Shown here: positions 1 to 64,000 of the stretch, piece after piece
Position numbering within the stretch: position 1 is the stretch's first letter
Layout of the letters: each line of letters opens with the position of its first letter
DNA from: an uncultured Pelagibacteraceae bacterium
Lineage (GTDB): Bacteria; Pseudomonadota; Alphaproteobacteria; Pelagibacterales; Pelagibacteraceae
Assembly: GCA_902543485.1 (NCBI GenBank)
Contig: CACBYP010000001.1
Coordinates: forward strand, 1 to 64,000
Direction: 5' to 3'
DNA length: 64,000 nt
Program-made: the position numbers and the translations under genes
Notes under the pieces: generated by a model
What the model saw: only the letters and a program-made list of their open reading frames with translations
What the model was told of the DNA's origin: nothing
Database searches by the model: none

Positions 1-1
1 A

Positions 2-760
2 GAGCCATGCTCACTTGAAACTTTAAAAGAGGCACATACGGAAGATTATATAAATAAAATAAAAAACAAAACTTTAGACAAAAACGAGATCAGAAAAATC
101 GGCTTTCCTTTAGTTGACAGCGTAGTTAGAAGGTCTTTTATAGCAACCGGAGGAACTGTTCTTGCTACAAAGTTAGCACTAAATTATGGAATAGCATGCA
201 ATACTGCTGGTGGTAGTCATCATGCAACATCTAATGAGGGAGCTGGATTTTGTGTTTTTAATGATGTTGCAGTAGCAGCTAAATATTTAACAGTAAGAGG
301 ATTGGCAAATAGAATTTTAATTATTGATTTAGATGTTCACCAGGGTAATGGTAATTCAGAAATATTTAAAAATGATAATCAAGTTTTTACATTTAGTATG
401 CACGCGAAAGTTAATTATCCAGCAAAAAAATCAACAAGCGATCTTGATATTGAACTAGAGGAAAATTTAGAGGATAGAGAATATATCAATATTTTAAAAA
501 ATAACTTAAAATATTTAAATCAAGAAGAGTTTGATTTTGTTTTCTATATTGCTGGGGTTGATATTCACTATAATGACAGGTTGGGTAAACTAAAAATTTC
601 TGATAATGGTATATTTGAAAGAGATGAATTGGTTATTGATAATTTTTTCTCAAATAAAATTCCTATATGTGGAGTATTAGGAGGTGGATACAACGAAGAT
701 TTTAATAAACTGGTAGAATTACATTCTAGTTTACATAAAACATGTGCTAAATTTTTATAA
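2..760 (+). CDS. Histone deacetylase / acetoin-utilisation (AcuC/AphA) family hydrolase, 5' truncated
   Basis: The reading frame is open from the window edge, so the N-terminus lies outside; 252 residues are visible. Zinc-dependent deacetylases of the arginase/deacetylase fold remove acyl groups from lysines, polyamines or small amides. Visible family motifs are the active-site His pair in GGSHHA, the GFCVFNDVA segment, the zinc-binding DLDVHQGNG motif (Asp and His ligands), a further Asp in AGVDIHYNDRLG, and the C-terminal GGGY turn carrying the catalytic Tyr. An internal TTG at 302 could be mistaken for a start, but the motifs upstream of it show that the gene begins earlier. The stop codon shares its last base with the next ATG, so it is translationally coupled to msrB. 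Substrate cannot be told from sequence; bacterial members are usually not histone enzymes. Confidence 0.9.
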   Translation, partial: EPCSLETLKEAHTEDYINKIKNKTLDKNEIRKIGFPLVDSVVRRSFIATGGTVLATKLALNYGIACNTAGGSHHATSNEGAGFCVFNDVAVAAKYLTVRGLANRILIIDLDVHQGNGNSEIFKNDNQVFTFSMHAKVNYPAKKSTSDLDIELEENLEDREYINILKNNLKYLNQEEFDFVFYIAGVDIHYNDRLGKLKISDNGIFERDELVIDNFFSNKIPICGVLGGGYNEDFNKLVELHSSLHKTCAKFL

Positions 761-1128
761 TGAAAAAAAACTCTAAATTAACTCAAGAACAAGAAAATAT
801 CTTATTTAATGAAGCAACTGAGCCCCCAGGTTCAAGTGAATTAAATAATGAAAAAAGAGAGGGCTCATATCACTGCGCTAACTGTGATACCGAATTATTT
901 AAATCATCAACAAAATATGAAAGTGGATCAGGATGGCCATCTTTTTATAAATCTATTCCAGATGTCTTTGAAACTAAAACTGATCACCATATCGGTTATG
1001 CTAGGACAGAGTACCATTGTAAGAAGTGTGGAGGACATCATGGACATATATTTGATGATGGTCCTCAACCTACAGGAAAAAGATACTGTAATAATGGAGT
1101 ATGCCTAGTTTTTAAACCACATAATTAA
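760..1128 (+). CDS. msrB: Peptide-methionine (R)-S-oxide reductase MsrB
   Basis: Cytoplasmic repair enzyme that reduces the R epimer of methionine sulfoxide in oxidised proteins. The 122 residues match a stand-alone MsrB domain. The structural zinc site is intact as two CxxC pairs (C39/C42 in CANCD and C87/C90 in CKKCGG). The catalytic cysteine is C110 in GKRYCNNG. The conserved GSGWPSF segment and the HHGHIFDDGP segment are also present. No signal peptide is seen. The start overlaps the preceding stop by one base. An MsrA for the S epimer is encoded far away at 37355-37810, so both epimers are covered within the window. Function is well supported by motif content. Confidence 0.96.
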   Translation: MKKNSKLTQEQENILFNEATEPPGSSELNNEKREGSYHCANCDTELFKSSTKYESGSGWPSFYKSIPDVFETKTDHHIGYARTEYHCKKCGGHHGHIFDDGPQPTGKRYCNNGVCLVFKPHN

Positions 1129-1164
1129 TTGTAATCAAAATAAAAATAAACTAAACCTTTAGAT

Positions 1165-2040
1165 ATGTATTTAATAAATAAGTTTATTTTTATAACTTGG
1201 TTATCTCTATTCACAACTTTTGCATACGGAGATACAAGTGATGATATAATAAATAAACTTTCAGATAAAGTTTCATCATTTGTTGAGAATACTTTAGGAG
1301 GAGACACTGAATTCTCTTTAGAGTTTCCTGAGGAAGATGATGTTGAATTAGAATTGCTTAAGTTTAATGAATTAGATAGTACCGAAAACCAAAATTCATT
1401 CTCACAATTTAGTTTACATACACAAGAAGTTAATGATGATACCAGACTTATTTTAAATCTAGGTTATGGTAAAAGATATATATCTTCAGACAAATCAATG
1501 ATCACAGGTTTAAACGGTTTTATTGATTACGACATTGAAGGTCATGCTAGAACTAGTTTGGGTTTTGAAGCAAAAGCTAAAATTTTAGAACTTACTGGAA
1601 ACTATTATTTAGGTCTGTCTGGGACTGAAACTATTAATGGAACTAAAGAAAAAGTATTAGATGGTCATGAGATAAACTTATCTTCACAATTTCCATTTAT
1701 GCCTTGGACGAGAATAAATATTCAAAATTATGATTTTAAAAAAGATAAAGCTTCTGAAAGTACTAATGGAAACCTATTTTCATTAGAAATGAATTTATCA
1801 CCAAGTATACAAATTGAAGCTTCTAAAAACTTGATTAATACAACCGGAGTTGAAGATGAGAATTCTTTCAAAATTGTTTATTATAATCCACCAAGAAATA
1901 AATCATCACTTCAGGATGGATTTTTATCATCAACTGCTTTTGAAAAAGGTGATGTTGAGGTAAAAATGAAAGATAAGGTTAGAAGAAGAAATGCTTTGAC
2001 GATTGAGGTTCAAGGAGCAGTGGTATTAACTAAACAATAA
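1165..2040 (+). CDS. Inverse-autotransporter-type outer-membrane beta-barrel protein without passenger
   Basis: A 291-residue exported protein. Residues 1-22 look like a signal peptide ending near AYG. Residues about 47-68 are strongly acidic. From about residue 90 the sequence resembles the intimin/invasin barrel domain: alternating short strands, the LNLGYGKRY strand, then GLNGFIDYDIEGHARTSLGF, which matches the family pattern of a conserved FxDYD turn followed by a GxGxE-type strand. Near the C-terminus, DKVRRRNALTIEVQG resembles the LVxRxNxIxLE linker that follows the barrel in this family. The protein ends there, with no Ig-like passenger. Only 3 bases separate it from the next gene, also secreted, so the two probably act together. 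The family call rests on pattern recognition, not on a search. Confidence 0.62.
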   Translation: MYLINKFIFITWLSLFTTFAYGDTSDDIINKLSDKVSSFVENTLGGDTEFSLEFPEEDDVELELLKFNELDSTENQNSFSQFSLHTQEVNDDTRLILNLGYGKRYISSDKSMITGLNGFIDYDIEGHARTSLGFEAKAKILELTGNYYLGLSGTETINGTKEKVLDGHEINLSSQFPFMPWTRINIQNYDFKKDKASESTNGNLFSLEMNLSPSIQIEASKNLINTTGVEDENSFKIVYYNPPRNKSSLQDGFLSSTAFEKGDVEVKMKDKVRRRNALTIEVQGAVVLTKQ

Positions 2041-2043
2041 TTT

Positions 2044-2742
2044 ATGAAAAATTTATTAAAAATTATATTTATTTTATTTATCTCATTTTATCCATTAAAC
2101 GCATTTGCAGCAACTGGTGCAGCTACTGAATATAAAGTAACAATGACAAAACTCGAACTCTGCGAAACTGGAAGCACTACAGCAAATTGTTTAAATGCAT
2201 TAACTATATCACCATCCGGAACATCTGGTGCTGTAGATATCGCTTCAGTAAGTGCAGGAGCTACTGCTGGGTCTTATGGAAACATTGCAAAAGCAAAAAT
2301 AGGAATTTTGTATACTTATATTCAAATTACTATGAGCAGACAATTTTCAATGACTGGAACTGCAGGTAGTTGTGCAACTAAAGCCGGTGAGTCTGGAACC
2401 AAAACCACAGATGCAAAAGGACAAACTGGAGGTACTCCAGGATCTTCAACTTTATATGTTCCAGATGGAAGTTCTTATGATGATCACATGAATGGATCGG
2501 TGGACTCATTGGGCGCAACAGTTTCAAACGATGGTGTAATAGGATCTAGTGATGAGTATTTTCAATATAGAAAAATTATTTCAGGAGGTGGTTTAAAAGT
2601 TAAAGCAGGAGACTTTCCAACAGTAAAAGTTGCATTTGATGTATCAAATGCAGTCGGTGAAGCTACAGGTGGTGCAGCTGCGTGCACAGGTAATGTTATG
2701 TATGCAAATGAACCTGGAATGACAATATCATTTGTCGATTAA
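2044..2742 (+). CDS. Secreted Gly/Thr/Ala-rich protein of unknown function
   Basis: I do not recognise a named family. The 232 residues start with a clear signal peptide (charged MKNLLK, hydrophobic core, cleavage near AFA-A at residue 23). The mature protein is rich in Gly, Ala, Ser and Thr and poor in Lys compared with cytoplasmic neighbours, a composition typical of extracellular beta-structured proteins. Four cysteines beyond the leader (C40 and C49, one in GSCATKAG, one in AACTGN) could form disulfides. It begins 3 bases after the inverse-autotransporter-like barrel gene and was probably co-transcribed with it. It could be a surface protein handled by that barrel, or simply an adjacent periplasmic protein. 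Confidence 0.7.
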   Translation: MKNLLKIIFILFISFYPLNAFAATGAATEYKVTMTKLELCETGSTTANCLNALTISPSGTSGAVDIASVSAGATAGSYGNIAKAKIGILYTYIQITMSRQFSMTGTAGSCATKAGESGTKTTDAKGQTGGTPGSSTLYVPDGSSYDDHMNGSVDSLGATVSNDGVIGSSDEYFQYRKIISGGGLKVKAGDFPTVKVAFDVSNAVGEATGGAAACTGNVMYANEPGMTISFVD

Positions 2743-2746
2743 AATA

Positions 2747-3001
2747 TTATTCTAAAGAACTTAAAAGCTTTCCAGTTTTTTCTAATTCTCTTAATTCCTG
2801 ATAGCCTCCAACATGATAGTCATCAAAAAATATTTGAGGAATAGTTCTTCGCCCATTTGCTCTCTTAGTCATTTCGTCTCTTAGACCTTCTTTTGTTGAT
2901 ATATCTATCTCGTCATAATTAAGATTATTTCTAGATAATAATCTTTTTGCTGCATCACAAAAGTTACACATTGGACCAGAGTAAACAGTTATATTTTTCA
3001 T
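2747..3001 (-). CDS. grxC: Glutaredoxin (GrxC class)
   Basis: An 84-residue thiol-disulfide oxidoreductase of the classic dithiol glutaredoxin length, using glutathione to reduce protein disulfides and ribonucleotide reductase. The active site is CNFC in PMCNFCDAAK rather than the textbook CPYC. The glutathione-binding TIPQIFF motif (cis-Pro) and the GGYQEL segment are intact. The gene runs convergently into the secreted-protein gene with only 4 bases between stops and no hairpin. The Asn at the usual Pro position should alter cysteine reactivity, but both cysteines are present, so dithiol activity is expected. Confidence 0.93.
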   Translation of the reverse strand: MKNITVYSGPMCNFCDAAKRLLSRNNLNYDEIDISTKEGLRDEMTKRANGRRTIPQIFFDDYHVGGYQELRELEKTGKLLSSLE

Positions 3002-3033
3002 AAAGCAATATATAGGTGATGTTTCATAAATTA

Positions 3034-3333
3034 CTATAGTAAGTAATCATTTTTATTTATTTTCGACTTAATCTGTTTTCTTGAATATTCAAATTTTTTT
3101 CTATGTTTTATACTTTGCGAGCTAGCTCTTTTTCTCCACAGCCTAAATGATGAGGGTTTTAAAGATCTTCTCATAATTTTAATAACTTCACCTTCAGTCT
3201 TTCCAGTTTTTTTTTCAATTTCTTCAAAAGTAATTCTATCTGCCCATGCTGCCCAGATGACCCAATCTGGACTATCAAGAGATGGCTCTGGATTTTTAAC
3301 TCTGGTTGTGGGTCTGTGACTTTTTTTCATCAA
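3034..3333 (-). CDS. TIGR03643/DUF2805 family protein
   Basis: A 99-residue basic protein. The core (about residues 25-75), with DWVIWAAWADRITFEEIEKKTG and then EVIKIMRRSLKPSSFRLWRKR, matches the small conserved family annotated as DUF2805/TIGR03643. That family has a predicted helix-turn-helix-like arrangement and no established function. The C-terminal 25 residues are Lys/Arg-rich. It lies 32 bases upstream of grxC on the same strand and may be co-transcribed with it. The first two codons are both Met (MMKKSH), so the start could be one codon later. If the HTH reading is right it is the closest thing to a DNA-binding protein in the window, but this is unproven. Confidence 0.8.
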   Translation of the reverse strand: MMKKSHRPTTRVKNPEPSLDSPDWVIWAAWADRITFEEIEKKTGKTEGEVIKIMRRSLKPSSFRLWRKRASSQSIKHRKKFEYSRKQIKSKINKNDYLL

Positions 3334-3395
3334 AATTCAATAAATTGCTAAAATTATTTTAATGCAAATATTTAAGCCTATGATATTATCAGTTT

Positions 3396-3444
3396 TAGAT
3401 AGTCCTATCTAGCCATCTTTAGCTCCCGGTTTTTTAGGACTATC
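3396..3444 (+). promoter_or_regulatory. Mutually exclusive inverted repeats in the leader of the LysE-type gene
   Basis: Arms 3398-3407 (gatagtccta) and 3435-3444 (taggactatc) are perfect 10-base complements separated by 27 bases. The first arm also belongs to a separate near-palindrome, 3396-3402 with 3405-3411 (TAGATAG/CTATCTA). The two pairings compete, and the distal arm ends 6 bases before the ATG at 3451. Either a palindromic operator or an RNA switch affecting translation could explain this. I recognise no known riboswitch consensus. Confidence 0.45.
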
Positions 3445-3450
3445 CTTAAA

Positions 3451-4065
3451 ATGCTTCCCTTAGATTTTATCCTTTTTTTACAGATCATCATTTTTATGTT
3501 CATAACTCCTGGAACACCTAGAATTGTAATTATTTCTTATTCTATGAACTATGGTATTCAAAAATGTATTTGGACTGCATTAGGAGATGTAACGGCAAAC
3601 ATTATTCAGGCAACTCTTGTGATATTTGTAATTGGATCCTTTTTGTCTGACAATCCATCAATATTAAATGTCTTAAAATGGTTAGGTATAGCTTATTTAA
3701 CATATCTTGCATATGATATTTATAAATCGAGACCTAAAGATATAAATACAAAAGATATTTCAGATAAAAGTTTTTTTTCATTTTATAAAGATGGTTTTTT
3801 AGTTGCAGGAACAAGTCCTAAAGCATGGATGTTCTTCCCATTTATATTTCCACAATTTATTGACTTTAGTTCTAATTATATTATTCAATTTATTATTTTA
3901 ATAACAACTTATATCGTATTAGATTTTCTATCTTTGGTTGGTTATGCAATCTTAGCTAATAAATTAATTGTTTGGATCAAAGCTAATCCTAAAATTATAA
4001 ATACAATTTCAGCTTGTGTGATAATTTTGATAGCTATAATTATTGCATTTACTCAACAATACTAA
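3451..4065 (+). CDS. LysE/RhtB family amino-acid exporter
   Basis: A 204-residue inner-membrane protein with about six hydrophobic segments, the normal size of LysE/RhtB translocators, which export amino acids such as lysine, threonine or homoserine. The N-terminal FMFITPGTPRIVIISYSMNYG matches the family's conserved PGP segment followed by the G-rich turn; here PGT replaces PGP. A further family feature is FLVAGTSPKAWMFF, equivalent to the usual NPKxxLFF motif. It stands alone between the minus-strand DUF2805 gene and the Liv operon, with its own leader carrying competing inverted repeats. Substrate cannot be predicted; nearby Liv and Azl genes suggest a general amino-acid theme. Confidence 0.85.
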   Translation: MLPLDFILFLQIIIFMFITPGTPRIVIISYSMNYGIQKCIWTALGDVTANIIQATLVIFVIGSFLSDNPSILNVLKWLGIAYLTYLAYDIYKSRPKDINTKDISDKSFFSFYKDGFLVAGTSPKAWMFFPFIFPQFIDFSSNYIIQFIILITTYIVLDFLSLVGYAILANKLIVWIKANPKIINTISACVIILIAIIIAFTQQY

Positions 4066-4127
4066 GATAAATTGCGTTACTACTCCCACTTGCAATTAAA
4101 TAATTTTTGTTATTTATTTAAACTTTA

Positions 4128-4143
4128 TTAATTAATTAATTAA
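4128..4143. repeat. (TTAA)x4 palindromic tract before the first Liv binding-protein gene
   Basis: Four perfect TTAA units directly precede a Shine-Dalgarno-like aaagggg and the ATG at 4154. It is self-complementary, and could be a low-melting spacer, an operator, or chance in AT-rich DNA. Confidence 0.4.
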
Positions 4144-4153
4144 AGGGGAATAA

Positions 4154-5392
4154 ATGAAAATAAAAAACATTTTAATTACATTTGTTTCTGCAATAGCATT
4201 ATTATTTTCAACTTCAGTTGTATCATTTGCAAAAGTTGTTGGAGATAAAATAATTCTAGGTGCTGCAATCTCTTTAACTGGAAAGTATTCATCTAATGGT
4301 GTTCATACTCAAAATGGCTATAACATGGCTGTTGACAGAATTAACAGCATGGGTGGAGTAAAAGTTGGGGGAAAAACTTATAAGTTTGATATTATTTATT
4401 ACGATGATGAGTCAAACCCAAAAAGAGCAGCTCAGCTAGCAGAAAGATTAATCTCACAAGATAAAGTAGAGTTCATGCTTGGGCCATACAGTTCTGGTTT
4501 GACAAAAGCGATCGCACCAGTAACAGAAAAATATGGTGTACCAATGGTTGAGGCTAACGGTGCTTCTAGATCTTTGTTTACGAAAGGTTACAAATATCTA
4601 TTTGCGGTATTAGCACCAGCAAACTTGTATCTTGATGTAGCGATAAGAACAGCTGTTGAGTTAAATGGCGGAAAAGGCGTAAGAATTGCACAAGCTTTCG
4701 AGCAAGATGCATTCTCGCAAGACGTAAGATTAGGTATTTTGGATGCTGCTAAAGAAACTGGATCTGAAATTATAATCGACGATAAACTTCCAAAAGAGCT
4801 TAATGATATGGCTGCTACATTAGTTAAAGTAAAACAAATGAAGCCAGATGTATTGGTTGTTTCAGGTCATACAAAAGGAGCTTTAACAGCAATAAGACAA
4901 ATTTCAGAAATGAAAGTTGATGTTCCTATGTTGGCAATGACACACTGTGATGCTGCAAAATTATCAAAGCAACACGGTAAAAATTCTCAATATGCATTAT
5001 GCGCTTCACAATGGCATAAAACATTAACTTACAAAGATGATTTCTTTAAAGATGGTATGACATATGCGGCAGATTTTGAAAAAGAATTTGGCTATGATCC
5101 ACCATATCAATCTGCAGAGTCTTCAGCTGCATTGTTAGTATTTAAAGATGCTTTTGAAAGAGCAAATACTTTTGATCAGAAAAAAGTAAGAGATGCTCTT
5201 GCTGCAACTAACATGCAAACATTCTATGGAAATATTAAATTTGCACCTGGTGGTCAAAATGTTGACAAACCTATGGTGCTTTTTCAAGTAATGTGTGATG
5301 ATGCTGGTAAGTGTGAAAATAAAGTTGTTGCTCCATTAAAATGGGCTTCAGCTGAGTTAATACACCCAGTACCAAAGTGGTCTGAAAGATAA
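4154..5392 (+). CDS. livK: Liv-type ABC transporter substrate-binding protein (system 1)
   Basis: A 412-residue periplasmic binding protein of the branched-chain amino-acid/amide type (type I fold). Residues 1-26 form a signal peptide ending VVSFA-K. The mature start KIILGAAISLTGKYSSNG is the family's ligand-site signature, and the segments FMLGPYSSGLTKAIAP and GVPMVEANGASRS are also typical. It captures ligand for the permease/ATPase genes immediately downstream. A good Shine-Dalgarno sequence (aaagggg) supports the start. A strong hairpin terminator follows the stop, so most transcripts should end here and the binding protein should be made in excess over the membrane components. The ligand is unknown; such proteins bind branched-chain amino acids, but also amides, urea or aromatic acids. 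Confidence 0.9.
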   Translation: MKIKNILITFVSAIALLFSTSVVSFAKVVGDKIILGAAISLTGKYSSNGVHTQNGYNMAVDRINSMGGVKVGGKTYKFDIIYYDDESNPKRAAQLAERLISQDKVEFMLGPYSSGLTKAIAPVTEKYGVPMVEANGASRSLFTKGYKYLFAVLAPANLYLDVAIRTAVELNGGKGVRIAQAFEQDAFSQDVRLGILDAAKETGSEIIIDDKLPKELNDMAATLVKVKQMKPDVLVVSGHTKGALTAIRQISEMKVDVPMLAMTHCDAAKLSKQHGKNSQYALCASQWHKTLTYKDDFFKDGMTYAADFEKEFGYDPPYQSAESSAALLVFKDAFERANTFDQKKVRDALAATNMQTFYGNIKFAPGGQNVDKPMVLFQVMCDDAGKCENKVVAPLKWASAELIHPVPKWSER

Positions 5393-5404
5393 AAAAAAAT
5401 AATT

Positions 5405-5434
5405 AAGCCCCCTAGAAATAGGGGGCTTTTTTTT
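5405..5434 (+). terminator. Rho-independent terminator after the first Liv binding-protein gene
   Basis: A perfect 10-bp stem (5405-5414 with 5419-5428) closed by a GAAA tetraloop is followed by a run of eight T's. It lies 12 bases after the stop and 20 bases before the permease gene, so it probably acts as a partial terminator inside the operon. Confidence 0.92.
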
Positions 5435-5454
5435 ATAGAAATCAAAATTAAATT

Positions 5455-6348
5455 ATGGATTTTTTAGTCTTCCAATATCCAATGATAACCATTCAAGCGT
5501 GTCTTGATGGACTTTTACTTGGAATATTGTTTGCGTTAATTGCTTATGGAATGGCACTCCAATGGGGTGTTATGAATATAATTAACATTGCACAGGGAGA
5601 CCTTGTTATATTGGGTGGTTACATTGCATATTTTATGTATCTGTATGGTATTCATCCAGCTTGGGGAGTAATTGTCTCTCCTATAATTATGTATTTTGTT
5701 GGTATTGCAATTTATAAATTAGTTATAAATAAAGTTGTAGATAGAGATCTCTTCATTTCAATATTAGCAACTTTTGGAATTAGTATTCTTTTTATGCAGT
5801 TAATGAACTTTGCATTTGGTGCAGATGTTGTATTGGCTAACTCAGGATATGGAACTACAATGTTGTTTGATAATAATGTTGTTTTACCTAACTCTAAAAT
5901 ATTTTCTGCTTTTATCAGTATAGTCTTTGCAATTTGTTTAGTGGTTTATATGAAAAGATCAAAATTAGGTCGTGCTATTAGGGCAACAGCTCAAAATGCA
6001 AGAGCAGCAAAGATTTTAGGCGTTGATACAGAAAAAGTTTATGCAGCAACATTTGGAATAAATGCAGCATTATGTGGTGTAGCTGGAGCATTAATTTCAA
6101 TAACATTTACCATACATCCATACATGGGATTACCTTATACTATAAGATCATTTATGATTGTTATTGTTGCAGGATTAGGAAATTTACCTGGAGTAGCTAT
6201 GTCAGGTATGGGACTTGGAATATTTGAGGAATTTGCGGATTATATTCTTGGTACAGAATTTAGAATTGGTTCAGTATTTTTATTATTAGTTTTAATTTTA
6301 GTTTACAGAAGATTTAAACTTTCAAGAAAGAGAGAATATTTAAAGTGA
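5455..6348 (+). CDS. livH: Liv-type ABC transporter permease LivH (system 1)
   Basis: A 297-residue inner-membrane permease, the usual LivH length, with about eight hydrophobic segments. Family marks include LLLGILFALIAYGMALQWGVMNIINIAQGD near the N-terminus, the cytoplasmic coupling loop GRAIRATAQNARAAKILGVD that contacts the ATPases, and the C-terminal VIVVAGLGNLPGVAMSGMGLG segment. It pairs with LivM at 6514 to form the channel. It follows the intra-operonic terminator, so expression probably depends on read-through. Its stop overlaps a GTG start of a 60-residue gene by four bases. Confidence 0.93.
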   Translation: MDFLVFQYPMITIQACLDGLLLGILFALIAYGMALQWGVMNIINIAQGDLVILGGYIAYFMYLYGIHPAWGVIVSPIIMYFVGIAIYKLVINKVVDRDLFISILATFGISILFMQLMNFAFGADVVLANSGYGTTMLFDNNVVLPNSKIFSAFISIVFAICLVVYMKRSKLGRAIRATAQNARAAKILGVDTEKVYAATFGINAALCGVAGALISITFTIHPYMGLPYTIRSFMIVIVAGLGNLPGVAMSGMGLGIFEEFADYILGTEFRIGSVFLLLVLILVYRRFKLSRKREYLK

Positions 6349-6527
6349 GAAAAGCTAAAATTAAAGACGATAATGGTAAACTGATAGAAATAAATATTGA
6401 AAAATTTAAAAAACATTTAGATGAATATCATTCAACAGGATCTAGTCTTCATGAAGAAAATGGACATTATTTTACAGTTGATAAAGATTTTAGAGATAAA
6501 ATAGAGAGTTTATATGAACAAAAATAG
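6345..6527 (+). CDS. Small hypothetical protein embedded between livH and livM
   Basis: A 60-residue hydrophilic protein of no family known to me. It begins with GTG overlapping the livH stop by four bases (GTGA) and ends 14 bases inside livM, so it is translationally coupled on both sides. This packing is strong evidence that it is expressed. The sequence is charged and soluble, with no signal peptide or membrane segment: a Lys-rich start, KDDNGKLIEINIEKFKKHLDEYH, a short GSS turn, then HYFTVDKDFRDKIESLYEQ. It contains no cysteine. It may be a cytoplasmic accessory or regulator of this transporter; that is inference from position only. Confidence 0.75.
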   Translation: MRKAKIKDDNGKLIEINIEKFKKHLDEYHSTGSSLHEENGHYFTVDKDFRDKIESLYEQK

Positions 6528-7566
6528 TTGGATTTTGTACATAGGAATTTTGGTATTTGGTTTAGTTGCACCATTTATTTTTCCAGCTTTTAAAGTTCAA
6601 TTATCAATTCTTTGTGTACTAATTGTCCTTGCAACGACTTGGAATATCCAAGGTGGTGAAATGGGCTACAACACATTTGGAAATATTCTTTTTTATGGTT
6701 TGGGAATGTATCTCTGTGCATCTGTTCAAGTTGGTATGTTTTTTCCATTAGCTGAATGGACTGAAAGTGGTGGTGAAAAAACATTTGTACATACTCCTTC
6801 ACAATTTTTTCAAGGTATGGCAGCTGGACTTGTGGTTGCTGCGGTAGTCCCAACAATTGTTGCTGGATTAATTGGTTACGCAATCTTAGGATTAAGAGGT
6901 CATTATTTTGCAATTTGTACCTTAGGTTTAGGAGTTGCGGCAGGAGAAATTTCTGGTGGTATCGAAATTATTGGAGCTGGACAAGGCTTTACCACCCCTC
7001 CTTTTCCAAACATAGGAGGTCTTGAGGCAAGAGGTGAGTTTTTTTATTTTTTAAGTTTTGGTGCATTGGTACTTACATTCATTGCTGTAAGAGCAATTTA
7101 TACAACAAGGTTTAGATTAATTCTTAATGCAATAAGAGATAATGAAGATAAAGCTGAGGCAATGGGGATTGAAACTATGAAATACAAAATTACTGGATGG
7201 ATGATCTCAGCTTTCTTTTGCGGTCTAGCTGGTGGAATAATGGGAGGTTTAGTAGGTTATATCGACTCAACAGATGTTGCATTTGATGGAAGAGAAATGG
7301 GTGTATTCATGGTCTTGATGGCAATCCTCGGAGGTAAAGGAACTTTATGGGGACCAATTATCGGTGCAACTATATTTCATTTTTTTAAAGAAGGGTTTTG
7401 GACATTTTTCCTAGGTTGGCAATATGTTGCATTAGGAGTTTTAATTGTAGTGATAGTAATTTATTTTCCAGAGGGATTAATGGGATGGTTAAGAGAAAAA
7501 TATCCAGAAAGATTTGGCGAAGTTGTTGATGAAGCTGATCGAAAAGCACAGGTAGAATTAAAATGA
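6514..7566 (+). CDS. livM: Liv-type ABC transporter permease LivM (system 1)
   Basis: A 350-residue inner-membrane permease, partner of LivH. About eight to nine hydrophobic stretches are visible. Family marks are TTWNIQGGEMGYNTFGNILFYGLGMYL, the AILGLRGHYFAICTLGLGVAAGEI segment, the coupling loop FRLILNAIRDNEDKAEAMGIE, and MVLMAILGGKGTLWGPIIGA. The start overlaps the preceding small gene by 14 bases, and the stop overlaps livG by four (ATGA). The C-terminal tail is charged and cytoplasmic. Residues about 75-95, between early membrane segments, form a hydrophilic loop (ESGGEKTFVHTPSQ). Confidence 0.93.
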   Translation: MNKNSWILYIGILVFGLVAPFIFPAFKVQLSILCVLIVLATTWNIQGGEMGYNTFGNILFYGLGMYLCASVQVGMFFPLAEWTESGGEKTFVHTPSQFFQGMAAGLVVAAVVPTIVAGLIGYAILGLRGHYFAICTLGLGVAAGEISGGIEIIGAGQGFTTPPFPNIGGLEARGEFFYFLSFGALVLTFIAVRAIYTTRFRLILNAIRDNEDKAEAMGIETMKYKITGWMISAFFCGLAGGIMGGLVGYIDSTDVAFDGREMGVFMVLMAILGGKGTLWGPIIGATIFHFFKEGFWTFFLGWQYVALGVLIVVIVIYFPEGLMGWLREKYPERFGEVVDEADRKAQVELK

Positions 7567-8303
7567 GTATTTTAGAAGTAAACAACGTAAGTAAATCATT
7601 TGGTGGTGTTAAAGCTAATGTTGATATTTCGATGTCAGTTGAAAAAGGAAAGATTGTTGGTCTTATTGGACCAAATGGATCTGGAAAAACTACATTATTT
7701 AATTCAATAGTTGGTACTTACCCAATAGACAATGGTTCAATTAAGTTTAATGGAAAAGAAGTTTCAGAATTACCGGTACCAGTAATTGCAAAACTGGGAT
7801 TATTGAGAACATTTCAGCAAACTAGAATTTATGGAAAATTAAATTGTGTAGATAACATGCTTATCAGTCACAAAGGTAGTGATGAGAGTTTGTTTAAAAT
7901 TTTCTCAAAAATTCCTAAAGAGCTTGCAGAAAAAGCAGAAAACTTACTTAATTTTGTTGGATTATATCAAAAAAGAAAACTAAGAGCAGGAGACTTATCT
8001 TTTGGTCAGCAAAAATTATTAGAACTTGCAATGGCATTAATGAATGAACCAGAAATGTTGCTATTAGATGAGCCAACAGCAGGAATAAATCCTACGTTAA
8101 TTAATGGAATTATTGATAGACTAATCAAAGTTAATCAAGATTTTGGGATTACATTGCTTGTTATTGAGCACAATATGAGAGTAATTATGCAATTAGCTGA
8201 AGATATATTTTGCCTTGCTCATGGTAAAATGCTTGCAAATGGCACTCCGGAAGAAATTAAAAATGATAAAAGAGTGGTAGATGCGTATTTGGGGGCTCAA
8301 TAA
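7563..8303 (+). CDS. livG: Liv-type ABC transporter ATP-binding protein LivG (system 1)
   Basis: A 246-residue ATPase that powers the LivHM channel from the cytoplasmic face. Walker A is GPNGSGKT at residues 36-43, the Q-loop is in LLRTFQQTRIYG, the ABC signature is the variant LSFGQQKLL, and Walker B is MLLLDEPTAGINP, followed by the switch His in VIEHNM. The loop after Walker A and the C-terminal VVDAYLGA end are typical of LivG. ATGA overlap with livM and TAATG overlap with livF indicate a coupled operon. The signature uses SFG in place of SGG, a common LivG variation. Confidence 0.95.
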   Translation: MSILEVNNVSKSFGGVKANVDISMSVEKGKIVGLIGPNGSGKTTLFNSIVGTYPIDNGSIKFNGKEVSELPVPVIAKLGLLRTFQQTRIYGKLNCVDNMLISHKGSDESLFKIFSKIPKELAEKAENLLNFVGLYQKRKLRAGDLSFGQQKLLELAMALMNEPEMLLLDEPTAGINPTLINGIIDRLIKVNQDFGITLLVIEHNMRVIMQLAEDIFCLAHGKMLANGTPEEIKNDKRVVDAYLGAQ

Positions 8304-9088
8304 TGTCTAATCAATATGAAGTTTTAGGAAAAGCACCTGGTGCAGAGGATTTAAAAAATTTATCTTCAGAAGATATCCACCTAACAATAAAAAATTTAAA
8401 TGCTGGATATGGTAAAATGGAAATTTTACATAATTTTGATTTATTTGTAAGCAAAGCACAATCATTATGTTTAATTGGTCCTAATGGAGCAGGTAAATCA
8501 ACAATACTTCATTCTATATATGGATTTACAAATATTTTTTCTGGTAAAATAGAAATTGATGGAAAAGAAATAACAAATTTAACTCCAGCTGAAAAATTAA
8601 AGTCAGTTGGTATAGCTTATATTCTGCAAGATAATTCAGTTTTTCCAGATATGACTGTTGAAGAAAATTTGTTAATGGGTGGTTTTATCAAAGATAAAAC
8701 GGAAGAATCATATCAAGAGGCAGAAAAGATTTTAGATAAATATGAAAGATTAAGGAACAGAAGAAATCAACCAGCAAAAGTTTTATCAGGTGGTGAAAGA
8801 AGATTATTAGAAATATCTAGAGCTTTAGTAATGAAGCCTTCAGTTCTTTTAGTTGATGAACCTTCTATTGGATTAGAGCCGAGATATATTGATATGGTAT
8901 TTGAAATTTTGGGAGACTTACAAAAAAATGAAAAAAAAACAATTATTCTAGTTGAGCAAAACGCCAAAAAAGGTTTAGAGTTTTCTGATATTGGATATGT
9001 ATTAGTATCCGGCCAAACTGCTATAGCAGGAAGAGGTGATGATTTACTTAAAAATGATGATGTTGGACGTCTATTTCTAGGCGGATGA
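8303..9088 (+). CDS. livF: Liv-type ABC transporter ATP-binding protein LivF (system 1)
   Basis: A 261-residue ATPase, second nucleotide-binding subunit of the first Liv importer. Walker A GPNGAGKS is at residues 59-66, the Q-loop in AYILQDNSVFPDM, signature LSGGERRLLEIS, Walker B VLLVDEPSIGLEP, and the switch region is VEQNAKK. It carries about 25 extra N-terminal residues (MSNQYEVLGKAPGAEDLKNL) compared with a minimal LivF; the ATG overlapping the livG stop supports this longer start. Its own stop overlaps the AzlC start by four bases, tying an exporter to an importer operon. Confidence 0.94.
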   Translation: MSNQYEVLGKAPGAEDLKNLSSEDIHLTIKNLNAGYGKMEILHNFDLFVSKAQSLCLIGPNGAGKSTILHSIYGFTNIFSGKIEIDGKEITNLTPAEKLKSVGIAYILQDNSVFPDMTVEENLLMGGFIKDKTEESYQEAEKILDKYERLRNRRNQPAKVLSGGERRLLEISRALVMKPSVLLVDEPSIGLEPRYIDMVFEILGDLQKNEKKTIILVEQNAKKGLEFSDIGYVLVSGQTAIAGRGDDLLKNDDVGRLFLGG

Positions 9089-9789
9089 TTAATTCAAAAT
9101 ATTTTTTCAAAGGAATTCTTTGTTCAAAAGAATTCGATAGCCCTGCAATTGCTCTAGGTTTAAGCTTTTTAGCAATAGGTGCATTACTAAAAAATTTAGG
9201 TTTTACAATTCAAGAAAGTATTTTTTCTACTTTTTTAACTTATGCATTACCTGGCTCACTTGTGATGGCAGAATCGATTTTGATTGGCGTTTCGTTACTT
9301 AATTTATTTTTTGCAGTTTGGTTAGTTAATGCAAGATTGTATCCGATGACTGTATCTTTAATGCCATTGTTAAAGCACCAAAGTCAACCAAGATGGAAGT
9401 ATTATTTATCCTGTCATTTTGTTGCGGTATCTTCGTGGTTAATTCTTAAAAATAATTATAAAGATATTGAAAAAAAATATAGAGTCGATTTTTGGATAGG
9501 AATTGGAACTGCAACTTGGTTGATAGCAATTTTTTCAACTATCTTAGGTTATTACTCTGCTGATTTCTTAAATAGAGAAATGATAATTGGATTAGCTATA
9601 ATTAATCCAATTTATTTTACTTGCACAATGATAGGAGTGATGAAGTCTATACAATTAAATGTTTCAATAATTTTAGGAGCTATCTTAGGACCTTTATTTT
9701 ATTTTATTAGTCCTGATTGGTGTGTTTTGATTGGTGGATTTGTAGCTGGAACTGTTGCTTTTGTAATAGGGGAGAAAAATGTCAGCTAA
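9085..9789 (+). CDS. azlC: AzlC family branched-chain amino-acid exporter, large subunit
   Basis: A 234-residue inner-membrane protein with several hydrophobic segments, matching AzlC/YgaZ, the large subunit of a two-component exporter of valine and other branched-chain amino acids (known from azaleucine resistance in Bacillus and valine export in E. coli). Typical features are the internal TYALPGSLVMAES segment, VNARLYPMTVSLMPLLK (the family's NxRh motif) and the mid-protein WxGI stretch. It overlaps livF by four bases and azlD by eleven, so importer and exporter are encoded in one operon. Substrate specificity is inferred from the family only. Confidence 0.88.
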   Translation: MINSKYFFKGILCSKEFDSPAIALGLSFLAIGALLKNLGFTIQESIFSTFLTYALPGSLVMAESILIGVSLLNLFFAVWLVNARLYPMTVSLMPLLKHQSQPRWKYYLSCHFVAVSSWLILKNNYKDIEKKYRVDFWIGIGTATWLIAIFSTILGYYSADFLNREMIIGLAIINPIYFTCTMIGVMKSIQLNVSIILGAILGPLFYFISPDWCVLIGGFVAGTVAFVIGEKNVS

Positions 9790-10105
9790 TATTGTTTTAA
9801 TAATAGTTATTACATCCTTAGCAACTTATATCTCAAGGTTTTTAGGAGCTTTTACTTCTGAAATAATAGATGAAAATACTAAAATATATAGGTGGTTTAA
9901 TTATTTAGCCTATTCGACATTGGCGGCTTTAATTTCTAGAATGATAATATTTCCAGCTGGTGCACTTTCTGACAGTAATTACTTTTCCAGATTTATTGTT
10001 GTACTTTTAGCAATAATAATTTTTAAATTAACTAGAAATAATTTAGTTTACCCAACTTTATTCTCTGCTATCATTATGTTTTTATTAAGTAGCTTTACGA
10101 TATAA
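9779..10105 (+). CDS. azlD: AzlD family branched-chain amino-acid exporter, small subunit
   Basis: A 108-residue protein that is almost wholly hydrophobic, with three to four membrane segments, the size and pattern of AzlD/YgaH. The family's early TYISRFLGAF motif and the central YLAYSTLAALISRM segment are present. It overlaps the AzlC gene by 11 bases and ends directly against the next ATG. The two subunits together form the exporter; neither is expected to work alone. Confidence 0.87.
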   Translation: MSANIVLIIVITSLATYISRFLGAFTSEIIDENTKIYRWFNYLAYSTLAALISRMIIFPAGALSDSNYFSRFIVVLLAIIIFKLTRNNLVYPTLFSAIIMFLLSSFTI

Positions 10106-10612
10106 ATGAAAAAAATTATTTTACTATTGTTCTTAATTTTAATACCAGGTATTTCACAAGCAGCATGTGATGATCCTTTAACTGATGGAGTTGATTATAC
10201 TAACTGTAGATTTTCAGATGGACAAGATTTGCAAGGTAGTTATTTGCCTAACTCAAACTTATCATTCGCAAGTTTTATACAAGTAAATTTTGATAAAAGC
10301 ATTATGATGACTTCTAACTTGTCATTTGGAACTTTTCCAGAGTCAACATTTGTTAGAGCTAACTTATATGAGTCAACTCTAGTTGGTGGAAATTTCGAAA
10401 AAGCTAACTTTACAGGAGCCAATATGACAAGAGTTGATTTTATGGGCTCAACATTGATTGAAGCAAATTTTCAAAATGCAAATTTAATGGAAGCTAATTT
10501 TACTTCATCGAATATGACCAATGCTAATTTTGATGGAGCAAATTTAATTGGAGCAACATGGACTAATGGTGAAACATGTGGACCAAATTCAATTGGAGTT
10601 TGTAACAAATAA
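10106..10612 (+). CDS. Secreted pentapeptide-repeat protein
   Basis: A 168-residue exported protein with a signal peptide (MKKIILLLFLILIPGISQA, cleavage near residue 19). From about residue 35 to 150 it consists of tandem A(N/D)LXX/NF-type pentapeptide units (for example ANLYE, ANFTG, ANFQN, ANLME, ANFTS, ANFDG, ANLIG), which fold as a right-handed quadrilateral beta helix. Two cysteines near the mature N-terminus (CDDPL..NCRF) and two near the C-terminus (ETCGPNSIGVC) could cap the helix with disulfides in the periplasm. The start codon directly follows the azlD stop. Function of secreted pentapeptide proteins is generally unknown. Confidence 0.88.
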   Translation: MKKIILLLFLILIPGISQAACDDPLTDGVDYTNCRFSDGQDLQGSYLPNSNLSFASFIQVNFDKSIMMTSNLSFGTFPESTFVRANLYESTLVGGNFEKANFTGANMTRVDFMGSTLIEANFQNANLMEANFTSSNMTNANFDGANLIGATWTNGETCGPNSIGVCNK

Positions 10613-10617
10613 TTATA

Positions 10618-11538
10618 ATGGATAGCTTAGATACTATTCAAGGGTTTGATATTTCATTTAGTGATTATTCCAAAAGAATAATCAATATTAAAATTGAAGA
10701 TGAAATTATAGATAAACTAATATTTCCTTTTAAAAAATTTGATATTACAGCTCTTGAATATAAACCTTTTACTAGATTTACACTTGCAAAATCTTTAGAT
10801 GACTCGACGGGTGGAAAGCTAGGAAAATTTATAAACTCTATATTAAGAGATAGAGACACAGGTTGTTTCATTATAGGACCTAAAAATAAATCCAAAAAAA
10901 TTGATAACAATTTTCTTATTAAACTATCAACAGCTGTAACACACTTACTAGGTAATCCAAATTTTGATTCAATGGCTGGAAAATATTACGCAAGATTTCA
11001 TGTTAAACATGAGGACAATAGCGACTCATATCTTAGAAAAGCATATACTAATATGGATCTTCATACTGATGGAACTTACGTCAAAGAAAAAACTGATTGG
11101 TTATTAATGTTAAAAATGGAGGAAGAAAATGTTCAAGGAGGTGAAACTGCAATGTTACACCTTGATGATTGGGAACATTTAGATAGCTTAACTAATGATA
11201 AAGTTGGAAAACAAAACTTTATATGGGGTTCTCCAAAAAGTAAAAATGTTGATTACAAGGTGGAACATCCTGTTTTTTCAGAAGACGAAAATGGAAAACC
11301 ACAAATTTCTTACATAGACCAATTTCCTGAGCCCAAAAATATGGAACAAGGATTATTTCTACAAAAATTATCAGACTCTTTAGAAGGAAGTCAAAAAAAG
11401 ATTGTAATGCCTTTACCAGTTGGCTTTTCAGTAGTTGCAAATAACTATTTCTGGCTTCATGGTAGAAAACCATTTGTAGAAAATAAAAAATTATCAAGAG
11501 AATTACTAAGAATTAGAGGTTCTTTTTTTACTAATTAA
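10618..11538 (+). CDS. glaH: GlaH/CsiD-type glutarate 2-hydroxylase (Fe(II)/2-oxoglutarate dioxygenase)
   Basis: A 306-residue non-haem iron oxygenase of the CsiD family, close to the 325 residues of E. coli GlaH, which converts glutarate plus 2-oxoglutarate and O2 into L-2-hydroxyglutarate, succinate and CO2 in lysine/glutarate catabolism. The iron triad is visible: H149 and D151 in DLHTDGTYV, distal H281 in WLHGRKPF. The downstream Arg in LLRIRGSFF suits the 2-oxoglutarate carboxylate. The YARFHVKHEDNSDSYLRKAY region before the HxD is typical of the family. No L-2-hydroxyglutarate dehydrogenase gene is adjacent. It lies 5 bases after the pentapeptide gene and 33 before a ProC-like gene, so it may share their transcript. 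Confidence 0.82.
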   Translation: MDSLDTIQGFDISFSDYSKRIINIKIEDEIIDKLIFPFKKFDITALEYKPFTRFTLAKSLDDSTGGKLGKFINSILRDRDTGCFIIGPKNKSKKIDNNFLIKLSTAVTHLLGNPNFDSMAGKYYARFHVKHEDNSDSYLRKAYTNMDLHTDGTYVKEKTDWLLMLKMEEENVQGGETAMLHLDDWEHLDSLTNDKVGKQNFIWGSPKSKNVDYKVEHPVFSEDENGKPQISYIDQFPEPKNMEQGLFLQKLSDSLEGSQKKIVMPLPVGFSVVANNYFWLHGRKPFVENKKLSRELLRIRGSFFTN

Positions 11539-11571
11539 TTAATTTTAGTGATAATAATCACTTAGTTTATC

Positions 11572-12345
11572 ATGAAAATCGGATTTATTGGTACAGGACA
11601 TATCTCGAAATCAGTAATCAACGGAATACTGGGGTCAAAATTAAAAATTAATAAAATAATTGTTTCAAAGAGAAATTCAAAAATTTCAAGTGAACTTAAA
11701 AAAAAAAGCAAAAAGATAAAAATATCTACTGATAATCAGGATATTATAAATCAATCAAATTGGGTTTTTTTAGCAGTAACACCAACGATTGGAAAAAGTA
11801 TTCTTCCAAAACTAAAATTTAAAAAAGGTCAAACGATAATAAGTTTTATATCAACTATAAAAATGACTGAATTAAAAAAATATATTAAAGTTAAAACTAA
11901 GATTATTAGAGCAATTCCTTTGCCTCCAATTTCTCTTAGAAAAGGACCGGTACCAATTTTTCCACCAGATAAACAAGTTAGAAATTTTTTTAATAAGCTT
12001 GGCACATCTGTTGAAATAAAAAATGAAAACTTATCACTAAATTTTTGGTCAACTTCATCAATGATGGCACCATTTTATGAGTTACTACAAACCCTGAGTG
12101 AATGGTTAGTAAAAAAGGGAATTAATAGAAGTGACTCTCAAAAATACATTACCTCTTTATTTATTGCTTTATCTGAGGATGCAAAAATTAATTCAAATAA
12201 AGATTTAAAAGTACTTGTTAAAAATTCACAAACCCCAAAAGGTTTAAATGAACAAGCTGTTAAAGAATTAAGAAAACTTGGATTTTATAAATCTCTCAAT
12301 AAAACAGCAAATAGCGTTTTGAATAGATTAAAAAAAAGTAAGTAA
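11572..12345 (+). CDS. ProC-like pyrroline-5-carboxylate reductase family protein
   Basis: A 257-residue NAD(P)-binding protein. The N-terminus MKIGFIGTGHISKSVINGIL is the ProC GxGxxxxA/S Rossmann motif, and VFLAVTPTIGKSIL plus IISFISTIKM and IIRAIPLPP follow the order found in pyrroline-5-carboxylate reductase (VxLAVKP, ISxxAG, RxMPNxP). The match is imperfect: the usual AG after the third strand and the NTP of the active-site region are replaced, and the basic Lys-rich segments are long. True ProC reduces P5C to proline. Here an altered substrate or an imine-reductase role is possible. It ends one base before livG of the second Liv system. Confidence 0.65.
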   Translation: MKIGFIGTGHISKSVINGILGSKLKINKIIVSKRNSKISSELKKKSKKIKISTDNQDIINQSNWVFLAVTPTIGKSILPKLKFKKGQTIISFISTIKMTELKKYIKVKTKIIRAIPLPPISLRKGPVPIFPPDKQVRNFFNKLGTSVEIKNENLSLNFWSTSSMMAPFYELLQTLSEWLVKKGINRSDSQKYITSLFIALSEDAKINSNKDLKVLVKNSQTPKGLNEQAVKELRKLGFYKSLNKTANSVLNRLKKSK

Positions 12346-12346
12346 A

Positions 12347-13135
12347 ATGTCTGACAATATCTTACAAGTAAATAATCTTACAAAATTATTCGGAGGACTA
12401 GCAGCAGTATCAAATTGCTCATTAAATATTAGATCGGGTTCAATCACTGGAATAATTGGCCCAAACGGTTCAGGAAAATCAACATTATTTAATTTAATAG
12501 CTGGAAATTTAAAATCTAATGAGGGAGAGGTAATATTTAATGATGAAAATATTACTGATGTACCATCACATGAGTTATTTGGCAGAGGATTATTAAGAAC
12601 CTTTCAGATTGCACATGAATTTTCAAACTTAACAGTTTTAGAAAACTTAATGATGGTGCCTCCTAATCAAAGCGGAGAAAATTTATTAAATGCTCTTATT
12701 AAACCTGGACTAGTTAAAAAAGAGGAAAAAGTTATTAGAGAAAAAGCCTATGAGGTTGTAGATTTTCTTAATTTAACACATTTAGCTAATGAAAGGGCAG
12801 GAAATCTTTCAGGAGGTCAAAAAAAATTATTAGAATTAGGAAGAACTATGATGGTTGATGCAAAATTGGTTTTACTTGATGAAGTGGGAGCTGGAGTTAA
12901 TCGAACACTTTTAAAAGATCTAGGAACTGCAATATTAAAATTGAATAAAGAAAAAAATTACACTTTTTGTATGATAGAGCATGATATGGATTTTATAAAC
13001 AGAATGTGTGATCCGGTAATAGTAATGGCAGATGGTTCAGTTTTATTTGAAGGAACATCTGAAGAAGTCAAAAAAAATGAAAAAGTAATTGAGAGCTATC
13101 TTGGAAAGTCAAACTTAACAAAAAAAGAAAATTAA
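12347..13135 (+). CDS. livG: Liv-type ABC transporter ATP-binding protein LivG (system 2)
   Basis: A 262-residue ATPase of the second Liv-type importer. Walker A GPNGSGKS at residues 38-45, Q-loop in LLRTFQIAHEFS, signature LSGGQKKLLELG, Walker B LVLLDEVGAGVN, switch His in MIEHDMDF. The residue after the catalytic Glu is Val rather than the usual Pro. It starts one base after the ProC-like gene and overlaps livF by one base (TAATG). The gene order here, livG-livF-livH-livM, differs from system 1 (livH-livM-livG-livF), so the two systems are not a recent tandem duplication. Confidence 0.94.
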   Translation: MSDNILQVNNLTKLFGGLAAVSNCSLNIRSGSITGIIGPNGSGKSTLFNLIAGNLKSNEGEVIFNDENITDVPSHELFGRGLLRTFQIAHEFSNLTVLENLMMVPPNQSGENLLNALIKPGLVKKEEKVIREKAYEVVDFLNLTHLANERAGNLSGGQKKLLELGRTMMVDAKLVLLDEVGAGVNRTLLKDLGTAILKLNKEKNYTFCMIEHDMDFINRMCDPVIVMADGSVLFEGTSEEVKKNEKVIESYLGKSNLTKKEN

Positions 13136-13842
13136 TGGCGTACTTTGAAGGAGCAAAAATGACTGCAGGTTATGGGGATGGCCCTGATATTATTAGTTCA
13201 TGTTCCATAACTGCAAATAGGGGAGAGATAGTTGCTATTCTAGGTCCCAATGGTGCTGGCAAATCAACAGCCATGAAAGCGATGCTCGGATTATTAAAAT
13301 TAAAATCCGGCTCTGTAACTTTGAATGGCGAAGATATTTCAAAAATTAATCCTCAAGATCGAGTAAAAAAGGGTATTTCATTTGTTCCACAAACAAGAAA
13401 TGTATTTGCAGAATTAACTGTTAGAGAAAATTTAGAGATCGGTGGCTTTTTGATAGAAGGGAGTTTAGAAAATAAAATTGAGAGTATTTATAGTTTATTT
13501 CCAATCTTGAGTGAAAAAAAATCCCAAGTCGTCGGACAATTATCTGGTGGACAACGTCAGCAAGTCGCGCTTGGAAGAGCTTTAATGAGTGATCCATCAG
13601 TTCTTATGTTAGATGAGCCCACAGCTGGAGTTTCTCCAATTGTAATGGATGAATTGTTTGAACATATAATAAAAGTTAAAAAAACAAATGTTGCCGTTAT
13701 TATGGTTGAGCAAAATGCAAAGCAAGCATTAAGTATTTCAGATCGAGGCTATGTATTGGTAACAGGTCAAAATAAATTTGAGGGATCCGGTAATGATTTA
13801 CTTGAAGATCCCGAGGTTCGTAGATCATTTTTGGGAGCATAA
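13135..13842 (+). CDS. livF: Liv-type ABC transporter ATP-binding protein LivF (system 2)
   Basis: A 235-residue ATPase of normal LivF length without the N-terminal extension seen in system 1. Walker A GPNGAGKS at residues 37-44, Q-loop in SFVPQTRNVFAELTV, signature LSGGQRQQVALG, Walker B LMLDEPTAGVSP, switch region MVEQNAKQ. TAATG overlaps on both sides couple it to livG and livH. It should pair with the preceding LivG as the energy module of the importer. Confidence 0.94.
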   Translation: MAYFEGAKMTAGYGDGPDIISSCSITANRGEIVAILGPNGAGKSTAMKAMLGLLKLKSGSVTLNGEDISKINPQDRVKKGISFVPQTRNVFAELTVRENLEIGGFLIEGSLENKIESIYSLFPILSEKKSQVVGQLSGGQRQQVALGRALMSDPSVLMLDEPTAGVSPIVMDELFEHIIKVKKTNVAVIMVEQNAKQALSISDRGYVLVTGQNKFEGSGNDLLEDPEVRRSFLGA

Positions 13843-14852
13843 TGGATTTCTTAAATGCAATAATTGTACTTTTTAATTTCACAGTAATACCAGCGTTAGC
13901 TTATGGCTCACAATTAGCTTTAGGTGCTATTTTTGTTACTTTAATTTATGCAGTTTTAAGATTTGCTAATTTTGCAACTGGAGACATGATGTCTTTTGGA
14001 ACAATGTTTGCAGTTATTCTAACATATTATTTTCAGTCCTTAGGTTTTGGATTAGGTGTTTTACCAACAGCACTTTTAACAATTCCTTTCGCCATCCTAA
14101 TGATGATTTTATATATGTTAATCATAGACAAATTTGTTTTCAGTTATTACAGGATAAAAAAAAGTCCTCCAGTTCAGTTTGCAATGGTTAGTGTAGGGGT
14201 AATGTTTGTCACTCAAGCCTTAATTAGAATAATCATTGGACCATCTGATAGAAGATTTTTAGATGGTGAAAAATTTATAATTAAAGCAACAGAATTTAAA
14301 GAAATAACTGGTCTTGCAGAAGGTATAACTTTAAAATCAACACAAGCAATAACAATAATCGTAACCTTAATTGTTGTTTCAATAATGTTTTGGTTTTTAA
14401 ATAGAACTAAAACTGGAACAAGTATGAGAGCTTATTCAGACAATGAAGATTTAGCATTATTGTCTGGTATAGATCCTAAGAGAGTTGTTTTGATAACATG
14501 GGTCATCGCAGGAATTTTGGCTACTATTGGTGGAGTATTATACGGTTTAGATAAAAGTTATAGACCTTTTGTTTATTTTAATAATATGCTTCCAATATTT
14601 GCTGCAGCAATTGTTGGAGGAATTGGAAATCCATTTGGAGCCTTCTTAGGTGGATACGTTATAGCTTTTGCAGAAATATTTGTAACTTACGCATATAAAA
14701 GATTTATTTCATATCTATTACCTGAACATCTTGAACCAGACTCTTTACTACAGTTATTATCGACAGATTATAAGTTTGCAGTTTCTTTCTCAATTTTAGT
14801 AATTGTTTTATTAATAAGGCCGTCAGGTATCTTTAAAGGAAAAGTTATATGA
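13842..14852 (+). CDS. livH: Liv-type ABC transporter permease LivH (system 2)
   Basis: A 336-residue inner-membrane permease, somewhat longer than a typical 290-310 residue LivH. The N-terminal GSQLALGAIFVTLIYAVLRFANFATGDMMSFG is the family's first conserved block, TGTSMRAYSDNEDLALLSGID is the ATPase-coupling loop, and AAAIVGGIGNPFGAFLGGY is the C-terminal signature. A hydrophilic insert near residues 130-160 (GPSDRRFLDGEKFIIKATEFKEI) lies in a periplasmic loop. TAATG overlap with livF, four-base overlap with livM. Confidence 0.92.
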   Translation: MDFLNAIIVLFNFTVIPALAYGSQLALGAIFVTLIYAVLRFANFATGDMMSFGTMFAVILTYYFQSLGFGLGVLPTALLTIPFAILMMILYMLIIDKFVFSYYRIKKSPPVQFAMVSVGVMFVTQALIRIIIGPSDRRFLDGEKFIIKATEFKEITGLAEGITLKSTQAITIIVTLIVVSIMFWFLNRTKTGTSMRAYSDNEDLALLSGIDPKRVVLITWVIAGILATIGGVLYGLDKSYRPFVYFNNMLPIFAAAIVGGIGNPFGAFLGGYVIAFAEIFVTYAYKRFISYLLPEHLEPDSLLQLLSTDYKFAVSFSILVIVLLIRPSGIFKGKVI

Positions 14853-16219
14853 GGAATTATAAAAATGTTATCGCCGCATATTCAATCATGATATTTTTAA
14901 TAATTTTGGTTGGGATATTCCAATCCTGGTCTATTGCATTAACTATTTTAAATTATTGTTTAATTTCTGCAGTTATGACAATTGGGGCAAATATACAATG
15001 GGGTTATGCTGGATTAATTAATTTTGGGATAATGGGATATACAGCATTAGGAGGATTGGCTGTAGTCTTAGTTTCGGTTGAACCAGTCAAAAAAGCTTGG
15101 CAAGTTGGAGGTTTAAATATTTTAGCTTGTGTATGGATAATTGTTGCAATTATCTTTGTAGTTAAATTTATACTCAATAGATTTGATAAGTCCAAATTAA
15201 GAAACTACTCAGTAGCCTCCGTAATCTTAGGTGGAATAATTTTACTAAGAGTAACTGCTGCACCAGGGATAGAGGCTATAGAGTCAGTTGATCCAGCAAA
15301 GACAGGATTTCTTGGTGGCATGGGATTACCCGTTTTATTTTCCTGGATTGTAGGTGCGCTATTGGCTGGCAGTTTAGCATTTGTCATAGGAAAGATTGCA
15401 TTAGGTCTTCGTGCAGATTATTTAGCCATTGCAACATTATTAATAGCAGAAATTATCGTTTCAATTATTAAACATGAGGAATGGTTGGCAAGAGGTGTAA
15501 AAAATGTAATAGGATTAAAAAGACCAGCACCATACGAAATAGATCTACAAACTTCAGAATGGTTTATAAATTTAGTTACAAAATTTAATTCATCAAAATT
15601 AAATTTAATTAATTCAATCTCTGATAAGCAAGAAGCTCTAAATCAAATGGTTATTGATGCTTCATCGGTTTATGTAAAATTATGTTTTACAGGCTTATTT
15701 CTTACTGTTGTTATCATATTGTTAATTGTGACTCAGAAAGCTCTTTATTCACCTTGGGGAAGAAAAATGAGAGCTATAAGAGATAATGAAGAGGCGGCAA
15801 GTGCAATGGGTAAAAATATTGTTAAAGAGCATCTTCTTATTTTTATTTTGGGATCTGCAATTGTTGGCTTAGCTGGAGCTATGATGGTTACAAATGACGG
15901 TTTATTTACACCAGGTAGCTACAGACCTATGAGATATACTTTTGTAATTTGGGTCATGGTTATAGTAGGTGGAACAGGAAATAATTTCGGAGCAATATTG
16001 GGGGGATTTGTAGTTTGGTTTTTATGGGTCGAAGCTGCTCCAATTGCATTATTTTTAATTAATCTGTTTACATCTCATCTGCCAGAAACTAATGCAGTTA
16101 GAGTTCACTTAATTGAAAGTGCTCCATATTTTAGATTCTTAGTTATTGGGATTGGTTTACTTTTAATAATGCGTTATAGACCACAAGGAATTATTCCGGA
16201 AAAAATTATTAAACAATAA
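14849..16219 (+). CDS. livM: Liv-type ABC transporter permease LivM (system 2), long form
   Basis: A 456-residue permease, about 100 residues longer than LivM of system 1. Conserved blocks are present: TIGANIQWGYAGLINFGIMGYTALGG, ALGLRADYLAIATLLIAEII, the coupling loop GRKMRAIRDNEEAASAMGKN, and VIWVMVIVGGTGNNFGAILGG. The extra length comes from additional hydrophobic sequence around residues 85-190 and a hydrophilic loop around 205-265 that contains NLVTKFNSSKLNLINSIS. The start overlaps livH by four bases, and the stop overlaps a 22-codon ORF by one base. Long LivM forms occur in several proteobacteria; whether the inserts affect specificity is unknown. Confidence 0.9.
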   Translation: MRNYKNVIAAYSIMIFLIILVGIFQSWSIALTILNYCLISAVMTIGANIQWGYAGLINFGIMGYTALGGLAVVLVSVEPVKKAWQVGGLNILACVWIIVAIIFVVKFILNRFDKSKLRNYSVASVILGGIILLRVTAAPGIEAIESVDPAKTGFLGGMGLPVLFSWIVGALLAGSLAFVIGKIALGLRADYLAIATLLIAEIIVSIIKHEEWLARGVKNVIGLKRPAPYEIDLQTSEWFINLVTKFNSSKLNLINSISDKQEALNQMVIDASSVYVKLCFTGLFLTVVIILLIVTQKALYSPWGRKMRAIRDNEEAASAMGKNIVKEHLLIFILGSAIVGLAGAMMVTNDGLFTPGSYRPMRYTFVIWVMVIVGGTGNNFGAILGGFVVWFLWVEAAPIALFLINLFTSHLPETNAVRVHLIESAPYFRFLVIGIGLLLIMRYRPQGIIPEKIIKQ

Positions 16220-16287
16220 TGTATTATATTTTATTAGGTATTGTTTTAGGATTAATATTTTATTTATCTGACAAATATTTATTTTAA
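16219..16287 (+). CDS. 22-residue single-pass membrane microprotein (putative)
   Basis: A tiny ORF whose ATG shares its first base with the final base of the livM stop (TAATG), the same coupling used by the real genes of this operon. It encodes a short hydrophobic helix, MYYILLGIVLGLIF, followed by YLSDKYLF. Length and composition fit a single membrane-spanning helix with a short positively charged tail. Its stop lies inside the first arm of the operon terminator. It may be a transporter-associated microprotein, but an ORF of this size could also arise by chance. Confidence 0.45.
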   Translation: MYYILLGIVLGLIFYLSDKYLF

Positions 16288-16316
16288 AACCCCAGTTAAA
16301 AAACTGGGGTTTTAAT
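16286..16316. terminator. Bidirectional terminator between the second Liv operon and its binding-protein gene
   Basis: A perfect 12-bp stem (16286-16297 with 16302-16313; core CCCCAGTT/AACTGGGG) with an AAAA loop has T-rich sequence on both strands. It lies between convergent genes and should end transcription from both sides. Confidence 0.9.
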
Positions 16317-16322
16317 TTCTAA

Positions 16323-17513
16323 TTATCTTTGCTTTTTGTCTTTAAACTTTCCACCTTTTATTTCTTTTTCAATAAAAGATCCAAAAGCTTCACCAACATC
16401 TGTAAATTCTACAGCTGTAGCACCTTCATAGTTTACTGCTTTACCTTTAGCTAATAAATCAAGTGCTTTCTTTAATTCACCTGGATAAATTTTTGTTCCA
16501 GGAGCATTGGCTACTGACATTACATTTTTTTGAACAGTCATTCTGTCAGCTTTTCCACCAGCTTGCATTGCAAGCGTTATCAAGGCTGCTGCATCATAAC
16601 TTTCACCTGTGTAAGGACCTGATGAGTCAATACCACCAGCACTAGCAACTTCTTTAAATATACCAGCACCTTTACCCATTGATCCAGGTAAAGATCCAAA
16701 TGATTTATTTAAATCTTTTCCAAATCTGTCAGTAAGAGAGTCACCAATCATTCCATCTGAAAGAACAAAAGTATCAAATGATCCAGAGTCTAATGATCCT
16801 TGAATTATACTACCACCAGCTTGATCTAAGTAACCTAAAACAGCAAGAGCGTCTCCACCCGCTGCTGCAAGTGTAGCTACTTCTGCACCATAGTCACCTT
16901 TACCTTCTTCGTGTGCTGTAACAGCTGTTACTTTAATACCATGAGCTTTAACTGCAGCTACATAAACATCAGCTAAACCTTTTCCGTAGTCATTGTTAGT
17001 ATGAGTTACAGCTAATGATTTAACTTTTCTGTCCTTTGTAATATCTGCTAAGACTTGTCCTCCTCTAGCATCTGATGGAGCAGTTCTGAAGAAATAACCA
17101 TTATCATTAAGATCGGTTAATCCTGGAGATGTAGCTGATGGTGAAATCATAACAACACCATTTGGTACGGCAACATTAGTTGCTATTGCACCTGTAACAC
17201 CAGAACAATCAGCACCCATAATAGCAACAACACCACCTGAAACTAAACCTTCAGCAGCAGTTGTAGCAGCAGCAGAATCAACACAAGTTGAGTCAGCTCT
17301 TTCTACAGATATTTTTTTTCCACCAAGTAATGAGCCAGAGTCTGAAGCTTCTTTAAAAGCAAGTTCTGCAGAAGCAGCCATTGCAGGTGTTAGGGTTTCA
17401 ATTGGACCAGTAAATCCTAAAATAATACCCATTTTAATTCCATGTCCATCTGAAAAAGCTTTTGAAGTAAAGCTTAAGATAAACACGAATATACCTATTA
17501 GTAATTTTTTCAT
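16323..17513 (-). CDS. Liv-type ABC transporter substrate-binding protein (system 2)
   Basis: A 396-residue periplasmic binding protein with a signal peptide (residues 1-21, MKKLLIGIFVFILSFTSKAFS). The mature start KMGIILGFTGPIETLTPAMAASAELAFKEA is the type I Liv/amide-binding signature, and GVVAIMGADCSGVTGAI plus MISPSATSPGLTDLNDNGYFFRT follow the family order. Two Cys near residues 57 and 82 (DSTCVDSA and GADCSG) could form a disulfide. It is the only binding protein next to the livGFHM genes of system 2, but is transcribed towards them, sharing a bidirectional terminator. Separate transcription allows independent, probably higher, expression. Ligand unknown. Confidence 0.88.
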   Translation of the reverse strand: MKKLLIGIFVFILSFTSKAFSDGHGIKMGIILGFTGPIETLTPAMAASAELAFKEASDSGSLLGGKKISVERADSTCVDSAAATTAAEGLVSGGVVAIMGADCSGVTGAIATNVAVPNGVVMISPSATSPGLTDLNDNGYFFRTAPSDARGGQVLADITKDRKVKSLAVTHTNNDYGKGLADVYVAAVKAHGIKVTAVTAHEEGKGDYGAEVATLAAAGGDALAVLGYLDQAGGSIIQGSLDSGSFDTFVLSDGMIGDSLTDRFGKDLNKSFGSLPGSMGKGAGIFKEVASAGGIDSSGPYTGESYDAAALITLAMQAGGKADRMTVQKNVMSVANAPGTKIYPGELKKALDLLAKGKAVNYEGATAVEFTDVGEAFGSFIEKEIKGGKFKDKKQR

Positions 17514-17524
17514 ATTTTCCCTTT

Positions 17525-17538
17525 AATTGTTAACAATT
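17525..17538. promoter_or_regulatory. 14-bp perfect palindrome in the leader of the system 2 binding-protein gene
   Basis: AATTGTTAACAATT is fully self-complementary and ends 12 bases before the ATG on the minus strand. It could be an operator; chance occurrence in AT-rich DNA is not excluded. Confidence 0.4.
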
Positions 17539-17625
17539 TATATAATCAAAATTAAATCCTATTAAATTATTATTTCAATGAGAAAATTATCTCAATTTTC
17601 GAACAAATACTTATAATTTTAGCAA

Positions 17626-18573
17626 TTATCTATTAGGAGTGTCTGTCGCAATCATTTGACCTCTGACTTTTTCTCTAAAGTAAATATACACTCCTGCAGA
17701 AATAATAATAGCTGCCCCAAGAAACGTTCTTGTTTCAGGTATTGTTTCAAATAATACGTATCCTGCAATCATAGCAAAAATTATATAAGAGTATTCAAAC
17801 AAAGATACAATTGAAGGTGAAGCAATACTATAAGCTGAAAAGACACAAAAGAAAGATATAGAAGCAACAACTCCCATTACAAAGACATATGGCCATGAAG
17901 CTGAAGGGTTAGTAAACCATTCTCTAACAATAAATTGTAAAGTAGGATCAGAAAAATTATTAAATTTTCCATCTCCACTAGCTAGATAAATAATTAAACT
18001 TATAATAATCGCAAAAATATAAAGCAAAGTCATTTGAGTATAAATATTATCTTTATGAGAAGTATATTTTGTAATTGTCATTGAGCAAGCATAACAAAGT
18101 GCACATCCAACAGGTGCTAATTTGAAAAAATTAAATTCCTCAAGTGTTGGATTAAGAACAATTAATACTCCTATAAAACCTACAACAATTGCACTCCATC
18201 TTCTAATTCCAATTTGTTCTTTTAAGAAAAATTTAGCAAACATAGACATAAAGAAAGGACATGAGAAAAACAAAGCACTAACCATCGCTAAAGACATAAA
18301 GGTTAAAGAAATATAAAAAAAAGCAAATCCAAAAAAGAAACAAACAACCCTAACTAAAGTTAAAAAAGGATAATGTGTTTTAAGAGTAATTTTTTTTTTT
18401 GTTATTAAAAAAAAAGATATAAGAATAGTCGCTTGTATTAAAGTTCTTCCCAAATATAACTCAAATAATGCAATATCTTCAAAAATGAACTTTATTAATG
18501 AGTCTTGAATGGAAAAAAAGGCCATTCCAGTCATAATAAAAAAAATACCCCTTGTATTATTGTTTGTTTGCAT
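17626..18573 (-). CDS. DMT superfamily transporter (EamA/RhaT type)
   Basis: A 315-residue inner-membrane protein with about ten hydrophobic segments arranged as two EamA repeats, the standard drug/metabolite transporter layout. The first repeat contains LIKFIFEDIALFELYLGRTLIQ, and its end carries the family-typical FFLKEQIGIRRWSAIVVGFIGVLIVL. The second repeat ends with AGYVLFETIPETRTFLGAAIIISAGVYIYFRE. Such carriers usually export metabolites or amino acids. It is transcribed in the same direction as the upstream-lying binding-protein gene but separated by 112 bases. A homologue lies at 30712-31644. Substrate unknown. Confidence 0.87.
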   Translation of the reverse strand: MQTNNNTRGIFFIMTGMAFFSIQDSLIKFIFEDIALFELYLGRTLIQATILISFFLITKKKITLKTHYPFLTLVRVVCFFFGFAFFYISLTFMSLAMVSALFFSCPFFMSMFAKFFLKEQIGIRRWSAIVVGFIGVLIVLNPTLEEFNFFKLAPVGCALCYACSMTITKYTSHKDNIYTQMTLLYIFAIIISLIIYLASGDGKFNNFSDPTLQFIVREWFTNPSASWPYVFVMGVVASISFFCVFSAYSIASPSIVSLFEYSYIIFAMIAGYVLFETIPETRTFLGAAIIISAGVYIYFREKVRGQMIATDTPNR

Positions 18574-18631
18574 ATCGCACCTATATCAAAAAAACTTTAA
18601 CCTTCATAATTAATAAGATACTCTTAAAGAA

Positions 18632-19108
18632 ATGAGTGATTTTGAACCAATTTATGGTGGATGTATTTGTGGGAGTGTAAAGTATTCAATAAATAGTAAA
18701 CCTCTTTTTACTCAGGTCTGCCATTGTTTAGATTGTAAAAAATTAACTGGATCATCTTATGTAATGAATACTAGCATTTTTGAAGATTCTTTAAAAATTA
18801 GTGGTGAACTTTTAAAAGCTGAATTGATTGCAGGTAGTGGGAAAAAATGTACTCATTACTTTTGTAAAAAATGTGGGGTTTATATTTATGCCGATTATGA
18901 ATTTGCAATTAGAAGATTAACAGTTAGAACAAAGACTCTTTTGAAACCGAAAGACTTTCCACCTCAAGCACATATATTTGTAAAAGATAAGGATCCATGG
19001 ATAGATATTGCAGACAAAAATATTTGCTATGATGAAATGTATGATCCAAAAATTGCTTGGCCTAAAGAAAGTTTAGTTAGATATAAAGAATATCTCGAGA
19101 CTAATTAA
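18632..19108 (+). CDS. GFA/CENP-V domain protein (first copy)
   Basis: A 158-residue cytoplasmic zinc protein of the glutathione-dependent formaldehyde-activating (GFA) fold. The zinc ligands are in the usual order: GGCICGSVKY, then CHCLDCKKLTGSSY, then HYFCKKCGVYIYA, giving a structural four-Cys site and a second Cys site near the active centre. The name comes from Paracoccus Gfa, which accelerates S-hydroxymethylglutathione formation, but most relatives have other or unknown roles. Its last eight bases overlap the end of the convergent GMC oxidoreductase gene. Formaldehyde released by demethylation of methylated osmolytes would be a plausible substrate (inference). Confidence 0.85.
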   Translation: MSDFEPIYGGCICGSVKYSINSKPLFTQVCHCLDCKKLTGSSYVMNTSIFEDSLKISGELLKAELIAGSGKKCTHYFCKKCGVYIYADYEFAIRRLTVRTKTLLKPKDFPPQAHIFVKDKDPWIDIADKNICYDEMYDPKIAWPKESLVRYKEYLETN

Positions 19109-20681
19109 GGATAAAATCTGCTGCTCTTTCACCTATCATTAAAGTAGGTGCATTTAAATTACCACTTGTAATCTCTGGCATAACTGAGGCATCTGCAACT
19201 CTTAAATTTTCTAAACCATGAACTTTCAATTTTTCGTCAACTACTGCCATTTTGTCCACTCCCATTTTTAATGTACAGGATGGATGATAAGCTGTTTCGG
19301 CTTTTGACCTAATATACTCGGTTATTTGTTCATCATCAGTTGCACTTTCACCTGGACCTATTTCTTTTCCAGCGTAAGGTTTCATTGAATCTTGACTTAA
19401 AATCTTTCTAGCTACACGAACACACTTAATTGTTTCTTTTAAATCGTATTCATCTTTTAAATAATTAAATTGAATTTTTGGGTAATCGTATGGATTTGAG
19501 CTATTTAATTTAATATGTCCTCTACTTTTAGGTTGGTTCAAACTTGCATGTAATTGATAACCATGTCTGTCAGGATCAACTAATCCATGATCGATTACAA
19601 ATGCTGGAAAAAAATGAAATTGAATATTCGGATAGCTTTTGTCTTCTGAAGATTTGCAGAAACCACCTGCTTCTAAAAATGAAGTAGAACATGGACCACT
19701 TTTTGAAAGAAACCATTGAATACCAATTTTAAGCATATTTATTTTGTTAACATAAGAATAGAGCGTATCTTTAGTTTTACATTCTTGCTGAATGTAGGTT
19801 TCTAAATGGTCTTGTAAATTTTGACCTACTCCCTCTAACGAGTGTACAACATTAATTCCTTTATCTTTTAAATCTTTTTCAGGTCCTACACCTGATAACA
19901 TTAATAGTTGTGGTGAATTGATTGAACCCCCGCTTAAAACAACTTCTTTCTTAGCGTAAACCTTTGTGACTTTATTTTTAATATTTACTTCTATTCCAAC
20001 TGCTTTTTTTCCCTCAAAAATAATCCTTTCAGCAAAAGAATTAGTAAAAACTTTTAAATTTTTTCTTTTTTTTGCTGGCTCTAGATAATATTTAGAAGCG
20101 CTAGCCCTTTGACCTTTATGAATTGTAATATCATACATTCCAAATCCCTCTTGATCTTCTCCGTTCATATCTTTATTTTTTTTATACCCTGCTTCGACTG
20201 AAGCATTAATAAAAGCACTAAACAACGGATTTTTGTTTTTGGATTGATTTACTGGTAAAATTCCTTTCCCACCTCTGAATTCATTCTCTCCTTCGGACCA
20301 CGTCTCAATTTTTTTAAAAAATGGTAAAACATTTTCATAAGACCATGATTTCAAGCCAAATGAGGCCCATCTCTCATAGTCGTTTTTATTTCCTCGAACA
20401 TAAACCATCCCATTATGTGCAGAACAACCACCTATCATTTTTCCTCTTGGGCAAAATAATCTCCTATTATTTAAATTAGGTTCTGGTTCTGAATAATATT
20501 TATAATTATATTTTGGATCATGCATTGCATACAAAATTGCCAAAGGCATATTAACCTTCCAAATATCACTAGATCCACCTGCCTCAAACAAGGCAACATT
20601 AAATTTCCCATTTTCACTTAATCTATTTGCAAGAACACATCCTGCTGTACCAGCTCCAACAATTATGTAGTCAAAATTCAT
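19101..20681 (-). CDS. GMC family FAD oxidoreductase, choline-dehydrogenase-like
   Basis: A 526-residue flavoprotein of the glucose-methanol-choline family, close in length to BetA (about 550). The N-terminal DYIIVGAGTAGCVLANRLSE is the FAD dinucleotide-binding motif; GGCSAHNGMVYVRG is the first GMC signature; GGSINSPQLLMLSGVGP is the second; and YHPSCTLKMG carries the catalytic His, followed by the FAD-closing segment ending in PEITSGNLNAPT. Reaction: oxidation of an alcohol, probably of a polar or quaternary-ammonium compound, given the location. It abuts the CdhB gene on the same strand without a gap. Choline is one candidate, but no betaine-aldehyde dehydrogenase is adjacent, so the alcohol may be something else. 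Confidence 0.82.
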   Translation of the reverse strand: MNFDYIIVGAGTAGCVLANRLSENGKFNVALFEAGGSSDIWKVNMPLAILYAMHDPKYNYKYYSEPEPNLNNRRLFCPRGKMIGGCSAHNGMVYVRGNKNDYERWASFGLKSWSYENVLPFFKKIETWSEGENEFRGGKGILPVNQSKNKNPLFSAFINASVEAGYKKNKDMNGEDQEGFGMYDITIHKGQRASASKYYLEPAKKRKNLKVFTNSFAERIIFEGKKAVGIEVNIKNKVTKVYAKKEVVLSGGSINSPQLLMLSGVGPEKDLKDKGINVVHSLEGVGQNLQDHLETYIQQECKTKDTLYSYVNKINMLKIGIQWFLSKSGPCSTSFLEAGGFCKSSEDKSYPNIQFHFFPAFVIDHGLVDPDRHGYQLHASLNQPKSRGHIKLNSSNPYDYPKIQFNYLKDEYDLKETIKCVRVARKILSQDSMKPYAGKEIGPGESATDDEQITEYIRSKAETAYHPSCTLKMGVDKMAVVDEKLKVHGLENLRVADASVMPEITSGNLNAPTLMIGERAADFILN

Positions 20682-21149
20682 TTACTTTTTAAGTTTATCT
20701 GCAAGTACTAATTTATCTGATTTAAAACTATTTTTATTTTCGTTAATAAAATCATCCATAATTTTTATTTTATCTTCTTCAAATTCTGTAACTTTTCTTT
20801 TTTCAAGATCGATATAAAGAGATATACTTTCTGTAGTTGCGGCAAGTTTCCCTGTTTTTTTTTCGATCATCTCACATTTTAAATGTAATCTTTTCTTATC
20901 ATGATCAAAGAAAGTGCAATAAACATCAACTTCTTCATTTTCTTTAACTTCATTGTCGTAAGTTGTTCTTGTTTCAACCACCATTGTACTTCTTTTATTT
21001 ATTTGTGCTTTAGCTCCGCCCATATCAAATTTATTAAGCATTGTTTCCCATGCCTCATCAAAAATTAAAACATAATAAGCCATGTTCATATGCTCATTAT
21101 AATCTGTCCAATCTTTTATTATTTTTCTCGAAGCCAAATGAAATGACAT
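20682..21149 (-). CDS. cdhB: Betainyl-CoA thioesterase CdhB (4HBT hot-dog fold)
   Basis: A 155-residue hot-dog thioesterase. It resembles the CdhB protein of Pseudomonas carnitine catabolism: the N-terminal KDWTDYNEHMNMAYYVLIFDEAWE corresponds to the CdhB DWxDYNGH..xAFYLLIF block, with the presumed catalytic Asp and His, and the FFDHDKKRLHLKCEM strand matches the FDRKRLH segment. It hydrolyses betainyl-CoA to glycine betaine and CoA, the last dedicated step of aerobic carnitine degradation. In many rhizobia this domain is fused to carnitine dehydrogenase; here it is separate. It is five bases downstream of the CitE-like gene and abuts the GMC gene. CdhC and CdhA are encoded divergently from 22074. 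Confidence 0.83.
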   Translation of the reverse strand: MSFHLASRKIIKDWTDYNEHMNMAYYVLIFDEAWETMLNKFDMGGAKAQINKRSTMVVETRTTYDNEVKENEEVDVYCTFFDHDKKRLHLKCEMIEKKTGKLAATTESISLYIDLEKRKVTEFEEDKIKIMDDFINENKNSFKSDKLVLADKLKK

Positions 21150-21153
21150 TTTA

Positions 21154-22014
21154 TCAGCTTTTGTTTATTTTATTTGCTACTAACAATTTTCTTTGCATCT
21201 CTCGTAAAACAGGTCTTTCTATCAATTTACCATCTATTACAACTAAACCTGTGTTTGCTTTTTTAAATTGATCCATAATTCTTTTAGCTTTACTTATCTC
21301 TTCCTCTGTTGGAGTAAAAATTTCATTTAAAATACTTATTTGCTTTGGATGAATAGATCCTTTCCCAGTGAAACCTAAGTTTTTAACAAACTGTGCTTCT
21401 TTTTTCATTCCTTCCATATCTTCTAAATTTAAATAAGGAACATCAATAACATCAACTCCTTTACTTGCACCAGCATGAACTAACCTTGATCTTGCATAAA
21501 CTAAATTCTCTAATTTGTTTTCCACTCTCAATTCTGCTGCCATATCCTCTCCACCAAAATATAAAGCAACTATTCTATCGCTAGAATGTGCAATATCATA
21601 AATACTTTCAAGAGCTTGATTGGTTTCCATTATAACATGAAGATCAGTATCTAAACCACAATCAGTAAGCATGTCATCAATAAATGTAATTTCGTCAGGT
21701 GTTTTAACTTTCGGCAACATGATGGCTTTAACCTTTAGTTTATTTGAAGCAATAGCTTCTAAGTCTAAAAGACCATTTTTAGTTCTTTGACAATTTAATC
21801 TAACAACTAATTCAACATCATTTTTTACTTCTAGTGACTTTAATGCTTCAATAGTATTTTTCCTTGCCTCGTCTTTATCTTTCATGGCAATTCCATCTTC
21901 TAATTCTATACAAACCATATCAGCTCCTGAAGCCAAGGCTTTTGGAAACATCTCTGGTTGAAGACCTGGTGTAAATATAAAGCTACGTCTAACCCTTAGT
22001 TTATTTAAGTCCAT
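21154..22014 (-). CDS. CitE-like CoA-ester lyase (HpcH/HpaI family)
   Basis: A 286-residue TIM-barrel protein similar to citrate-lyase beta subunit and stand-alone malyl-, citramalyl- and 3-hydroxyacyl-CoA lyases. Visible family elements are RSFIFTPGLQPEMFPKA, MVCIELEDGIAMKDKDEAR, VVRLNCQRT (substrate Arg), MLPKVKTPDEI, the metal-binding Glu in HVIMETNQALES, and the metal-binding Asp in FGGEDMAAEL. The C-terminal lid contains GKGSIHPKQI. These enzymes cleave or form C-C bonds beside a CoA thioester. It starts the minus-strand operon with cdhB and the GMC gene, divergent from cdhC. A role in handling the acetoacetyl/acetyl-CoA side of carnitine breakdown, or in linking a GMC product to CoA, is inference. 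Confidence 0.78.
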   Translation of the reverse strand: MDLNKLRVRRSFIFTPGLQPEMFPKALASGADMVCIELEDGIAMKDKDEARKNTIEALKSLEVKNDVELVVRLNCQRTKNGLLDLEAIASNKLKVKAIMLPKVKTPDEITFIDDMLTDCGLDTDLHVIMETNQALESIYDIAHSSDRIVALYFGGEDMAAELRVENKLENLVYARSRLVHAGASKGVDVIDVPYLNLEDMEGMKKEAQFVKNLGFTGKGSIHPKQISILNEIFTPTEEEISKAKRIMDQFKKANTGLVVIDGKLIERPVLREMQRKLLVANKINKS

Positions 22015-22073
22015 TAAATTTTTATTTCTTATAATTGTTAATGATATGATATTATATTTTACTAGAAATAAAA

Positions 22074-22961
22074 ATGAACAATAAGGTCTTCATCTCATGT
22101 GCAGTTACAGGATCTGGTGATACAGCAAGTAAACATCCTGATTTACCTAAAACTCCAGAGCAAATTGCAAAAGCAGCAATAGAGTCTGCTAAAGCTGGTG
22201 CTGCAATTGCCCATATCCATGTCAGAGAGGAAGATGGAACTCCAAGTAGAAGACTCGAGCTTTATAAAGAAGTGGTTGACAGAGTGAGATCATCTGAAAC
22301 TGATGTAATTCTTAATCTCACAACAGGCATGGGTGGCGATTTAGATATCGGCCAAGGCAAGAACCCTTTAGACTTTGGTCCAATGACAGACATGGCAAAT
22401 GTAATGGAAAGAATTGCTAATGCAGAACAATTTCTTCCAGAAATATGCACACTTGATTGTGGAACCTTAAATTTTGGAGATAGTTCAGTTATCACAGTCA
22501 ATACACCTAAAGATTTAAGAAAAGCTGCAAAAAAACTTCAAGAAATAAAAGTTAAACCTGAAATAGAAGCTTTTGATTTAGGAAACATGTGGTTTGGTGC
22601 TCAATTATATAAAGAGGGATTATTAAGTGATCCACCTCTTTTTCAAATGTGTTTAGGAATTCCATGGGGTGCACCGGCAACACCATTAGCTATGCAAGCG
22701 ATGAAAGATATAATGCCTAAAGAAGGTATATGGTCAGGTTTTGCAATATCTAAAAACGAAATGCCATATGTTGCTCAAACTGTAGTAATGGGAGGTAACC
22801 CAAGAGTTGGTTTAGAGGATAATTTATATTTATCCAAAGGAAAATTGGCAACAAATCCTCAATTAGTTGAGAAAGCTATAAGGATCGTCACAGATCTTGG
22901 TGTAGAGATTATGTCACCTTCAGAAACAAGAGAAAAATTAAAGCTTGTAAAACACAAGTAA
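22074..22961 (+). CDS. cdhC: 3-Dehydrocarnitine cleavage enzyme CdhC (BKACE family)
   Basis: A 295-residue beta-keto-acid cleavage enzyme. It condenses 3-dehydrocarnitine with acetyl-CoA and splits the product to betainyl-CoA and acetoacetate. The zinc site is visible as H47 and H49 in AHIHVRE and a Glu in VGLEDNLYL. Stretches such as INLTTGMGGDLDIG (with L for I), EICTLDCGTLNFGD, FQMCLGIPWGAPA and QLVEKAIRIVTDLG align by eye with Pseudomonas CdhC. Family members differ in the quaternary-amine pocket, so the specific substrate rests on context: its stop overlaps the carnitine dehydrogenase start (TAATG), and CdhB is encoded divergently. Confidence 0.88.
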   Translation: MNNKVFISCAVTGSGDTASKHPDLPKTPEQIAKAAIESAKAGAAIAHIHVREEDGTPSRRLELYKEVVDRVRSSETDVILNLTTGMGGDLDIGQGKNPLDFGPMTDMANVMERIANAEQFLPEICTLDCGTLNFGDSSVITVNTPKDLRKAAKKLQEIKVKPEIEAFDLGNMWFGAQLYKEGLLSDPPLFQMCLGIPWGAPATPLAMQAMKDIMPKEGIWSGFAISKNEMPYVAQTVVMGGNPRVGLEDNLYLSKGKLATNPQLVEKAIRIVTDLGVEIMSPSETREKLKLVKHK

Positions 22962-23902
22962 TGTCAAAAATTAAAACTGTAGGAATAGTTGGAACCGGTG
23001 TCATAGGGACTGGCTGGATAATAAGAAATTTAGCTCACAACAAAATTGTTCATGCATATGATCAAAACAAAAATCTCAAAAACTATGTTTTAAAAGAAAT
23101 AAAAAGAACTTCAAAAAGTATAAAAAAACTTTTTGGAAAAAAAATTTTAATTAAAAATTTAAAATTCTTTAATTCTTTGGAAAAGGCTCTTTCAAATGTG
23201 GATTTTGTTCAAGAAAGTGTATTAGAGAATTATAAAGTTAAAACTGATTTAATCCAAAAAATCTCTAAATATGTAAAATCAAATGTAATTATTTCTTCAA
23301 GTTCGTCAGGACTTTTGCCCACTAAAATTTTTTCTAAGTGTAAAAATCCTCAAAGAGGCATAATTGGACATCCATTTAATCCAGCGTATTTATTGCCAGC
23401 AGTTGAAATAGTTCCTGGAAAAAAAACTACAAGAAAGTTTCTTTCAGATGCAAACAAATATTACAAATCAATCTCAATGAGGCCAATCATGCTCAAAAAA
23501 GAATTACCAGGTTATTTATCGGATAGACTTCAGGAGGCATTGTGGAGAGAGGGTCTGCATATTATTAATGAAAATTATGCAACAACACAGGAATTAGATC
23601 GTGCAATAGAAGATGGACCAGGTCTTAGATACTCAATAATGGGCACCTTTTTAACCTTTCATCTTGCTGGAGGTAATGCAGGAATGAAACATATGTTAAA
23701 GCAATTTGGTCCAGCCTTAAAATTGCCTTGGACAAAATTAAAAGCTCCAAAGTTAACAAATAAATTATCTTATAAACTTATATCAGGCACAAAAAAACAA
23801 GCTAAAGGTAAATCAATTAATATGCTTTCAAATATTAGGGACCAATATTTAGTTGATGTATTAAAAATTAGAAAAAAATATGAGAATAAAATTAGAAATT
23901 GA
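22961..23902 (+). CDS. cdhA: L-carnitine 3-dehydrogenase CdhA
   Basis: A 313-residue NAD-dependent dehydrogenase of the 3-hydroxyacyl-CoA dehydrogenase superfamily. The Rossmann motif is VGIVGTGVIGTGW (residues 7-19), with D34 after the second strand favouring NAD. The catalytic His is H137 in GHPFNPAYLLPAVEIV. Further stretches shared with Pseudomonas CdhA are SSSSGLLPTKIF, LPGYLSDRLQEALWREGLH, the GPGLRYSIMGTFLTFHLAGG substrate region, and HMLKQFGPALKLPW. It oxidises L-carnitine to 3-dehydrocarnitine, the CdhC substrate. It is translationally coupled to cdhC by a one-base overlap and to the following GFA gene by TGATG. Confidence 0.9.
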   Translation: MSKIKTVGIVGTGVIGTGWIIRNLAHNKIVHAYDQNKNLKNYVLKEIKRTSKSIKKLFGKKILIKNLKFFNSLEKALSNVDFVQESVLENYKVKTDLIQKISKYVKSNVIISSSSSGLLPTKIFSKCKNPQRGIIGHPFNPAYLLPAVEIVPGKKTTRKFLSDANKYYKSISMRPIMLKKELPGYLSDRLQEALWREGLHIINENYATTQELDRAIEDGPGLRYSIMGTFLTFHLAGGNAGMKHMLKQFGPALKLPWTKLKAPKLTNKLSYKLISGTKKQAKGKSINMLSNIRDQYLVDVLKIRKKYENKIRN

Positions 23903-24312
23903 TGAAAGAAAAAATTTTTATAAATAAAACTGGTGGATGTATCTGTGGAAATATAACTTTTAAGGTTAAGCTTGATGAAGTCCCTTTAGTTTTCAATTGT
24001 CATTGTATTGATTGCAGAAAAAAAATAGGAGGAATAATGACAATTATACTACTTAGAGATGGAGCAATAGATATAGATAAGTCTAAATTAAAAATTTATG
24101 AACATGAAGGTGGCAGCGGTAATAAAATTAAAAAACATTTTTGTGGGAAATGTGCTGCTCCAATTTTAACTTATGTAGAAAAGTATAAAAAATACTATTT
24201 ATATGCAGGTTTACTAGACGATATTAGTTTTTTAAATAAAGCAGAGAACATACACTATAAAGAGTCTCATTTTCCATTTATGGAAATAAGCGAAAAAAAT
24301 ATTAAAGTTTAA
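23902..24312 (+). CDS. GFA/CENP-V domain protein (second copy)
   Basis: A 136-residue zinc protein with the GFA pattern: GGCICGNITF, CHCIDCRKKIGG, then HFCGKCAAPI. It resembles the copy at 18632-19108 in the first half but is shorter and diverges at the C-terminus. I place the start at the ATG at 23902, overlapping the cdhA stop, rather than a TTG one codon earlier. Being the third gene in a cdhC-cdhA operon points to a role beside carnitine catabolism, perhaps a reactive carbonyl by-product, but no activity can be assigned. It faces the SDR gene tail to tail with three bases between stops. Confidence 0.82.
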   Translation: MKEKIFINKTGGCICGNITFKVKLDEVPLVFNCHCIDCRKKIGGIMTIILLRDGAIDIDKSKLKIYEHEGGSGNKIKKHFCGKCAAPILTYVEKYKKYYLYAGLLDDISFLNKAENIHYKESHFPFMEISEKNIKV

Positions 24313-24315
24313 ATA

Positions 24316-25101
24316 CTAATGCATTCTTAAAGTATTGCCGTCTACAGCAATTACTTGTCCTGATATCCTTGGTGCATCATTCGAAATTAAAAAGCTACAA
24401 ATTCTTCCAATATCCTCTTCATAGACCCATGTATTCATTGAAGTCATTGAAACAAATTCTTTTTCTATTAATTTTTTTGAAACATTTAAAAATTTCGATT
24501 TATCCCTTATTACTCTACCCATTCTATCTCCCTTTATTGTTCCAGGACAAATAGCATTTACTCTAATTTTAAATTTTCCTAGTTCCATAGCCAGTGTTTT
24601 GGTTATACCAACAACAGCCCACTTACTTGCACAGTAAGGGGATCTTAATGGAAATCCAAATATACCTGCAGTTGATGATAAATTTATTATAGCTCCACCT
24701 TTATTTTTTTTTAGCATTGGAATTGAATATTTTGAAAAATAAAAATGGCTAATTACGTTTACCTTTAATGTATTTTCCCAATCCTTGCTTTTTAATTTTT
24801 CAAGTGTCCCTGTCGGCCCAGCAATTCCAACGTTATTTATTAGAGCATCAATTTTTTTTGTTTTTTTTATTATTTTGCTAAAAAAATTTTTTACTTGGTT
24901 CTCATCCGAAGCATCACACTGAAATACAAATAATTTTTTATTATTGAGCTTGTGCTTCTTACATTTATTTAGAAAAGTTGAATTGATATCACAAAGATAT
25001 ACTGTTGCACCTTTATCTAAAAATATTTTTGCTGAACTCCATCCAATACCTGAACCTCCTGCGGATATGATTATCTTTTTATTTTTTAAGGTAATGCTCA
25101 T
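24316..25101 (-). CDS. SDR family oxidoreductase
   Basis: A classical short-chain dehydrogenase of 261 residues from the ATG at 25101; a TTG start at 25125 would add eight residues. The N-terminal cofactor motif is ISAGGSGIGWSSA (the usual TGxxxGxG with Ser for Thr and Ala for Gly), followed by CDASDENQV, NNVGIAGP, the catalytic Ser in INLSSTAG, YxxxK in SPYCASKWAV, and the PG motif in VNAICPGTI. An acidic Asp after the second strand (LCDIN) suggests NAD. Substrate unknown. 3-Hydroxybutyrate dehydrogenases of acetoacetate metabolism are SDRs of this size, so a link to acetoacetate from CdhC is possible but unproven. Confidence 0.83.
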   Translation of the reverse strand: MSITLKNKKIIISAGGSGIGWSSAKIFLDKGATVYLCDINSTFLNKCKKHKLNNKKLFVFQCDASDENQVKNFFSKIIKKTKKIDALINNVGIAGPTGTLEKLKSKDWENTLKVNVISHFYFSKYSIPMLKKNKGGAIINLSSTAGIFGFPLRSPYCASKWAVVGITKTLAMELGKFKIRVNAICPGTIKGDRMGRVIRDKSKFLNVSKKLIEKEFVSMTSMNTWVYEEDIGRICSFLISNDAPRISGQVIAVDGNTLRMH

Positions 25102-25203
25102 TTTTAATTTTAAAAGATAATTCAAACTAACAAATCTTCCAACTATTAATATGTCAACTAATAATTGAATTGAGCACTAAATTATTTTATATTGATATTG
25201 ATT

Positions 25204-26328
25204 ATGTACTCAATTTCAAAAATCTCAAAAAACGGCACTTATCTTCAAGTAATTTGGGATGACGGAAAAGAGAGTAAATTTAATTATATGTGGCTGAGAG
25301 ATAATTGTCCTACAGCACACGATAAAGATTCTAGGCATCGAATGTTTAATATTTTAGATGTATCAGAAAATATAAACCCAAAAAAATATAATCTTAATAG
25401 CGATGGTAAATTAGAAATAGAGTGGAGTGAGGGAAATCATGTAAGCCATTATGATATTAGTTGGCTTAGAGAAAATTGTTACACAATTAAAAATAACGAA
25501 GAATACAAATCACCTTATCAATTATGGGATAGTAGTTTAGAAAAAAATATTGATAGTATATATATAGATCACAATGAAATTATATCTTCTGAAGAGGGAT
25601 TAGTTAAATGGTTAGAGCTTCTTCATTATAAAGGAATAGCAATAGTTTATAATGCTCCAGTAGAAAAAAATTCAGCGTTCCCTGTTTTAAACAGAATTAG
25701 TCACACAAGAGAGACATTTTTTAAAACACCTTTTGAAGTTATAAATATACCAAAACCTAATAACTCAGCCTATACAGCTCATGCACTTCAAAATCATATG
25801 GATTTACCATGGTTTGAAAATCCTCCTGGGTATCAATTTTTACATTGTTTAGTTAATTCAGCAAAAGGTGGTGACTCATCTGCAGTAGATGCTTTCGCTG
25901 TAGCAGAATATTTAAAGAAAAACGATAAAGATACTTTTGATACGCTAACAAAAATACCTTTAAAGTTTAGAGACAAAGATTACACACAAGAAGCTCATAG
26001 AAGCTTTTATGGCACTGCAATAAGTTTAACAAAAGATGGTGATTATAATGATGTTAGATTTAGCACTGCAACCATGGACGCTTTAGATTGTCATCCAGAT
26101 CAAATGGATAAAGTTTATAAATCTCACCATAAATTTGGAAAACTTTTACACGATGATAAATTTCAAATAAAATTTAGACTAAGACCTGGAGATATATATA
26201 CATTCAATAATAGAAGAGTACTTCACGGAAGAACTGAGTTTGATCCAAATTCTGGACACAGACACCTACAAGGTTATTATATGGATAGAGATGAAATTGT
26301 GGGTAGATTAAATTATCTTAAAAAATAA
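25204..26328 (+). CDS. Gamma-butyrobetaine 2-oxoglutarate dioxygenase
   Basis: A 374-residue Fe(II)/2-oxoglutarate oxygenase with the two-part layout of gamma-butyrobetaine hydroxylase: an N-terminal DUF971-type zinc domain (residues about 8-95, with WLRDNCPTAHDKDSRHR) and a TauD/TfdA catalytic domain. The iron triad is H198 and D200 in QNHMDLPW and distal H341 in RRVLHGRTEF; nearby Arg residues suit 2-oxoglutarate. It hydroxylates gamma-butyrobetaine to L-carnitine, which feeds CdhA. I prefer the ATG at 25204 over TTG at 25192. Many bacterial zinc domains keep three Cys; here only one Cys is in the first cluster, so zinc binding may be lost. Trimethyllysine hydroxylase is the main alternative. 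Confidence 0.8.
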   Translation: MYSISKISKNGTYLQVIWDDGKESKFNYMWLRDNCPTAHDKDSRHRMFNILDVSENINPKKYNLNSDGKLEIEWSEGNHVSHYDISWLRENCYTIKNNEEYKSPYQLWDSSLEKNIDSIYIDHNEIISSEEGLVKWLELLHYKGIAIVYNAPVEKNSAFPVLNRISHTRETFFKTPFEVINIPKPNNSAYTAHALQNHMDLPWFENPPGYQFLHCLVNSAKGGDSSAVDAFAVAEYLKKNDKDTFDTLTKIPLKFRDKDYTQEAHRSFYGTAISLTKDGDYNDVRFSTATMDALDCHPDQMDKVYKSHHKFGKLLHDDKFQIKFRLRPGDIYTFNNRRVLHGRTEFDPNSGHRHLQGYYMDRDEIVGRLNYLKK

Positions 26329-26330
26329 AA

Positions 26331-26361
26331 AAAAGGGCTTTGAAAATATCAAAGCCCTTTT
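26331..26361. terminator. Bidirectional terminator between gamma-butyrobetaine hydroxylase and the ProX-type gene
   Basis: A perfect 13-bp stem (26331-26343 with 26349-26361, core AGGGCTTTGA) around a five-base loop, with A- and T-rich flanks, separates two convergent genes. It should work in both directions. Confidence 0.9.
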
Positions 26362-26382
26362 ATCTAATTTATTTTAAAGTTA

Positions 26383-27387
26383 TTATGGAAGCCAACTTTT
26401 CCATTTATCTGGATTATTGTCTAACCACTCATTAACAACTTCTTTTACATCTCTTTTCTTAATATCAACTTCAACTAACATTTTAGCTTGGTCAATATTT
26501 TGTAAAGACATTTTTTCAAAGAACTTCTTAGCATCAGCATGTTCTGCACTAGCAAAAGTAGCTGGGTTACCGTAGTTCATCGTGTAATCTTTAGCCCAAC
26601 CAGTTGCTGGCCATGCAGCAGTTCCACAATCTTTCCAGTTATTTGCTTCAGTGAAGCTGTCACAAGTTTTGTGTTCTGGAAGTTGTACACCAACCATATC
26701 ATACTCACCAAAGAACCAATGCGGTGACCATAGATAAAGTAGGAATGGCTCTTTTCGCATGTAAGCAGCTTTTGCTTCTGCGATAGCAGCAGCTTCTGTT
26801 CCAAGTTCATCAGCCTGGAAGTCTATTCCTAAAAGATCAAGTCTTTTTTGGTCATGACAGTTCCAACCTGCAACCGGACATCCAATAAGTCTACCTTTCT
26901 TACCACTTTCAATTGTTGCAAATTTTGCTTTGTGTTTATTTAAGTCTTTCCAAGTTTTAATACCTAGTTCTTCAGCAGCATATCTTGGTATCCAGTAGTC
27001 TGACATACCGATTATTCCTGCTGTTCCAAGTAAGTCTACACTTCCATCACCATTGTATGTTCCAACGACTTTACCTTCGTATATTAAGTCCTCTTTTAAC
27101 ATAACAGTGTCAGCTTCAGCGTAACTTGGCCAACTTTCGCAAGCGAAGTCTAACTCACCTGCAGCGATTGCTTCCCATAAACCAGTTCCTGAAGGAAATA
27201 CAGTTTGTTTAATTTTGTATCCCATTTCTCTTTCAAGAATTGCTACGGCAACTTCGCACGTAATTATCCCACCAGTCCAATCTGCTATAGCTGCATGAAG
27301 TCTTTTGGCTGCGTTGGCTTGACCAAAGCTTCCAATTAACAGAGCTACAGAAAGAATTAGTGCTGATATCTTTTTTGATAACTTCAT
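26383..27387 (-). CDS. ProX/OpuAC-type substrate-binding protein for a quaternary amine
   Basis: A 334-residue periplasmic binding protein with a signal peptide (residues 1-26, ending NANA-A or AQANA). The OpuAC fold is indicated by the start RLHAAIADWTGGIITCEVAVAILEREMGYK, the paired Trp-rich segments typical of aromatic cages for trimethylammonium groups (SWPSYAEAD, LYLWSPHWFFGEYDM, AWPATGWAKDYTMNYG), and the C-terminal ANEWLDNNP-like helix VVNEWLDNNPDKWKSW. The ligand could be gamma-butyrobetaine, carnitine, choline or glycine betaine. Position between the hydroxylase and a ProW-type permease favours carnitine or its precursor. Four Cys (for example CPVAGWNC) may be disulfide-bonded. Confidence 0.85.
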   Translation of the reverse strand: MKLSKKISALILSVALLIGSFGQANAAKRLHAAIADWTGGIITCEVAVAILEREMGYKIKQTVFPSGTGLWEAIAAGELDFACESWPSYAEADTVMLKEDLIYEGKVVGTYNGDGSVDLLGTAGIIGMSDYWIPRYAAEELGIKTWKDLNKHKAKFATIESGKKGRLIGCPVAGWNCHDQKRLDLLGIDFQADELGTEAAAIAEAKAAYMRKEPFLLYLWSPHWFFGEYDMVGVQLPEHKTCDSFTEANNWKDCGTAAWPATGWAKDYTMNYGNPATFASAEHADAKKFFEKMSLQNIDQAKMLVEVDIKKRDVKEVVNEWLDNNPDKWKSWLP

Positions 27388-27473
27388 TTATTTCCTCTCT
27401 TTTTAATTAATTAAAAACACATTTTAGATCAAAATGTATTGGTATGTAAACCACGCAAATAGTACTATTTGTC

Positions 27474-29594
27474 TTAGCTTATTAAGCCCAAAGCTTCTCT
27501 TTGTTTCTTAGTCCACGCAAGTGTAATTCTATCAATAATAATAGCCAGTAATACTATTCCGATACCAGCTGCTAATCCTCTTCCAGTATCTGATCTTGCA
27601 AGACCATTAAAGACTTCTAGACCTAAGCCCTTACCACCAATAAGCGGTGTAACTATTTGCATAGCAAAAGCCATAATTACAGTCTGATTAAATCCAATAA
27701 CTAAACTTGGAATAGCTAACGGAAATTTAACTTTATTTAATGTTTGAATAAGTGTTCCGCCAAATGATCTCGATACTTCAGAGTAAGTACCAGAAACCTG
27801 TGTTAAACCTAGTGATGTTAATCGAATTATGGGTGGAATTGAATATATTACAGTTGCAAGAACAGCTGACACTGTTCCACCACCAAAAAACATTAGAACA
27901 GGAATTAAATAACAGAAATAAGGAAGTGTTTGCATTGCATCCAACACAACGTTCTGAATATTTCTAAATCTTTCATTGTAAGATGCAATTATTCCAAGAG
28001 GAACTCCTATAACAAAACACAGCACAACAGACACAAGTACTGATGATAAAGTTATCATTGATTGTGTCCATATTCCACATGCACCAATAAATAGAAGAAG
28101 GACTGCTGTAATTATTGCAAATCTTATTCCAACAGTTACGTAACCTAAAGCAGAAAATACTGCTAATGTATACCACCAAGGTATTTGAGTTAGAAAAACA
28201 TCTAAAGGTCTTAACAAATTTAAATAAACAAATGCCCTTAAACCTTTTGCAAAAGAAATAAATCCTGGATTTACAGTTAAGCTTTCCACTGCATTAGTAA
28301 TTGGTTGTCTTATTGATAGTTTCCATTCTTTTGGAAATGTTCCTATTTCTAAAAAGTAATGATCTATAAATGCAATTAGAAATAAAACTAAAAAATAAGG
28401 AATAACATAATATCTTTTGCTAATAAATTCACCGATGTTTTCAGCTGTAGATTTATTAAAAACTGAAACTAAGACTCTAAATACTGTTGCTATAGCAGAT
28501 GTAACTGTTTGACATATGATTTTTAAAATTTTATTTCCAAAACTTAATGGCATTTCTAAAATTTTTGCGATTTGATATTTTTCCCAACTTTGAGGAAGTA
28601 AATAAAATCTTTGAACATCTGAAGGAAGTCTTTCTTTATCCTTGCTAAACGCTAAACTAAATCTATCAAACATTATCGCCATAAATAAAATACATAGCCC
28701 ACCTTCCATTGCCCAACCAACATCCAATCTTCTTATTGCTTGCCAAACTTGACCGCCAATACCTTCTGCACCTATAAAACATGCAAGAACCACTAAGGCT
28801 AATGCCATCATTATTACTTGGTTAATACCCATCATTATACTTGGTAAAGATAATGGAATTTTAATTTTAAATAACAATTGAAGTTTACTTGAACCAAATG
28901 AAGTTGCAGATTCAATAGTTTGAGCTGGCACTTGTCTTATACCAGTGTTTGTCAATCTTATTATTGGAGGCATTGCATATATCATTGTAGCTAATATTGC
29001 TGGGGCACCTCCTATCCCAAAAAAAAATAATGCTGGGAACAAATATACAAATGCTGGCATTACTTGCATAGTATCTAATACTGGCTTCATGAAATTTTCA
29101 AATCTATTACTTTGTGAACACAAGACGCCCAGTATAAATCCAAAAAATACACATAATAAAACTGACAGACCCATCAATGCAACTGTTTGTAAGGATGGTT
29201 CCCACATTCCAGTTGCTCCCCAAAAATAAACTACAAAAGAAGAATAAATTCCCAATCGCAAGCCACCTGCAATAATGCAAGGTATTACAATTATTGCAGC
29301 TATCAAAATCCAAGGAGACTCAAGCAAAAAGTCTTCTAAAAAATAATAAGTTTCTTTTATATAGCTTGCTATAATTTTAGTGACCCATCTGTAATTTTTT
29401 TTTAAATAATCTTCTCCATCGTTCACCCAAGCTGTAAATGTAAATTTATCAGTGACTTCTTTAGGAAATTTTGAAGGCCCTTCACTTTGAGTAGACAACC
29501 AAAGTGCTACCAAAAAAACAACTCCAATAATTACATAAGTTATTATGTTTTTTGATTGATTTGATTTATCTATTAAATCAGTTCTAGTAGCCAT
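27474..29594 (-). CDS. proW: Double-length ProW-type permease (two fused permease domains)
   Basis: A 706-residue inner-membrane protein that is twice a usual ProW/OpuAB. Two BPD_transp-type domains are visible: residues about 120-320 (CVFFGFILGVLCSQSNRFENFMKPVLDTMQVMPAFVYLFPALFFFG) and about 490-700 (CFVIGVPLGIIASYNERFRNIQNVVLDAMQTLPYFCYLIPVLMFFGG). Both contain the coupling-loop pattern of an EAA motif (TNTGIRQVP...ESATSFGSSKLQLLFKIKIPLSLPS and TSLGLTQVS...EVSRSFGGTLIQTLNKVKFPLAIPS). The domains are clearly related, so one polypeptide can supply both halves of the channel. It lies 86 bases upstream of the ProX gene on the same strand. ProV is divergent. Confidence 0.88.
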   Translation of the reverse strand: MATRTDLIDKSNQSKNIITYVIIGVVFLVALWLSTQSEGPSKFPKEVTDKFTFTAWVNDGEDYLKKNYRWVTKIIASYIKETYYFLEDFLLESPWILIAAIIVIPCIIAGGLRLGIYSSFVVYFWGATGMWEPSLQTVALMGLSVLLCVFFGFILGVLCSQSNRFENFMKPVLDTMQVMPAFVYLFPALFFFGIGGAPAILATMIYAMPPIIRLTNTGIRQVPAQTIESATSFGSSKLQLLFKIKIPLSLPSIMMGINQVIMMALALVVLACFIGAEGIGGQVWQAIRRLDVGWAMEGGLCILFMAIMFDRFSLAFSKDKERLPSDVQRFYLLPQSWEKYQIAKILEMPLSFGNKILKIICQTVTSAIATVFRVLVSVFNKSTAENIGEFISKRYYVIPYFLVLFLIAFIDHYFLEIGTFPKEWKLSIRQPITNAVESLTVNPGFISFAKGLRAFVYLNLLRPLDVFLTQIPWWYTLAVFSALGYVTVGIRFAIITAVLLLFIGACGIWTQSMITLSSVLVSVVLCFVIGVPLGIIASYNERFRNIQNVVLDAMQTLPYFCYLIPVLMFFGGGTVSAVLATVIYSIPPIIRLTSLGLTQVSGTYSEVSRSFGGTLIQTLNKVKFPLAIPSLVIGFNQTVIMAFAMQIVTPLIGGKGLGLEVFNGLARSDTGRGLAAGIGIVLLAIIIDRITLAWTKKQREALGLIS

Positions 29595-29615
29595 GTGCGC
29601 AAGTTAAAATAAATA

Positions 29616-29636
29616 ATTTTACATTTAAAGTAAAAT
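29616..29636. promoter_or_regulatory. Inverted repeat in the proW-proV divergent promoter region
   Basis: ATTTTAC (29616-29622) and GTAAAAT (29630-29636) form a perfect 7-base inverted repeat around a 7-base centre, in the 77-base gap between divergent transporter genes. The geometry suits a dimeric repressor operator. AT-rich chance remains possible. Confidence 0.35.
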
Positions 29637-29671
29637 ATTGTCTATTTTTGGGATAATATTATTTATTAAAA

Positions 29672-30718
29672 ATGGCTGTAGAACAAAAAATCACTTGTAC
29701 AAATATATGGAAGTTATTTGGACCAGACGAAAAAAGAATTATTAAAAACCTTGATAAAAATTTAAGTATTAAGGAAGTTCAAGAAAAGACAGGACATGTT
29801 GTTGCTGTAAAAGATGTCAGTTTCTCAATTCAAAAAGGTGAAACATTTGTAGTAATGGGATTATCTGGTAGTGGAAAATCAACACTAGTCAGATGTATTT
29901 CGAGATTGATTGAACCAACAGCTGGCATAGTGAAAATGGATGATGTTGAAGTTACAAAAATGAGCGCAAGTGAATTATTAGAATTAAGAAGAAATAAAAT
30001 GAGCATGGTTTTCCAACATTTTGGTTTATTTCCTCATAGAACAGTTCTTGAAAATATTGGTTATGGATTAGAAGTAAGGGGAACAAAAAAAGATATAAGA
30101 ACAGAAAAGTCAATGGAAGTTTTAAAAATGGTTGGCTTAGATGGTTGGCATAATAATTATCCAAGAGAATTATCTGGAGGTATGCAGCAAAGGGTAGGAC
30201 TCGCAAGAGCGTTAGCTGTGGATCCTGAAATATTAATTTTTGATGAACCTTTTTCAGCTTTGGATCCTTTGATTAGAAGAGAGATGCAAGATGAGCTTTT
30301 AAAGATCCAAGAAAAGCTTCAAAAAACTATGGTATTTATAACTCACGACTTTTTAGAGGCAATTAAAATGGGAGACCATATTGCAATCATGAAAGATGGA
30401 GAAGTTTCTCAAGTTGGCACACCTGAAGAAATTGTATCTAATCCAAAAGATCAATATGTTAAAGATTTTTGCGAAGATGTTCCTAAATATAAAGTATTAA
30501 GTGCAGGCAAAGTCATGAGAACTGAGTGCTGCAATGAAACAAAAAATTTATTTGAGAATGGAAAAGATAATATTTTAGATAATTCTAAAATTGAAAATTT
30601 AATAGATAGGCTAATTGATAATGATAAAACTTATCCGGTAGTTTGTAACGAAAGCGGAAAGCTATTAGGTGAAATAGATAGAGTAATAGTCATGAAATCT
30701 ATGAGATCAAATCAATAA
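29672..30718 (+). CDS. proV: ProV-type quaternary-amine ABC transporter ATP-binding protein
   Basis: A 348-residue ATPase of the ProV/OpuAA class. The N-terminus has the class-specific NIWKLFG segment and helical insert before the ABC core. Walker A GLSGSGKS at residues 63-70, Q-loop in MVFQHFGLFPHRTV, signature LSGGMQQRVGLARAL, Walker B ILIFDEPFSALDP, switch His in ITHDFLEA. The C-terminal region (about 275-345) is a shortened CBS-like regulatory tail containing TYPVVCNESGKLLG; the full tandem CBS of E. coli ProV is not obvious. It is divergent from proW and proX, unusual since such genes normally form one operon. It overlaps the end of the convergent DMT gene by seven bases. Confidence 0.9.
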   Translation: MAVEQKITCTNIWKLFGPDEKRIIKNLDKNLSIKEVQEKTGHVVAVKDVSFSIQKGETFVVMGLSGSGKSTLVRCISRLIEPTAGIVKMDDVEVTKMSASELLELRRNKMSMVFQHFGLFPHRTVLENIGYGLEVRGTKKDIRTEKSMEVLKMVGLDGWHNNYPRELSGGMQQRVGLARALAVDPEILIFDEPFSALDPLIRREMQDELLKIQEKLQKTMVFITHDFLEAIKMGDHIAIMKDGEVSQVGTPEEIVSNPKDQYVKDFCEDVPKYKVLSAGKVMRTECCNETKNLFENGKDNILDNSKIENLIDRLIDNDKTYPVVCNESGKLLGEIDRVIVMKSMRSNQ

Positions 30719-31644
30719 ATTTGTTTATTACCTTCTATTGATTTCTTTTTAATATTATCTCTCCATATAATAATCATACCAGCAAAAATAATTACTATTA
30801 CTCCAGGAAATAGTTGGCTCCATGGAGCTTCATTAAAGAAAATCCAACCAAGAATAAAAGATGACGGTATCCCAAGATACTCAAATGAAGCTATTTTACT
30901 TGCTGAAATTAAACGGTAAGAATAAATAAACAATATTGCTGCTGTACCACCCAAAACCCCAGTCATTGTCATCAAAATAAAATCTTTAAAATTTTTAATT
31001 TCAACATGTCCTGTAGTTACAAAAAATAAAAGTAAACCACCAATGACATTAAATATTAATGTGTATAACTGAATTTTTGCAGTTGAATGATTGCCTTGAA
31101 TGAATTTTAAAATTATTACAGTGAAAGCCCATGCTATAGCGGTTAGAATTGGAAAAATTGAGTACAAACTAAAAATTTCACTTGTTGGTTTCATTATCAT
31201 AACTACACCAACAAAACCAATTACAACTGCTGACCATCTGTAAATACCAATCTTTTCACTCAATAAAATTATTGATAGTATTACTATGAAGAAAGGTGAC
31301 GAAAAGGTTAGCGTCATTGCTGTTGCAAATTCCAGATTTACTACTGAGATAAAAATGAATACATTCATAGAAAGAAAACATATTCCTCTCAAGCAACTCA
31401 ATATCAAAAACTTATTTCCTAAGTTTTTGAATATTGTTGAAAATTCATTTGTGAATAAGATCAATAATAACAAAGGTATAATTGCTGCTACATTTCTAAA
31501 TAAAGTTAATTGAATTATTGAGTATTCATCACCTAAAAATTTAATAATAACCATGTAAAGATCTATACATAAAATTGCTAAGAGCATTGTAGCAATTGCT
31601 AAATATGTTTTTTTTAGATCTGTTTTTTCAGATGAAATTTTCAT
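30712..31644 (-). CDS. DMT superfamily transporter (EamA type)
   Basis: A 310-residue inner-membrane protein with ten predicted hydrophobic segments in two EamA repeats. The first contains FLGDEYSIIQLTLFRNVAAIIPLLLL and ends SEKIGIYRWSAVVIGFVGVVMIMKP; the second ends LGWIFFNEAPWSQLFPGVIVIIFAGMIIIWRD. The RWSAVVIGFxGV segment is nearly the same as in the transporter at 17626-18573, so the two are paralogues. It runs convergently into the proV end with a seven-base overlap. Substrate unknown; export of a catabolic by-product or methylamine is conceivable but not supported by sequence. Confidence 0.86.
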   Translation of the reverse strand: MKISSEKTDLKKTYLAIATMLLAILCIDLYMVIIKFLGDEYSIIQLTLFRNVAAIIPLLLLILFTNEFSTIFKNLGNKFLILSCLRGICFLSMNVFIFISVVNLEFATAMTLTFSSPFFIVILSIILLSEKIGIYRWSAVVIGFVGVVMIMKPTSEIFSLYSIFPILTAIAWAFTVIILKFIQGNHSTAKIQLYTLIFNVIGGLLLFFVTTGHVEIKNFKDFILMTMTGVLGGTAAILFIYSYRLISASKIASFEYLGIPSSFILGWIFFNEAPWSQLFPGVIVIIFAGMIIIWRDNIKKKSIEGNKQIY

Positions 31645-31682
31645 TTAATAATATTGAAATTAGTATAAGTTTTTAAAATATT

Positions 31683-32873
31683 ATGCAAAATTTTAAGCTT
31701 AATGAAGAATTTTTATTAAATAATCAGGATTGGACATTCCCAACTTTTACAGCTTATGGACCTGGAAGATTTAAAGAAATTGGAAAGTTTTGTAAAAATT
31801 TTAAAATAAATAATGCATTAATCGTTACTGATAGTGGTAGTGTAAATTTACCATTTATAAGTGATTTACAAAATTTACTTAATGATTCAAAAATCAAATC
31901 AGATATTTATTCAAATATATCGCCAAATCCTAGAGATGATGAAATAGATTCTGGATGTAAAAAATTTCGTGAAGGCAACCATGATGCAATAATTGCAATA
32001 GGCGGTGGAAGTGCAATGGATGGAGGAAAAGCAATTTCTCTTACAGTTGATAGCGGTGTGCCTTTATGGGATTTTGAATTTGAAAAAGAGCCACCAAAAC
32101 TAACTATGGAAAATCCTTTTCCAAAAATAATTACTATTCCAACTACAGCAGGAACAGGTGCTGAAACAGAAGTTACTGCCATGGTCACTCATCTTGAAAA
32201 AGGAATGAAATTTTGTTTATGGCATCCAGATGCCCGACCATGTTTAGCTTTAGTAGATCCAGAGCTAACTTTAAAATTACCGGCTAATCTTACTGCTTGG
32301 ACCGGTATAGATGCAATGATACATGCAATTGAAGGTTATAGTGTTCCTATGTTTCATCCACTTTGTGATGGTTCTGCATTAGAAAGTTTAAATTTAATTT
32401 CAAAATCACTTTATGCAGCTGTCGAAGAACCTGATAATCTTTTAGCGAGAGGAGGAATGATTATAGGATCTTATTTGGGTGGAATAGCTTTCTTAAAAGG
32501 CCTAGGTTTAGTTCATGCAATTTCGCACATGGTTGGTGCTGAATATAATACTCATCATGGATTGACTAATGCAATTATACTTCCTGCAGTCATGAAATAT
32601 AATTTACCTGGATTAGAAGAAAAAGTAAAAAGAATGTCAGAGGCCATGCAATTTGAAAACCATTCAATTGAAAGTTTTCAAGACAACTTAAATATAATTC
32701 TAGATAGATTAAAAATCCCTAAAGGATTAAATGAATTAGGAGTGCCAGAAGATTGCCAAGAGAGAATAGCAAAGAAATCAATGTTAGACCAAGCTTATGG
32801 ACAAAATCCTAAAAAGGCATCATTAGATGAGGTCAAGACTTTAGTTTTAGAAAGTATTAGACAAGCAAGATAG
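31683..32873 (+). CDS. Iron-containing alcohol dehydrogenase
   Basis: A 396-residue group III alcohol dehydrogenase. NAD binding is shown by AIGGGSAMDGGKAIS (GGGSxxD) and TIPTTAGTGAETEVTAM. The metal ligands lie in order: Asp in WTGIDAMIHAIEGY with its His, the His in LGLVHAISHMVGAEYNTHHGL, and the second His in the same region. The family oxidises or reduces small alcohols, hydroxyacids or lactaldehyde-type compounds. It starts a plus-strand run with an amidase, a DMT carrier and a homocysteine methyltransferase. Its product or substrate could tie in with the aldehyde dehydrogenase at 39121, but this is inference. Confidence 0.87.
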   Translation: MQNFKLNEEFLLNNQDWTFPTFTAYGPGRFKEIGKFCKNFKINNALIVTDSGSVNLPFISDLQNLLNDSKIKSDIYSNISPNPRDDEIDSGCKKFREGNHDAIIAIGGGSAMDGGKAISLTVDSGVPLWDFEFEKEPPKLTMENPFPKIITIPTTAGTGAETEVTAMVTHLEKGMKFCLWHPDARPCLALVDPELTLKLPANLTAWTGIDAMIHAIEGYSVPMFHPLCDGSALESLNLISKSLYAAVEEPDNLLARGGMIIGSYLGGIAFLKGLGLVHAISHMVGAEYNTHHGLTNAIILPAVMKYNLPGLEEKVKRMSEAMQFENHSIESFQDNLNIILDRLKIPKGLNELGVPEDCQERIAKKSMLDQAYGQNPKKASLDEVKTLVLESIRQAR

Positions 32874-32883
32874 GTTTAATTAA

Positions 32884-34293
32884 GTGCTTGAGAATTTTTC
32901 TGTCCATCAAATAATTTCAAAAATAAAAAAAAGAGAAATTAAAATAGTAGAGGTACTAAATTTCTATCTAGATAGAATAAAAAAATTCAATCCAAAATTA
33001 AATGCTATTATTTCACATATAGATGAAACAAAAATTACTGAAGAAGCAAAATTAAAAGATGAAAATTTTAATAGTGATAATGAAAAAGATGATATTTATG
33101 GACTTCCAATTGCTGTTAAAGAATTATTTGATATTAAAAATGAGGTAACATGCTATGGATATAAAGAGTTGTTAAAAAATATACCAAAACAGGACTCTTT
33201 ATTAGTAGATAATTATAGAAAAAACACAATTTTAATTGGTAAAACAAATCTCTCTGAATTTGCTGTTGGTTGTCATACTACTAACAGAGTTTATGGAGCA
33301 ACTTCAAATGTTTATGATCATAGTAAGTCAGCGGGAGGGTCTTCTGGTGGTGCAGCAGCAGCTGTTGCAGCAAATTTAATTCCTTTTGCAGATGGCACAG
33401 ATATGATGGGATCTTGTAGAAACCCAGCAGCATTTGCAAATATTTATGGATTAAGACCAACACCTGGTGCGATTGCAGAAGATAGATTTGAAATTAAAAA
33501 TTTAAAAGATTTTCCTTTAATATCTACAACTGGATGTTTTGCTAGGACTCCCAATGACATGGAATTTTTATTTAACTATATAAAAGGGAAGAATGTAAAG
33601 GATAAATTATCTTTCGATCTTGAAGATATAAATATTAAAAAACTTCCAGATTTAAAAATTGGATGGTGCATTGATCTAAACGAACAATATAAGTATGAAG
33701 ATGGAATCATCGACTTATGTGAAAATATTTTAAAAAAATTACAATCAAATAATTTAAATATTGAAGATTTAAAAACTGAAATTAATTCAGAAGAATTGTG
33801 GTATTCTTGGACAATATTAAGAGCCAAATTTTTGTATGAAAACTTTTTGTTATATAATTTAAAAAATTTAAATGAATTACCTTCTCAAGCATATTGGGAA
33901 TATGAAAAAGGGAAAAGCATCAAAACAAACGATGTTTTAAAAGCAATAGAAATAAGAAATAAATATATGGATAAAATACAAAACCTATTTAAACATTATG
34001 ATTTTTTAGCATTACCTTCGGCTCAACTATTTCCTTTTAAAAAGAACCTAAGCAATCCAGAATTTATCAATGATAATAAAATTGACACTTATCATAGATA
34101 TATGGAAGTCTATACATTATCAAGTTTGCTTGGTTTGCCAACTATATCTATTCCAGTTGGTTTTAATAATAAAGGGCTACCAATGGGAATGCAGATTATA
34201 GCAAATGTTAAAGAAGATAATAAACTAATTAACTTTGCCAAATTTTATGAAGAAATTTTTAACTTTTCAAAATTTAAACCAGAATTAACGTAA
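32884..34293 (+). CDS. Amidase (amidase-signature family)
   Basis: A 469-residue hydrolase with the Ser-cisSer-Lys triad: K79 in PIAVKELFD, the cis-Ser in SAGGSSGGAAAA (about residue 153), and the nucleophile S177 in GTDMMGSCRNPA. The last motif departs from the usual GSDTGGSIRxPA, with MM before the Gly-Ser and Cys after, so the oxyanion region is modified. FANIYGLRPTPG is the usual following block. The start is GTG at 32884, ten bases after the Fe-ADH stop. Family members hydrolyse diverse amides, or act in GatA. Since no GatB/GatC is nearby, a catabolic amidase is more likely. It is cotranscribed with a DMT carrier. Confidence 0.86.
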   Translation: MLENFSVHQIISKIKKREIKIVEVLNFYLDRIKKFNPKLNAIISHIDETKITEEAKLKDENFNSDNEKDDIYGLPIAVKELFDIKNEVTCYGYKELLKNIPKQDSLLVDNYRKNTILIGKTNLSEFAVGCHTTNRVYGATSNVYDHSKSAGGSSGGAAAAVAANLIPFADGTDMMGSCRNPAAFANIYGLRPTPGAIAEDRFEIKNLKDFPLISTTGCFARTPNDMEFLFNYIKGKNVKDKLSFDLEDINIKKLPDLKIGWCIDLNEQYKYEDGIIDLCENILKKLQSNNLNIEDLKTEINSEELWYSWTILRAKFLYENFLLYNLKNLNELPSQAYWEYEKGKSIKTNDVLKAIEIRNKYMDKIQNLFKHYDFLALPSAQLFPFKKNLSNPEFINDNKIDTYHRYMEVYTLSSLLGLPTISIPVGFNNKGLPMGMQIIANVKEDNKLINFAKFYEEIFNFSKFKPELT

Positions 34294-34298
34294 TAATA

Positions 34299-35201
34299 AT
34301 GACCAGACACCCTCATCATTTTAAAATTTCATTTGCATTAGCTATTGCTGCTGGTTCATGGGGAATTTATTGGTTACCTCAAAGAATACTAGAAGATGGA
34401 GGTTTGACTGGTGGCTGGGGAACAATATCCCAAATGGCGGTTGGAATATTAATATTATCACCAGTCGCAATTTGGAGAGTTATAAAAGGAAAGTCTATTG
34501 GATTGGAATTTCCTCTGACTGGTTTTTTTGTTGGAAGTGGATTTGTTTGTTATGCTCTTAGCTTTCTTCTTACTGATGTAGTTAAAGCATTAATCATGTT
34601 TTACATGATACCTGTTTGGACAACAATATTTGAAATTATATTTTTAAAAAAGAAATTTGGTTGGAAGAGGGTAATCACATTAGGTTTGGCACTAGGAGGT
34701 TTATGGATTGTATTCAGTCAAGAAAATATAATCCCACTACCTCAAAATGCAGGGGATTGGTTGGCTCTTGCTGGAGGTGCACTATTTGGTGCTGGTTTAA
34801 TTAGAATGGAAATAATTAAAACAGATGGAGTCTTTCCAATTATATTCACATTCTTTTTTTATGGAGGTTTAGCCAGTATACCTATTGGGTTATTCTTAGT
34901 AGATTATTTAGGACCAGTTCCATCAGTGGAGGTTATCATGTCAATGTCCACTTTTTTATTACTTATCTCGATATTTTATTTTATTCCTACAGGAGTAATA
35001 ATCTTTTGGGCTCCAAGCAAACTAGGAGCCGGCTTATCATCTATTTTATTTTTAGCTGAAATAATTGTTGGTGTTGTAAGTGCTAGTATTTTAACAAATG
35101 AACCTTTTGGTTGGAGAGAAACAATAGGTAGTTTTCTAATAATTCTTGGTGGTGTAATTGAAGTTGTATATGTTCCAAAGTCAGAGAAGAAATTAGCATA
35201 A
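34299..35201 (+). CDS. DMT superfamily transporter
   Basis: A 300-residue inner-membrane protein with ten hydrophobic segments and the two-repeat EamA layout. It differs from the other two DMT carriers in the window: it begins with a short basic region (MTRHPHHFKIS), has PQRILEDGGLTGGWGT in the first loop, and its second repeat contains FWAPSKLGAGLSSILFLAEIIVGVVSASILTNEPFGWRETIGSFLIILGG. It begins five bases after the amidase and overlaps the homocysteine methyltransferase by one base (TAATG), so it belongs to that operon. Substrate unknown. Confidence 0.86.
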   Translation: MTRHPHHFKISFALAIAAGSWGIYWLPQRILEDGGLTGGWGTISQMAVGILILSPVAIWRVIKGKSIGLEFPLTGFFVGSGFVCYALSFLLTDVVKALIMFYMIPVWTTIFEIIFLKKKFGWKRVITLGLALGGLWIVFSQENIIPLPQNAGDWLALAGGALFGAGLIRMEIIKTDGVFPIIFTFFFYGGLASIPIGLFLVDYLGPVPSVEVIMSMSTFLLLISIFYFIPTGVIIFWAPSKLGAGLSSILFLAEIIVGVVSASILTNEPFGWRETIGSFLIILGGVIEVVYVPKSEKKLA

Positions 35202-36184
35202 TGGATATTAATGAATTATTGAAATCAAAAAAAAAAGTCTTCTTAGATGGTGGAACAGGCTCAGAAATTCAGAGACTTGGTGGAACTATGGGACCAGCTT
35301 TTTCTGGTTTAGCAAATGTTTTCTCACCAGAAATAGTAATCAAAGTACACGAAAGTCATATAAACGCCGGATGTGATATGATAACAACCAATACTTTTGG
35401 AACTGCAAGACATTGTCTTGAGCCTTCAAATTTAGGAGATCAGACTATAAAAATTAACATTGATACAGTTAAGTTAGCAAGACAAGCAGTCAAAAATTCT
35501 GGAAAAAAAATTAAAATTGCTGGAAGCATGTCAACATATTTAGCTTTGGCTGAAAATGAATTTAGACCTGACACAAAATTTGTACCATCATTTGCAAAAG
35601 AAGAAAAAAATTATAAAGAACAAGCGAAGGTATTAAAAGAAGAGGGAGTCGAAGTGCTTATTCTTGAAATGCTTTTAGATATTGACCATGCTAAAATTTT
35701 GCTTACTGCAGCTTTGGAAACAGGTTTACCTGTCTGGGTTGGATTAAGTTGCTGCATAAGTAAGTTTGATGAAACCGTAGTAGGTAGAAATTTTAGAGCT
35801 GAAAAAGAGAGATCTATTATATATGACCCTTTAAAATATCCTGATGAGCCAAAATTCCTTCCTGAAGATAAAATTATAAATTTCGCTGAAATAATTAATT
35901 CACTAAAATCTATCGGTGGAGATGTTTATGGCATTATGCATAGTTGGTTCATTGATACAAAAGAGGGAATGAAAGTTTTAAAATCAAATTGGAATGGGCC
36001 AATTATGTTCTATCCAGAAATTCATAAATTTGACACGAGTACTATGCAAGCATTAATAACTGAAAATGAAATTGAATTTGTTGATAAGTGTTCTGAGTTA
36101 ATAGACGATCAGGTAAAAATTATTGGGGGTTGTTGTGGCGTCACAGATAAACATTTAAAATCCTTGATAACAAAATTTTCTTAA
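35201..36184 (+). CDS. Homocysteine S-methyltransferase family protein (first copy)
   Basis: A 327-residue TIM-barrel enzyme that transfers a methyl group from a donor to homocysteine, giving methionine. The zinc ligands are a Cys in GLSCCISKF and the Cys pair in IIGGCCGVTDKH near the C-terminus. The N-terminal FLDGGTGSEIQRLGG and DMITTNTFGTARH are the homocysteine-binding blocks. The donor could be glycine betaine (BHMT), DMSP, or S-methylmethionine. A betaine role would fit the glycine betaine made by CdhB upstream, but it is inference. TAATG overlap with the DMT gene. A paralogue lies at 37828-38739. It ends one base from the convergent serine-hydrolase gene. Confidence 0.84.
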   Translation: MDINELLKSKKKVFLDGGTGSEIQRLGGTMGPAFSGLANVFSPEIVIKVHESHINAGCDMITTNTFGTARHCLEPSNLGDQTIKINIDTVKLARQAVKNSGKKIKIAGSMSTYLALAENEFRPDTKFVPSFAKEEKNYKEQAKVLKEEGVEVLILEMLLDIDHAKILLTAALETGLPVWVGLSCCISKFDETVVGRNFRAEKERSIIYDPLKYPDEPKFLPEDKIINFAEIINSLKSIGGDVYGIMHSWFIDTKEGMKVLKSNWNGPIMFYPEIHKFDTSTMQALITENEIEFVDKCSELIDDQVKIIGGCCGVTDKHLKSLITKFS

Positions 36185-36185
36185 A

Positions 36186-37343
36186 TTAGTAATCTTTACT
36201 AATTATTTGGTCTATCATATTTACCATATCTTTTTTATATTTTTCATTTGTTGCAGATTTAGTCTCTAAGACAGAAAAAAACGCAGCAACAACTTTTGTT
36301 TTCAAATTTATTCCTAAAAATTGGCCCCCATACCCAGAGTGACCAATCCAGTTACCGCATTTCATTAATGAATTAACATAACAGACAAATTTATCTTTAG
36401 ATAATTGAATGTATTTGGGTCCCTCACTATTAATAGTTTTACTCAAAAAAGTTTTAGAACCAATATTTTTTCCATTTATACCTTTTCCAAACCTAGAAAA
36501 AAGTAAACCCATTCTTAAAAAATCTCTTGTAATTAAACTTCCGCCTCCAGACATCCACGGTGTTCCAAATCTATCTGTTCCTATATATAATCCTTCTTCA
36601 AATCCTGTTGCTTCAACTGTTTCCAACAGCCATTGTCTTAAACTTTTTTTACTTACTTTTTCTACAATTAGTCCAATAACATCGGTATTAGCTGATTTAT
36701 AATGCGCCAGATCGGTATAATTTTTTAAATCTCTGCTTTTTAAAGATTTAATTGAATTTAAATATTGTTCCTGGCTTTGAATGTTTTTGCCTTTAATCGG
36801 CAGTCTCCATCCTCCCACAGGCTCATGTAAAAATGAAGACGAATAAGCTTTTGTATAATCTTCGCTATATAGATTTACAATGTTCATGTCTAAAACGTCT
36901 TTTACTTTTGCATTTGCATAACCACTGCCAATTTTTGGCAAGTAAAATGAAATTTTCTTATTTAAGTTAATTAGTTTTCTGTCTATCAGCTCTCCCACAA
37001 ATAAATGTATAAACATTTTTGTAATTGACATAATTGTTTGAGGCTGATTTGTAGAAAAGTCCTTTGCGTACTGCTCGAATAAAATATCCTGATCTTTACC
37101 AACTATTAAAGAGCAAAAAGCTTTATTCTTAGTTACCTTTTTTACAGAAGATAATTTACCAATTCTCTTATTAATTTTTTTTTTTAATTTTAAAACAAAA
37201 TCTGATCTAAGGTATATTCCATATCTATTAATTTTATATAAATTTCTAAAACCCAACCTCCTTTTATTTGGGAGATTCCATTGAGCTTTATTATCTTTTC
37301 TTGTAACTAATTCTGGATTTTTTTCTGAAATAATTTTTTTCAA
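36186..37343 (-). CDS. Serine hydrolase of the beta-lactamase class C / EstB family
   Basis: A 385-residue penicillin-binding-protein-like hydrolase. The catalytic SxxK motif is S106-I-T-K109 in TIMSITKMFIH. The second element YKSANTDVIG corresponds to the YxN region, and GHSGYGGQFLG is equivalent to the KTG/HxG strand motif. No signal peptide is obvious; the first 60 residues are basic and rich in Arg and Lys, so it may be cytoplasmic, in contrast to true beta-lactamases. Such proteins are often esterases or amide hydrolases. It is 11 bases from msrA on the same strand. I would not infer antibiotic resistance. Confidence 0.82.
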   Translation of the reverse strand: MKKIISEKNPELVTRKDNKAQWNLPNKRRLGFRNLYKINRYGIYLRSDFVLKLKKKINKRIGKLSSVKKVTKNKAFCSLIVGKDQDILFEQYAKDFSTNQPQTIMSITKMFIHLFVGELIDRKLINLNKKISFYLPKIGSGYANAKVKDVLDMNIVNLYSEDYTKAYSSSFLHEPVGGWRLPIKGKNIQSQEQYLNSIKSLKSRDLKNYTDLAHYKSANTDVIGLIVEKVSKKSLRQWLLETVEATGFEEGLYIGTDRFGTPWMSGGGSLITRDFLRMGLLFSRFGKGINGKNIGSKTFLSKTINSEGPKYIQLSKDKFVCYVNSLMKCGNWIGHSGYGGQFLGINLKTKVVAAFFSVLETKSATNEKYKKDMVNMIDQIISKDY

Positions 37344-37354
37344 ATTAGTACTTT

Positions 37355-37810
37355 TTATCCAAACTTAAGAGATTTATTTTTCTCGTACTTTTGATGATAG
37401 CCTTCTGCTTTACAATAGTTTTTTTCTTTGGAAATTTTTGTAGTAACTTTTCCATCTAATTTCTCATTCATTTCTTTTAAAATTTTCTCTGCTGTATTTT
37501 TTTCATTATCATTATTATAAAATATCTCAGAGCGATATTGAATTCCTACATAAGTTCCTTGTCTATTCTTTTGAGTTGAGTCATGGAGTTTAAAAAATAA
37601 TCTGACCATGTCTTCATAGCTTAAAATATTTTCATCATATTGAACTTTGACTACTTCTATGTGACCTGTATCCCCACCACAAACTGCTTTGTAAGTAACA
37701 TTAGGATCATCACCTCCGCAATAACCACATTCGGTAGATAATATTCCTTTTATACCATCGTATTTAGTTTCGTCCCAAAAACAACCAATACCACCAATAA
37801 AAGTTTTCAT
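37355..37810 (-). CDS. msrA: Peptide-methionine (S)-S-oxide reductase MsrA
   Basis: A 151-residue repair enzyme for the S epimer of methionine sulfoxide. The active-site motif is GCFW with catalytic C10, and the motif continues DETK rather than the common G/A-C/E. Downstream ECGYCGGDDPNVTYKAVCGGDTGHIEVVKVQYD matches the conserved MsrA block ending in TGHAEVV. RQGTYVGIQYRSEIFY is the second signature. C-terminal Cys residues (NYCKAEGYHQKY) could be the resolving cysteine. The N-terminus is short, beginning directly before the catalytic strand. Together with MsrB at 760 it covers both epimers. It is 17 bases from the homocysteine methyltransferase upstream in the operon. Confidence 0.93.
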   Translation of the reverse strand: MKTFIGGIGCFWDETKYDGIKGILSTECGYCGGDDPNVTYKAVCGGDTGHIEVVKVQYDENILSYEDMVRLFFKLHDSTQKNRQGTYVGIQYRSEIFYNNDNEKNTAEKILKEMNEKLDGKVTTKISKEKNYCKAEGYHQKYEKNKSLKFG

Positions 37811-37827
37811 AATTTTACAATATATTA

Positions 37828-38739
37828 TTACTTCAAAATTGAAACAGCTTTTATCTCTTCAACTCCTATACCACAACAACCACCAACAATTTTTACACCT
37901 TTGCTAAACCATTTTTTTGCAACTTCCAAATAATCATTGGGTGAAAAATCATCCACAAACTTCCAATTTGGTTTTTCGTAATAGCCTTTGTTAGGGTATG
38001 CACCAATAACTCCATTATAATTTTTTAATGCAGTATCTAAAGCTGCACTCGTTGTTTTAATATCTGAGTGAGCAATTAAAATTGGCCCCTTATGTAATTT
38101 ACTAAAATTTTTCAACGATACTTCTAAATCCTCGTAAATTTCAGTTTTATTCTTCACATCATCATAACCAAGTGTAATATTTTTTGTATTCTGATCTATT
38201 ACACAGGAAATAGAAAGCCAAACAGGTAACTTTATATTTGAAGAACACTCAAGCATAGTCTCCACGATTTCTGCTTGAGATGTCATTGCTTCTAAAATTA
38301 TTAAATCAACACCCTCATTTGATAAAATTTTAATATGTTCATTAAAACATGGCTTCATGTTCTTTGTTCCAAGTTTAAGAAAACTTCCATAACTCGAAAC
38401 ACTTCCCGCTAAACAGATGTTCTTTTTTGAATTATTAATTGCTTGTTTTGCAATTTGAACTGCTTGTCTATTAAATAATTCAATTGAATCTTCATATCCG
38501 TGTTTTCTAAGAGAAATTGGAGTTGAAGCATAAGTATTTGTTGTAATAACATCAGCACCTGCATCAATATAATTTTCATGAACTTCTTTTAGAAATTCTG
38601 GGCTATCTACCGAACATTTTCCACACCAGAGGTTTTGATCCATTTTAGCTCCTTTTTTTTCAAGCTCAGCACCTATACCTCCATCAAGTAAAATAATTTT
38701 TCCTTCATTGATTTTTTCTTGAATTAAATTGTAAGACAT
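37828..38739 (-). CDS. Homocysteine S-methyltransferase family protein (second copy)
   Basis: A 303-residue paralogue of the methyltransferase at 35201. The start is the ATG at 38739, whose first base is the last base of the VOC-gene stop (TAATG); a TTG at 38760 would overlap that gene by 22 bases. Homocysteine-binding blocks are ILLDGGIGAELEKKGA and DVITTNTYASTPISLRKHG; zinc ligands are a Cys in LSISCVID and the Cys pair in IVGGCCGIGVEEI. The two paralogues share overall architecture but differ through the middle, so they may use different methyl donors. The surrounding operon (aldehyde dehydrogenase, VOC protein, MsrA) does not name the donor. Confidence 0.84.
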   Translation of the reverse strand: MSYNLIQEKINEGKIILLDGGIGAELEKKGAKMDQNLWCGKCSVDSPEFLKEVHENYIDAGADVITTNTYASTPISLRKHGYEDSIELFNRQAVQIAKQAINNSKKNICLAGSVSSYGSFLKLGTKNMKPCFNEHIKILSNEGVDLIILEAMTSQAEIVETMLECSSNIKLPVWLSISCVIDQNTKNITLGYDDVKNKTEIYEDLEVSLKNFSKLHKGPILIAHSDIKTTSAALDTALKNYNGVIGAYPNKGYYEKPNWKFVDDFSPNDYLEVAKKWFSKGVKIVGGCCGIGVEEIKAVSILK

Positions 38740-39119
38740 TAATTGTTTGTGAAAGCACAAATTTTATTATTATCAAGATCTCGAATATAAGAATAGTAAA
38801 CTCCAGAACCTTCTGGTCTTTCACCTCCAGCTCCTTCACTTTTTCCACCTGCCTTAAGTCCAATCTCATGAAACTTATCAACTATATCTCTAGATGATGT
38901 AATAAATGAAACTTGCGTTCCATTTCCATTAGTTGCCTCTTTCATATTGACAGGTTTGGTCACATAAAACTCTATAGTTCCATCGCCATTTTTTTCTGTG
39001 TAACCAGCGCAAACTTCATCTTTATAATTTCTTTCTAGATTTAAAACTTTTAAGACTTCATCATAAAAAATTATTGCTTTTTCTAAGTTATTGGTTCCTA
39101 CCATTACATAACCAAGCAT
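38739..39119 (-). CDS. VOC/glyoxalase-fold family protein
   Basis: A 126-residue protein of the vicinal-oxygen-chelate fold. It begins MLGYVMVGTNNLEKAIIFYDEVL, the standard beta-alpha-beta start with a conserved D/N-hxxAhxFY pattern, and ends ERPEGSGVYYSYIRDLDNNKICAFTN, with the second-module DPDGN-like element. The usual first metal His is replaced by Met/Gly in the first strand (YVMVG), so a metal-dependent role is uncertain. Likely a small-molecule-binding or lyase-type protein. It sits between an aldehyde dehydrogenase (one base away) and a homocysteine methyltransferase (overlap). Confidence 0.8.
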   Translation of the reverse strand: MLGYVMVGTNNLEKAIIFYDEVLKVLNLERNYKDEVCAGYTEKNGDGTIEFYVTKPVNMKEATNGNGTQVSFITSSRDIVDKFHEIGLKAGGKSEGAGGERPEGSGVYYSYIRDLDNNKICAFTNN

Positions 39120-39120
39120 T

Positions 39121-40554
39121 TTAATTTTTCCATTCAGTAATAGTTTTTACCTCTAGATATTCATGCAATCCCCAGGTTCCACCTTCACGCCCATTTCCAG
39201 ATTGTCTATACCCACCAAAAGGAGTCCCAGAGTCAGCTGCTTTATGATTTACATACACAATTCCGGACCTTAATTTTTTTGAGACTCTTTTTGCCTTTTC
39301 ATTATCCTCTGTTTGTAAGTAGTTTCCTAATCCATATTCTGTATCATTTGTAATTTGGATAGCTTCCTCTTCATTTTCAAAAGGAATAATCGACAATACT
39401 GGTCCAAATATTTCCTCTTTAGCAATTCTCATATTATTATTAACATCAGTGAATACTGTTGGTTTAATAAAATAACCTTTCTTTAGATCTTCAGGTTTGT
39501 CAGGACCACCTGCTACTAAAGTAGCACCTTCTTCAATTCCACTATTTATTAAACTTTGAATTTTATCAAATTGAGTTTTTGAAATTACAGGCCCAATATG
39601 GTCACCAGCTTTTGAAGCAAGATCAACTTTAATTTTATTTGCTTCATCTGCAGCTTCTTCAACAGCTCTTTTATAAATTGATTTTTCAACAAGCATTCTA
39701 GTTGGGGCATCACAGGATTGACCTGAATTACTCATTACGTTTCTAATACCATCTCTGACTGCATCAGGATATGCATCAGCAAAAACAATATTTCCACCTT
39801 TACCACCAAGTTCAAGACAAACTCTTTTTATAGTTTCAGCAGCATTCTTTGTAATTAATTTTCCAGCTCTAGTAGATCCTGTAAATGAGACCATATCAAC
39901 ATCAGGATGTCCTGACAGGTCAGTTCCAACACCAGGCCCATCACCATTTACCAAATTAAATACTCCAGCTGGAAATCCAGCCTCATCTATCATCTCTGCA
40001 AATAGCATTCCAGACAATGGTGCAATTTCAGATGGTTTAAGTACCATTGTACACCCAGTAGCAAAAGCTGGAATTACTTTTAAAGCAATTTGATTTATAG
40101 GCCAATTCCAAGGTGTAATTAATCCGCAAACTCCAATTGGCTCATATACAATATGATTAGTAGATCCTTTATCAAAACCTGGTTCGAATTCGAATTCTTT
40201 TAATCTTTTTATAAAGTCTTCGATATGACCTGCGCCAGAAGATGTTTGATTAGCTGAACACCAATCTTTAGGACAACCAAGCTCTGTAGTAATAGCTTCA
40301 GTCATATCATCCCATCTAGAATTATAAATTTTTAATAATTTTTCTAATAAATTTAACCTTTCTTCTTTTGAAGTTTCTTTCCAAGTCTCAAATGCAGATT
40401 TTGCTGCTTTGACTGCAGCATTTGTATCATCAGAACTTCCAAGACTTATAATTGCACAAACTTCTTCTGTTGATGGATTAATAACTTCACATTCATTCTT
40501 ATTTACTGGCTCAACCCATTTGCCATTGATATAAAATTTTTTTTTATCGAGCAT
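39121..40554 (-). CDS. NAD(P)-dependent aldehyde dehydrogenase
   Basis: A 477-residue member of the ALDH superfamily. The catalytic Cys is C281 in SNSGQSCDAPTRML, the general base E248 in VCLELGGKGGNI, the oxyanion Asn N150 in TPWNWPINQ, and the cofactor contacts KPSEIAPLSG and VSFTGSTRAG are intact. Substrate is not evident; the CDAP after the active Cys differs from the common CxAxTR. Candidates by context are aldehydes from osmolyte breakdown, such as the aspartate semialdehyde step (DoeC) of ectoine catabolism, since ectoine genes begin divergently 114 bases away, or an aldehyde from the Fe-ADH. This is inference. Confidence 0.87.
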   Translation of the reverse strand: MLDKKKFYINGKWVEPVNKNECEVINPSTEEVCAIISLGSSDDTNAAVKAAKSAFETWKETSKEERLNLLEKLLKIYNSRWDDMTEAITTELGCPKDWCSANQTSSGAGHIEDFIKRLKEFEFEPGFDKGSTNHIVYEPIGVCGLITPWNWPINQIALKVIPAFATGCTMVLKPSEIAPLSGMLFAEMIDEAGFPAGVFNLVNGDGPGVGTDLSGHPDVDMVSFTGSTRAGKLITKNAAETIKRVCLELGGKGGNIVFADAYPDAVRDGIRNVMSNSGQSCDAPTRMLVEKSIYKRAVEEAADEANKIKVDLASKAGDHIGPVISKTQFDKIQSLINSGIEEGATLVAGGPDKPEDLKKGYFIKPTVFTDVNNNMRIAKEEIFGPVLSIIPFENEEEAIQITNDTEYGLGNYLQTEDNEKAKRVSKKLRSGIVYVNHKAADSGTPFGGYRQSGNGREGGTWGLHEYLEVKTITEWKN

Positions 40555-40668
40555 TTATTTCAAAATTAATTTTTCTTATTATACGTTTATTTACTATAAC
40601 CATTCAAGAAATTAGATACAGTTTTTAAATTTTAATGATTAATCAATATGTGGTGGTATATTGTATTT

Positions 40669-41409
40669 ATGAAATCACAAAAAATAGAACCAAAGTTTGA
40701 AAATAACCAAAATCCACGTATTGGACTTATCGCTTTAGCAACCGATCTAGTGATTGAAAAAGATTTTATAAGTGTAATTAAAGATAAAAAAATAGATTTT
40801 TTTGTAAATAGAATAGAATGTTATAATTCCTTAACCAAAGAAAATTTGATCAAAATGTCAGAGAATATTACTCAAGTAACAAGAGATATCTTGCCAGAGC
40901 AAAAATTAGACTGTGTTGTATATGCTTGTACATCAGGAACTATTGCAGCAGGGTACGATAATATTAAAAATAAAATACAAGCAGCAAAACCTGAGGCAAA
41001 ACTTTCAACACCAAGTACAGCAGCTTTGAAAGCATTGAAAAAATTAAATATTAAAAAACTTTCTATATTCACACCTTATAGTAAAAAAGTTAACGATGAT
41101 GTTGTTGATTATTTTAAATCATCTGGTTTTGAAATCACCTCAAATTCATACTTTGATATTCATTCTGACATGGAGATTGGTAAAGTAGATCAAAATTATC
41201 TGTTTGATGTGCTAATAAATTTAGATGTAAGTGAGGCAGATGCTTTATTTGTATCTTGCACCGCTTTACCAGTTCTTCCTCTAATACAAAAATTAGAAGA
41301 TAAACTTGGAATACCAGTTCTTTCAAGCAATCAGGCTTTAATCTGGGAGTCTTTAGAAAACATAGGTGAAAATAAATCTGTAAAAGGATTTGGAAGACTG
41401 TTTGATTAA
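40669..41409 (+). CDS. eutA: EutA-like Asp/Glu racemase / maleate isomerase family protein
   Basis: A 246-residue protein from the ATG at 40669; an in-frame ATG at 40648 would add seven hydrophobic residues (MWWYIVF) that lack family support. Two active-site Cys positions of the racemase/isomerase fold are present, in VVYACTSGTIAAG and in LFVSCTALPVLP. The middle STPSTAALKALKKLNIKKLSIFTPYSKKVN matches the EutA/arylmalonate-decarboxylase-like group. EutA genes occur in ectoine-utilisation clusters; the exact reaction is debated. It lies three bases before a DoeA ectoine hydrolase gene, which supports the EutA assignment. Confidence 0.78.
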   Translation: MKSQKIEPKFENNQNPRIGLIALATDLVIEKDFISVIKDKKIDFFVNRIECYNSLTKENLIKMSENITQVTRDILPEQKLDCVVYACTSGTIAAGYDNIKNKIQAAKPEAKLSTPSTAALKALKKLNIKKLSIFTPYSKKVNDDVVDYFKSSGFEITSNSYFDIHSDMEIGKVDQNYLFDVLINLDVSEADALFVSCTALPVLPLIQKLEDKLGIPVLSSNQALIWESLENIGENKSVKGFGRLFD

Positions 41410-41412
41410 TTT

Positions 41413-42585
41413 ATGTCCTTTTCAAAAGAAGAATACAAACAAAGACTATTAAAAGTTCAATCTCTGATGAGAGAGAAAAAAATTGATTTAATCATTTCTC
41501 ACGACACAAATAATATGAATTATCTTACAGGCTACGATGCTTGGTCTTTTTATTATGCACAATGTGTATTAGTGCACGTTGATTCAAAAGAGCCAATTTG
41601 CTTTGTTAGAGATCAGGATGCAGGTGGGGCGTACATAAAGACCTATTTAAATAAAGACAATATTATTGTTTATGATGAGAGTTATATTCATACTTGGCCA
41701 AAACATCCCTATGATTACTTGACCAAAGTAATTAAAGAAAAAAAATGGGATAAACTGTCTATTGGAGTTGAAATGGATGCTCATTATTTTACAGCTTTTT
41801 GTTATGAAAAGATTAAACAGGGGTTACCAAATGCAAACATTATCGATTCTGATCGACTAGTTAATTGGGCTAGATTAATTAAATCTAATGCAGAGATAAA
41901 TTATATGAAGTCTGCTGCTTTAATTTCTCAAAAAGGAATGCAAACCGCAATGGAAGTAATTAAACCTGGTACAAGACAATGCGATGCTGTTGGAGAAATT
42001 CAAAAGTCTTTATTTTATGGTACAGAAGAATTTGGAGGTGAATATTCTAGTATCGCAACGCTTCTTCCAACTGGAAAAGGTACATCTGCTTCACATTTAA
42101 CAGCAACCCAAGATAAATTTATTGAAGGTGAAGCAACTATAATTGAACTTTCAGGTGTTTATAAAAGATATCACGCACCTATGGCTCGAACAATTTTATT
42201 AGGTAAACCTGATCAATTAAAAATAGATACAATGAATAAAACTATAGAAGCTTTACAAGCTGGAATTAATGCTACAAAACCCGGAAACACAGCAAATGAT
42301 GTTGCCCAAGCCTTTTGGAAAATTTTAGATAAATATGGTATCGAGAAGAAATCAAGAACGGGTTACTCAATAGGTATTGGATATCCACCAGATTGGGGAG
42401 AGCATACTTTAAATATTTATAAAGGCGATATGACAGTACTTGAACCAAATGTTTGTTTTCATATGATTGCAGTAATGCAGTTTGGTGATTGGGGAGTAGA
42501 AGCATCTGAAGCAATCCGAGTTACCGACAAAGGTTGTGAATTATTCTGTAAATTTCCAAAAGAGCTACATATTAAGAACTATTAG
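41413..42585 (+). CDS. doeA: Ectoine hydrolase DoeA/EutD (M24 peptidase fold)
   Basis: A 390-residue pita-bread enzyme, near the 399 residues of Halomonas DoeA, which opens the ectoine ring to N-alpha-acetyl-diaminobutyrate. Stretches shared with Halomonas DoeA include NNMNYLTGYDAWSFY, HPYDYLTKV, LVNWARLIKS, LPTGKGTSASHLT, LSGVYKRYHAPMARTILLG, and GIGYPPDWGEHTLNI. The five metal ligands of classical M24 enzymes are not all evident, as is known for ectoine hydrolases. DoeB, DoeC and DoeD homologues are not adjacent, so downstream steps must be elsewhere. A Pot-type ABC importer follows 38 bases later, suggesting that the operon imports and opens ectoine or a related cyclic amidine. Confidence 0.82.
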   Translation: MSFSKEEYKQRLLKVQSLMREKKIDLIISHDTNNMNYLTGYDAWSFYYAQCVLVHVDSKEPICFVRDQDAGGAYIKTYLNKDNIIVYDESYIHTWPKHPYDYLTKVIKEKKWDKLSIGVEMDAHYFTAFCYEKIKQGLPNANIIDSDRLVNWARLIKSNAEINYMKSAALISQKGMQTAMEVIKPGTRQCDAVGEIQKSLFYGTEEFGGEYSSIATLLPTGKGTSASHLTATQDKFIEGEATIIELSGVYKRYHAPMARTILLGKPDQLKIDTMNKTIEALQAGINATKPGNTANDVAQAFWKILDKYGIEKKSRTGYSIGIGYPPDWGEHTLNIYKGDMTVLEPNVCFHMIAVMQFGDWGVEASEAIRVTDKGCELFCKFPKELHIKNY

Positions 42586-42623
42586 CTATTGATAATTAAC
42601 TTCTTAAATGTTTTAAACACTAG

Positions 42624-43709
42624 ATGTCTAAAAATACAGAATTCGTTAAGTTCGATAAAGTTGACAAAAGTTACGATGGTAAAGTCTTAGTAGTAAAAGA
42701 TTTAAATCTTAATATCTCTGAGGGCGAGTTCATTACTATGCTTGGTCCATCTGGTTCAGGAAAAACAACTTGTCTGATGATGTTGGCCGGATTTGAAACA
42801 CCAACCAATGGTGAAATCTATTTAGATTCTAATCCTATTTCAAATATTCCACCGCACAAAAGAGGAATTGGAATGGTTTTTCAAAATTATGCATTGTTTC
42901 CTCATATGACAGTTTATGAAAATTTAGCATTTCCTTTAAGAGTTAGAAAAGTTCAAAAAGATGAGATTGATAAAAAAGTAGACAAAGCTTTATCAATGGT
43001 TTCTTTATCAGGATTTGAAAGTAGAATGCCAGCGCAATTATCTGGTGGTCAGCAACAAAGGGTAGCTGTTGCAAGAGCTCTAGTATTTGATCCAGCAGTA
43101 GTTCTAATGGATGAACCTCTTGGAGCTTTAGATAAAAACTTAAGAGAAAGTATGCAATACGAAATTAAACATATTCATGAAAATATTGGTGTTACTGTAG
43201 TTTACGTTACACACGATCAAGGAGAAGCATTAACAATGTCAAATAGGATCGCAGTTTTTAATGATGGTAAAGTTCAACAATTATCAAGTCCTGATAAATT
43301 GTACGAAGAACCAGTTAATTCTTTCGTTGCAGAGTTTATAGGTGAAAATAATACATTTGGAGGAGAAGTAACTGACATTTCAAAAGATGTTTGTAAAGTT
43401 AAACTACAAAATGGAGAAATTTTAGCTAATCCAGTTTCAGTAACTTCCAAAGGTGATAAAACAACAGTTTCAATAAGACCTGAGAGGGCATTGATAAATC
43501 CAAAAGATAAAATGGATAATAATCAAACGGGAAAAATCGAAGAAGTTATTTACCATGGTGATCACACTAGAGTAAGATTAGATCTTTTAGGTAATAAAGA
43601 ATTTATTTTAAAAGTTCCAAATAGTTCAAACGAGTTAGATTTAAAATTAGGTAATGAGATTAAAGTAGGATGGAACAGTCAAGACGCAAGAGCTCTAGAT
43701 CCTAAATAA
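42624..43709 (+). CDS. potA: PotA-type ABC transporter ATP-binding protein
   Basis: A 361-residue ATPase of the polyamine/opine/iron class. Walker A GPSGSGKT at residues 41-48, Q-loop in MVFQNYALFPHMTV, signature LSGGQQQRVAVARAL, Walker B VVLMDEPLGALD, switch His in VTHDQGEAL. The C-terminal 120 residues form a TOBE-type regulatory domain with SIRPERALINP. It serves the two permeases at 45008 and 46272. It directly follows the ectoine hydrolase gene in the same direction. No terminator hairpin is apparent before the binding-protein gene, but a promoter-like pair lies in the gap. Confidence 0.92.
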   Translation: MSKNTEFVKFDKVDKSYDGKVLVVKDLNLNISEGEFITMLGPSGSGKTTCLMMLAGFETPTNGEIYLDSNPISNIPPHKRGIGMVFQNYALFPHMTVYENLAFPLRVRKVQKDEIDKKVDKALSMVSLSGFESRMPAQLSGGQQQRVAVARALVFDPAVVLMDEPLGALDKNLRESMQYEIKHIHENIGVTVVYVTHDQGEALTMSNRIAVFNDGKVQQLSSPDKLYEEPVNSFVAEFIGENNTFGGEVTDISKDVCKVKLQNGEILANPVSVTSKGDKTTVSIRPERALINPKDKMDNNQTGKIEEVIYHGDHTRVRLDLLGNKEFILKVPNSSNELDLKLGNEIKVGWNSQDARALDPK

Positions 43710-43749
43710 TTTCTTAAATATCCCAGTATTCCTATAACAAAATGGCCTG

Positions 43750-43778
43750 TTGACTCTGAATATCGTTTTTGTTGTACT
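43750..43778 (+). promoter_or_regulatory. Candidate promoter for the Pot-type binding-protein gene
   Basis: TTGACT (43750-43755), a 17-base spacer, and TGTACT (43773-43778, four of six matches to the -10 consensus) sit 45 to 75 bases upstream of the ATG at 43825. This could allow the binding protein to be transcribed separately from potA. Confidence 0.35.
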
Positions 43779-43801
43779 TCGCTTATATAAATTAATTTAT
43801 A

Positions 43802-43813
43802 TTAAACGTTTAA
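43802..43813. promoter_or_regulatory. 12-bp palindrome before the Pot-type binding-protein gene
   Basis: TTAAACGTTTAA is perfectly self-complementary and directly precedes the ribosome-binding site (ggagg at 43817-43821). It may be an operator; a G+C centre in AT-rich surroundings makes it less likely to be random than AT-only palindromes. Confidence 0.4.
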
Positions 43814-43824
43814 ACGGAGGATAA

Positions 43825-44940
43825 ATGAAAAAATTAAGTAAATTATTACTTGCTCTTTCTTTTGCTCTTTCAATAACTTCATCTGCATTTGCGGTTACAG
43901 TAGCATCTTGGGGTGGAGCTTATACAGAGTCTCAAAAGCTAGGGTATGGTGATCCAACTGCAAAAGCTCTTGGTGTTGATATCAACTGGGTAGACTATTC
44001 AGGTGGATTATCTGAGATTAAAGCTCAAAAAGAAGCAGGTGCAATTACTTGGGATATTATCGATGTATTCGCATTTGATACTATCAACGGATGTGACGAA
44101 GGAATTTTCGTTGAATTCGATTTTGACAAAGACTTCCCTGCAGCTCCAGATGGAACTCCTGCAAGTGAAGATTTCTTTGCTCCAATGCCAAGTAAATGTG
44201 CGGTAGGAAACATTTTATATTCTTGGAACTATGCTTATAACGTAAACAACGTTGATGGTACGCCAAAAACTATAAAAGATTTCTTTAACACTAAAAAATT
44301 TCCAGGAAAAAGAGCTATTTATAAATCAGCTCTAACAAACCTAGAAATCGCTTTAGCTGGTGACGGAGTTTATATGGGTAAAGGTGGATCAGAGATCTAC
44401 AAATTACTAGAAACTGAAGCTGGTGTTAATAGAGCTATGAACAAAATTAAAGAGCTTTGTACAGATCCAAATGGTGGATGTGTATTCTGGTCTGCAGGTG
44501 CTCAACCACCAGAATTATTAGTATCTGGTGAAGTTGTTATGGCAACTGGTTGGAATGGAAGATTCTTTAATGCTGAAATCGGTGAAGGTGCTCCAATTAA
44601 ACAAGTATGGGATGGACAAGGTCTTGACTATGAATATTTCGCACTTGTTAAAGGTGGACCAGATGAAGCAAATGCTAAAAAAGCTTTAGCAATGATGACT
44701 AACACTGAAATGTTAGCTGGAAGTGCTAAATATATTGCATATGCTCCATACAGATTATCATCTTTAGAAATTATCAAAGCAAATGAGCCTTGGTATAAAG
44801 ATGGTAAAACTGAAATGATGCCACAAATGCCAACTGCTCCTTCAAACACTAAAAAATACTTTTTAGTTGATCCATTTTTCTGGGCTGATAACGGTACAGA
44901 ACTTGGTGAGAAGTGGGAAGCTATGAAAGCTGGTCTATAA
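43825..44940 (+). CDS. PotD-type ABC transporter substrate-binding protein
   Basis: A 371-residue periplasmic binding protein of the spermidine/putrescine/opine class. Residues 1-23 are a signal peptide ending SAFA-V. Mature start VTVASWGGAYTESQK is the class signature, and WDIIDVFAFD, IKDFFNTKKFPGKRAIYKS and VMATGWNGRFFNAE follow the usual order. Cys pairs (INGCDEG with PSKCAVG, and ELCTDPNGGCVFW) are likely disulfides. A strong ggagg Shine-Dalgarno supports the start. The codon set looks optimised relative to neighbours (frequent gct, ggt, aaa), consistent with high expression. A strong hairpin follows the stop. Substrate may be ectoine-like, given the DoeA/EutA genes, or a polyamine. Confidence 0.86.
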   Translation: MKKLSKLLLALSFALSITSSAFAVTVASWGGAYTESQKLGYGDPTAKALGVDINWVDYSGGLSEIKAQKEAGAITWDIIDVFAFDTINGCDEGIFVEFDFDKDFPAAPDGTPASEDFFAPMPSKCAVGNILYSWNYAYNVNNVDGTPKTIKDFFNTKKFPGKRAIYKSALTNLEIALAGDGVYMGKGGSEIYKLLETEAGVNRAMNKIKELCTDPNGGCVFWSAGAQPPELLVSGEVVMATGWNGRFFNAEIGEGAPIKQVWDGQGLDYEYFALVKGGPDEANAKKALAMMTNTEMLAGSAKYIAYAPYRLSSLEIIKANEPWYKDGKTEMMPQMPTAPSNTKKYFLVDPFFWADNGTELGEKWEAMKAGL

Positions 44941-44976
44941 AAGAGTATAAAAGACTAGAATAATATAATATATATA

Positions 44977-45004
44977 GGGCGACTTTTTTAAGTCGCCCTT
45001 TTTA
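44977..45004 (+). terminator. Rho-independent terminator after the Pot-type binding-protein gene
   Basis: GGGCGACTT (44977-44985) pairs perfectly with AAGTCGCCC (44990-44998) around a TTTT loop, followed by six T's. It lies just upstream of the permease ATG at 45008, so it should attenuate transcription into the permeases. Confidence 0.92.
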
Positions 45005-45007
45005 TTT

Positions 45008-46270
45008 ATGAGCAGCGAAACAAAACAAATACTTACAACTGACGGAATTCCTTTAGAGATAAGTTTAAAAAAAGCTGAAAGAAAAAACAAAATTAAAGCA
45101 TTTTTACTTGTTGCACCATTATTACTTTTTTTGATTATCACTTACATTTTTCCAATCGGGGAAATGTTTACAAGAAGCATTGATGATAAAATGATTACAA
45201 ACATGCTTCCAAAGACTTTTAAGTCTATGGAAACATGGGACGGTAAAGAGCTTCCATCCGAAGAAGTATTTGCTTCATTTTTATCTGATTTTAAAATTCT
45301 TGTAGAAAAAAAAGAACATGGAAAATTAGCCCAAAGACTTAATAAAGAAAAAAATGGGTTCAACACTATTACAAAAAAATTATTCAGACAGGTAAAAAGG
45401 AATAAAATCGACGAGACACAAAGTATTAAAGAACAAATAATGAAAGTGCACAAGAGATGGAGAAATGTAGAATATTGGCAAGCAATTAAAAGAACTGCCC
45501 CTCCTTATACTTCAGCTAAATATTTAAAAGCTATGGATATGTATTTGAATGAAGATAACAAAATTACTCAAGTTAGTGAAGATAGAAGAATACATAGAAT
45601 TTTATGGTTGAGAACTGTAGAGGTTGCTTTCTTTGTTACGGTTTTTTGTTTTTTAATGGGTTACCCAATAGCCCATTTACTAGCAACACTCCCGATGAAG
45701 TACAGTAATTTATTAATGATTTGCGTTCTACTTCCATTTTGGACATCATTATTAGTTAGAACAGCTAGCTGGATGATTTTACTTCAACAACAAGGAGTAG
45801 TTAATGATTTCTTTGTAATGATTGGGCTCGTGGCAGACGATAATAGGCCAGAAATGATGTACAATAAAGTTGGAACTTATGTTGCAATGACACAAATTCT
45901 ATTACCGTTTATGGTTTTACCACTCTACAGCGTAATGAAAACTATCTCGCCAAGTTTAATGAGAGCAGGCAAATCTCTTGGTGGAACACCTTTTGTAGCC
46001 TTTTGGAAAGTATATTTTCCATTAACAATTCCAGGAATTGGGGCAGGTTGTCTTTTAGTTTTTATTTTAGCAATAGGATATTACATTACACCTGCATTAG
46101 TTGGGGGAGCATCAGGAACTTTAATTAGTAACCAAATTGCATATCATATGAAAACTACTTTAGATTGGAGTTTTGCTTCAGCGATGGGGCTTATGTTGCT
46201 TGGAGGAGTTTTGGTTATCTATTGGCTTTATAATAAATTAGTTGGAGTTGATAATATTAAGTTAGGTTAA
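45008..46270 (+). CDS. potB: PotB-type ABC transporter permease with large N-terminal insert
   Basis: A 420-residue inner-membrane permease, about 130 residues longer than E. coli PotB (about 280). After the first membrane segment (residues about 30-52) a long hydrophilic insert of about 140 residues (about 55-195) precedes the rest of the permease. The insert is rich in Lys and Glu, and helical in appearance (DFKILVEKKEHGKLAQRLNKEK, IKEQIMKVHKRWRNVEYWQAIKR). The permease core carries the EAA-type loop SLMRAGKSLGGTPFVAFWKVYFPLTIPG. It should form the channel with PotC. Since the insert follows the first helix it would face the periplasm. Confidence 0.85.
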   Translation: MSSETKQILTTDGIPLEISLKKAERKNKIKAFLLVAPLLLFLIITYIFPIGEMFTRSIDDKMITNMLPKTFKSMETWDGKELPSEEVFASFLSDFKILVEKKEHGKLAQRLNKEKNGFNTITKKLFRQVKRNKIDETQSIKEQIMKVHKRWRNVEYWQAIKRTAPPYTSAKYLKAMDMYLNEDNKITQVSEDRRIHRILWLRTVEVAFFVTVFCFLMGYPIAHLLATLPMKYSNLLMICVLLPFWTSLLVRTASWMILLQQQGVVNDFFVMIGLVADDNRPEMMYNKVGTYVAMTQILLPFMVLPLYSVMKTISPSLMRAGKSLGGTPFVAFWKVYFPLTIPGIGAGCLLVFILAIGYYITPALVGGASGTLISNQIAYHMKTTLDWSFASAMGLMLLGGVLVIYWLYNKLVGVDNIKLG

Positions 46271-46271
46271 T

Positions 46272-47126
46272 ATGGCATTACCAAAGTATACAGAAACTAG
46301 ATATAGAATTTGGCACTACTTTTACATTGCCATATGTACTTTTGTTTTTATTTTTTTAATAGCACCTTTGTTTGTAATATTTCCATTATCATTTAATGCA
46401 GAAGAGTTTCTTGTTTTTTCAGAAGGGATGAAGAATTTAGACCCAGATGCTTTTTCATTAAGATGGTACAAAGATATGGTTTACGGCACAAAGAACCCAT
46501 GGGGTCTTGCTGCAAAGAATAGTTTTATTATTGCTATATTTGCAACTTTAGGGTCAGTAATTTTAGGAACGGTTGCTGCATTAGGATTGAGCAGCAGACA
46601 CATGCCCTTTAAAGGAATAATAATGGCAACTTTGATTTCACCAATGATAGTTCCACTTATTATATCAGGTGTTGCAATATTCTTTTTTATGGCAAAAGCA
46701 GGTTTAGCGGCAACTCATACAGGAATAGTTTTAGCTCATATAATTTTAGGAACACCTTTCGTTGTAATAACAGTTACTGCAACATTATCAGGTTTTGATC
46801 ATAGTGTGACGAGAGCAGCAGCCAGTTTAGGTAGCAATCCAGTAAATACATTTATGAAAGTAACACTTCCATTAATTTTGCCTGGAGTAATATCAGGAGG
46901 TTTATTTGCTTTTGTAACTTCTTTTGATGAAGTTGTAGTCGTTTTATTTTTAGCTGGTCTTGAAAACACAACAATTCCAATTCAAATGTGGACAGGTTTA
47001 AGAGAACAATTAAGCCCTACAATTCTAGCAGTTGCTACATGTTTAATCGTTTTATCAACCTTAATATTAATTAGTGCTGAATTATTAAGAAGAAGATCGG
47101 AACGTTTAAGAGGAATTAATAGATAA
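46272..47126 (+). CDS. potC: PotC-type ABC transporter permease
   Basis: A 284-residue inner-membrane permease of normal PotC length, with about six hydrophobic segments. The EAA-type cytoplasmic loop is HSVTRAAASLGSNPVNTFMKVTLPLILPGV. FAFVTSFDEVVVVLFLAGLENTTIPIQMWTGLREQLSP is the conserved C-terminal block of PotC-like permeases. It follows potB by one base and ends exactly where the convergent thiolase gene ends, with no hairpin between them. It pairs with the extended PotB and the PotA ATPase. Confidence 0.9.
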   Translation: MALPKYTETRYRIWHYFYIAICTFVFIFLIAPLFVIFPLSFNAEEFLVFSEGMKNLDPDAFSLRWYKDMVYGTKNPWGLAAKNSFIIAIFATLGSVILGTVAALGLSSRHMPFKGIIMATLISPMIVPLIISGVAIFFFMAKAGLAATHTGIVLAHIILGTPFVVITVTATLSGFDHSVTRAAASLGSNPVNTFMKVTLPLILPGVISGGLFAFVTSFDEVVVVLFLAGLENTTIPIQMWTGLREQLSPTILAVATCLIVLSTLILISAELLRRRSERLRGINR

Positions 47127-48251
47127 TTAATTTACAGACTCGATTACTGTTGCAATACCCATACCTAAACCAATACATTGAGTAGATAAAGCATATTTCT
47201 TATTTTCACGTCTAAGTAAATCTGCAGCTTTGCCAGTTATTCTCGCTCCTGTTGCTCCTAGAGGGTGTCCCAGTGCTAAAGCTCCACCATCTAAATTAGC
47301 TTTTTTTTGATCGATACCAAGATCTTTTAAGCATGCTATTGATTGAGAAGCAAAAGCTTCATTAATCTCTACAATATCGATATCATTAATTGATAAATTT
47401 GCTCTCTCTAATGCTTTCTTAGTTGCTCCTATAGGTCCAAGTCCCATTACATCTGGTTCACATCCTTTAACTCCAGTTGAAACAATTCTAGCTAAAATCT
47501 CTAAACCATTTTCTTTTGCATAGCTTTCTTCACATATCAATGTTGCTGCTGCTCCATCGGTAAGAGGTGAGGATGTTGCTGCAGTAACAGTTCCTTCTTG
47601 ATCAAATGCAAGTTTTAAACCATCTAAAGTTTCTTGATTACTTTTTGGACGTATGTTTCCATCTTTTGTACAACCAGCGATTTCAACGATTTCATTTTTA
47701 AATTTACCATTAACTTCAGCTTCATTGGCTTTTTGATGACTTTGAATTGCAAACTCTTGTTGTTCAGTTCTTGAAATTTTATATCTCTTGGCAACATTTT
47801 CAGCAGTTATTCCCATTGAAAAATAGACATTTGGATTTTCTTTATCTGTGTAAGGATAAGGTATTGGTTCAAAGCCAGTTGTAACCCTAGTCATACTTTC
47901 AACACCTCCACATACGAAAACTTTTCCTGCGCCCATTGCTATTTTACCTGCTGCAACATGAATAGCTTCCATAGATGAACCACACCATCTATCGACAGTC
48001 ATTCCAGACGTATGTATTTCCATTCCAGATAAAAATGTTGTGAGTTTCCCAATATTAAAACTCTGCTCTCCAACCTGGAAAGCACACCCAACAACAATAT
48101 CTTCTATATCAGCAGGATTTACTTTAGTTTTAGATACAAGATTTTTAACAACTTCTGCAAACATATTTACAGGCTTAACATCAATTAATTCACCTTTTCT
48201 TGCCATTGTAAAAGGTGATCTTGAATATCCTGCTATAACTGCTCTTTTCAT
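47127..48251 (-). CDS. Thiolase (acetyl-CoA acetyltransferase family)
   Basis: A 374-residue thiolase. The acyl-accepting Cys is C90 in VDRWCGSSMEAIH, the base His is H329 in LGHPLGATGAR, and the second catalytic Cys is C359 in STQCIGLGMG. The start is MKRAVIAGYSRSPF. It joins or splits acyl-CoA and acetyl-CoA, for example acetoacetyl-CoA or beta-oxidation intermediates. It is the last gene of the minus-strand operon after DmdA, 23 bases away. Acetoacetate from dehydrocarnitine cleavage, once activated to CoA, would be one possible source; a FadN-type enzyme at 60222 is another partner. Substrate not determined by sequence. Confidence 0.9.
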   Translation of the reverse strand: MKRAVIAGYSRSPFTMARKGELIDVKPVNMFAEVVKNLVSKTKVNPADIEDIVVGCAFQVGEQSFNIGKLTTFLSGMEIHTSGMTVDRWCGSSMEAIHVAAGKIAMGAGKVFVCGGVESMTRVTTGFEPIPYPYTDKENPNVYFSMGITAENVAKRYKISRTEQQEFAIQSHQKANEAEVNGKFKNEIVEIAGCTKDGNIRPKSNQETLDGLKLAFDQEGTVTAATSSPLTDGAAATLICEESYAKENGLEILARIVSTGVKGCEPDVMGLGPIGATKKALERANLSINDIDIVEINEAFASQSIACLKDLGIDQKKANLDGGALALGHPLGATGARITGKAADLLRRENKKYALSTQCIGLGMGIATVIESVN

Positions 48252-48274
48252 ATAAGACTTATACCCACTAATTA

Positions 48275-49438
48275 TTATTTTGAAAATGGTAAAGAGGACA
48301 CAATTCCTTTTCTTAATTTATTATCAGGAGTGTGAACTAAAACTTCTGATCCTGTTTTGCAAAATTCATTTAAAATCATAGATAAACCAATATTTTTTTT
48401 GAATTTTGGAGAATAAATCCCTGAAGTAATTTTACCAATTAATTTCTTATCTTTTGAATAAAGTGGAAAAGGAATTGAACATGGAGGACAATCTACACCA
48501 TCAAATAATACTCCTTTTAATTTTTGTTTTACACCTTGTTTCTTAATATTATCTAAAGCATTTTTTCCAATGAAATCATGATCGCTTTTGTCACTACAAT
48601 ATTTTTCTAGGTTACATTCAATTGGATTATTTTCTTTTGTAAAATCATTTCCATATGACATTAATCCTGCTTCTATTCTGTCAATTAAATTTGGGCATCC
48701 TGGAGCAATGTTAAATTCTTTCCCCGCTTTCCATATTATATCCCAAATTTTTTCTCCCATTTCATTTTTGTCGAAGTAATCTTCAAAGCATTTAAAATAA
48801 ATCTCAAATCCATCTTGTTTGCTGTATCCTGATCTTGCAATAACTTGTTTAGTTCCTAAAAAATCAAATATTCTAAAATTAAAAAATTTTAATTTTCTAA
48901 TATCTTCTCCGAATATTGATGCCATCAAATCTTCAGACTTTGGACCTTGTACTGCAAGAGGATATACATCTGGTTCTGTTATGCTCACATTTAGATTTAA
49001 ACCAACAGCAATACCTTTTGCCCAAAGTAATACATCGGAATCTGCTATTGAAATCCAAAACATATCATCATCTAACTTTAACAACACTGGATCATTTATC
49101 ATTCCAGCATTTTCATCTATCATAGGAATATAAAAACATTTTCCAGTCTCCATATTTTTTAAAGATCTTGGCGTCATTTTTTGTACTAATAAACTAGCGT
49201 CTGGACCTGATATCTGAACTTGTCTTTGACAAGAAACATCCCATAGCTGAACATGCTCATTTAAATGCCAATAATCATCCTCAACAGATTTCTGAAATCT
49301 TTTTGGTAAGAGCATATGATTTACAACAGTAAAATCAGTTACACCACATTCTTCAACTCTCTTGGTGTAAGGAGTTCTTCTTATTCTCCTAGACATATTT
49401 AGTTTTGTGCTAATTTTGCTTTGTATCAACGAAGCCAT
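48275..49438 (-). CDS. dmdA: DMSP demethylase DmdA or close paralogue (GcvT family)
   Basis: A 387-residue tetrahydrofolate-dependent demethylase of the aminomethyltransferase superfamily. DmdA moves a methyl group from dimethylsulfoniopropionate to folate, making 3-methylmercaptopropionate. The N-terminus SRRIRRTPYTKRVEE then VNHMLLPKRF, and the EHVQLWDVSCQRQVQISGPDA block, closely resemble DmdA of Roseobacter and SAR11. CFYIPMIDENAGMINDPVLLKL, PLAVQGPKSEDLM, ARSGYSKQDGFEIY and LIDRIEAGLMSYGNDFTKENNP also follow. Homologues acting on other methylated substrates (dimethylglycine, sarcosine) share the fold. It lies between thiolase and a transthyretin-like gene in a tightly packed operon. Confidence 0.75.
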   Translation of the reverse strand: MASLIQSKISTKLNMSRRIRRTPYTKRVEECGVTDFTVVNHMLLPKRFQKSVEDDYWHLNEHVQLWDVSCQRQVQISGPDASLLVQKMTPRSLKNMETGKCFYIPMIDENAGMINDPVLLKLDDDMFWISIADSDVLLWAKGIAVGLNLNVSITEPDVYPLAVQGPKSEDLMASIFGEDIRKLKFFNFRIFDFLGTKQVIARSGYSKQDGFEIYFKCFEDYFDKNEMGEKIWDIIWKAGKEFNIAPGCPNLIDRIEAGLMSYGNDFTKENNPIECNLEKYCSDKSDHDFIGKNALDNIKKQGVKQKLKGVLFDGVDCPPCSIPFPLYSKDKKLIGKITSGIYSPKFKKNIGLSMILNEFCKTGSEVLVHTPDNKLRKGIVSSLPFSK

Positions 49439-49441
49439 ATA

Positions 49442-49777
49442 TTATTTTGACCACCAAACTGTATAGCTGTTAGGAGAAATTATTATTGGCAAGTGATAAT
49501 TTTTTTTATTATCAGTCATTTTAAATTTTACGACTATTTCACCCACAATTTTTTTCTTTTTAAAGTATCTTTTAATATCACAAATCATTTCATAATCGCA
49601 TTTACAATCTTTTTTGCTAAGATTGAAATGCTGATTAATCCTACCATTTCCATCAGTCTTTGTATTCAAAAAAAGCTTTTTTAATTTTGAGGATTGTATT
49701 TGATAAATCTTTACTTTGACGTTACTTGCATGAGTTCCATCAGAACCATTCAATAAATGTGAGCTAAATTTTGCCAT
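49442..49777 (-). CDS. Transthyretin-like / hydroxyisourate-hydrolase-related protein with altered C-terminus
   Basis: A 111-residue protein with the order of 5-hydroxyisourate hydrolase: H7 in SSHLLNG, R46 in TDGNGRINQ, and H95 in NYHLPIIISPNSY, which match the His-Arg-His catalytic set. The C-terminal tetrapeptide that is YRGS in true hydrolases is here WWSK, so substrate binding must differ. The mid-region has two Cys (KKDCKCDYEMIC). True HIU hydrolase acts in uric-acid breakdown, but no urate oxidase or allantoin gene is nearby. Instead it is wedged between DmdA (3 bases) and a ThDP enzyme (1 base). Function unknown; possible neofunctionalised hydrolase. Confidence 0.72.
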   Translation of the reverse strand: MAKFSSHLLNGSDGTHASNVKVKIYQIQSSKLKKLFLNTKTDGNGRINQHFNLSKKDCKCDYEMICDIKRYFKKKKIVGEIVVKFKMTDNKKNYHLPIIISPNSYTVWWSK

Positions 49778-49778
49778 T

Positions 49779-51518
49779 TTACTCTATTGAAGATTTCTCT
49801 CTCTTACTGGCCACAGCAGCAACAATTGGACTTAATACTGGTTTAGCTTTTACATTTACACAAGCAGTTTTACCGCTTGCAATAGCTCTTTTTAGTGCTG
49901 GACCCAATTCTTCTCTTCTCGTTACTAATTCACCATGACCCCCAAAACCTTCAAATATACTGTGGAAAGGTATATCTCTAAAGTCTGTTGCAACTCTTTT
50001 TCCGCTTTCAAATAGTCTTTCTTGTTGTTGACCAATTGATGCTAAGCCACCATTATTGTCAATAACAACAACGATTGGTTTCTTTTCAAAAAATGCAGTT
50101 TCTATAGACATGCCACCAGATAAAAAGGCACCATCTCCACTAATTAAAATTACATTCGATTTAGGATTATTATTTTTTGCAGATAATGCAAATGATACAC
50201 CAACACCCAGCATACTAAATGTGCCTGGATGTAAAATTCCACCCAATTTTTTTCCTTGAGCTCCTGCTAAATTTATAGCAATCTCCGACCAGAAATGAGT
50301 ATTTCCTCCATCAATTACAAGCCAATCTTTCTCATCCATTGCGTCTTGAACGTCTAACGCTAATTGTAGCGGATGAATTTTTCCTCCATTTTTTTTTGCT
50401 TTATCTGCTTCAATCTTTAATTCATTTAAAGATTTATCCACCCAATCTTTTTTTTTATTTTTATTATCTTGAAACCAACTATTTCCTAAATTCCATTTAT
50501 TATTTTTCTTTAAATTACATAGAGTATCCAAAAATACTCCTGGATCACATAAAAGGTTATGATCAGCCGCTCTATTAAACTCAATTTCTTCATGGGAACC
50601 GTTAATACAAACTAACGTTGTTGTTTTTGGAATGAAAGGAGGGTTACCAAAATTCATTTGGTTATCTAATCTTGCACCAATCATTAAAACTAAGTCTGAA
50701 TTATGCAATGCAAATTCTGAGGGTGGATATTGGTGAATATCTGCTAAACCCATATATGCATTTGCCTCTTCCCCCAAAAGTTTTTGATGGTATGGCACAT
50801 TAAAAACTGGAATATTTAAACTTTCACCCGCAGTCTCTAAATTTTTTTCTGAGTTTGACCACCAAACACCATGTCCTCCAATTATGACAGGTTTTTTTGC
50901 ATTACATGCTAGCTCAAGTATTTTTGATAGAGCATTTGGATCTGGCCATGCTTTAGCAACTGGCTTTGCTTTATGTGAAAATGGTCTTTCTTCAAGTCCA
51001 ACATTTTCCTCAAATGAAGAAAACATTATATCCACTGGTAAACTTAGATGAACGGCTCCAGGATATCCATTCGTTGCAATTCTGTAAGCTTTGTCAACAA
51101 ATTCTCTAATTCTTGTTCCATCTGTAATGCTTGCACTATATTTTGTAAGAGGAGCAGCTATTGAAACATCATCAATTTCTTTAAAGCCACCTGACCCTTG
51201 TCTTTTTAAACTACTTGATCCGGTTATATAAATTATTGGAGTTCTTTCTCCCCATGCTTCCATCATGGATGGTACTGCATTTGCAAAACCTTCTGGTCCA
51301 ACTAAACATACAGATGGTTTTCTTGTAATTCTTGTGTGTCCATCTGCTAAGTGTCCAGCTATTTGTTCATGAGGACAATTAACCACATCAATTTGACATT
51401 CCATGAAACCTTCAATAGCAGGATTACAAAACCCACCAGATAGAGTAAAAACTTTATTAATACCTTTATCTTTTAATGCTCTTGCAATTAATGCTCCGCC
51501 TCTTATTTTTTTTTCCAT
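49779..51518 (-). CDS. Thiamine-diphosphate-dependent enzyme, acetolactate-synthase-like
   Basis: A 579-residue ThDP enzyme with the three-domain layout of acetolactate synthase and relatives. The Pyr domain has the catalytic Glu in CPHEQIAGHLADGHTR; the PP domain has the ThDP motif beginning SGDGAFLSGG and ending VVVIDNNGG. The family covers acetolactate synthase, glyoxylate carboligase, oxalyl-CoA decarboxylase, benzoylformate decarboxylase and sulfopyruvate or sulfoacetaldehyde enzymes; I cannot place it in one. Neighbours argue against acetolactate synthase, as no IlvN/IlvC follows. It is two bases from an FMN 2-hydroxyacid dehydrogenase, so a 2-oxoacid made by that enzyme is a likely substrate for decarboxylation or ligation. 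Confidence 0.84.
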   Translation of the reverse strand: MEKKIRGGALIARALKDKGINKVFTLSGGFCNPAIEGFMECQIDVVNCPHEQIAGHLADGHTRITRKPSVCLVGPEGFANAVPSMMEAWGERTPIIYITGSSSLKRQGSGGFKEIDDVSIAAPLTKYSASITDGTRIREFVDKAYRIATNGYPGAVHLSLPVDIMFSSFEENVGLEERPFSHKAKPVAKAWPDPNALSKILELACNAKKPVIIGGHGVWWSNSEKNLETAGESLNIPVFNVPYHQKLLGEEANAYMGLADIHQYPPSEFALHNSDLVLMIGARLDNQMNFGNPPFIPKTTTLVCINGSHEEIEFNRAADHNLLCDPGVFLDTLCNLKKNNKWNLGNSWFQDNKNKKKDWVDKSLNELKIEADKAKKNGGKIHPLQLALDVQDAMDEKDWLVIDGGNTHFWSEIAINLAGAQGKKLGGILHPGTFSMLGVGVSFALSAKNNNPKSNVILISGDGAFLSGGMSIETAFFEKKPIVVVIDNNGGLASIGQQQERLFESGKRVATDFRDIPFHSIFEGFGGHGELVTRREELGPALKRAIASGKTACVNVKAKPVLSPIVAAVASKREKSSIE

Positions 51519-51519
51519 A

Positions 51520-52680
51520 TTAGTAAGTTGTATTCATAAAAAGTTTTTGTTCGATTATATCAGAAGAAACTTCATTAATATCATTTAATCCAACCAAACC
51601 TAGTGTTGTGCTGGTTTCTTCTTTTATTATGTCTACAATTCTTCTTAGCCCGCTAGCACCATCAGCGCCCATGGCATACATTACAGGCCTTCCAATCATT
51701 GAAAAATCTGCTCCTAAAGCTAATGATCTAACAATATCGCTACCACTTCTTATCCCACTATCAAAAATAATCGGAAAATTATTTCCTAATGCCTCTCTAA
51801 TAAAAGGTAAAATGTTTATTGCTGCTGAGGCACTATCTAATTGTCTACCTCCATGATTTGAAACTTGGATAGCATCAGCGCCCATTTCTTTAATTTTAAC
51901 TGCATCATCTGATGACATAACACCTTTTACAATTAATTTGCCTTTCCATTTATTTCTTACTCTTTTTAGAGTTTCCCAATCTGTTTTTCCTCTACTTTCT
52001 TTTCTTTTAAAAATACCTTTTCCACTTTTTGAAGTCTCGTAATTCATTGGCTTTGGTATTCCATTAAGCAATGTAGATATTGACCAAACTGGATGAGTTG
52101 CAAAATCAAAAAATTGTTTAGGTCCAATTTTAAATGGATATGAGAATCCATTTTTATCATCTCTAGTTCTCCTAGATAAAACCGGAACATCAACAGTAAG
52201 TATAGCAACTTCATAACCAGTTTTTTCTGCTCTATCGAGCAATTCCATGACAAAAGCTTCATCCTGAAAAATATAAAGTTGAAGCCACGAATGACCTTCT
52301 GAAAGTTCATACATTTTTTCTAAGGTAGTTGTGGATGCCATCGATACACAAGTTGGTATATTATTTCTTGCACTCTCTTTTGCCAGCATTGAGTCTGCTC
52401 CCGGCCATGAAAGATTTGTCATACCCATTGGGGCAAAACCAAATGGATAGTCATAGTTAAATCCAAGAATATTTTTTTTTAGTTTTCTTTCCTCTACATT
52501 TCTTAGAACTCTTGGCTCAAGACGTATTTGATCTAAAGCAAAACTATTAATTTCTGATAACTTTTCATCTCCAGATGCGCCATCAATAAAATCATAAACT
52601 ATCTTTGGCAATCTTTTCTTTGATAGTTTTTTTGCGTCTTCAATGCTAAAAATTTTATTACTGGCTTTAATGTTATCCAT
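51520..52680 (-). CDS. FMN-dependent alpha-hydroxy-acid dehydrogenase/oxidase
   Basis: A 386-residue TIM-barrel flavoenzyme of the lactate/glycolate/mandelate dehydrogenase family. The active-site motif SNHGGRQLD contains the catalytic His and the substrate Arg. The N-terminal VYDFIDGASGDE, the FMN-contacting FGFAPMGMTNLSWPGAD, LQLYIFQDEAF, LIVKGVMSSDDAV, and IIFDSGIRSGSDIVRSLALGADFSMIGRP all follow the family order. It oxidises a 2-hydroxyacid to a 2-oxoacid. The start overlaps the S51-like gene by eight bases, and the stop abuts the ThDP enzyme gene. Lactate, glycolate or a methylthio hydroxyacid are possible. Confidence 0.9.
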   Translation of the reverse strand: MDNIKASNKIFSIEDAKKLSKKRLPKIVYDFIDGASGDEKLSEINSFALDQIRLEPRVLRNVEERKLKKNILGFNYDYPFGFAPMGMTNLSWPGADSMLAKESARNNIPTCVSMASTTTLEKMYELSEGHSWLQLYIFQDEAFVMELLDRAEKTGYEVAILTVDVPVLSRRTRDDKNGFSYPFKIGPKQFFDFATHPVWSISTLLNGIPKPMNYETSKSGKGIFKRKESRGKTDWETLKRVRNKWKGKLIVKGVMSSDDAVKIKEMGADAIQVSNHGGRQLDSASAAINILPFIREALGNNFPIIFDSGIRSGSDIVRSLALGADFSMIGRPVMYAMGADGASGLRRIVDIIKEETSTTLGLVGLNDINEVSSDIIEQKLFMNTTY

Positions 52681-53368
52681 TTAAATTTTTTATATATGTT
52701 TTTAAACTTATCTTATCATGTCTAGTCACATAATAAGCATCATGATTAATTCTTGAAGAATAAACCTCTGAAGGAACTCCGTCAATAAAAAGCACAGCTA
52801 CACCATCATCAATGGCTATTCCATCTGGCAAATTTCCGTCTTTAATTTCTGAAATAAATTGTCGAAGTCGATTATTATCTGAAGAATGAGGAGTGCAACT
52901 TCCATCTAAAAAATTTATTCCTTTTAATGGACTTAGCTCTTTATCGACCGAGTCTGATAATATCCAATCAAACCAACAGACGGCTCCTGCGCTTATTCCA
53001 CTCAGAATTATTCCCTTTTCATATGCATCTTTAAATACTTTGATAAGATTATGTCTTTTCCAAATATTAATCATGTTAGAGGTATTACCACCTCCTACAT
53101 AAATTATATCTTTGTTCATCAGCCATTCATTAAAACCTTCCACACTTGAACATAGATTAAAATGAGATAATTTAAATTTATGCGATTTAAATCTTTTATA
53201 AAAAAGATCGGTCTTTTCTTGATTATCATTGCTAGCGGTAGGTAAAAAACCAATATTTATTTTTGATTTATTAACTTGATTTATAACATATTCATCCAAG
53301 TCTTCGTCAGACGAATGTGTAAATCCACCACCACCAATTGCTATTATTATTTTTTTATTCCTGACCAC
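52673..53368 (-). CDS. Peptidase S51 family protein (dipeptidase E / cyanophycinase-like)
   Basis: A 231-residue Ser hydrolase of the S51 family. The nucleophile is S126 in SGISAGAVCWF, the VGGGNTSNMI strand-turn is at residues 91-100, and the N-terminal IIAIGGGGFTH is the start of the fold. PepE cleaves Asp-X dipeptides; cyanophycinase cleaves beta-Asp-Arg. Glu or His acid/base residues were not clearly matched. It overlaps the preceding GcvT-like gene by 22 bases and the FMN gene by eight. The presence of a peptide or amide hydrolase in an otherwise C1/hydroxyacid operon is unexpected; a glutamyl or aspartyl conjugate may be the true substrate. Confidence 0.84.
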   Translation of the reverse strand: MVRNKKIIIAIGGGGFTHSSDEDLDEYVINQVNKSKINIGFLPTASNDNQEKTDLFYKRFKSHKFKLSHFNLCSSVEGFNEWLMNKDIIYVGGGNTSNMINIWKRHNLIKVFKDAYEKGIILSGISAGAVCWFDWILSDSVDKELSPLKGINFLDGSCTPHSSDNNRLRQFISEIKDGNLPDGIAIDDGVAVLFIDGVPSEVYSSRINHDAYYVTRHDKISLKTYIKNLNG

Positions 53369-54570
53369 GGAGAAGGACCTGTTGGAATATCGATTTTTAA
53401 ACCTCTTACAATTTCATTTTTAAAGTCATACATTGGTAAGGCACATATTTCACCTTTATGAATTTTATTATCATTGCAACTTACATCCACTATTAATCCT
53501 GGTTTATATTTTGTAGAATTCATTAAAACTATTCCAACACCACATTTTTGAAAAGGAGACCAAGTACTTGATGTAATTTTTCCAATTACTTCATTATTAA
53601 ATTTTATGTAAGTTCCTTTTAAACCTGTTCCGTTTTCTACTCGTATTCCCCAACATCTTTTTTCTTTATCGGCAGTTATCAATGCTGATTTTCCAATAAA
53701 ATAATTTTTTTTCAAATCGACATACTTACCTAATCCGACATCATATGGATTTGTTTCATGGTTAAAGTCTTGCCCAGCTGATAATAATCCAGCTTCTATT
53801 CTTTTACATCTGAAACCTGGGGTCCCTGTGAGTATCATTCCCATTTTTTTTCCTTCCTCAAGTATGTAATCCCCAACTTTTTCAGTATTATTATTTTTTC
53901 TAAAATAAATTTCCCAACCAAGTTCATTACTAAAACCTGATCTACTTATGATTACCTTTTCATTTAGTATAGTTATTTCTTTCCAATCAAAATATTTCCA
54001 ATTCTCAGGAAAAGTTTCTTTACTTAAAACTTTTAAAAGATCCATAGATTTTGGTCCTTGAATTTGACTTACCCAAACGTCTGGGTCAGAAATTTTTACA
54101 TTAAGATCATCAGTGTGTGCTTTATACCATGAAAAAAGATCACCATCAGCTTGAACAAACCAGAATTTATTTTCTTCAAGTTTTAGCAAAACTCCATCTG
54201 TAAGCATGCCTCCATCGTTGTAACAAGCGAATTGGTAAGAGCACCTTCCTACTTTTACTTTTGAGATATCTCTTGTGAAAATTTTTTGTAAAAGTTTTTC
54301 TGCATCAGGACCAGATATTTCGTACGGATGTTCTCCAGTATGACGAAATATTACTTCTTGTCTTACTTTCCAATACATTTCATCAGCTGTTGCATGTGAA
54401 AGAACTTCTGGATTTAATCTTCCAGCATAAAAAGAATACTCTGGATCGTAAGGAAGTTCTTGGTACGCTAGAGGATGTATTCCGACAGTTCGTGCTAGTT
54501 CAACAACTTTATTATCATTGGATTTTAAAGGTTTTACTGAAAATCTGACTTTGTTTAATTCGTTTTGCAT
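53347..54570 (-). CDS. GcvT/DmdA-like aminomethyltransferase family protein
   Basis: A 407-residue folate-dependent methyl- or aminomethyl-transferase relative. It shares the superfamily order with the DmdA at 48275: GEHPYEISGPDAEKLLQKIFTRDI, CYNDGGMLTDGVLLKL, VSQIQGPKSMDLLK, ISRSGFSNELGWEIY, FRCKRIEAGLLSAGQDFNHETNPYDVGL, but lacks the DmdA N-terminal NHMLLP block. So it probably demethylates another methyl donor (an amine or sulfonium). It is the first gene of the minus-strand operon, whose promoter must lie in the 141-base divergent region before the Dpp operon. It overlaps the S51-like gene by 22 bases. Confidence 0.82.
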   Translation of the reverse strand: MQNELNKVRFSVKPLKSNDNKVVELARTVGIHPLAYQELPYDPEYSFYAGRLNPEVLSHATADEMYWKVRQEVIFRHTGEHPYEISGPDAEKLLQKIFTRDISKVKVGRCSYQFACYNDGGMLTDGVLLKLEENKFWFVQADGDLFSWYKAHTDDLNVKISDPDVWVSQIQGPKSMDLLKVLSKETFPENWKYFDWKEITILNEKVIISRSGFSNELGWEIYFRKNNNTEKVGDYILEEGKKMGMILTGTPGFRCKRIEAGLLSAGQDFNHETNPYDVGLGKYVDLKKNYFIGKSALITADKEKRCWGIRVENGTGLKGTYIKFNNEVIGKITSSTWSPFQKCGVGIVLMNSTKYKPGLIVDVSCNDNKIHKGEICALPMYDFKNEIVRGLKIDIPTGPSPWSGIKK

Positions 54571-54711
54571 TTATAAATATAAAAAAAGTGTATATTAATT
54601 AAAATATCTATTCAATTAGTAGATGAATCACTACATTTTGCATGTTGTTATCTAGTTCTGGAATTGTTATCTTTTTAATTATTTAAACAACTAAAGAAAA
54701 AGAGGGAACTT

Positions 54712-56199
54712 ATGAAATACATACTTAAAGTTTTTTCAGTGACTTTTATGTCTCTGATATTATCTTTTTCTATTGCCAATGCATCAAGTGGAGTATTTAA
54801 AGTATCACATGATCTTGGATTTGGAAAAGATACTAACTTAGATGCCATAACTAAAGGCCGTTTATTTCAAGTTGTCATCAAAACACAAAATAGATTAGTA
54901 AGACCTGATATGAACGGTGTGCCATCGCCTTCATTATCAACAGATTGGAGTGCTAATTCTGATGCAACTGAATGGACATTTAATTTAAGAAAAGGAATAT
55001 ATTTTCATGATGGATCAGCATTTGATGCTCCAGATGTAAAATATTCTCTAATGAGAGCTAAAGATCCTGATATCGGATCTCCAGTTAGAAAAAGTTTAAA
55101 TGTAGTTGAAGATATTGAGGTAGTTGATCAGCATACTGTTAAAATGAAGTTATCAACTTCATTTGCTGACTTTCCTTTATTATTAACTGACTACAGATTA
55201 AGAATGATACCTGAAGGATCAGGAGATACTATTGGACAAACTGGAGTTGGTACTGGACCATTCATGGTTGATAAATTTGATCCAGAAGGAACTACAATTC
55301 TAAAAGCTAACCCAGATTATTGGGAAGGTGCACCAGGAGTTGCAGAAGTTCATGTCATTGCGATCCCAGATGCTCAAGCAAGAATACAAGCTCTTTTAAC
55401 TGGTCAAATTGATATGAACAGATATGTTCCTTTCAATCAAAAAAAGATATTTGATAGTAATTCTAAATTTACAACAACTGTAATTCCTACTGGAAACTGG
55501 AGAGGCGTAGTTATGAGAACTGATACTGCTCCGTTTGATAATCCGAAAGTAAGAAAAGCTTTCAGGTTAGCAGTTGATAGACAAGAACTTGTAGATCTAG
55601 TTATGGGTGGAGCAGCAACTGTATCTTGTGATACACCTGTAATGCCTTCTGATCAATATCGTTTACAAATGGATTGTCCTCAAAATATTAGTAAAGCAAA
55701 AAATTTATTAAGAGAAGCAGGATATCCAAATGGACTTGAATTGACTGTTTACCCAGCAACTTTAGAACCAACTTGGCCTACAATTGCAGAAGTCGTTCAG
55801 CAGCAAGTTGCAAAAGCTGGAATTAAAGTTAACATTGAAATGGTACCATCTAAAGGTTATTGGAATGAAGTATGGATGAAAAAACCAGTTTCAATGACAC
55901 GTTGGAACCAAAGACCAGCAGACACAATCTTGCACGAAGCTTATCATAGTGGAGCTAAATGGAATGAGTCTTACTTTAAAAATGCTGACTTTGATAAAAA
56001 TTTAGCTGATGCTAGAAGTGAGTTGGATTTCAATAAAAGAAAGAAAGCATATCAAAATGCTCAAATGACTTTATGGGAACAAAGTGGAACAATGATACCA
56101 TACCACGTATCTAGACTTGTAGTTACTTCATCAAAAGTTAAAAACCTTGATGCTGTAGATCACTTTTCTATACAGTGGCATAAAGTTAAAGTTGACTAA
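54712..56199 (+). CDS. Peptide/nickel-type ABC transporter substrate-binding protein (DppA-like)
   Basis: A 495-residue periplasmic binding protein of the SBP_bac_5 family. Signal peptide residues 1-24, ending IANA-S. Family elements: residues about 65-90 (LSTDWSANSDATEWTFNLRKGIYFHDG), the ligand-lobe PDVKYSLMRA, and IGQTGVGTGPFMVDKFDPEGTTILKANPDYWEG. Cys in SCDTPVMP and MDCPQN probably form a disulfide. A ggga Shine-Dalgarno (aagaggga) supports the start. It precedes DppB/C and a fused ATPase. A terminator hairpin follows the stop. Ligand could be peptides, but this family also binds opines, nickel or sugars. Confidence 0.88.
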   Translation: MKYILKVFSVTFMSLILSFSIANASSGVFKVSHDLGFGKDTNLDAITKGRLFQVVIKTQNRLVRPDMNGVPSPSLSTDWSANSDATEWTFNLRKGIYFHDGSAFDAPDVKYSLMRAKDPDIGSPVRKSLNVVEDIEVVDQHTVKMKLSTSFADFPLLLTDYRLRMIPEGSGDTIGQTGVGTGPFMVDKFDPEGTTILKANPDYWEGAPGVAEVHVIAIPDAQARIQALLTGQIDMNRYVPFNQKKIFDSNSKFTTTVIPTGNWRGVVMRTDTAPFDNPKVRKAFRLAVDRQELVDLVMGGAATVSCDTPVMPSDQYRLQMDCPQNISKAKNLLREAGYPNGLELTVYPATLEPTWPTIAEVVQQQVAKAGIKVNIEMVPSKGYWNEVWMKKPVSMTRWNQRPADTILHEAYHSGAKWNESYFKNADFDKNLADARSELDFNKRKKAYQNAQMTLWEQSGTMIPYHVSRLVVTSSKVKNLDAVDHFSIQWHKVKVD

Positions 56200-56210
56200 A
56201 AGTATTTAGA

Positions 56211-56240
56211 TAAAGGCCGCATATAAGCGGCCTTTATTTT
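56211..56240 (+). terminator. Rho-independent terminator after the peptide-type binding-protein gene
   Basis: A 9-10 bp stem (AAAGGCCGC, 56212-56220, with GCGGCCTTT, 56227-56235; an extra T-A pair at the base) around an ATATAA loop, then a T-rich tail. It lies between the binding-protein gene and the permease genes, likely a partial terminator. Confidence 0.9.
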
Positions 56241-56284
56241 ATTTCTATTTAATTTATTTTTGTTAAAAAGTTCTAGTTAATCTT

Positions 56285-57241
56285 ATGCTTTTATTAATTT
56301 TAAAAAGAATTGGACTAGGGCTTATCACTTTATTTATAGTTTCATTAATTACATTTGTAGGTGTTGAAGTTTTACCTGGGGATGCATGCACAACATATTT
56401 AGAAAGAGAAGCTTATGGAGCAGCTCTTGATGCTTGCATAAAAAGACTTGGTCTAGATATTCCTGCTTATGAAAGATATTTGGACTGGGCATCAAATGTT
56501 ATACGAGGTGATTTTGGTTACTCTTTAAGTGGAGAAATGCCAATTAATGAAGTACTAGGTCCAAGAGTTAAAAACTCATTAGTTTTAGCCTCTGTTTCAA
56601 TACTTATAGGAATTCCTTTAGCAATCGTATTAGGAATAATAACTGCTCTTTGGAGAGATAAGTTTCCAGATATTATGATCTCAACTATCACAATTTTTTC
56701 AATGACTATTCCTGAGTTTATTAGTGCTACTTTACTTATATTAATTGTTGCAATTTGGCTTGGTTGGCTACCAGGCATTGTGATTATACCATCGGATGCA
56801 ACTTTTTATGAATTACTCTCAAATATAATTTTACCCGTTGTTGCAATTTCAATGATTATGACCGCACACATGGCAAGAATGGTACGTTCAAGTGTAATTC
56901 AAGTAATGGCTAGTGATTATGTGCAAATGGCAATTTTAAAAGGTGTCCCATATTGGAAAATGGTATTTAGACATGTACTGCCTAATGCATTATTACCAGC
57001 AATAAATGTAGTGGCGTTAACAATTGCTTGGTTGCTAGGTGGTGTTGTTGTTACAGAAGTTGTATTTAATTATCCAGGTTTAGGCAGACTGGTAATAGAG
57101 TCTATATCAAATAGAGATTTACCTGTTGTTCAAGCATTAGCAATAATATTGGCATCAATCTATGTGGGAATAAATTTAATTGCAGATTTAATGACACTCA
57201 TGCTTAATCCAAGATTAAAAAGTTTACAGATAAGAAAATAA
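56285..57241 (+). CDS. dppB: Peptide-type ABC transporter permease DppB
   Basis: A 318-residue inner-membrane permease of normal DppB size. N-terminal LLILKRIGLGLITLFIVSLITFVGVEVLPGD is the family's first block. WASNVIRGDFGYSLSG is the conserved post-helix motif, and SDYVQMAILKGVPYWKMVFRHVLPNALLP contains the EAA coupling loop. ERxVxxPGLGRL-type ending TEVVFNYPGLGRLVIESI is present. It pairs with DppC one base downstream. Expression probably depends on read-through past the terminator at 56211-56240. Confidence 0.93.
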   Translation: MLLLILKRIGLGLITLFIVSLITFVGVEVLPGDACTTYLEREAYGAALDACIKRLGLDIPAYERYLDWASNVIRGDFGYSLSGEMPINEVLGPRVKNSLVLASVSILIGIPLAIVLGIITALWRDKFPDIMISTITIFSMTIPEFISATLLILIVAIWLGWLPGIVIIPSDATFYELLSNIILPVVAISMIMTAHMARMVRSSVIQVMASDYVQMAILKGVPYWKMVFRHVLPNALLPAINVVALTIAWLLGGVVVTEVVFNYPGLGRLVIESISNRDLPVVQALAIILASIYVGINLIADLMTLMLNPRLKSLQIRK

Positions 57242-57242
57242 A

Positions 57243-58136
57243 ATGGAGAGTAATTTAATTACAGAGGATAAACAAAAAAACAAACTAGAAAAGGCTTTTG
57301 AGATTCTAAAAACTATGGCCTCCAAGCCTTCTGGGTTGATTGGACTTACAATTGTATTATTTCATGTAATCTTAGCATTAATAAGCCCTTACATTGCACC
57401 ATACGATTATAAAGCAATTAGCCCAAATACCATGTTACTTGCACCTTCAGCTGAACATTGGTTTGGAACAGATAGCTTGGGTAGAGATGTTTTTACAAGA
57501 ACAATACTTGGAGGTCGAACAGCTCTTACGGTAACTTTCTTTGGATCACTTATAGCTCTTTTGTGGGGAGGTTTACTTGGAATTTTTTGTGGTTTAGTTG
57601 GAGGTAAAATTGATGATGTTGTAATGAGAGTTGTTGATGCGTTTCTTTCTATCCCTTGGATACTTGCAATGTTATTAATTGTTTCTCTTTTAGGAACATC
57701 AACAGAGGTTTTAATTCCTGCACTAGGTTTTTTTTATGGTAAAGGAATAGTAAGAGTTGCTAGAGCTGCTACTCACGATGTTATTGCTAAAGACTTTATA
57801 GTTTCAGCCAGAGCTAGAGGTCATAGCAATATGTCTATTATTTGGAATGAAATTATTCCAAATGTTAGAGATGCTATATTAGTAGAGGGAGCAATGAGAT
57901 GGTCTTGGATGTTATTAGGATTTAGCTCATTGTCATTCTTAGGTTTTGGTGTAAGTCCACCAACGCCTGATTGGGGTTTGATGATATCCAATGCTAGAGG
58001 ATTGATGTCGTTTGCATACTGGTCTGTAATTGCTCCGATAGTAGGATTAAGTTCGTTAATTATTGGAATAAATTTAACTGCTGATGCATTTGCAAAAGCT
58101 TTAGGAATTGATCGTTCAACCAAGGCACCTGTTTAA
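57243..58136 (+). CDS. dppC: Peptide-type ABC transporter permease DppC
   Basis: A 297-residue inner-membrane permease. LLAPSAEHWFGTDSLGRDVFTRTILGGRTAL is the DppC signature, and ATHDVIAKDFIVSARARGHSNMSIIWNEIIPN contains the EAA loop that contacts the ATPase. The N-terminal 20 residues are hydrophilic and Lys-rich. The start follows dppB by one base, and its stop is followed directly by the ATPase gene with no gap. Forms the channel with DppB. Confidence 0.93.
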   Translation: MESNLITEDKQKNKLEKAFEILKTMASKPSGLIGLTIVLFHVILALISPYIAPYDYKAISPNTMLLAPSAEHWFGTDSLGRDVFTRTILGGRTALTVTFFGSLIALLWGGLLGIFCGLVGGKIDDVVMRVVDAFLSIPWILAMLLIVSLLGTSTEVLIPALGFFYGKGIVRVARAATHDVIAKDFIVSARARGHSNMSIIWNEIIPNVRDAILVEGAMRWSWMLLGFSSLSFLGFGVSPPTPDWGLMISNARGLMSFAYWSVIAPIVGLSSLIIGINLTADAFAKALGIDRSTKAPV

Positions 58137-60164
58137 ATGAATGAAATAATTGAAAGTGTTAAAAATTTATCAATTGGATTTAACAGTCAGAAGGGCAAAC
58201 AAATTTCAATACTTAGAAATGTTTCAACTAATATAAAAAAAGGAGAGACCGTAGGGATCGTAGGGGAGTCGGGTTCTGGAAAAAGCACATTAGCACTTGC
58301 TATGATGGGCTATATAAAACAAGGCTTATTTCCTCTTAAGGGTGAATGTCTCTTTAAATCTAAGGATTTATTGAAGATGAGCAGTAGACAGCTAGAAAAA
58401 ATTAGAGGTAGAAAAATAGCCATGATACCTCAAAATGCAGGACAAGCATTAACACCGAATTTAAAAATTGGATACCAAATTGATGAAGCATTAAAATTAC
58501 ATACAGATCTAAACAAAACAGAGAGAGATAAAAAAATTTCAGAGTTACTAAATAAAGTTAGACTTCCTTCACCAGAAACTATGGCTTTTCGTTATCCACA
58601 CGAGCTTTCTGGAGGGCAGCAACAAAGAGTGGCTGTTGCAATGGCATTGGCTGGCAAACCAGATTTACTTTTATTAGATGAGCCAACTACTGGATTAGAC
58701 GTCACAACACAAGCGCATGTCTTAGAACTATTAAGATTTATAGCAAAAGATACTGGAACATCTATGATCTATGTTAGTCATGACCTTGGAGCCATAGCAC
58801 AAGTTAGTGATAGAATAGTTGTAATGTATGCGGGAGAAATTGTTTTAGAAGGACCAGCAAGAAAAATATTAAAAGAACCTATTCATCCTTATACTTATGG
58901 ATTGTTAAAATCGATACCTAAACTTTCACTAGCTGGACTCCCAGCTTCTATGCCAGGAAGCCAACCTCAGCCTGGAAGCATAAATGAAGGTTGTAGTTTT
59001 TATGATAGATGTAACCTAGCAACTGATAATTGTAAAAAAAATTCACCAGATCTGGAACATATTAAAGAATTAGATACCAATGTCAGATGTTTTAATTATA
59101 AAGAATTAATAAACCAAAATAATAATTTACAAACTTCAATAACAAAAAAATCAAATAATAGTGAAGCAAATGAAGTTTTAAAATTAAAGGATGTTTCAAT
59201 TAGTTATGCAAAGCAGAAATTTTTTGATCAATTATTAAATAAAATTTCTGATCAAAACCCAACAGTTAAAGATATAAATATAGATATAAAAAAAGGAGAG
59301 ACTATTGCCCTGGTTGGTGAGTCTGGAAGTGGCAAGTCTACTATCTTAAAATCAATTGCTGGCTTACTCAAAACAAAAGATGGTCAAATTAAATTTGAAA
59401 ATGATCGTATTTTATCTTCTGATTTAAAAATGAGAAATCCAAATGATCTGCGAGCAATACAACTTATATTTCAAAATCCAGATGAGTCATTAAATCCAAA
59501 CCACACAGTTGAGCAAATACTTTCACAACCTCTAAAGTTGTATTTTAATTTATCAGGAGAAGAATTAAAAAAAAATATAATCGATCTACTAAAAAAAGTA
59601 AGGTTAGGAGAATTTTATATGTCAAGATACCCTAGACAATTATCAGGTGGTGAGAAACAAAGAGTTGCAGTTGCAAGAGCATTTGCAGCCAAGCCAGATA
59701 TAATTTTGTGCGATGAGGTTACATCAGCTTTAGATGTTTCGGTTCAAGCAGCTGTTTTAAACTTATTACAACAATTAAAAGAAGATCTAGGAACAACCTA
59801 TGTATTTGTTTCTCATGATTTGGCTGTTGTTAGAGCAATTAGTGATAGAGTTGCAGTCTTATATCAAGGAAGATTATGTGAAATTGGTCCTTCTCAAAAT
59901 GTCTACAAATTTCCATCACATCCTTATACTGAAGTATTATTAGGTGCTGTTTTGGAACCAGATCCAGATATAAAACCAAAATTAGTAGCTGAGGATATTG
60001 TAGAGGAAAAACCCCCTGAGAAAGGCTGTTCTTTTCAAGGAAGATGCCCAAGGAAAATAGGTGATATTTGTAATTTGGAGGTTCCACCATGGCAAATAGG
60101 TGAAAATGGTAACGCTATTAGATGTCATATTAATATTGATGAATTAGCAAGTTTACAGCAGTAG
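58137..60164 (+). CDS. dppDF: Fused DppD-DppF ABC transporter ATP-binding protein
   Basis: A 675-residue protein that fuses both ATPase subunits of a Dpp/Opp importer. Domain 1: Walker A GESGSGKS at residues 43-50, signature LSGGQQQRVAVAMAL, Walker B LLLLDEPTTGLD, and a CxxC-containing oligopeptide C-tail with SFYDRCNLATDNC. Domain 2: Walker A GESGSGKS near residues 394-401, signature LSGGEKQRVAVARAF, Walker B IILCDEVTSALD, and a second C-tail with GCSFQGRCPRKIGDIC. The Cys-rich tails may bind iron-sulfur in this family. In domain 2 Walker B, the Glu is followed by Val, not Pro. The fused form fixes a 1:1 stoichiometry. It abuts dppC. Confidence 0.93.
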   Translation: MNEIIESVKNLSIGFNSQKGKQISILRNVSTNIKKGETVGIVGESGSGKSTLALAMMGYIKQGLFPLKGECLFKSKDLLKMSSRQLEKIRGRKIAMIPQNAGQALTPNLKIGYQIDEALKLHTDLNKTERDKKISELLNKVRLPSPETMAFRYPHELSGGQQQRVAVAMALAGKPDLLLLDEPTTGLDVTTQAHVLELLRFIAKDTGTSMIYVSHDLGAIAQVSDRIVVMYAGEIVLEGPARKILKEPIHPYTYGLLKSIPKLSLAGLPASMPGSQPQPGSINEGCSFYDRCNLATDNCKKNSPDLEHIKELDTNVRCFNYKELINQNNNLQTSITKKSNNSEANEVLKLKDVSISYAKQKFFDQLLNKISDQNPTVKDINIDIKKGETIALVGESGSGKSTILKSIAGLLKTKDGQIKFENDRILSSDLKMRNPNDLRAIQLIFQNPDESLNPNHTVEQILSQPLKLYFNLSGEELKKNIIDLLKKVRLGEFYMSRYPRQLSGGEKQRVAVARAFAAKPDIILCDEVTSALDVSVQAAVLNLLQQLKEDLGTTYVFVSHDLAVVRAISDRVAVLYQGRLCEIGPSQNVYKFPSHPYTEVLLGAVLEPDPDIKPKLVAEDIVEEKPPEKGCSFQGRCPRKIGDICNLEVPPWQIGENGNAIRCHINIDELASLQQ

Positions 60165-60221
60165 TTATGACATTTATTTTATTTCCTACTCAGTCTCAAT
60201 TTAATATAAGAAATCTTCTTT

Positions 60222-62444
60222 ATGAAAATAAATAATGTAGTTGTAATTGGTTCTGGAACAATGGGGAGCGGTATAGCTGCACATTTATGTAACGCAAATG
60301 TTCCTGTTACTTTGTTGGATTTAACTACAGAAATTAGTCAAAAGGCTAAAGAGAGAATAGGAAAATCTAGACCTCCTTTGTTAATAGATAAATCAAAATT
60401 AGATAATATACATGTAGGAAACATTGAGGAAAACTTTGATGTGGTTTCGAATGCAGATTGGATTGTAGAAGCTGTTGTAGAAAGAATAGATATAAAACAT
60501 AATATTTACGAAAAAATATTTAAGCATAGAAAAAAAGAGTCCGTTGTTTCATCTAATACCTCATCTATTCCAATAAGTGTTCTTTCAGAAAAATTATCTG
60601 ATCAAGACAAAAAGGATTTCTGCATAACTCACTTCTTTAATCCTGTTAGATACATGGATTTACTTGAAATAGTAAAAAGTAATGAAAGTGATTTAGATAA
60701 AGTTAAACTTTTAAAAGACTTTTGTGAAATAGACTTAGGCAAAGGTGCAATTATCTGTAATGACACTCCAGGATTTTTAGGTAATAGAATTGGAGTTTAC
60801 GCAATGCAAATTGCAATGACCGAAGCATTTAATATGAAACTTAGTGTAGAAGAGGCTGATGCTGTCTTTGGCAGACCAATGGGTATACCTAAAACTGGGG
60901 TATTTGGATTGTATGACCTAATTGGTATTGATTTAATGGCAGATGTATTGAAAAGTTTTATTAAAGAGTTACCTGAAAGCGATCCATTTCAACGTGTAGC
61001 AAAAGAAATGCCACTTGTAAAAAAATTAATAGAAACTGGATATACCGGTAGAAAAGGAAAAGGTGGATTTTATAGAATGAATAAGGAGGGAGGTAAGAAA
61101 ATTTTAGAGGCCATCAATCTTGAAACTGGGGAATATTCTCCTTCAAAAAAAATAGATATTAAATCTGAAAAAGTTGATTTAAAAAAATTAATTAATCGTG
61201 GAGATAAATATGGAGATTATGCTTGGTCAGTAATTTCTAAAATAATAAAATATTCTTCCTCATTAGTTCCAGGCATTACAGATAAATTTAATGACATTGA
61301 TGAAGCAATGAGACTTGGCTTCAATTGGTCTAGAGGGCCTTTTGAAATGTTAAAAGAAATTGGAGTAAATAATTTTTTTCAAAAAATTGATAATTTTGAG
61401 GGAAATAAATTTTTAGAAAATTTATCAAAATCCAAAGATGAAAATTTTTATGGTGAGAGACAACAATATACTGAAATTGAAACTTTAGGAAAAATTAAAC
61501 CAAGAGCCCTTAAACTTGATAAAAATAATTCTGCTGAAATTTACAGATTTCCTGAATTTAACATTGTTGAATTTACAACTAAAGCAAACGCTTTGGATTA
61601 TGACTCAATGGATTCTTTAAAAAACGCTACAGACAAACCATTGATAATTATTAATGAAAGTATGCAGTTTTCTGCTGGTGTTAATTTAACATATACTATG
61701 AATTTTGCAGATAAAGGTGACTTTAAATCTATAGAAAAATTTGTCGGTTATTTTCAAGAAACATGCAAACACTTAAAATACTCAAAATTTCCAGTAGTTT
61801 CAGCACCATCAGGTCTTACACTTGGAGGGGGTTTTGAAGTTTTAGTTCAAAGTAACTTTGTTGCTTCGCATACAAATATTGTTGTTGGATTAGTTGAAAC
61901 ATTGGTTGGTTTAGTTCCAGCTGGAGGAGGATGTAAAGAAATGTTGTGGCGATGGTCTCAAACAGATGAAGCAAAAAATGATCCAGATTTTGCACCTTTA
62001 AAAGTTTTTGATATAATTGGTTATGCAAAAACTGCAACATCTCCAGTAGAAGCTGAACCTCTAAAGTACTTAATCCCTGAAAATAAAAAAATAATGAGCA
62101 GAAATAGTCTATTAAATGAGGCAAGAAAAATTTTGGATCAGAATAAAGAATTTACTCCTCCTCAAGAATGCACATTTAATTTATCTGGTAAATCTTTAAA
62201 AGACAAAATGGTCGGCATGTTAGAAAAACTGTATAATGATAAAATTATATTAGATCATGGAATGATGGTTGGAACAGAGCTAGCAAATGTTTTAAGTGGT
62301 GGTGATACAACTATAGATAAAACGCTTACAGAAGATCAGTTGTTTAAATTAGAGTTAGATGCTTTCATGAAATTAATCGAGACAAGTAAAACCCAAGATA
62401 GAATTAAACACACATTATCAACTGGAAAACCTCTAGTTAACTAA
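60222..62444 (+). CDS. FadN-type bifunctional 3-hydroxyacyl-CoA dehydrogenase / enoyl-CoA hydratase
   Basis: A 740-residue beta-oxidation enzyme with the dehydrogenase half first and the hydratase-like half last, the order of Bacillus FadN and opposite to E. coli FadB. NAD binding: VVVIGSGTMGSGIAAH at residues 6-21. The catalytic His is in THFFNPVRYMDLLEIV. The second dehydrogenase helical domain includes GRPMGIPKTGVFGLYDLIGIDL. The hydratase-like domain has SAGVNLTYTM for the first oxyanion loop, and GLTLGGGFEVLVQSNFVASHTNIVVGLVETLVGLVPAGGGCKEML for the second oxyanion loop and the Glu region, again similar to FadN. It could handle fatty acyl- or short acyl-CoA substrates. It overlaps the convergent cyclophilin gene by 12 bases. 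Confidence 0.9.
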   Translation: MKINNVVVIGSGTMGSGIAAHLCNANVPVTLLDLTTEISQKAKERIGKSRPPLLIDKSKLDNIHVGNIEENFDVVSNADWIVEAVVERIDIKHNIYEKIFKHRKKESVVSSNTSSIPISVLSEKLSDQDKKDFCITHFFNPVRYMDLLEIVKSNESDLDKVKLLKDFCEIDLGKGAIICNDTPGFLGNRIGVYAMQIAMTEAFNMKLSVEEADAVFGRPMGIPKTGVFGLYDLIGIDLMADVLKSFIKELPESDPFQRVAKEMPLVKKLIETGYTGRKGKGGFYRMNKEGGKKILEAINLETGEYSPSKKIDIKSEKVDLKKLINRGDKYGDYAWSVISKIIKYSSSLVPGITDKFNDIDEAMRLGFNWSRGPFEMLKEIGVNNFFQKIDNFEGNKFLENLSKSKDENFYGERQQYTEIETLGKIKPRALKLDKNNSAEIYRFPEFNIVEFTTKANALDYDSMDSLKNATDKPLIIINESMQFSAGVNLTYTMNFADKGDFKSIEKFVGYFQETCKHLKYSKFPVVSAPSGLTLGGGFEVLVQSNFVASHTNIVVGLVETLVGLVPAGGGCKEMLWRWSQTDEAKNDPDFAPLKVFDIIGYAKTATSPVEAEPLKYLIPENKKIMSRNSLLNEARKILDQNKEFTPPQECTFNLSGKSLKDKMVGMLEKLYNDKIILDHGMMVGTELANVLSGGDTTIDKTLTEDQLFKLELDAFMKLIETSKTQDRIKHTLSTGKPLVN

Positions 62445-63080
62445 TAACTTTAGATTTTTAATATAATCAGGCTTTAATACATAGGTTGATTTATTTCCCG
62501 CTTTAATTTTTTTTAAAGAGTCCATCCCTGCAATTACTCTTCCAATTGGAGTATATTCACCTTGATATATTGGTATATCTATTAAAGTGATAAAAAATTC
62601 GCTATCTTCTGTATCGAATTGATCTTTCCTAGCAAAAGCCACAGAGCCAGCATTAAATAAAAAATTACTACTAAGCTCAGATTTAATTGTTCCTAAACCA
62701 GACTTACCAGTTCCTACTTTAGAATAATTTATATTAGATACATTTCCATATTCAATATCTCCAGCTTGTATTAAAGTATTTTCTATTACTCGATAAAAAG
62801 TTGAACCATTATAGGAACCTCTATTTATTAACTTCTTAAATCGATTTACAGCTTTAGGTGCAATTTTAGGATCTAATTCTATTAGAACGTTACCGCATTC
62901 AACCTCCATAATTGCAATATTCTGCTTATCTCTGAAATCGATGTTATTTAAATCGATTTTTTTTACAAAAAGACATTTATTACTTAATATATAAAATGAA
63001 CCTAAAGTTAAAATAATAAGCAGAATAAGAAAAATAAATAATATTTTTTCAGATAGTGATGGTTTAATTTTTTTTATCAT
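62433..63080 (-). CDS. Cyclophilin-type peptidyl-prolyl isomerase, membrane-anchored or secreted
   Basis: A 215-residue protein with an N-terminal hydrophobic segment (residues about 12-32: KILFIFLILLIILTLGSFYIL), followed by a cyclophilin domain from about residue 50. The domain has VECGNVLIELDPKIAPKAVNRFKKLINRGSYNGSTFYRVI, GSVAFARKDQFDTEDSEFFITL, and IGRVIAGMDSLKKI. The usual active-site FHRVIPGFMIQGGD is here FYRVIENTLIQAGD: the Arg remains, so isomerase activity is possible but altered. The hydrophobic segment could be a signal anchor facing the periplasm. Ends inside the convergent FadN gene by 12 bases and starts next to the HExxH protein gene (zero gap). Confidence 0.85.
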   Translation of the reverse strand: MIKKIKPSLSEKILFIFLILLIILTLGSFYILSNKCLFVKKIDLNNIDFRDKQNIAIMEVECGNVLIELDPKIAPKAVNRFKKLINRGSYNGSTFYRVIENTLIQAGDIEYGNVSNINYSKVGTGKSGLGTIKSELSSNFLFNAGSVAFARKDQFDTEDSEFFITLIDIPIYQGEYTPIGRVIAGMDSLKKIKAGNKSTYVLKPDYIKNLKLLVN

Positions 63081-63812
63081 TCAAAAAATAAACTTTTCAT
63101 CTATTTCTTTAAGACTATTAATTAAGAAATTTTTCTTCTTAGTTAAAATATTATCTTTTTTAATTAATAAATCTATTTCTTTAAAGTTTGTTTTTAATAA
63201 TGAATAAATTTCAGCCATATCTTCTTCAGCTGTGCTCATTGAATATTCTGTTAAAAAGCCTTTCATAATTTCTAAATCTAAACCTAATAAATCAGTGCAT
63301 GTAGAACATGATGCGTAAGAAAAATCTTTATTATTAAGTTCACTCCATTTATTTTTTTTAAAAAGCTTAGGAAAACTGTTATCAATCATATGAAATATTT
63401 CATGATGGATCATTCTTTCAAAATAATTTCGGTTAAATGTTAAGTCTAAAATTAAAGTCCTGAATTTATTATCTGGTATACCTCCTGTATTAATGCCTGA
63501 AATTTCTAAGTTTTTGCAAAGAACTACAAATTTCAAATTTATTTTCCTTAAGAAATTTGAGTTATATTCTCTCAGATTATTTTGAATTGTATTAAACTCA
63601 CGATCCAAATCACTTTTATTTATACCGTTACACTTAATATTATTTGTATCACCTATTACAAAACCTCTTTTCGATACCAAATATTTGATACCATTAATGT
63701 CATCAACCTTATGAACTTCTAAATTTGGGATTTTAATTAAATTATATATTGCATCTGCATTTACATAAGAAAAGTTAAAAAATAATATAAATATTAATAT
63801 AATATATCTCAT
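63081..63812 (-). CDS. Secreted HExxH-motif putative zinc metallopeptidase
   Basis: A 243-residue protein from the ATG at 63812; an earlier in-frame ATG at 63932 would add a run of phenylalanines but lacks a plausible leader. The chosen start gives a good signal peptide (MRYIILIFILFFNFSYVNA, cleavage near residue 19). The zinc motif HHEIFHMID (HExxH) is at about residues 149-155, and a downstream Glu-rich segment, TAEEDMAEIYSLL, can supply the third ligand, as in gluzincin-like proteins. A CSTC pair between them may form a disulfide. The family is not named to me. Start is divergent from the 44-residue membrane ORF at 63866. Confidence 0.76.
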   Translation of the reverse strand: MRYIILIFILFFNFSYVNADAIYNLIKIPNLEVHKVDDINGIKYLVSKRGFVIGDTNNIKCNGINKSDLDREFNTIQNNLREYNSNFLRKINLKFVVLCKNLEISGINTGGIPDNKFRTLILDLTFNRNYFERMIHHEIFHMIDNSFPKLFKKNKWSELNNKDFSYASCSTCTDLLGLDLEIMKGFLTEYSMSTAEEDMAEIYSLLKTNFKEIDLLIKKDNILTKKKNFLINSLKEIDEKFIF

Positions 63813-63865
63813 TTTAATAATTTTGATGATATTAGATATAATATGAATGTGATAGGATTTATTTA

Positions 63866-64000
63866 ATGAAAAAAAGAAAAAGAAAAAAAAATAATAATAG
63901 AGATCATGAGTCAGTGCCCAAGATGTTTGCAAAAAAATACATATATTTCTATTATCCCTTTTTCTGGATCATTCTAATAATATTCTTATTACTAAAATGA
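63866..64000 (+). CDS. 44-residue basic membrane microprotein (putative)
   Basis: A short ORF ending exactly at the window edge (stop tga at 63998-64000), so it is complete. It begins with a very basic stretch (MKKRKRKKNNNRDHESV) and ends with a single hydrophobic helix (YIYFYYPFFWIILIIFLLLK). This is the layout of a small inner-membrane protein with an N-in basic tail. It is divergent from the HExxH protein gene, with 53 bases between. No family is recognised. Its coding status relies on good length for a chance ORF in this DNA and on membrane-protein composition. Confidence 0.5.
   Translation: MKKRKRKKNNNRDHESVPKMFAKKYIYFYYPFFWIILIIFLLLK

Follow-up and report, generated by a model that had tools for sequence, protein, structure and literature searches.

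SAR11 bacteria are among the most abundant heterotrophs in the ocean, and a 64,000-nucleotide stretch of DNA from an uncultured Pelagibacteraceae bacterium (here called the window) poses the question of why one of their genes, which standard annotation would label a DMSP demethylase, sits in an operon with quite different enzymes, and whether its own substrate may differ. Seven genes, here A to G, follow one another on the minus strand: gene A (53347..54570, 407 aa), a GcvT/DmdA-like protein of the folate methyltransferase family; gene B (52673..53368, 231 aa, GTG start), a peptidase family S51 protein; gene C (51520..52680, 386 aa), an FMN-dependent 2-hydroxyacid dehydrogenase resembling lactate and mandelate dehydrogenases; gene D (49779..51518, 579 aa), a ThDP-dependent enzyme; gene E (49442..49777, 111 aa), a member of the 5-hydroxyisourate hydrolase/transthyretin family; gene F (48275..49438, 387 aa), a DmdA paralog; and gene G (47127..48251, 374 aa), an acetyl-CoA C-acyltransferase (thiolase). 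The coordinates of all seven open reading frames confirmed the place, order and close packing given in a preliminary description of this DNA, with overlaps of 22 bases between A and B and 8 between B and C, followed by gaps of 1, 1, 3 and 23 bases. Gene A carries a GCV_T domain (143.9 bits) and at 205.8 does not reach the NCBIfam DmdA cut-off of 410. Gene B carries a Peptidase_S51 domain (123.7 bits), with the GxSAGA motif and its Ser126 in 24 of 24 aligned rows, and gene G passes the NCBIfam model AcCoA-C-Actrans (410.4 vs a cut-off of 240.55). The promoter scan gave hits at shuffle level (32 vs a shuffled mean of 37.4), the terminator scan gave 5 vs 3.0, and a plasmid search with D returned four records, all below 30% identity.

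The preliminary description had proposed a common pathway for the seven genes, and we analyzed whether their order is conserved in relatives. The full order from A to G was intact in 55 of the 80 named relatives (D identity 82-100%); among the remaining 25, the locus was cut by contig ends in 13, lacked S51 and thiolase in 10, and lacked gene A in 2. Two SAR11 loci without gene A are L061 and L070. Of the 70 SAR11-type loci, 66 contained thiolase and the other four were cut before its position; the 10 loci from the other lineage in the same set all lacked it. Among 42 loci from five families, 37 preserved both the order and the strand of genes C-D-E-F (D identity 62-100%). D and E were adjacent in all 42, making E the most tightly kept partner of D, and within the stretches fetched this pair persisted without C and F in L141, L251 and L252; L246 lacked C. 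When the 42 loci were surveyed for open reading frames, 18 families were shared by three or more of the five groups: the core genes themselves (four), components of Opp (four) and TRAP (three) transporters, PotA- and PotC-like proteins, S51, LysR, Ldh_2 and two unnamed families. Genes A, B and G are accessory to a core of C, D, E and F. Since S51 was found in only 23 of the 42 core loci, the hydrolysis of a conjugate, which the preliminary description had made part of the scheme, is not a core step. The common pathway itself is well supported, because gene order is conserved across families, beyond what chance would give, and an adjacent transporter co-occurs with the operon. Loss of the order in relatives, which the preliminary description had named as refuting it, was not observed.

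This transporter is of the Opp/Dpp ABC type and is encoded divergently from the operon by four plus-strand genes (54712..60164): a binding protein (54712-56199), two permeases (56285-57241 and 57243-58136) and fused ATPases (58137-60164). At an identity of at least 75%, the binding protein was detected in 10/10 operon-positive and 0/19 operon-negative SAR11 genomes tested, and the transporter is probably the importer of the operon's substrate. The type of transporter varies among the 42 loci (Opp of two types, TRAP, Pot), so that more than one substrate is possible. Searches for ligand hints named no ligand, the Opp protein and one TRAP protein each matching many solved proteins weakly.

Among the core enzymes, C has an FMN_dh domain (393.1 bits) and retains the His/Arg pair of its SNHGGRQ motif, His276 and Arg279, in 38/38 proteins. 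D has three TPP_enzyme domains, with the catalytic Glu51 and the GDG...NN motif in 43/43; it is nearest to oxalyl-CoA decarboxylase, 2-hydroxyacyl-CoA lyase and acetolactate synthase, and scored over the cut-off of none of the 25 NCBIfam models listed (best 274.3 vs 587). Further 2-hydroxy- or 2-oxoacid oxidoreductases lie nearby in some loci, with Ldh_2 in 6/42; L243 and L244 encode an ApbA-type protein. The arginine transaminase and mandelate pathways likewise couple a hydroxy- or oxoacid step to a ThDP decarboxylase, whereas this operon adds a demethylase and an HIU-hydrolase-like partner, and no named member lies close to its D.

F belongs to the GCV_T family and passes the NCBIfam DMSP demethylase model (PRK12486; 531.8 vs a cut-off of 410), as did 8/8 F proteins tested (470.8-633.9); in genome G357, it was the sole passer among three homologs. 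In a tree, F was monophyletic (95/96) and stood beside the DmdA of SAR11 and of roseobacters at a fork with support of 87/83, within which the branching order of the three is not resolved. By this placement, F is a third subclade beside the two; it may correspond to a dmdA subclade that has been named in qPCR surveys, in which dmdA copies are reported to be counted to judge DMSP demethylation (PMC7370799). F proteins keep Glu212 (39/39) and Tyr214 (38/39). A tryptophan, W171, has been reported as key for DMSP in DmdA (PMC7487153), and we equated it with W197 of 3tfh by our own numbering offset. At this position all 39 F proteins have Tyr. We rejected this exchange as proof that F is not DmdA, because roseobacter-type proteins (L271, L272 and G999 C53) share the Tyr, as does the DmdA of P. 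inhibens, encoded beside dmdD and an AMP-binding gene; the residue is thus not diagnostic.

E matches the HIUase/Transthyretin domain with 71.7 bits. Its His7, Arg46 and His95, which we take to correspond to the catalytic His/Arg/His of 5-hydroxyisourate hydrolase, are present in 43/43 proteins and were aligned with 4q14. 5-Hydroxyisourate hydrolase also carries a C-terminal YRGS motif. E shares the family and the three residues with that enzyme but differs from it in several respects: it scores under the cut-off of every listed model, including the NCBIfam hydroxyisourate hydrolase (72.1 vs 87.45), it lies outside a purine gene cluster, and its tail is changed, with WWS within the last six letters in 29/43 and Trp108 in 43/43. 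It also has a new invariant His16. A 2025 purine study left out a second 5-hydroxyisourate lyase homolog of SAR11 and SAR116 as functionally different (PMC11698098). E fits this description, and the operon would then be the genomic home of that orphan homolog. The preliminary description had given E no pathway step.

Together, the gene set and its order, the active-site residues and the co-occurrence of the transporter point to a catabolic pathway dedicated to a methylated 2-hydroxyacid, or a precursor of one, imported by the adjacent Opp-type transporter, a reading to which we give about an even chance. The reactions, their sequence and the substrate are all predicted. With tetrahydrofolate as acceptor, F would demethylate the substrate; C would oxidize the 2-hydroxyacid to a 2-oxoacid and pass the electrons on, and D would decarboxylate or cleave the 2-oxoacid. 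E, tied to D, might hydrolyze a cyclic or labile amide-like intermediate, although this role is a guess. Depending on lineage, an extra methyl group might be removed by A (SAR11 and the f141 lineage) or by a corrinoid MttB-type enzyme (f109 and f23), S51 might hydrolyze an amide, and thiolase might feed the product into acyl-CoA metabolism. The most likely chemistry is demethylation with folate as acceptor, oxidation of a 2-hydroxyacid and decarboxylation of a 2-oxoacid, and the grouping of F with SAR11 and roseobacter DmdA favors this pathway. A decarboxylation product would need a ligase or an aldehyde dehydrogenase, and the operon contains neither. No description of this gene set was found in the titles and abstracts surveyed. 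Abundant ocean bacteria carry a conserved gene set resembling a pathway for methylated-hydroxyacid breakdown, and C, D, E, F and Opp can be examined together as a named set.

Two narrower versions of the methylated-2-hydroxyacid pathway each name a substrate class. The first, which we regard as unlikely but worth weighing, is a quaternary-ammonium 2-hydroxyacid that also bears an amide, guanidino or imidazole group, from which A or MttB would take the first N-methyl and F another, while E, S51, asparaginase and ureohydrolases would open amide-type bonds. It draws on the distribution of the methyltransferases. In non-SAR11 families, an MttB-type methyltransferase often occupies the locus where SAR11 has A; MttB was found in 15/42 core loci and A in 9/42, never together. 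PF06253 (MTTB) and PF02607 (corrinoid-binding) were both absent from the window genome and from 9/9 SAR11/f141 genomes, whereas among the 19 f109/f23 genomes PF06253 occurred in 19 and both domains in 18. Agmatinase-family genes (L243, L248), HutF (L250) and an asparaginase-family gene (L141) are also consistent with such a substrate, but these amide-hydrolase neighbors occur in one or two loci each. Against it, 18/42 core loci have neither A nor MttB, G1200 has MttB with no PF02607 match, and methyl transfer from ammonium to THF is not known for any GcvT-family enzyme. In the tree, the five A rows were monophyletic on a long branch apart from F. Glycine betaine demethylation by MtgB-MtgC-MtgD, as reported (PMC12478193), is similar in that the MttB-family gene marks those 15 core loci, all without A; it differs in that neither MttB nor the corrinoid domain occurs in the SAR11 genomes tested, and in that A is a GcvT-family protein.

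The second version, which we consider rather unlikely as a whole, takes as substrate the sulfonium DMSHB (4-dimethylsulfonio-2-hydroxybutyrate), an intermediate in the transamination route of DMSP synthesis; among named substrates, it is the best candidate. F would demethylate the sulfonium, C would oxidize the 2-hydroxyacid, and D would decarboxylate 4-methylthio-2-oxobutyrate, leading to methional and methylthiopropionate. F is nearest to DMSP demethylases, and DMSHB is DMSP plus one CHOH, so it would fit F, C and D. Sulfur-related genes also lie near the operon, including a homocysteine S-methyltransferase-family protein (L072, L079, L155), an SBP56-family gene (L253) and a Cys/Met PLP enzyme 27 bases after F (L248), but each is confined to one lineage, and the SBP56 protein scores 155.9 vs the NCBIfam methanethiol oxidase cut-off of 650. 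The decarboxylase domain DsyD, described as similar to ureidoglycolate lyase (PMC11306096), would set a precedent for action on DMSHB by an enzyme of the ureide type, yet this substrate leaves no job for E, S51, A or MttB. The fuller proposal, that the operon degrades DMSHB or another sulfonium hydroxyacid, by-passing DMSP in SAR11 and SAR116, with E as a new hydrolase activity on the HIU-hydrolase fold, is in our view distinctly doubtful. If true, part of the ocean DMSP demethylase annotation would represent another branch of the marine sulfur cycle, one not yet described.

It is improbable that F is simply a second DMSP demethylase of the ordinary kind, in an operon that forms an accessory DMSP module, with C-D-E serving something else and sharing the promoter. 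The DmdA cut-off results are in line with it, and SAR116 strain IMCC1322 or the SAR116 clade has been credited with dmdA (PMC5015088, PMC4304780, PMC12262181). F shares with the DmdA-DmdB-DmdC-DmdD pathway the DmdA family, a folate-binding domain and a score above the NCBI cut-off, but forms its own subclade and has C, D, E and a transporter as neighbors. No dmdB/dmdC/dmdD cluster surrounds F in the 42 loci; AMP-ligase homologs lie only at the edges of 3/42, an acyl-CoA dehydrogenase directly after F in L243 has 27% identity, and a hydratase homolog in L155 has 23%. Moreover, the window genome already has a canonical dmdA beside an AMP-ligase, and C-D-E-F stay together across five families. 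F may be a DMSP demethylase working in an unexpected pathway; if it is not, the dmdA annotation of SAR116 and SAR11 is partly mis-assigned.

A purine/ureide pathway, in which E would truly act as a 5-hydroxyisourate hydrolase, with Ldh_2 serving as a ureidoglycolate dehydrogenase and D as an oxalurate-type decarboxylase, is hardly credible: the family of E and the NCBIfam model that the L140 Ldh_2 matches best (malate/lactate/ureidoglycolate dehydrogenase, 179.4 vs 336) speak for it, but the low score, changed tail and His16 of E, the lack of urate oxidase, OHCU decarboxylase and allantoinase among proteins identified beside the core, and the reported exclusion of such a second homolog all speak against it. 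We also considered mycosporine-like amino acids, ergothioneine/ovothiol and ectoine as substrates, for which the literature gave nothing specific; an M24 protein in L248 matches DoeA weakly (52.9 vs 613), and the ectoine link was set aside. Separately, both L248 and L250 contain EutA-like genes, and L248 carries a Pot system.

Seven genes, lettered A to G in order of transcription, lie on the minus strand of the window. ORF calls and family matches identify A as GcvT/DmdA-like (54570–53347), B as a member of the S51 peptidase family (53368–52673), C as an FMN 2-hydroxyacid dehydrogenase (52680–51520), D as a ThDP enzyme (51518–49779), E as a member of the 5-hydroxyisourate (HIU)-hydrolase/transthyretin family (49777–49442), F as a member of the DmdA (DMSP demethylase) family (49438–48275), and G as a thiolase (48251–47127). 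A and B overlap by 22 bases and B and C by 8, and the onward gaps from C to G are 1, 1, 3, and 23. The preliminary description had listed this seven-gene run and its gene families; ORF coordinates, strand, and order confirm the former, and the family matches bear out the latter. A convergent PotC gene directly adjoins G, and a divergent Opp/Dpp-type ABC transporter (Opp) lies 141 bases from the start of A. This streamlined genome (1.31 Mb, 21 contigs) contains 11 GCV_T-domain matches.

A scan for D across contigs representing one genome per species yielded 233 confirmed relatives, of which the best 80 loci were analyzed. Their D identities were 82–100%, and every title among them read Pelagibacteraceae, Pelagibacterales, or uncultured Alphaproteobacteria. 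Each was labeled with the window's genes, a run being a stretch with no other labeled gene between, unlabeled genes allowed (as between A and B in locus L157). The A-B-C-D-E-F-G run was found in 55 of these best 80 loci, and A-C-D-E-F without B and G in 10, all ten titled Alphaproteobacteria. Contig ends cut 13 of the 80, and a match to A was absent in two (L061 and L070) though the contig continues past. C-D-E-F formed a run in 75, the other five being cut by contig ends. Among whole genomes of the order, D (E-value up to 1e-150) was present in 38 of 247, and in 32 of the 149 more complete ones, all within the window's genus; a separate draw of the family placed D in one additional genus (genome G014). 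The operon is accessory, carried by a minority of SAR11.

Beyond SAR11, D was found at 62–73% identity in the family-level groups f109 (22/61 genomes), which we take to be SAR116-like, f23 (9/198), presumably Rhodobacteraceae-like, and f81 (4/14). A phylum draw gave D in 2 of 398 genomes, one being the window's own, and a class draw gave D at 68% identity or more in 6 of 385, window included; at a looser limit 20 of the 385 passed, those outside the six at 29–32% identity. We then considered 42 mapped loci (6 SAR11, 3 from a further group, f141, 20 f109, 9 f23, and 4 f81), only six of them from the best-80 set. D and E were adjacent on the same strand in all 42, and C-D-E-F was complete in 37; the exceptions were L141, L251, and L252 (D-E only), L246 (without C), and L265, whose 4 kb contig truncates C and F. 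At GC-rich loci some intergenic gaps are distorted, the longest start having been taken. Eighteen ORF families were shared by three or more of the five groups, namely D, E, F, C, OppA/B/C/DF, PotA-like, TRAP DctP/Q/M, S51, LysR, PotC-like, Ldh_2, and two unnamed, with the f141 Opp set, only 30–42% identical, counted together with other Opp, and the S51 homolog beside the Opp genes of L174 counted with other S51. Given this recurrence and the 37 complete loci, the core is C-D-E-F plus transporter, and A, B, and G are accessory. Gene order, proposed earlier as a check across SAR11 and other marine genomes, is thus conserved in both settings, as the full run in the former (55/80) and as C-D-E-F across the mapped loci (37/42); the pathway suggested for the seven genes is partly supported, with A, B, and G as accessory members.

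Among the SAR11 genomes searched, the Opp binding protein had a match of at least 75% identity in 10/10 operon-positive and in 0/19 operon-negative ones, four of the latter holding a 28–30% homolog. The same Opp type occurred at 14 of the 20 f109 loci, and genome G999 carries a single run, OppA-B-C-DF-C-D-E-F (binding protein, permeases, fused ATPases, core), with an S51 homolog divergent from OppA. TRAP systems accompany 8 of the 42 mapped loci. At L248, C-D-E-F is flanked by Pot genes together with EutA and an M24 gene whose product is DoeA-like only weakly, resembling the window's convergent flank. That flank (40648–47126) comprises EutA-like, DoeA/M24-like, and Pot-type ABC genes converging on the operon; its EutA-like and DoeA-like proteins score below the respective NCBIfam cut-offs (216.6 vs 318 and 447.2 vs 613).

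F is about 48–52% identical to canonical SAR11 DmdA, and the window genome has a separate canonical dmdA adjoining an AMP-ligase. In a 44-row tree, 16 F proteins formed one clade (95/96), neighbored by SAR11 DmdA (9 rows) and roseobacter-type DmdA (3 rows), each supported at 100/100. Since one fork unites the three clades (87/83, in a tree for which the program warned of long branches for GcvT and A and odd composition in three rows, one an F), we place F, on sequence grounds, within the DmdA group as a third subclade. The NCBIfam DmdA model (cut-off 410) accepted 8/8 F proteins (470.8–633.9) and 4/4 SAR11- and roseobacter-clade DmdA (574.9–691.4) and rejected 4/4 other related proteins (371.3–389.6); among three homologs in genome G357, only F was accepted. 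F has Tyr in place of the Trp described at the DMSP site (PMC7487153); as a sign against DmdA this is void, because DmdA of Phaeobacter inhibens DSM 17395, adjoining dmdD and an AMP-binding gene, also has Tyr. Published accounts attribute dmdA to SAR116 (PMC5015088, PMC4304780, PMC12262181), another SAR116 survey having detected it in its LGC2 group only (PMC8547437), and an early SAR11 study describes four aminomethyltransferases in HTCC1062, two with substrate not known (PMC3160333). On P. inhibens plasmid pP30_b (L273:5992–10090), a related GcvT-like protein that falls short of the DmdA cut-off (378.8 vs 410) shares a run with genes for OsmC, enoyl-CoA hydratase, and acyl-CoA synthetase; at L079, too, F is followed by OsmC-like and enoyl-CoA hydratase genes.

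The other core enzymes keep their family residues. The His/Arg pair characteristic of FMN 2-hydroxyacid dehydrogenases is retained in 38/38 C proteins, and lactate oxidase and mandelate dehydrogenase are the top-scoring solved proteins. D has Glu51 and the ThDP motif in 43/43, with an invariant terminal SIE, and among solved proteins matches oxalyl-CoA decarboxylase/2-hydroxyacyl-CoA lyases best, followed by benzaldehyde lyase and acetolactate synthases. E has His7, Arg46, and His95 conserved in 43/43, and differs from the HIU-hydrolase 4q14 in two new invariants, His16 (Pro in 4q14) and Trp108 (Tyr). By description alone, E fits the second, low-similarity "5-hydroxyisourate lyase" that a 2025 purine study described away from the purine operon in many SAR11/SAR116 genomes and excluded as differing in function (PMC11698098).

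The best-supported prediction is a folate-linked demethylation catabolism that breaks down a methylated 2-hydroxyacid step by step: F would pass a methyl group of the substrate to tetrahydrofolate, C would oxidize the 2-hydroxyacid, D would decarboxylate or cleave, and E would hydrolyze. One candidate substrate, the sulfonium 4-dimethylsulfonio-2-hydroxybutyrate (DMSHB), would account for F, C, and D but leaves part of the gene set unexplained. It would also account for some sulfur-related neighbors limited to single lineages: f141 carries S-methyl_trans, L253 has SBP56, and in L248 F is followed by a Cys/Met PLP enzyme. The reported similarity of DsyD, a DMSHB decarboxylase domain, to ureidoglycolate lyase sets a precedent for a ureide-type enzyme acting on this substrate (PMC11306096). 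The other candidate, a nitrogenous betaine bearing amide or guanidino groups, likewise leaves genes unexplained; it would account for S51 and for A or its positional counterpart MttB, a corrinoid-type methyltransferase family (PF06253), and for a different set of single-lineage neighbors (L243 and L248 carry agmatinase-family genes, L250 HutF, and L141 an asparaginase-family gene).

A occurs at 9 of the 42 mapped loci (SAR11 and f141) and MttB at 15 (13 f109, 2 f23), never together, with neither at 18. A 2025 study reports that in roseobacters MttB homologs, acting together with a corrinoid protein, MtgC, demethylate glycine betaine; it describes MtgC homologs in SAR116 and none encoded by Pelagibacteraceae genomes (PMC12478193). 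We tested this distribution by searching 32 genomes with the Pfam models PF02607 (corrinoid-protein domain) and PF06253. Both were absent from 9/9 SAR11/f141 genomes (six operon-positive, three operon-negative), whereas among 12 f109 and 7 f23 genomes PF06253 was found in 19/19 and PF02607 in 18/19 (exception, G1200); four f81 genomes had PF02607 in frames of 880–951 aa, a MetH-like size, and no PF06253. This evidence is compatible with A replacing the corrinoid enzyme, but it is positional: A lies outside the MttB family, and some core loci have neither (e.g., L174, L245, L249, L254).

Elsewhere in the window, an inverse autotransporter beta-domain protein (PF11924; 1165–2040), here in a SAR11 genome, is directly followed by a protein without a Pfam match (2044–2742). 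Two homocysteine S-methyltransferase-family proteins (PF02574; 35201–36184 and 37828–38760) lie less than 12 kb from the operon. The region 22074–29594 encodes BKACE, a 3-hydroxyacyl-CoA-dehydrogenase-like protein, a gamma-butyrobetaine-hydroxylase-like TauD protein, and an OpuAC-type betaine-binding protein, making the window rich in methylated-amine genes.
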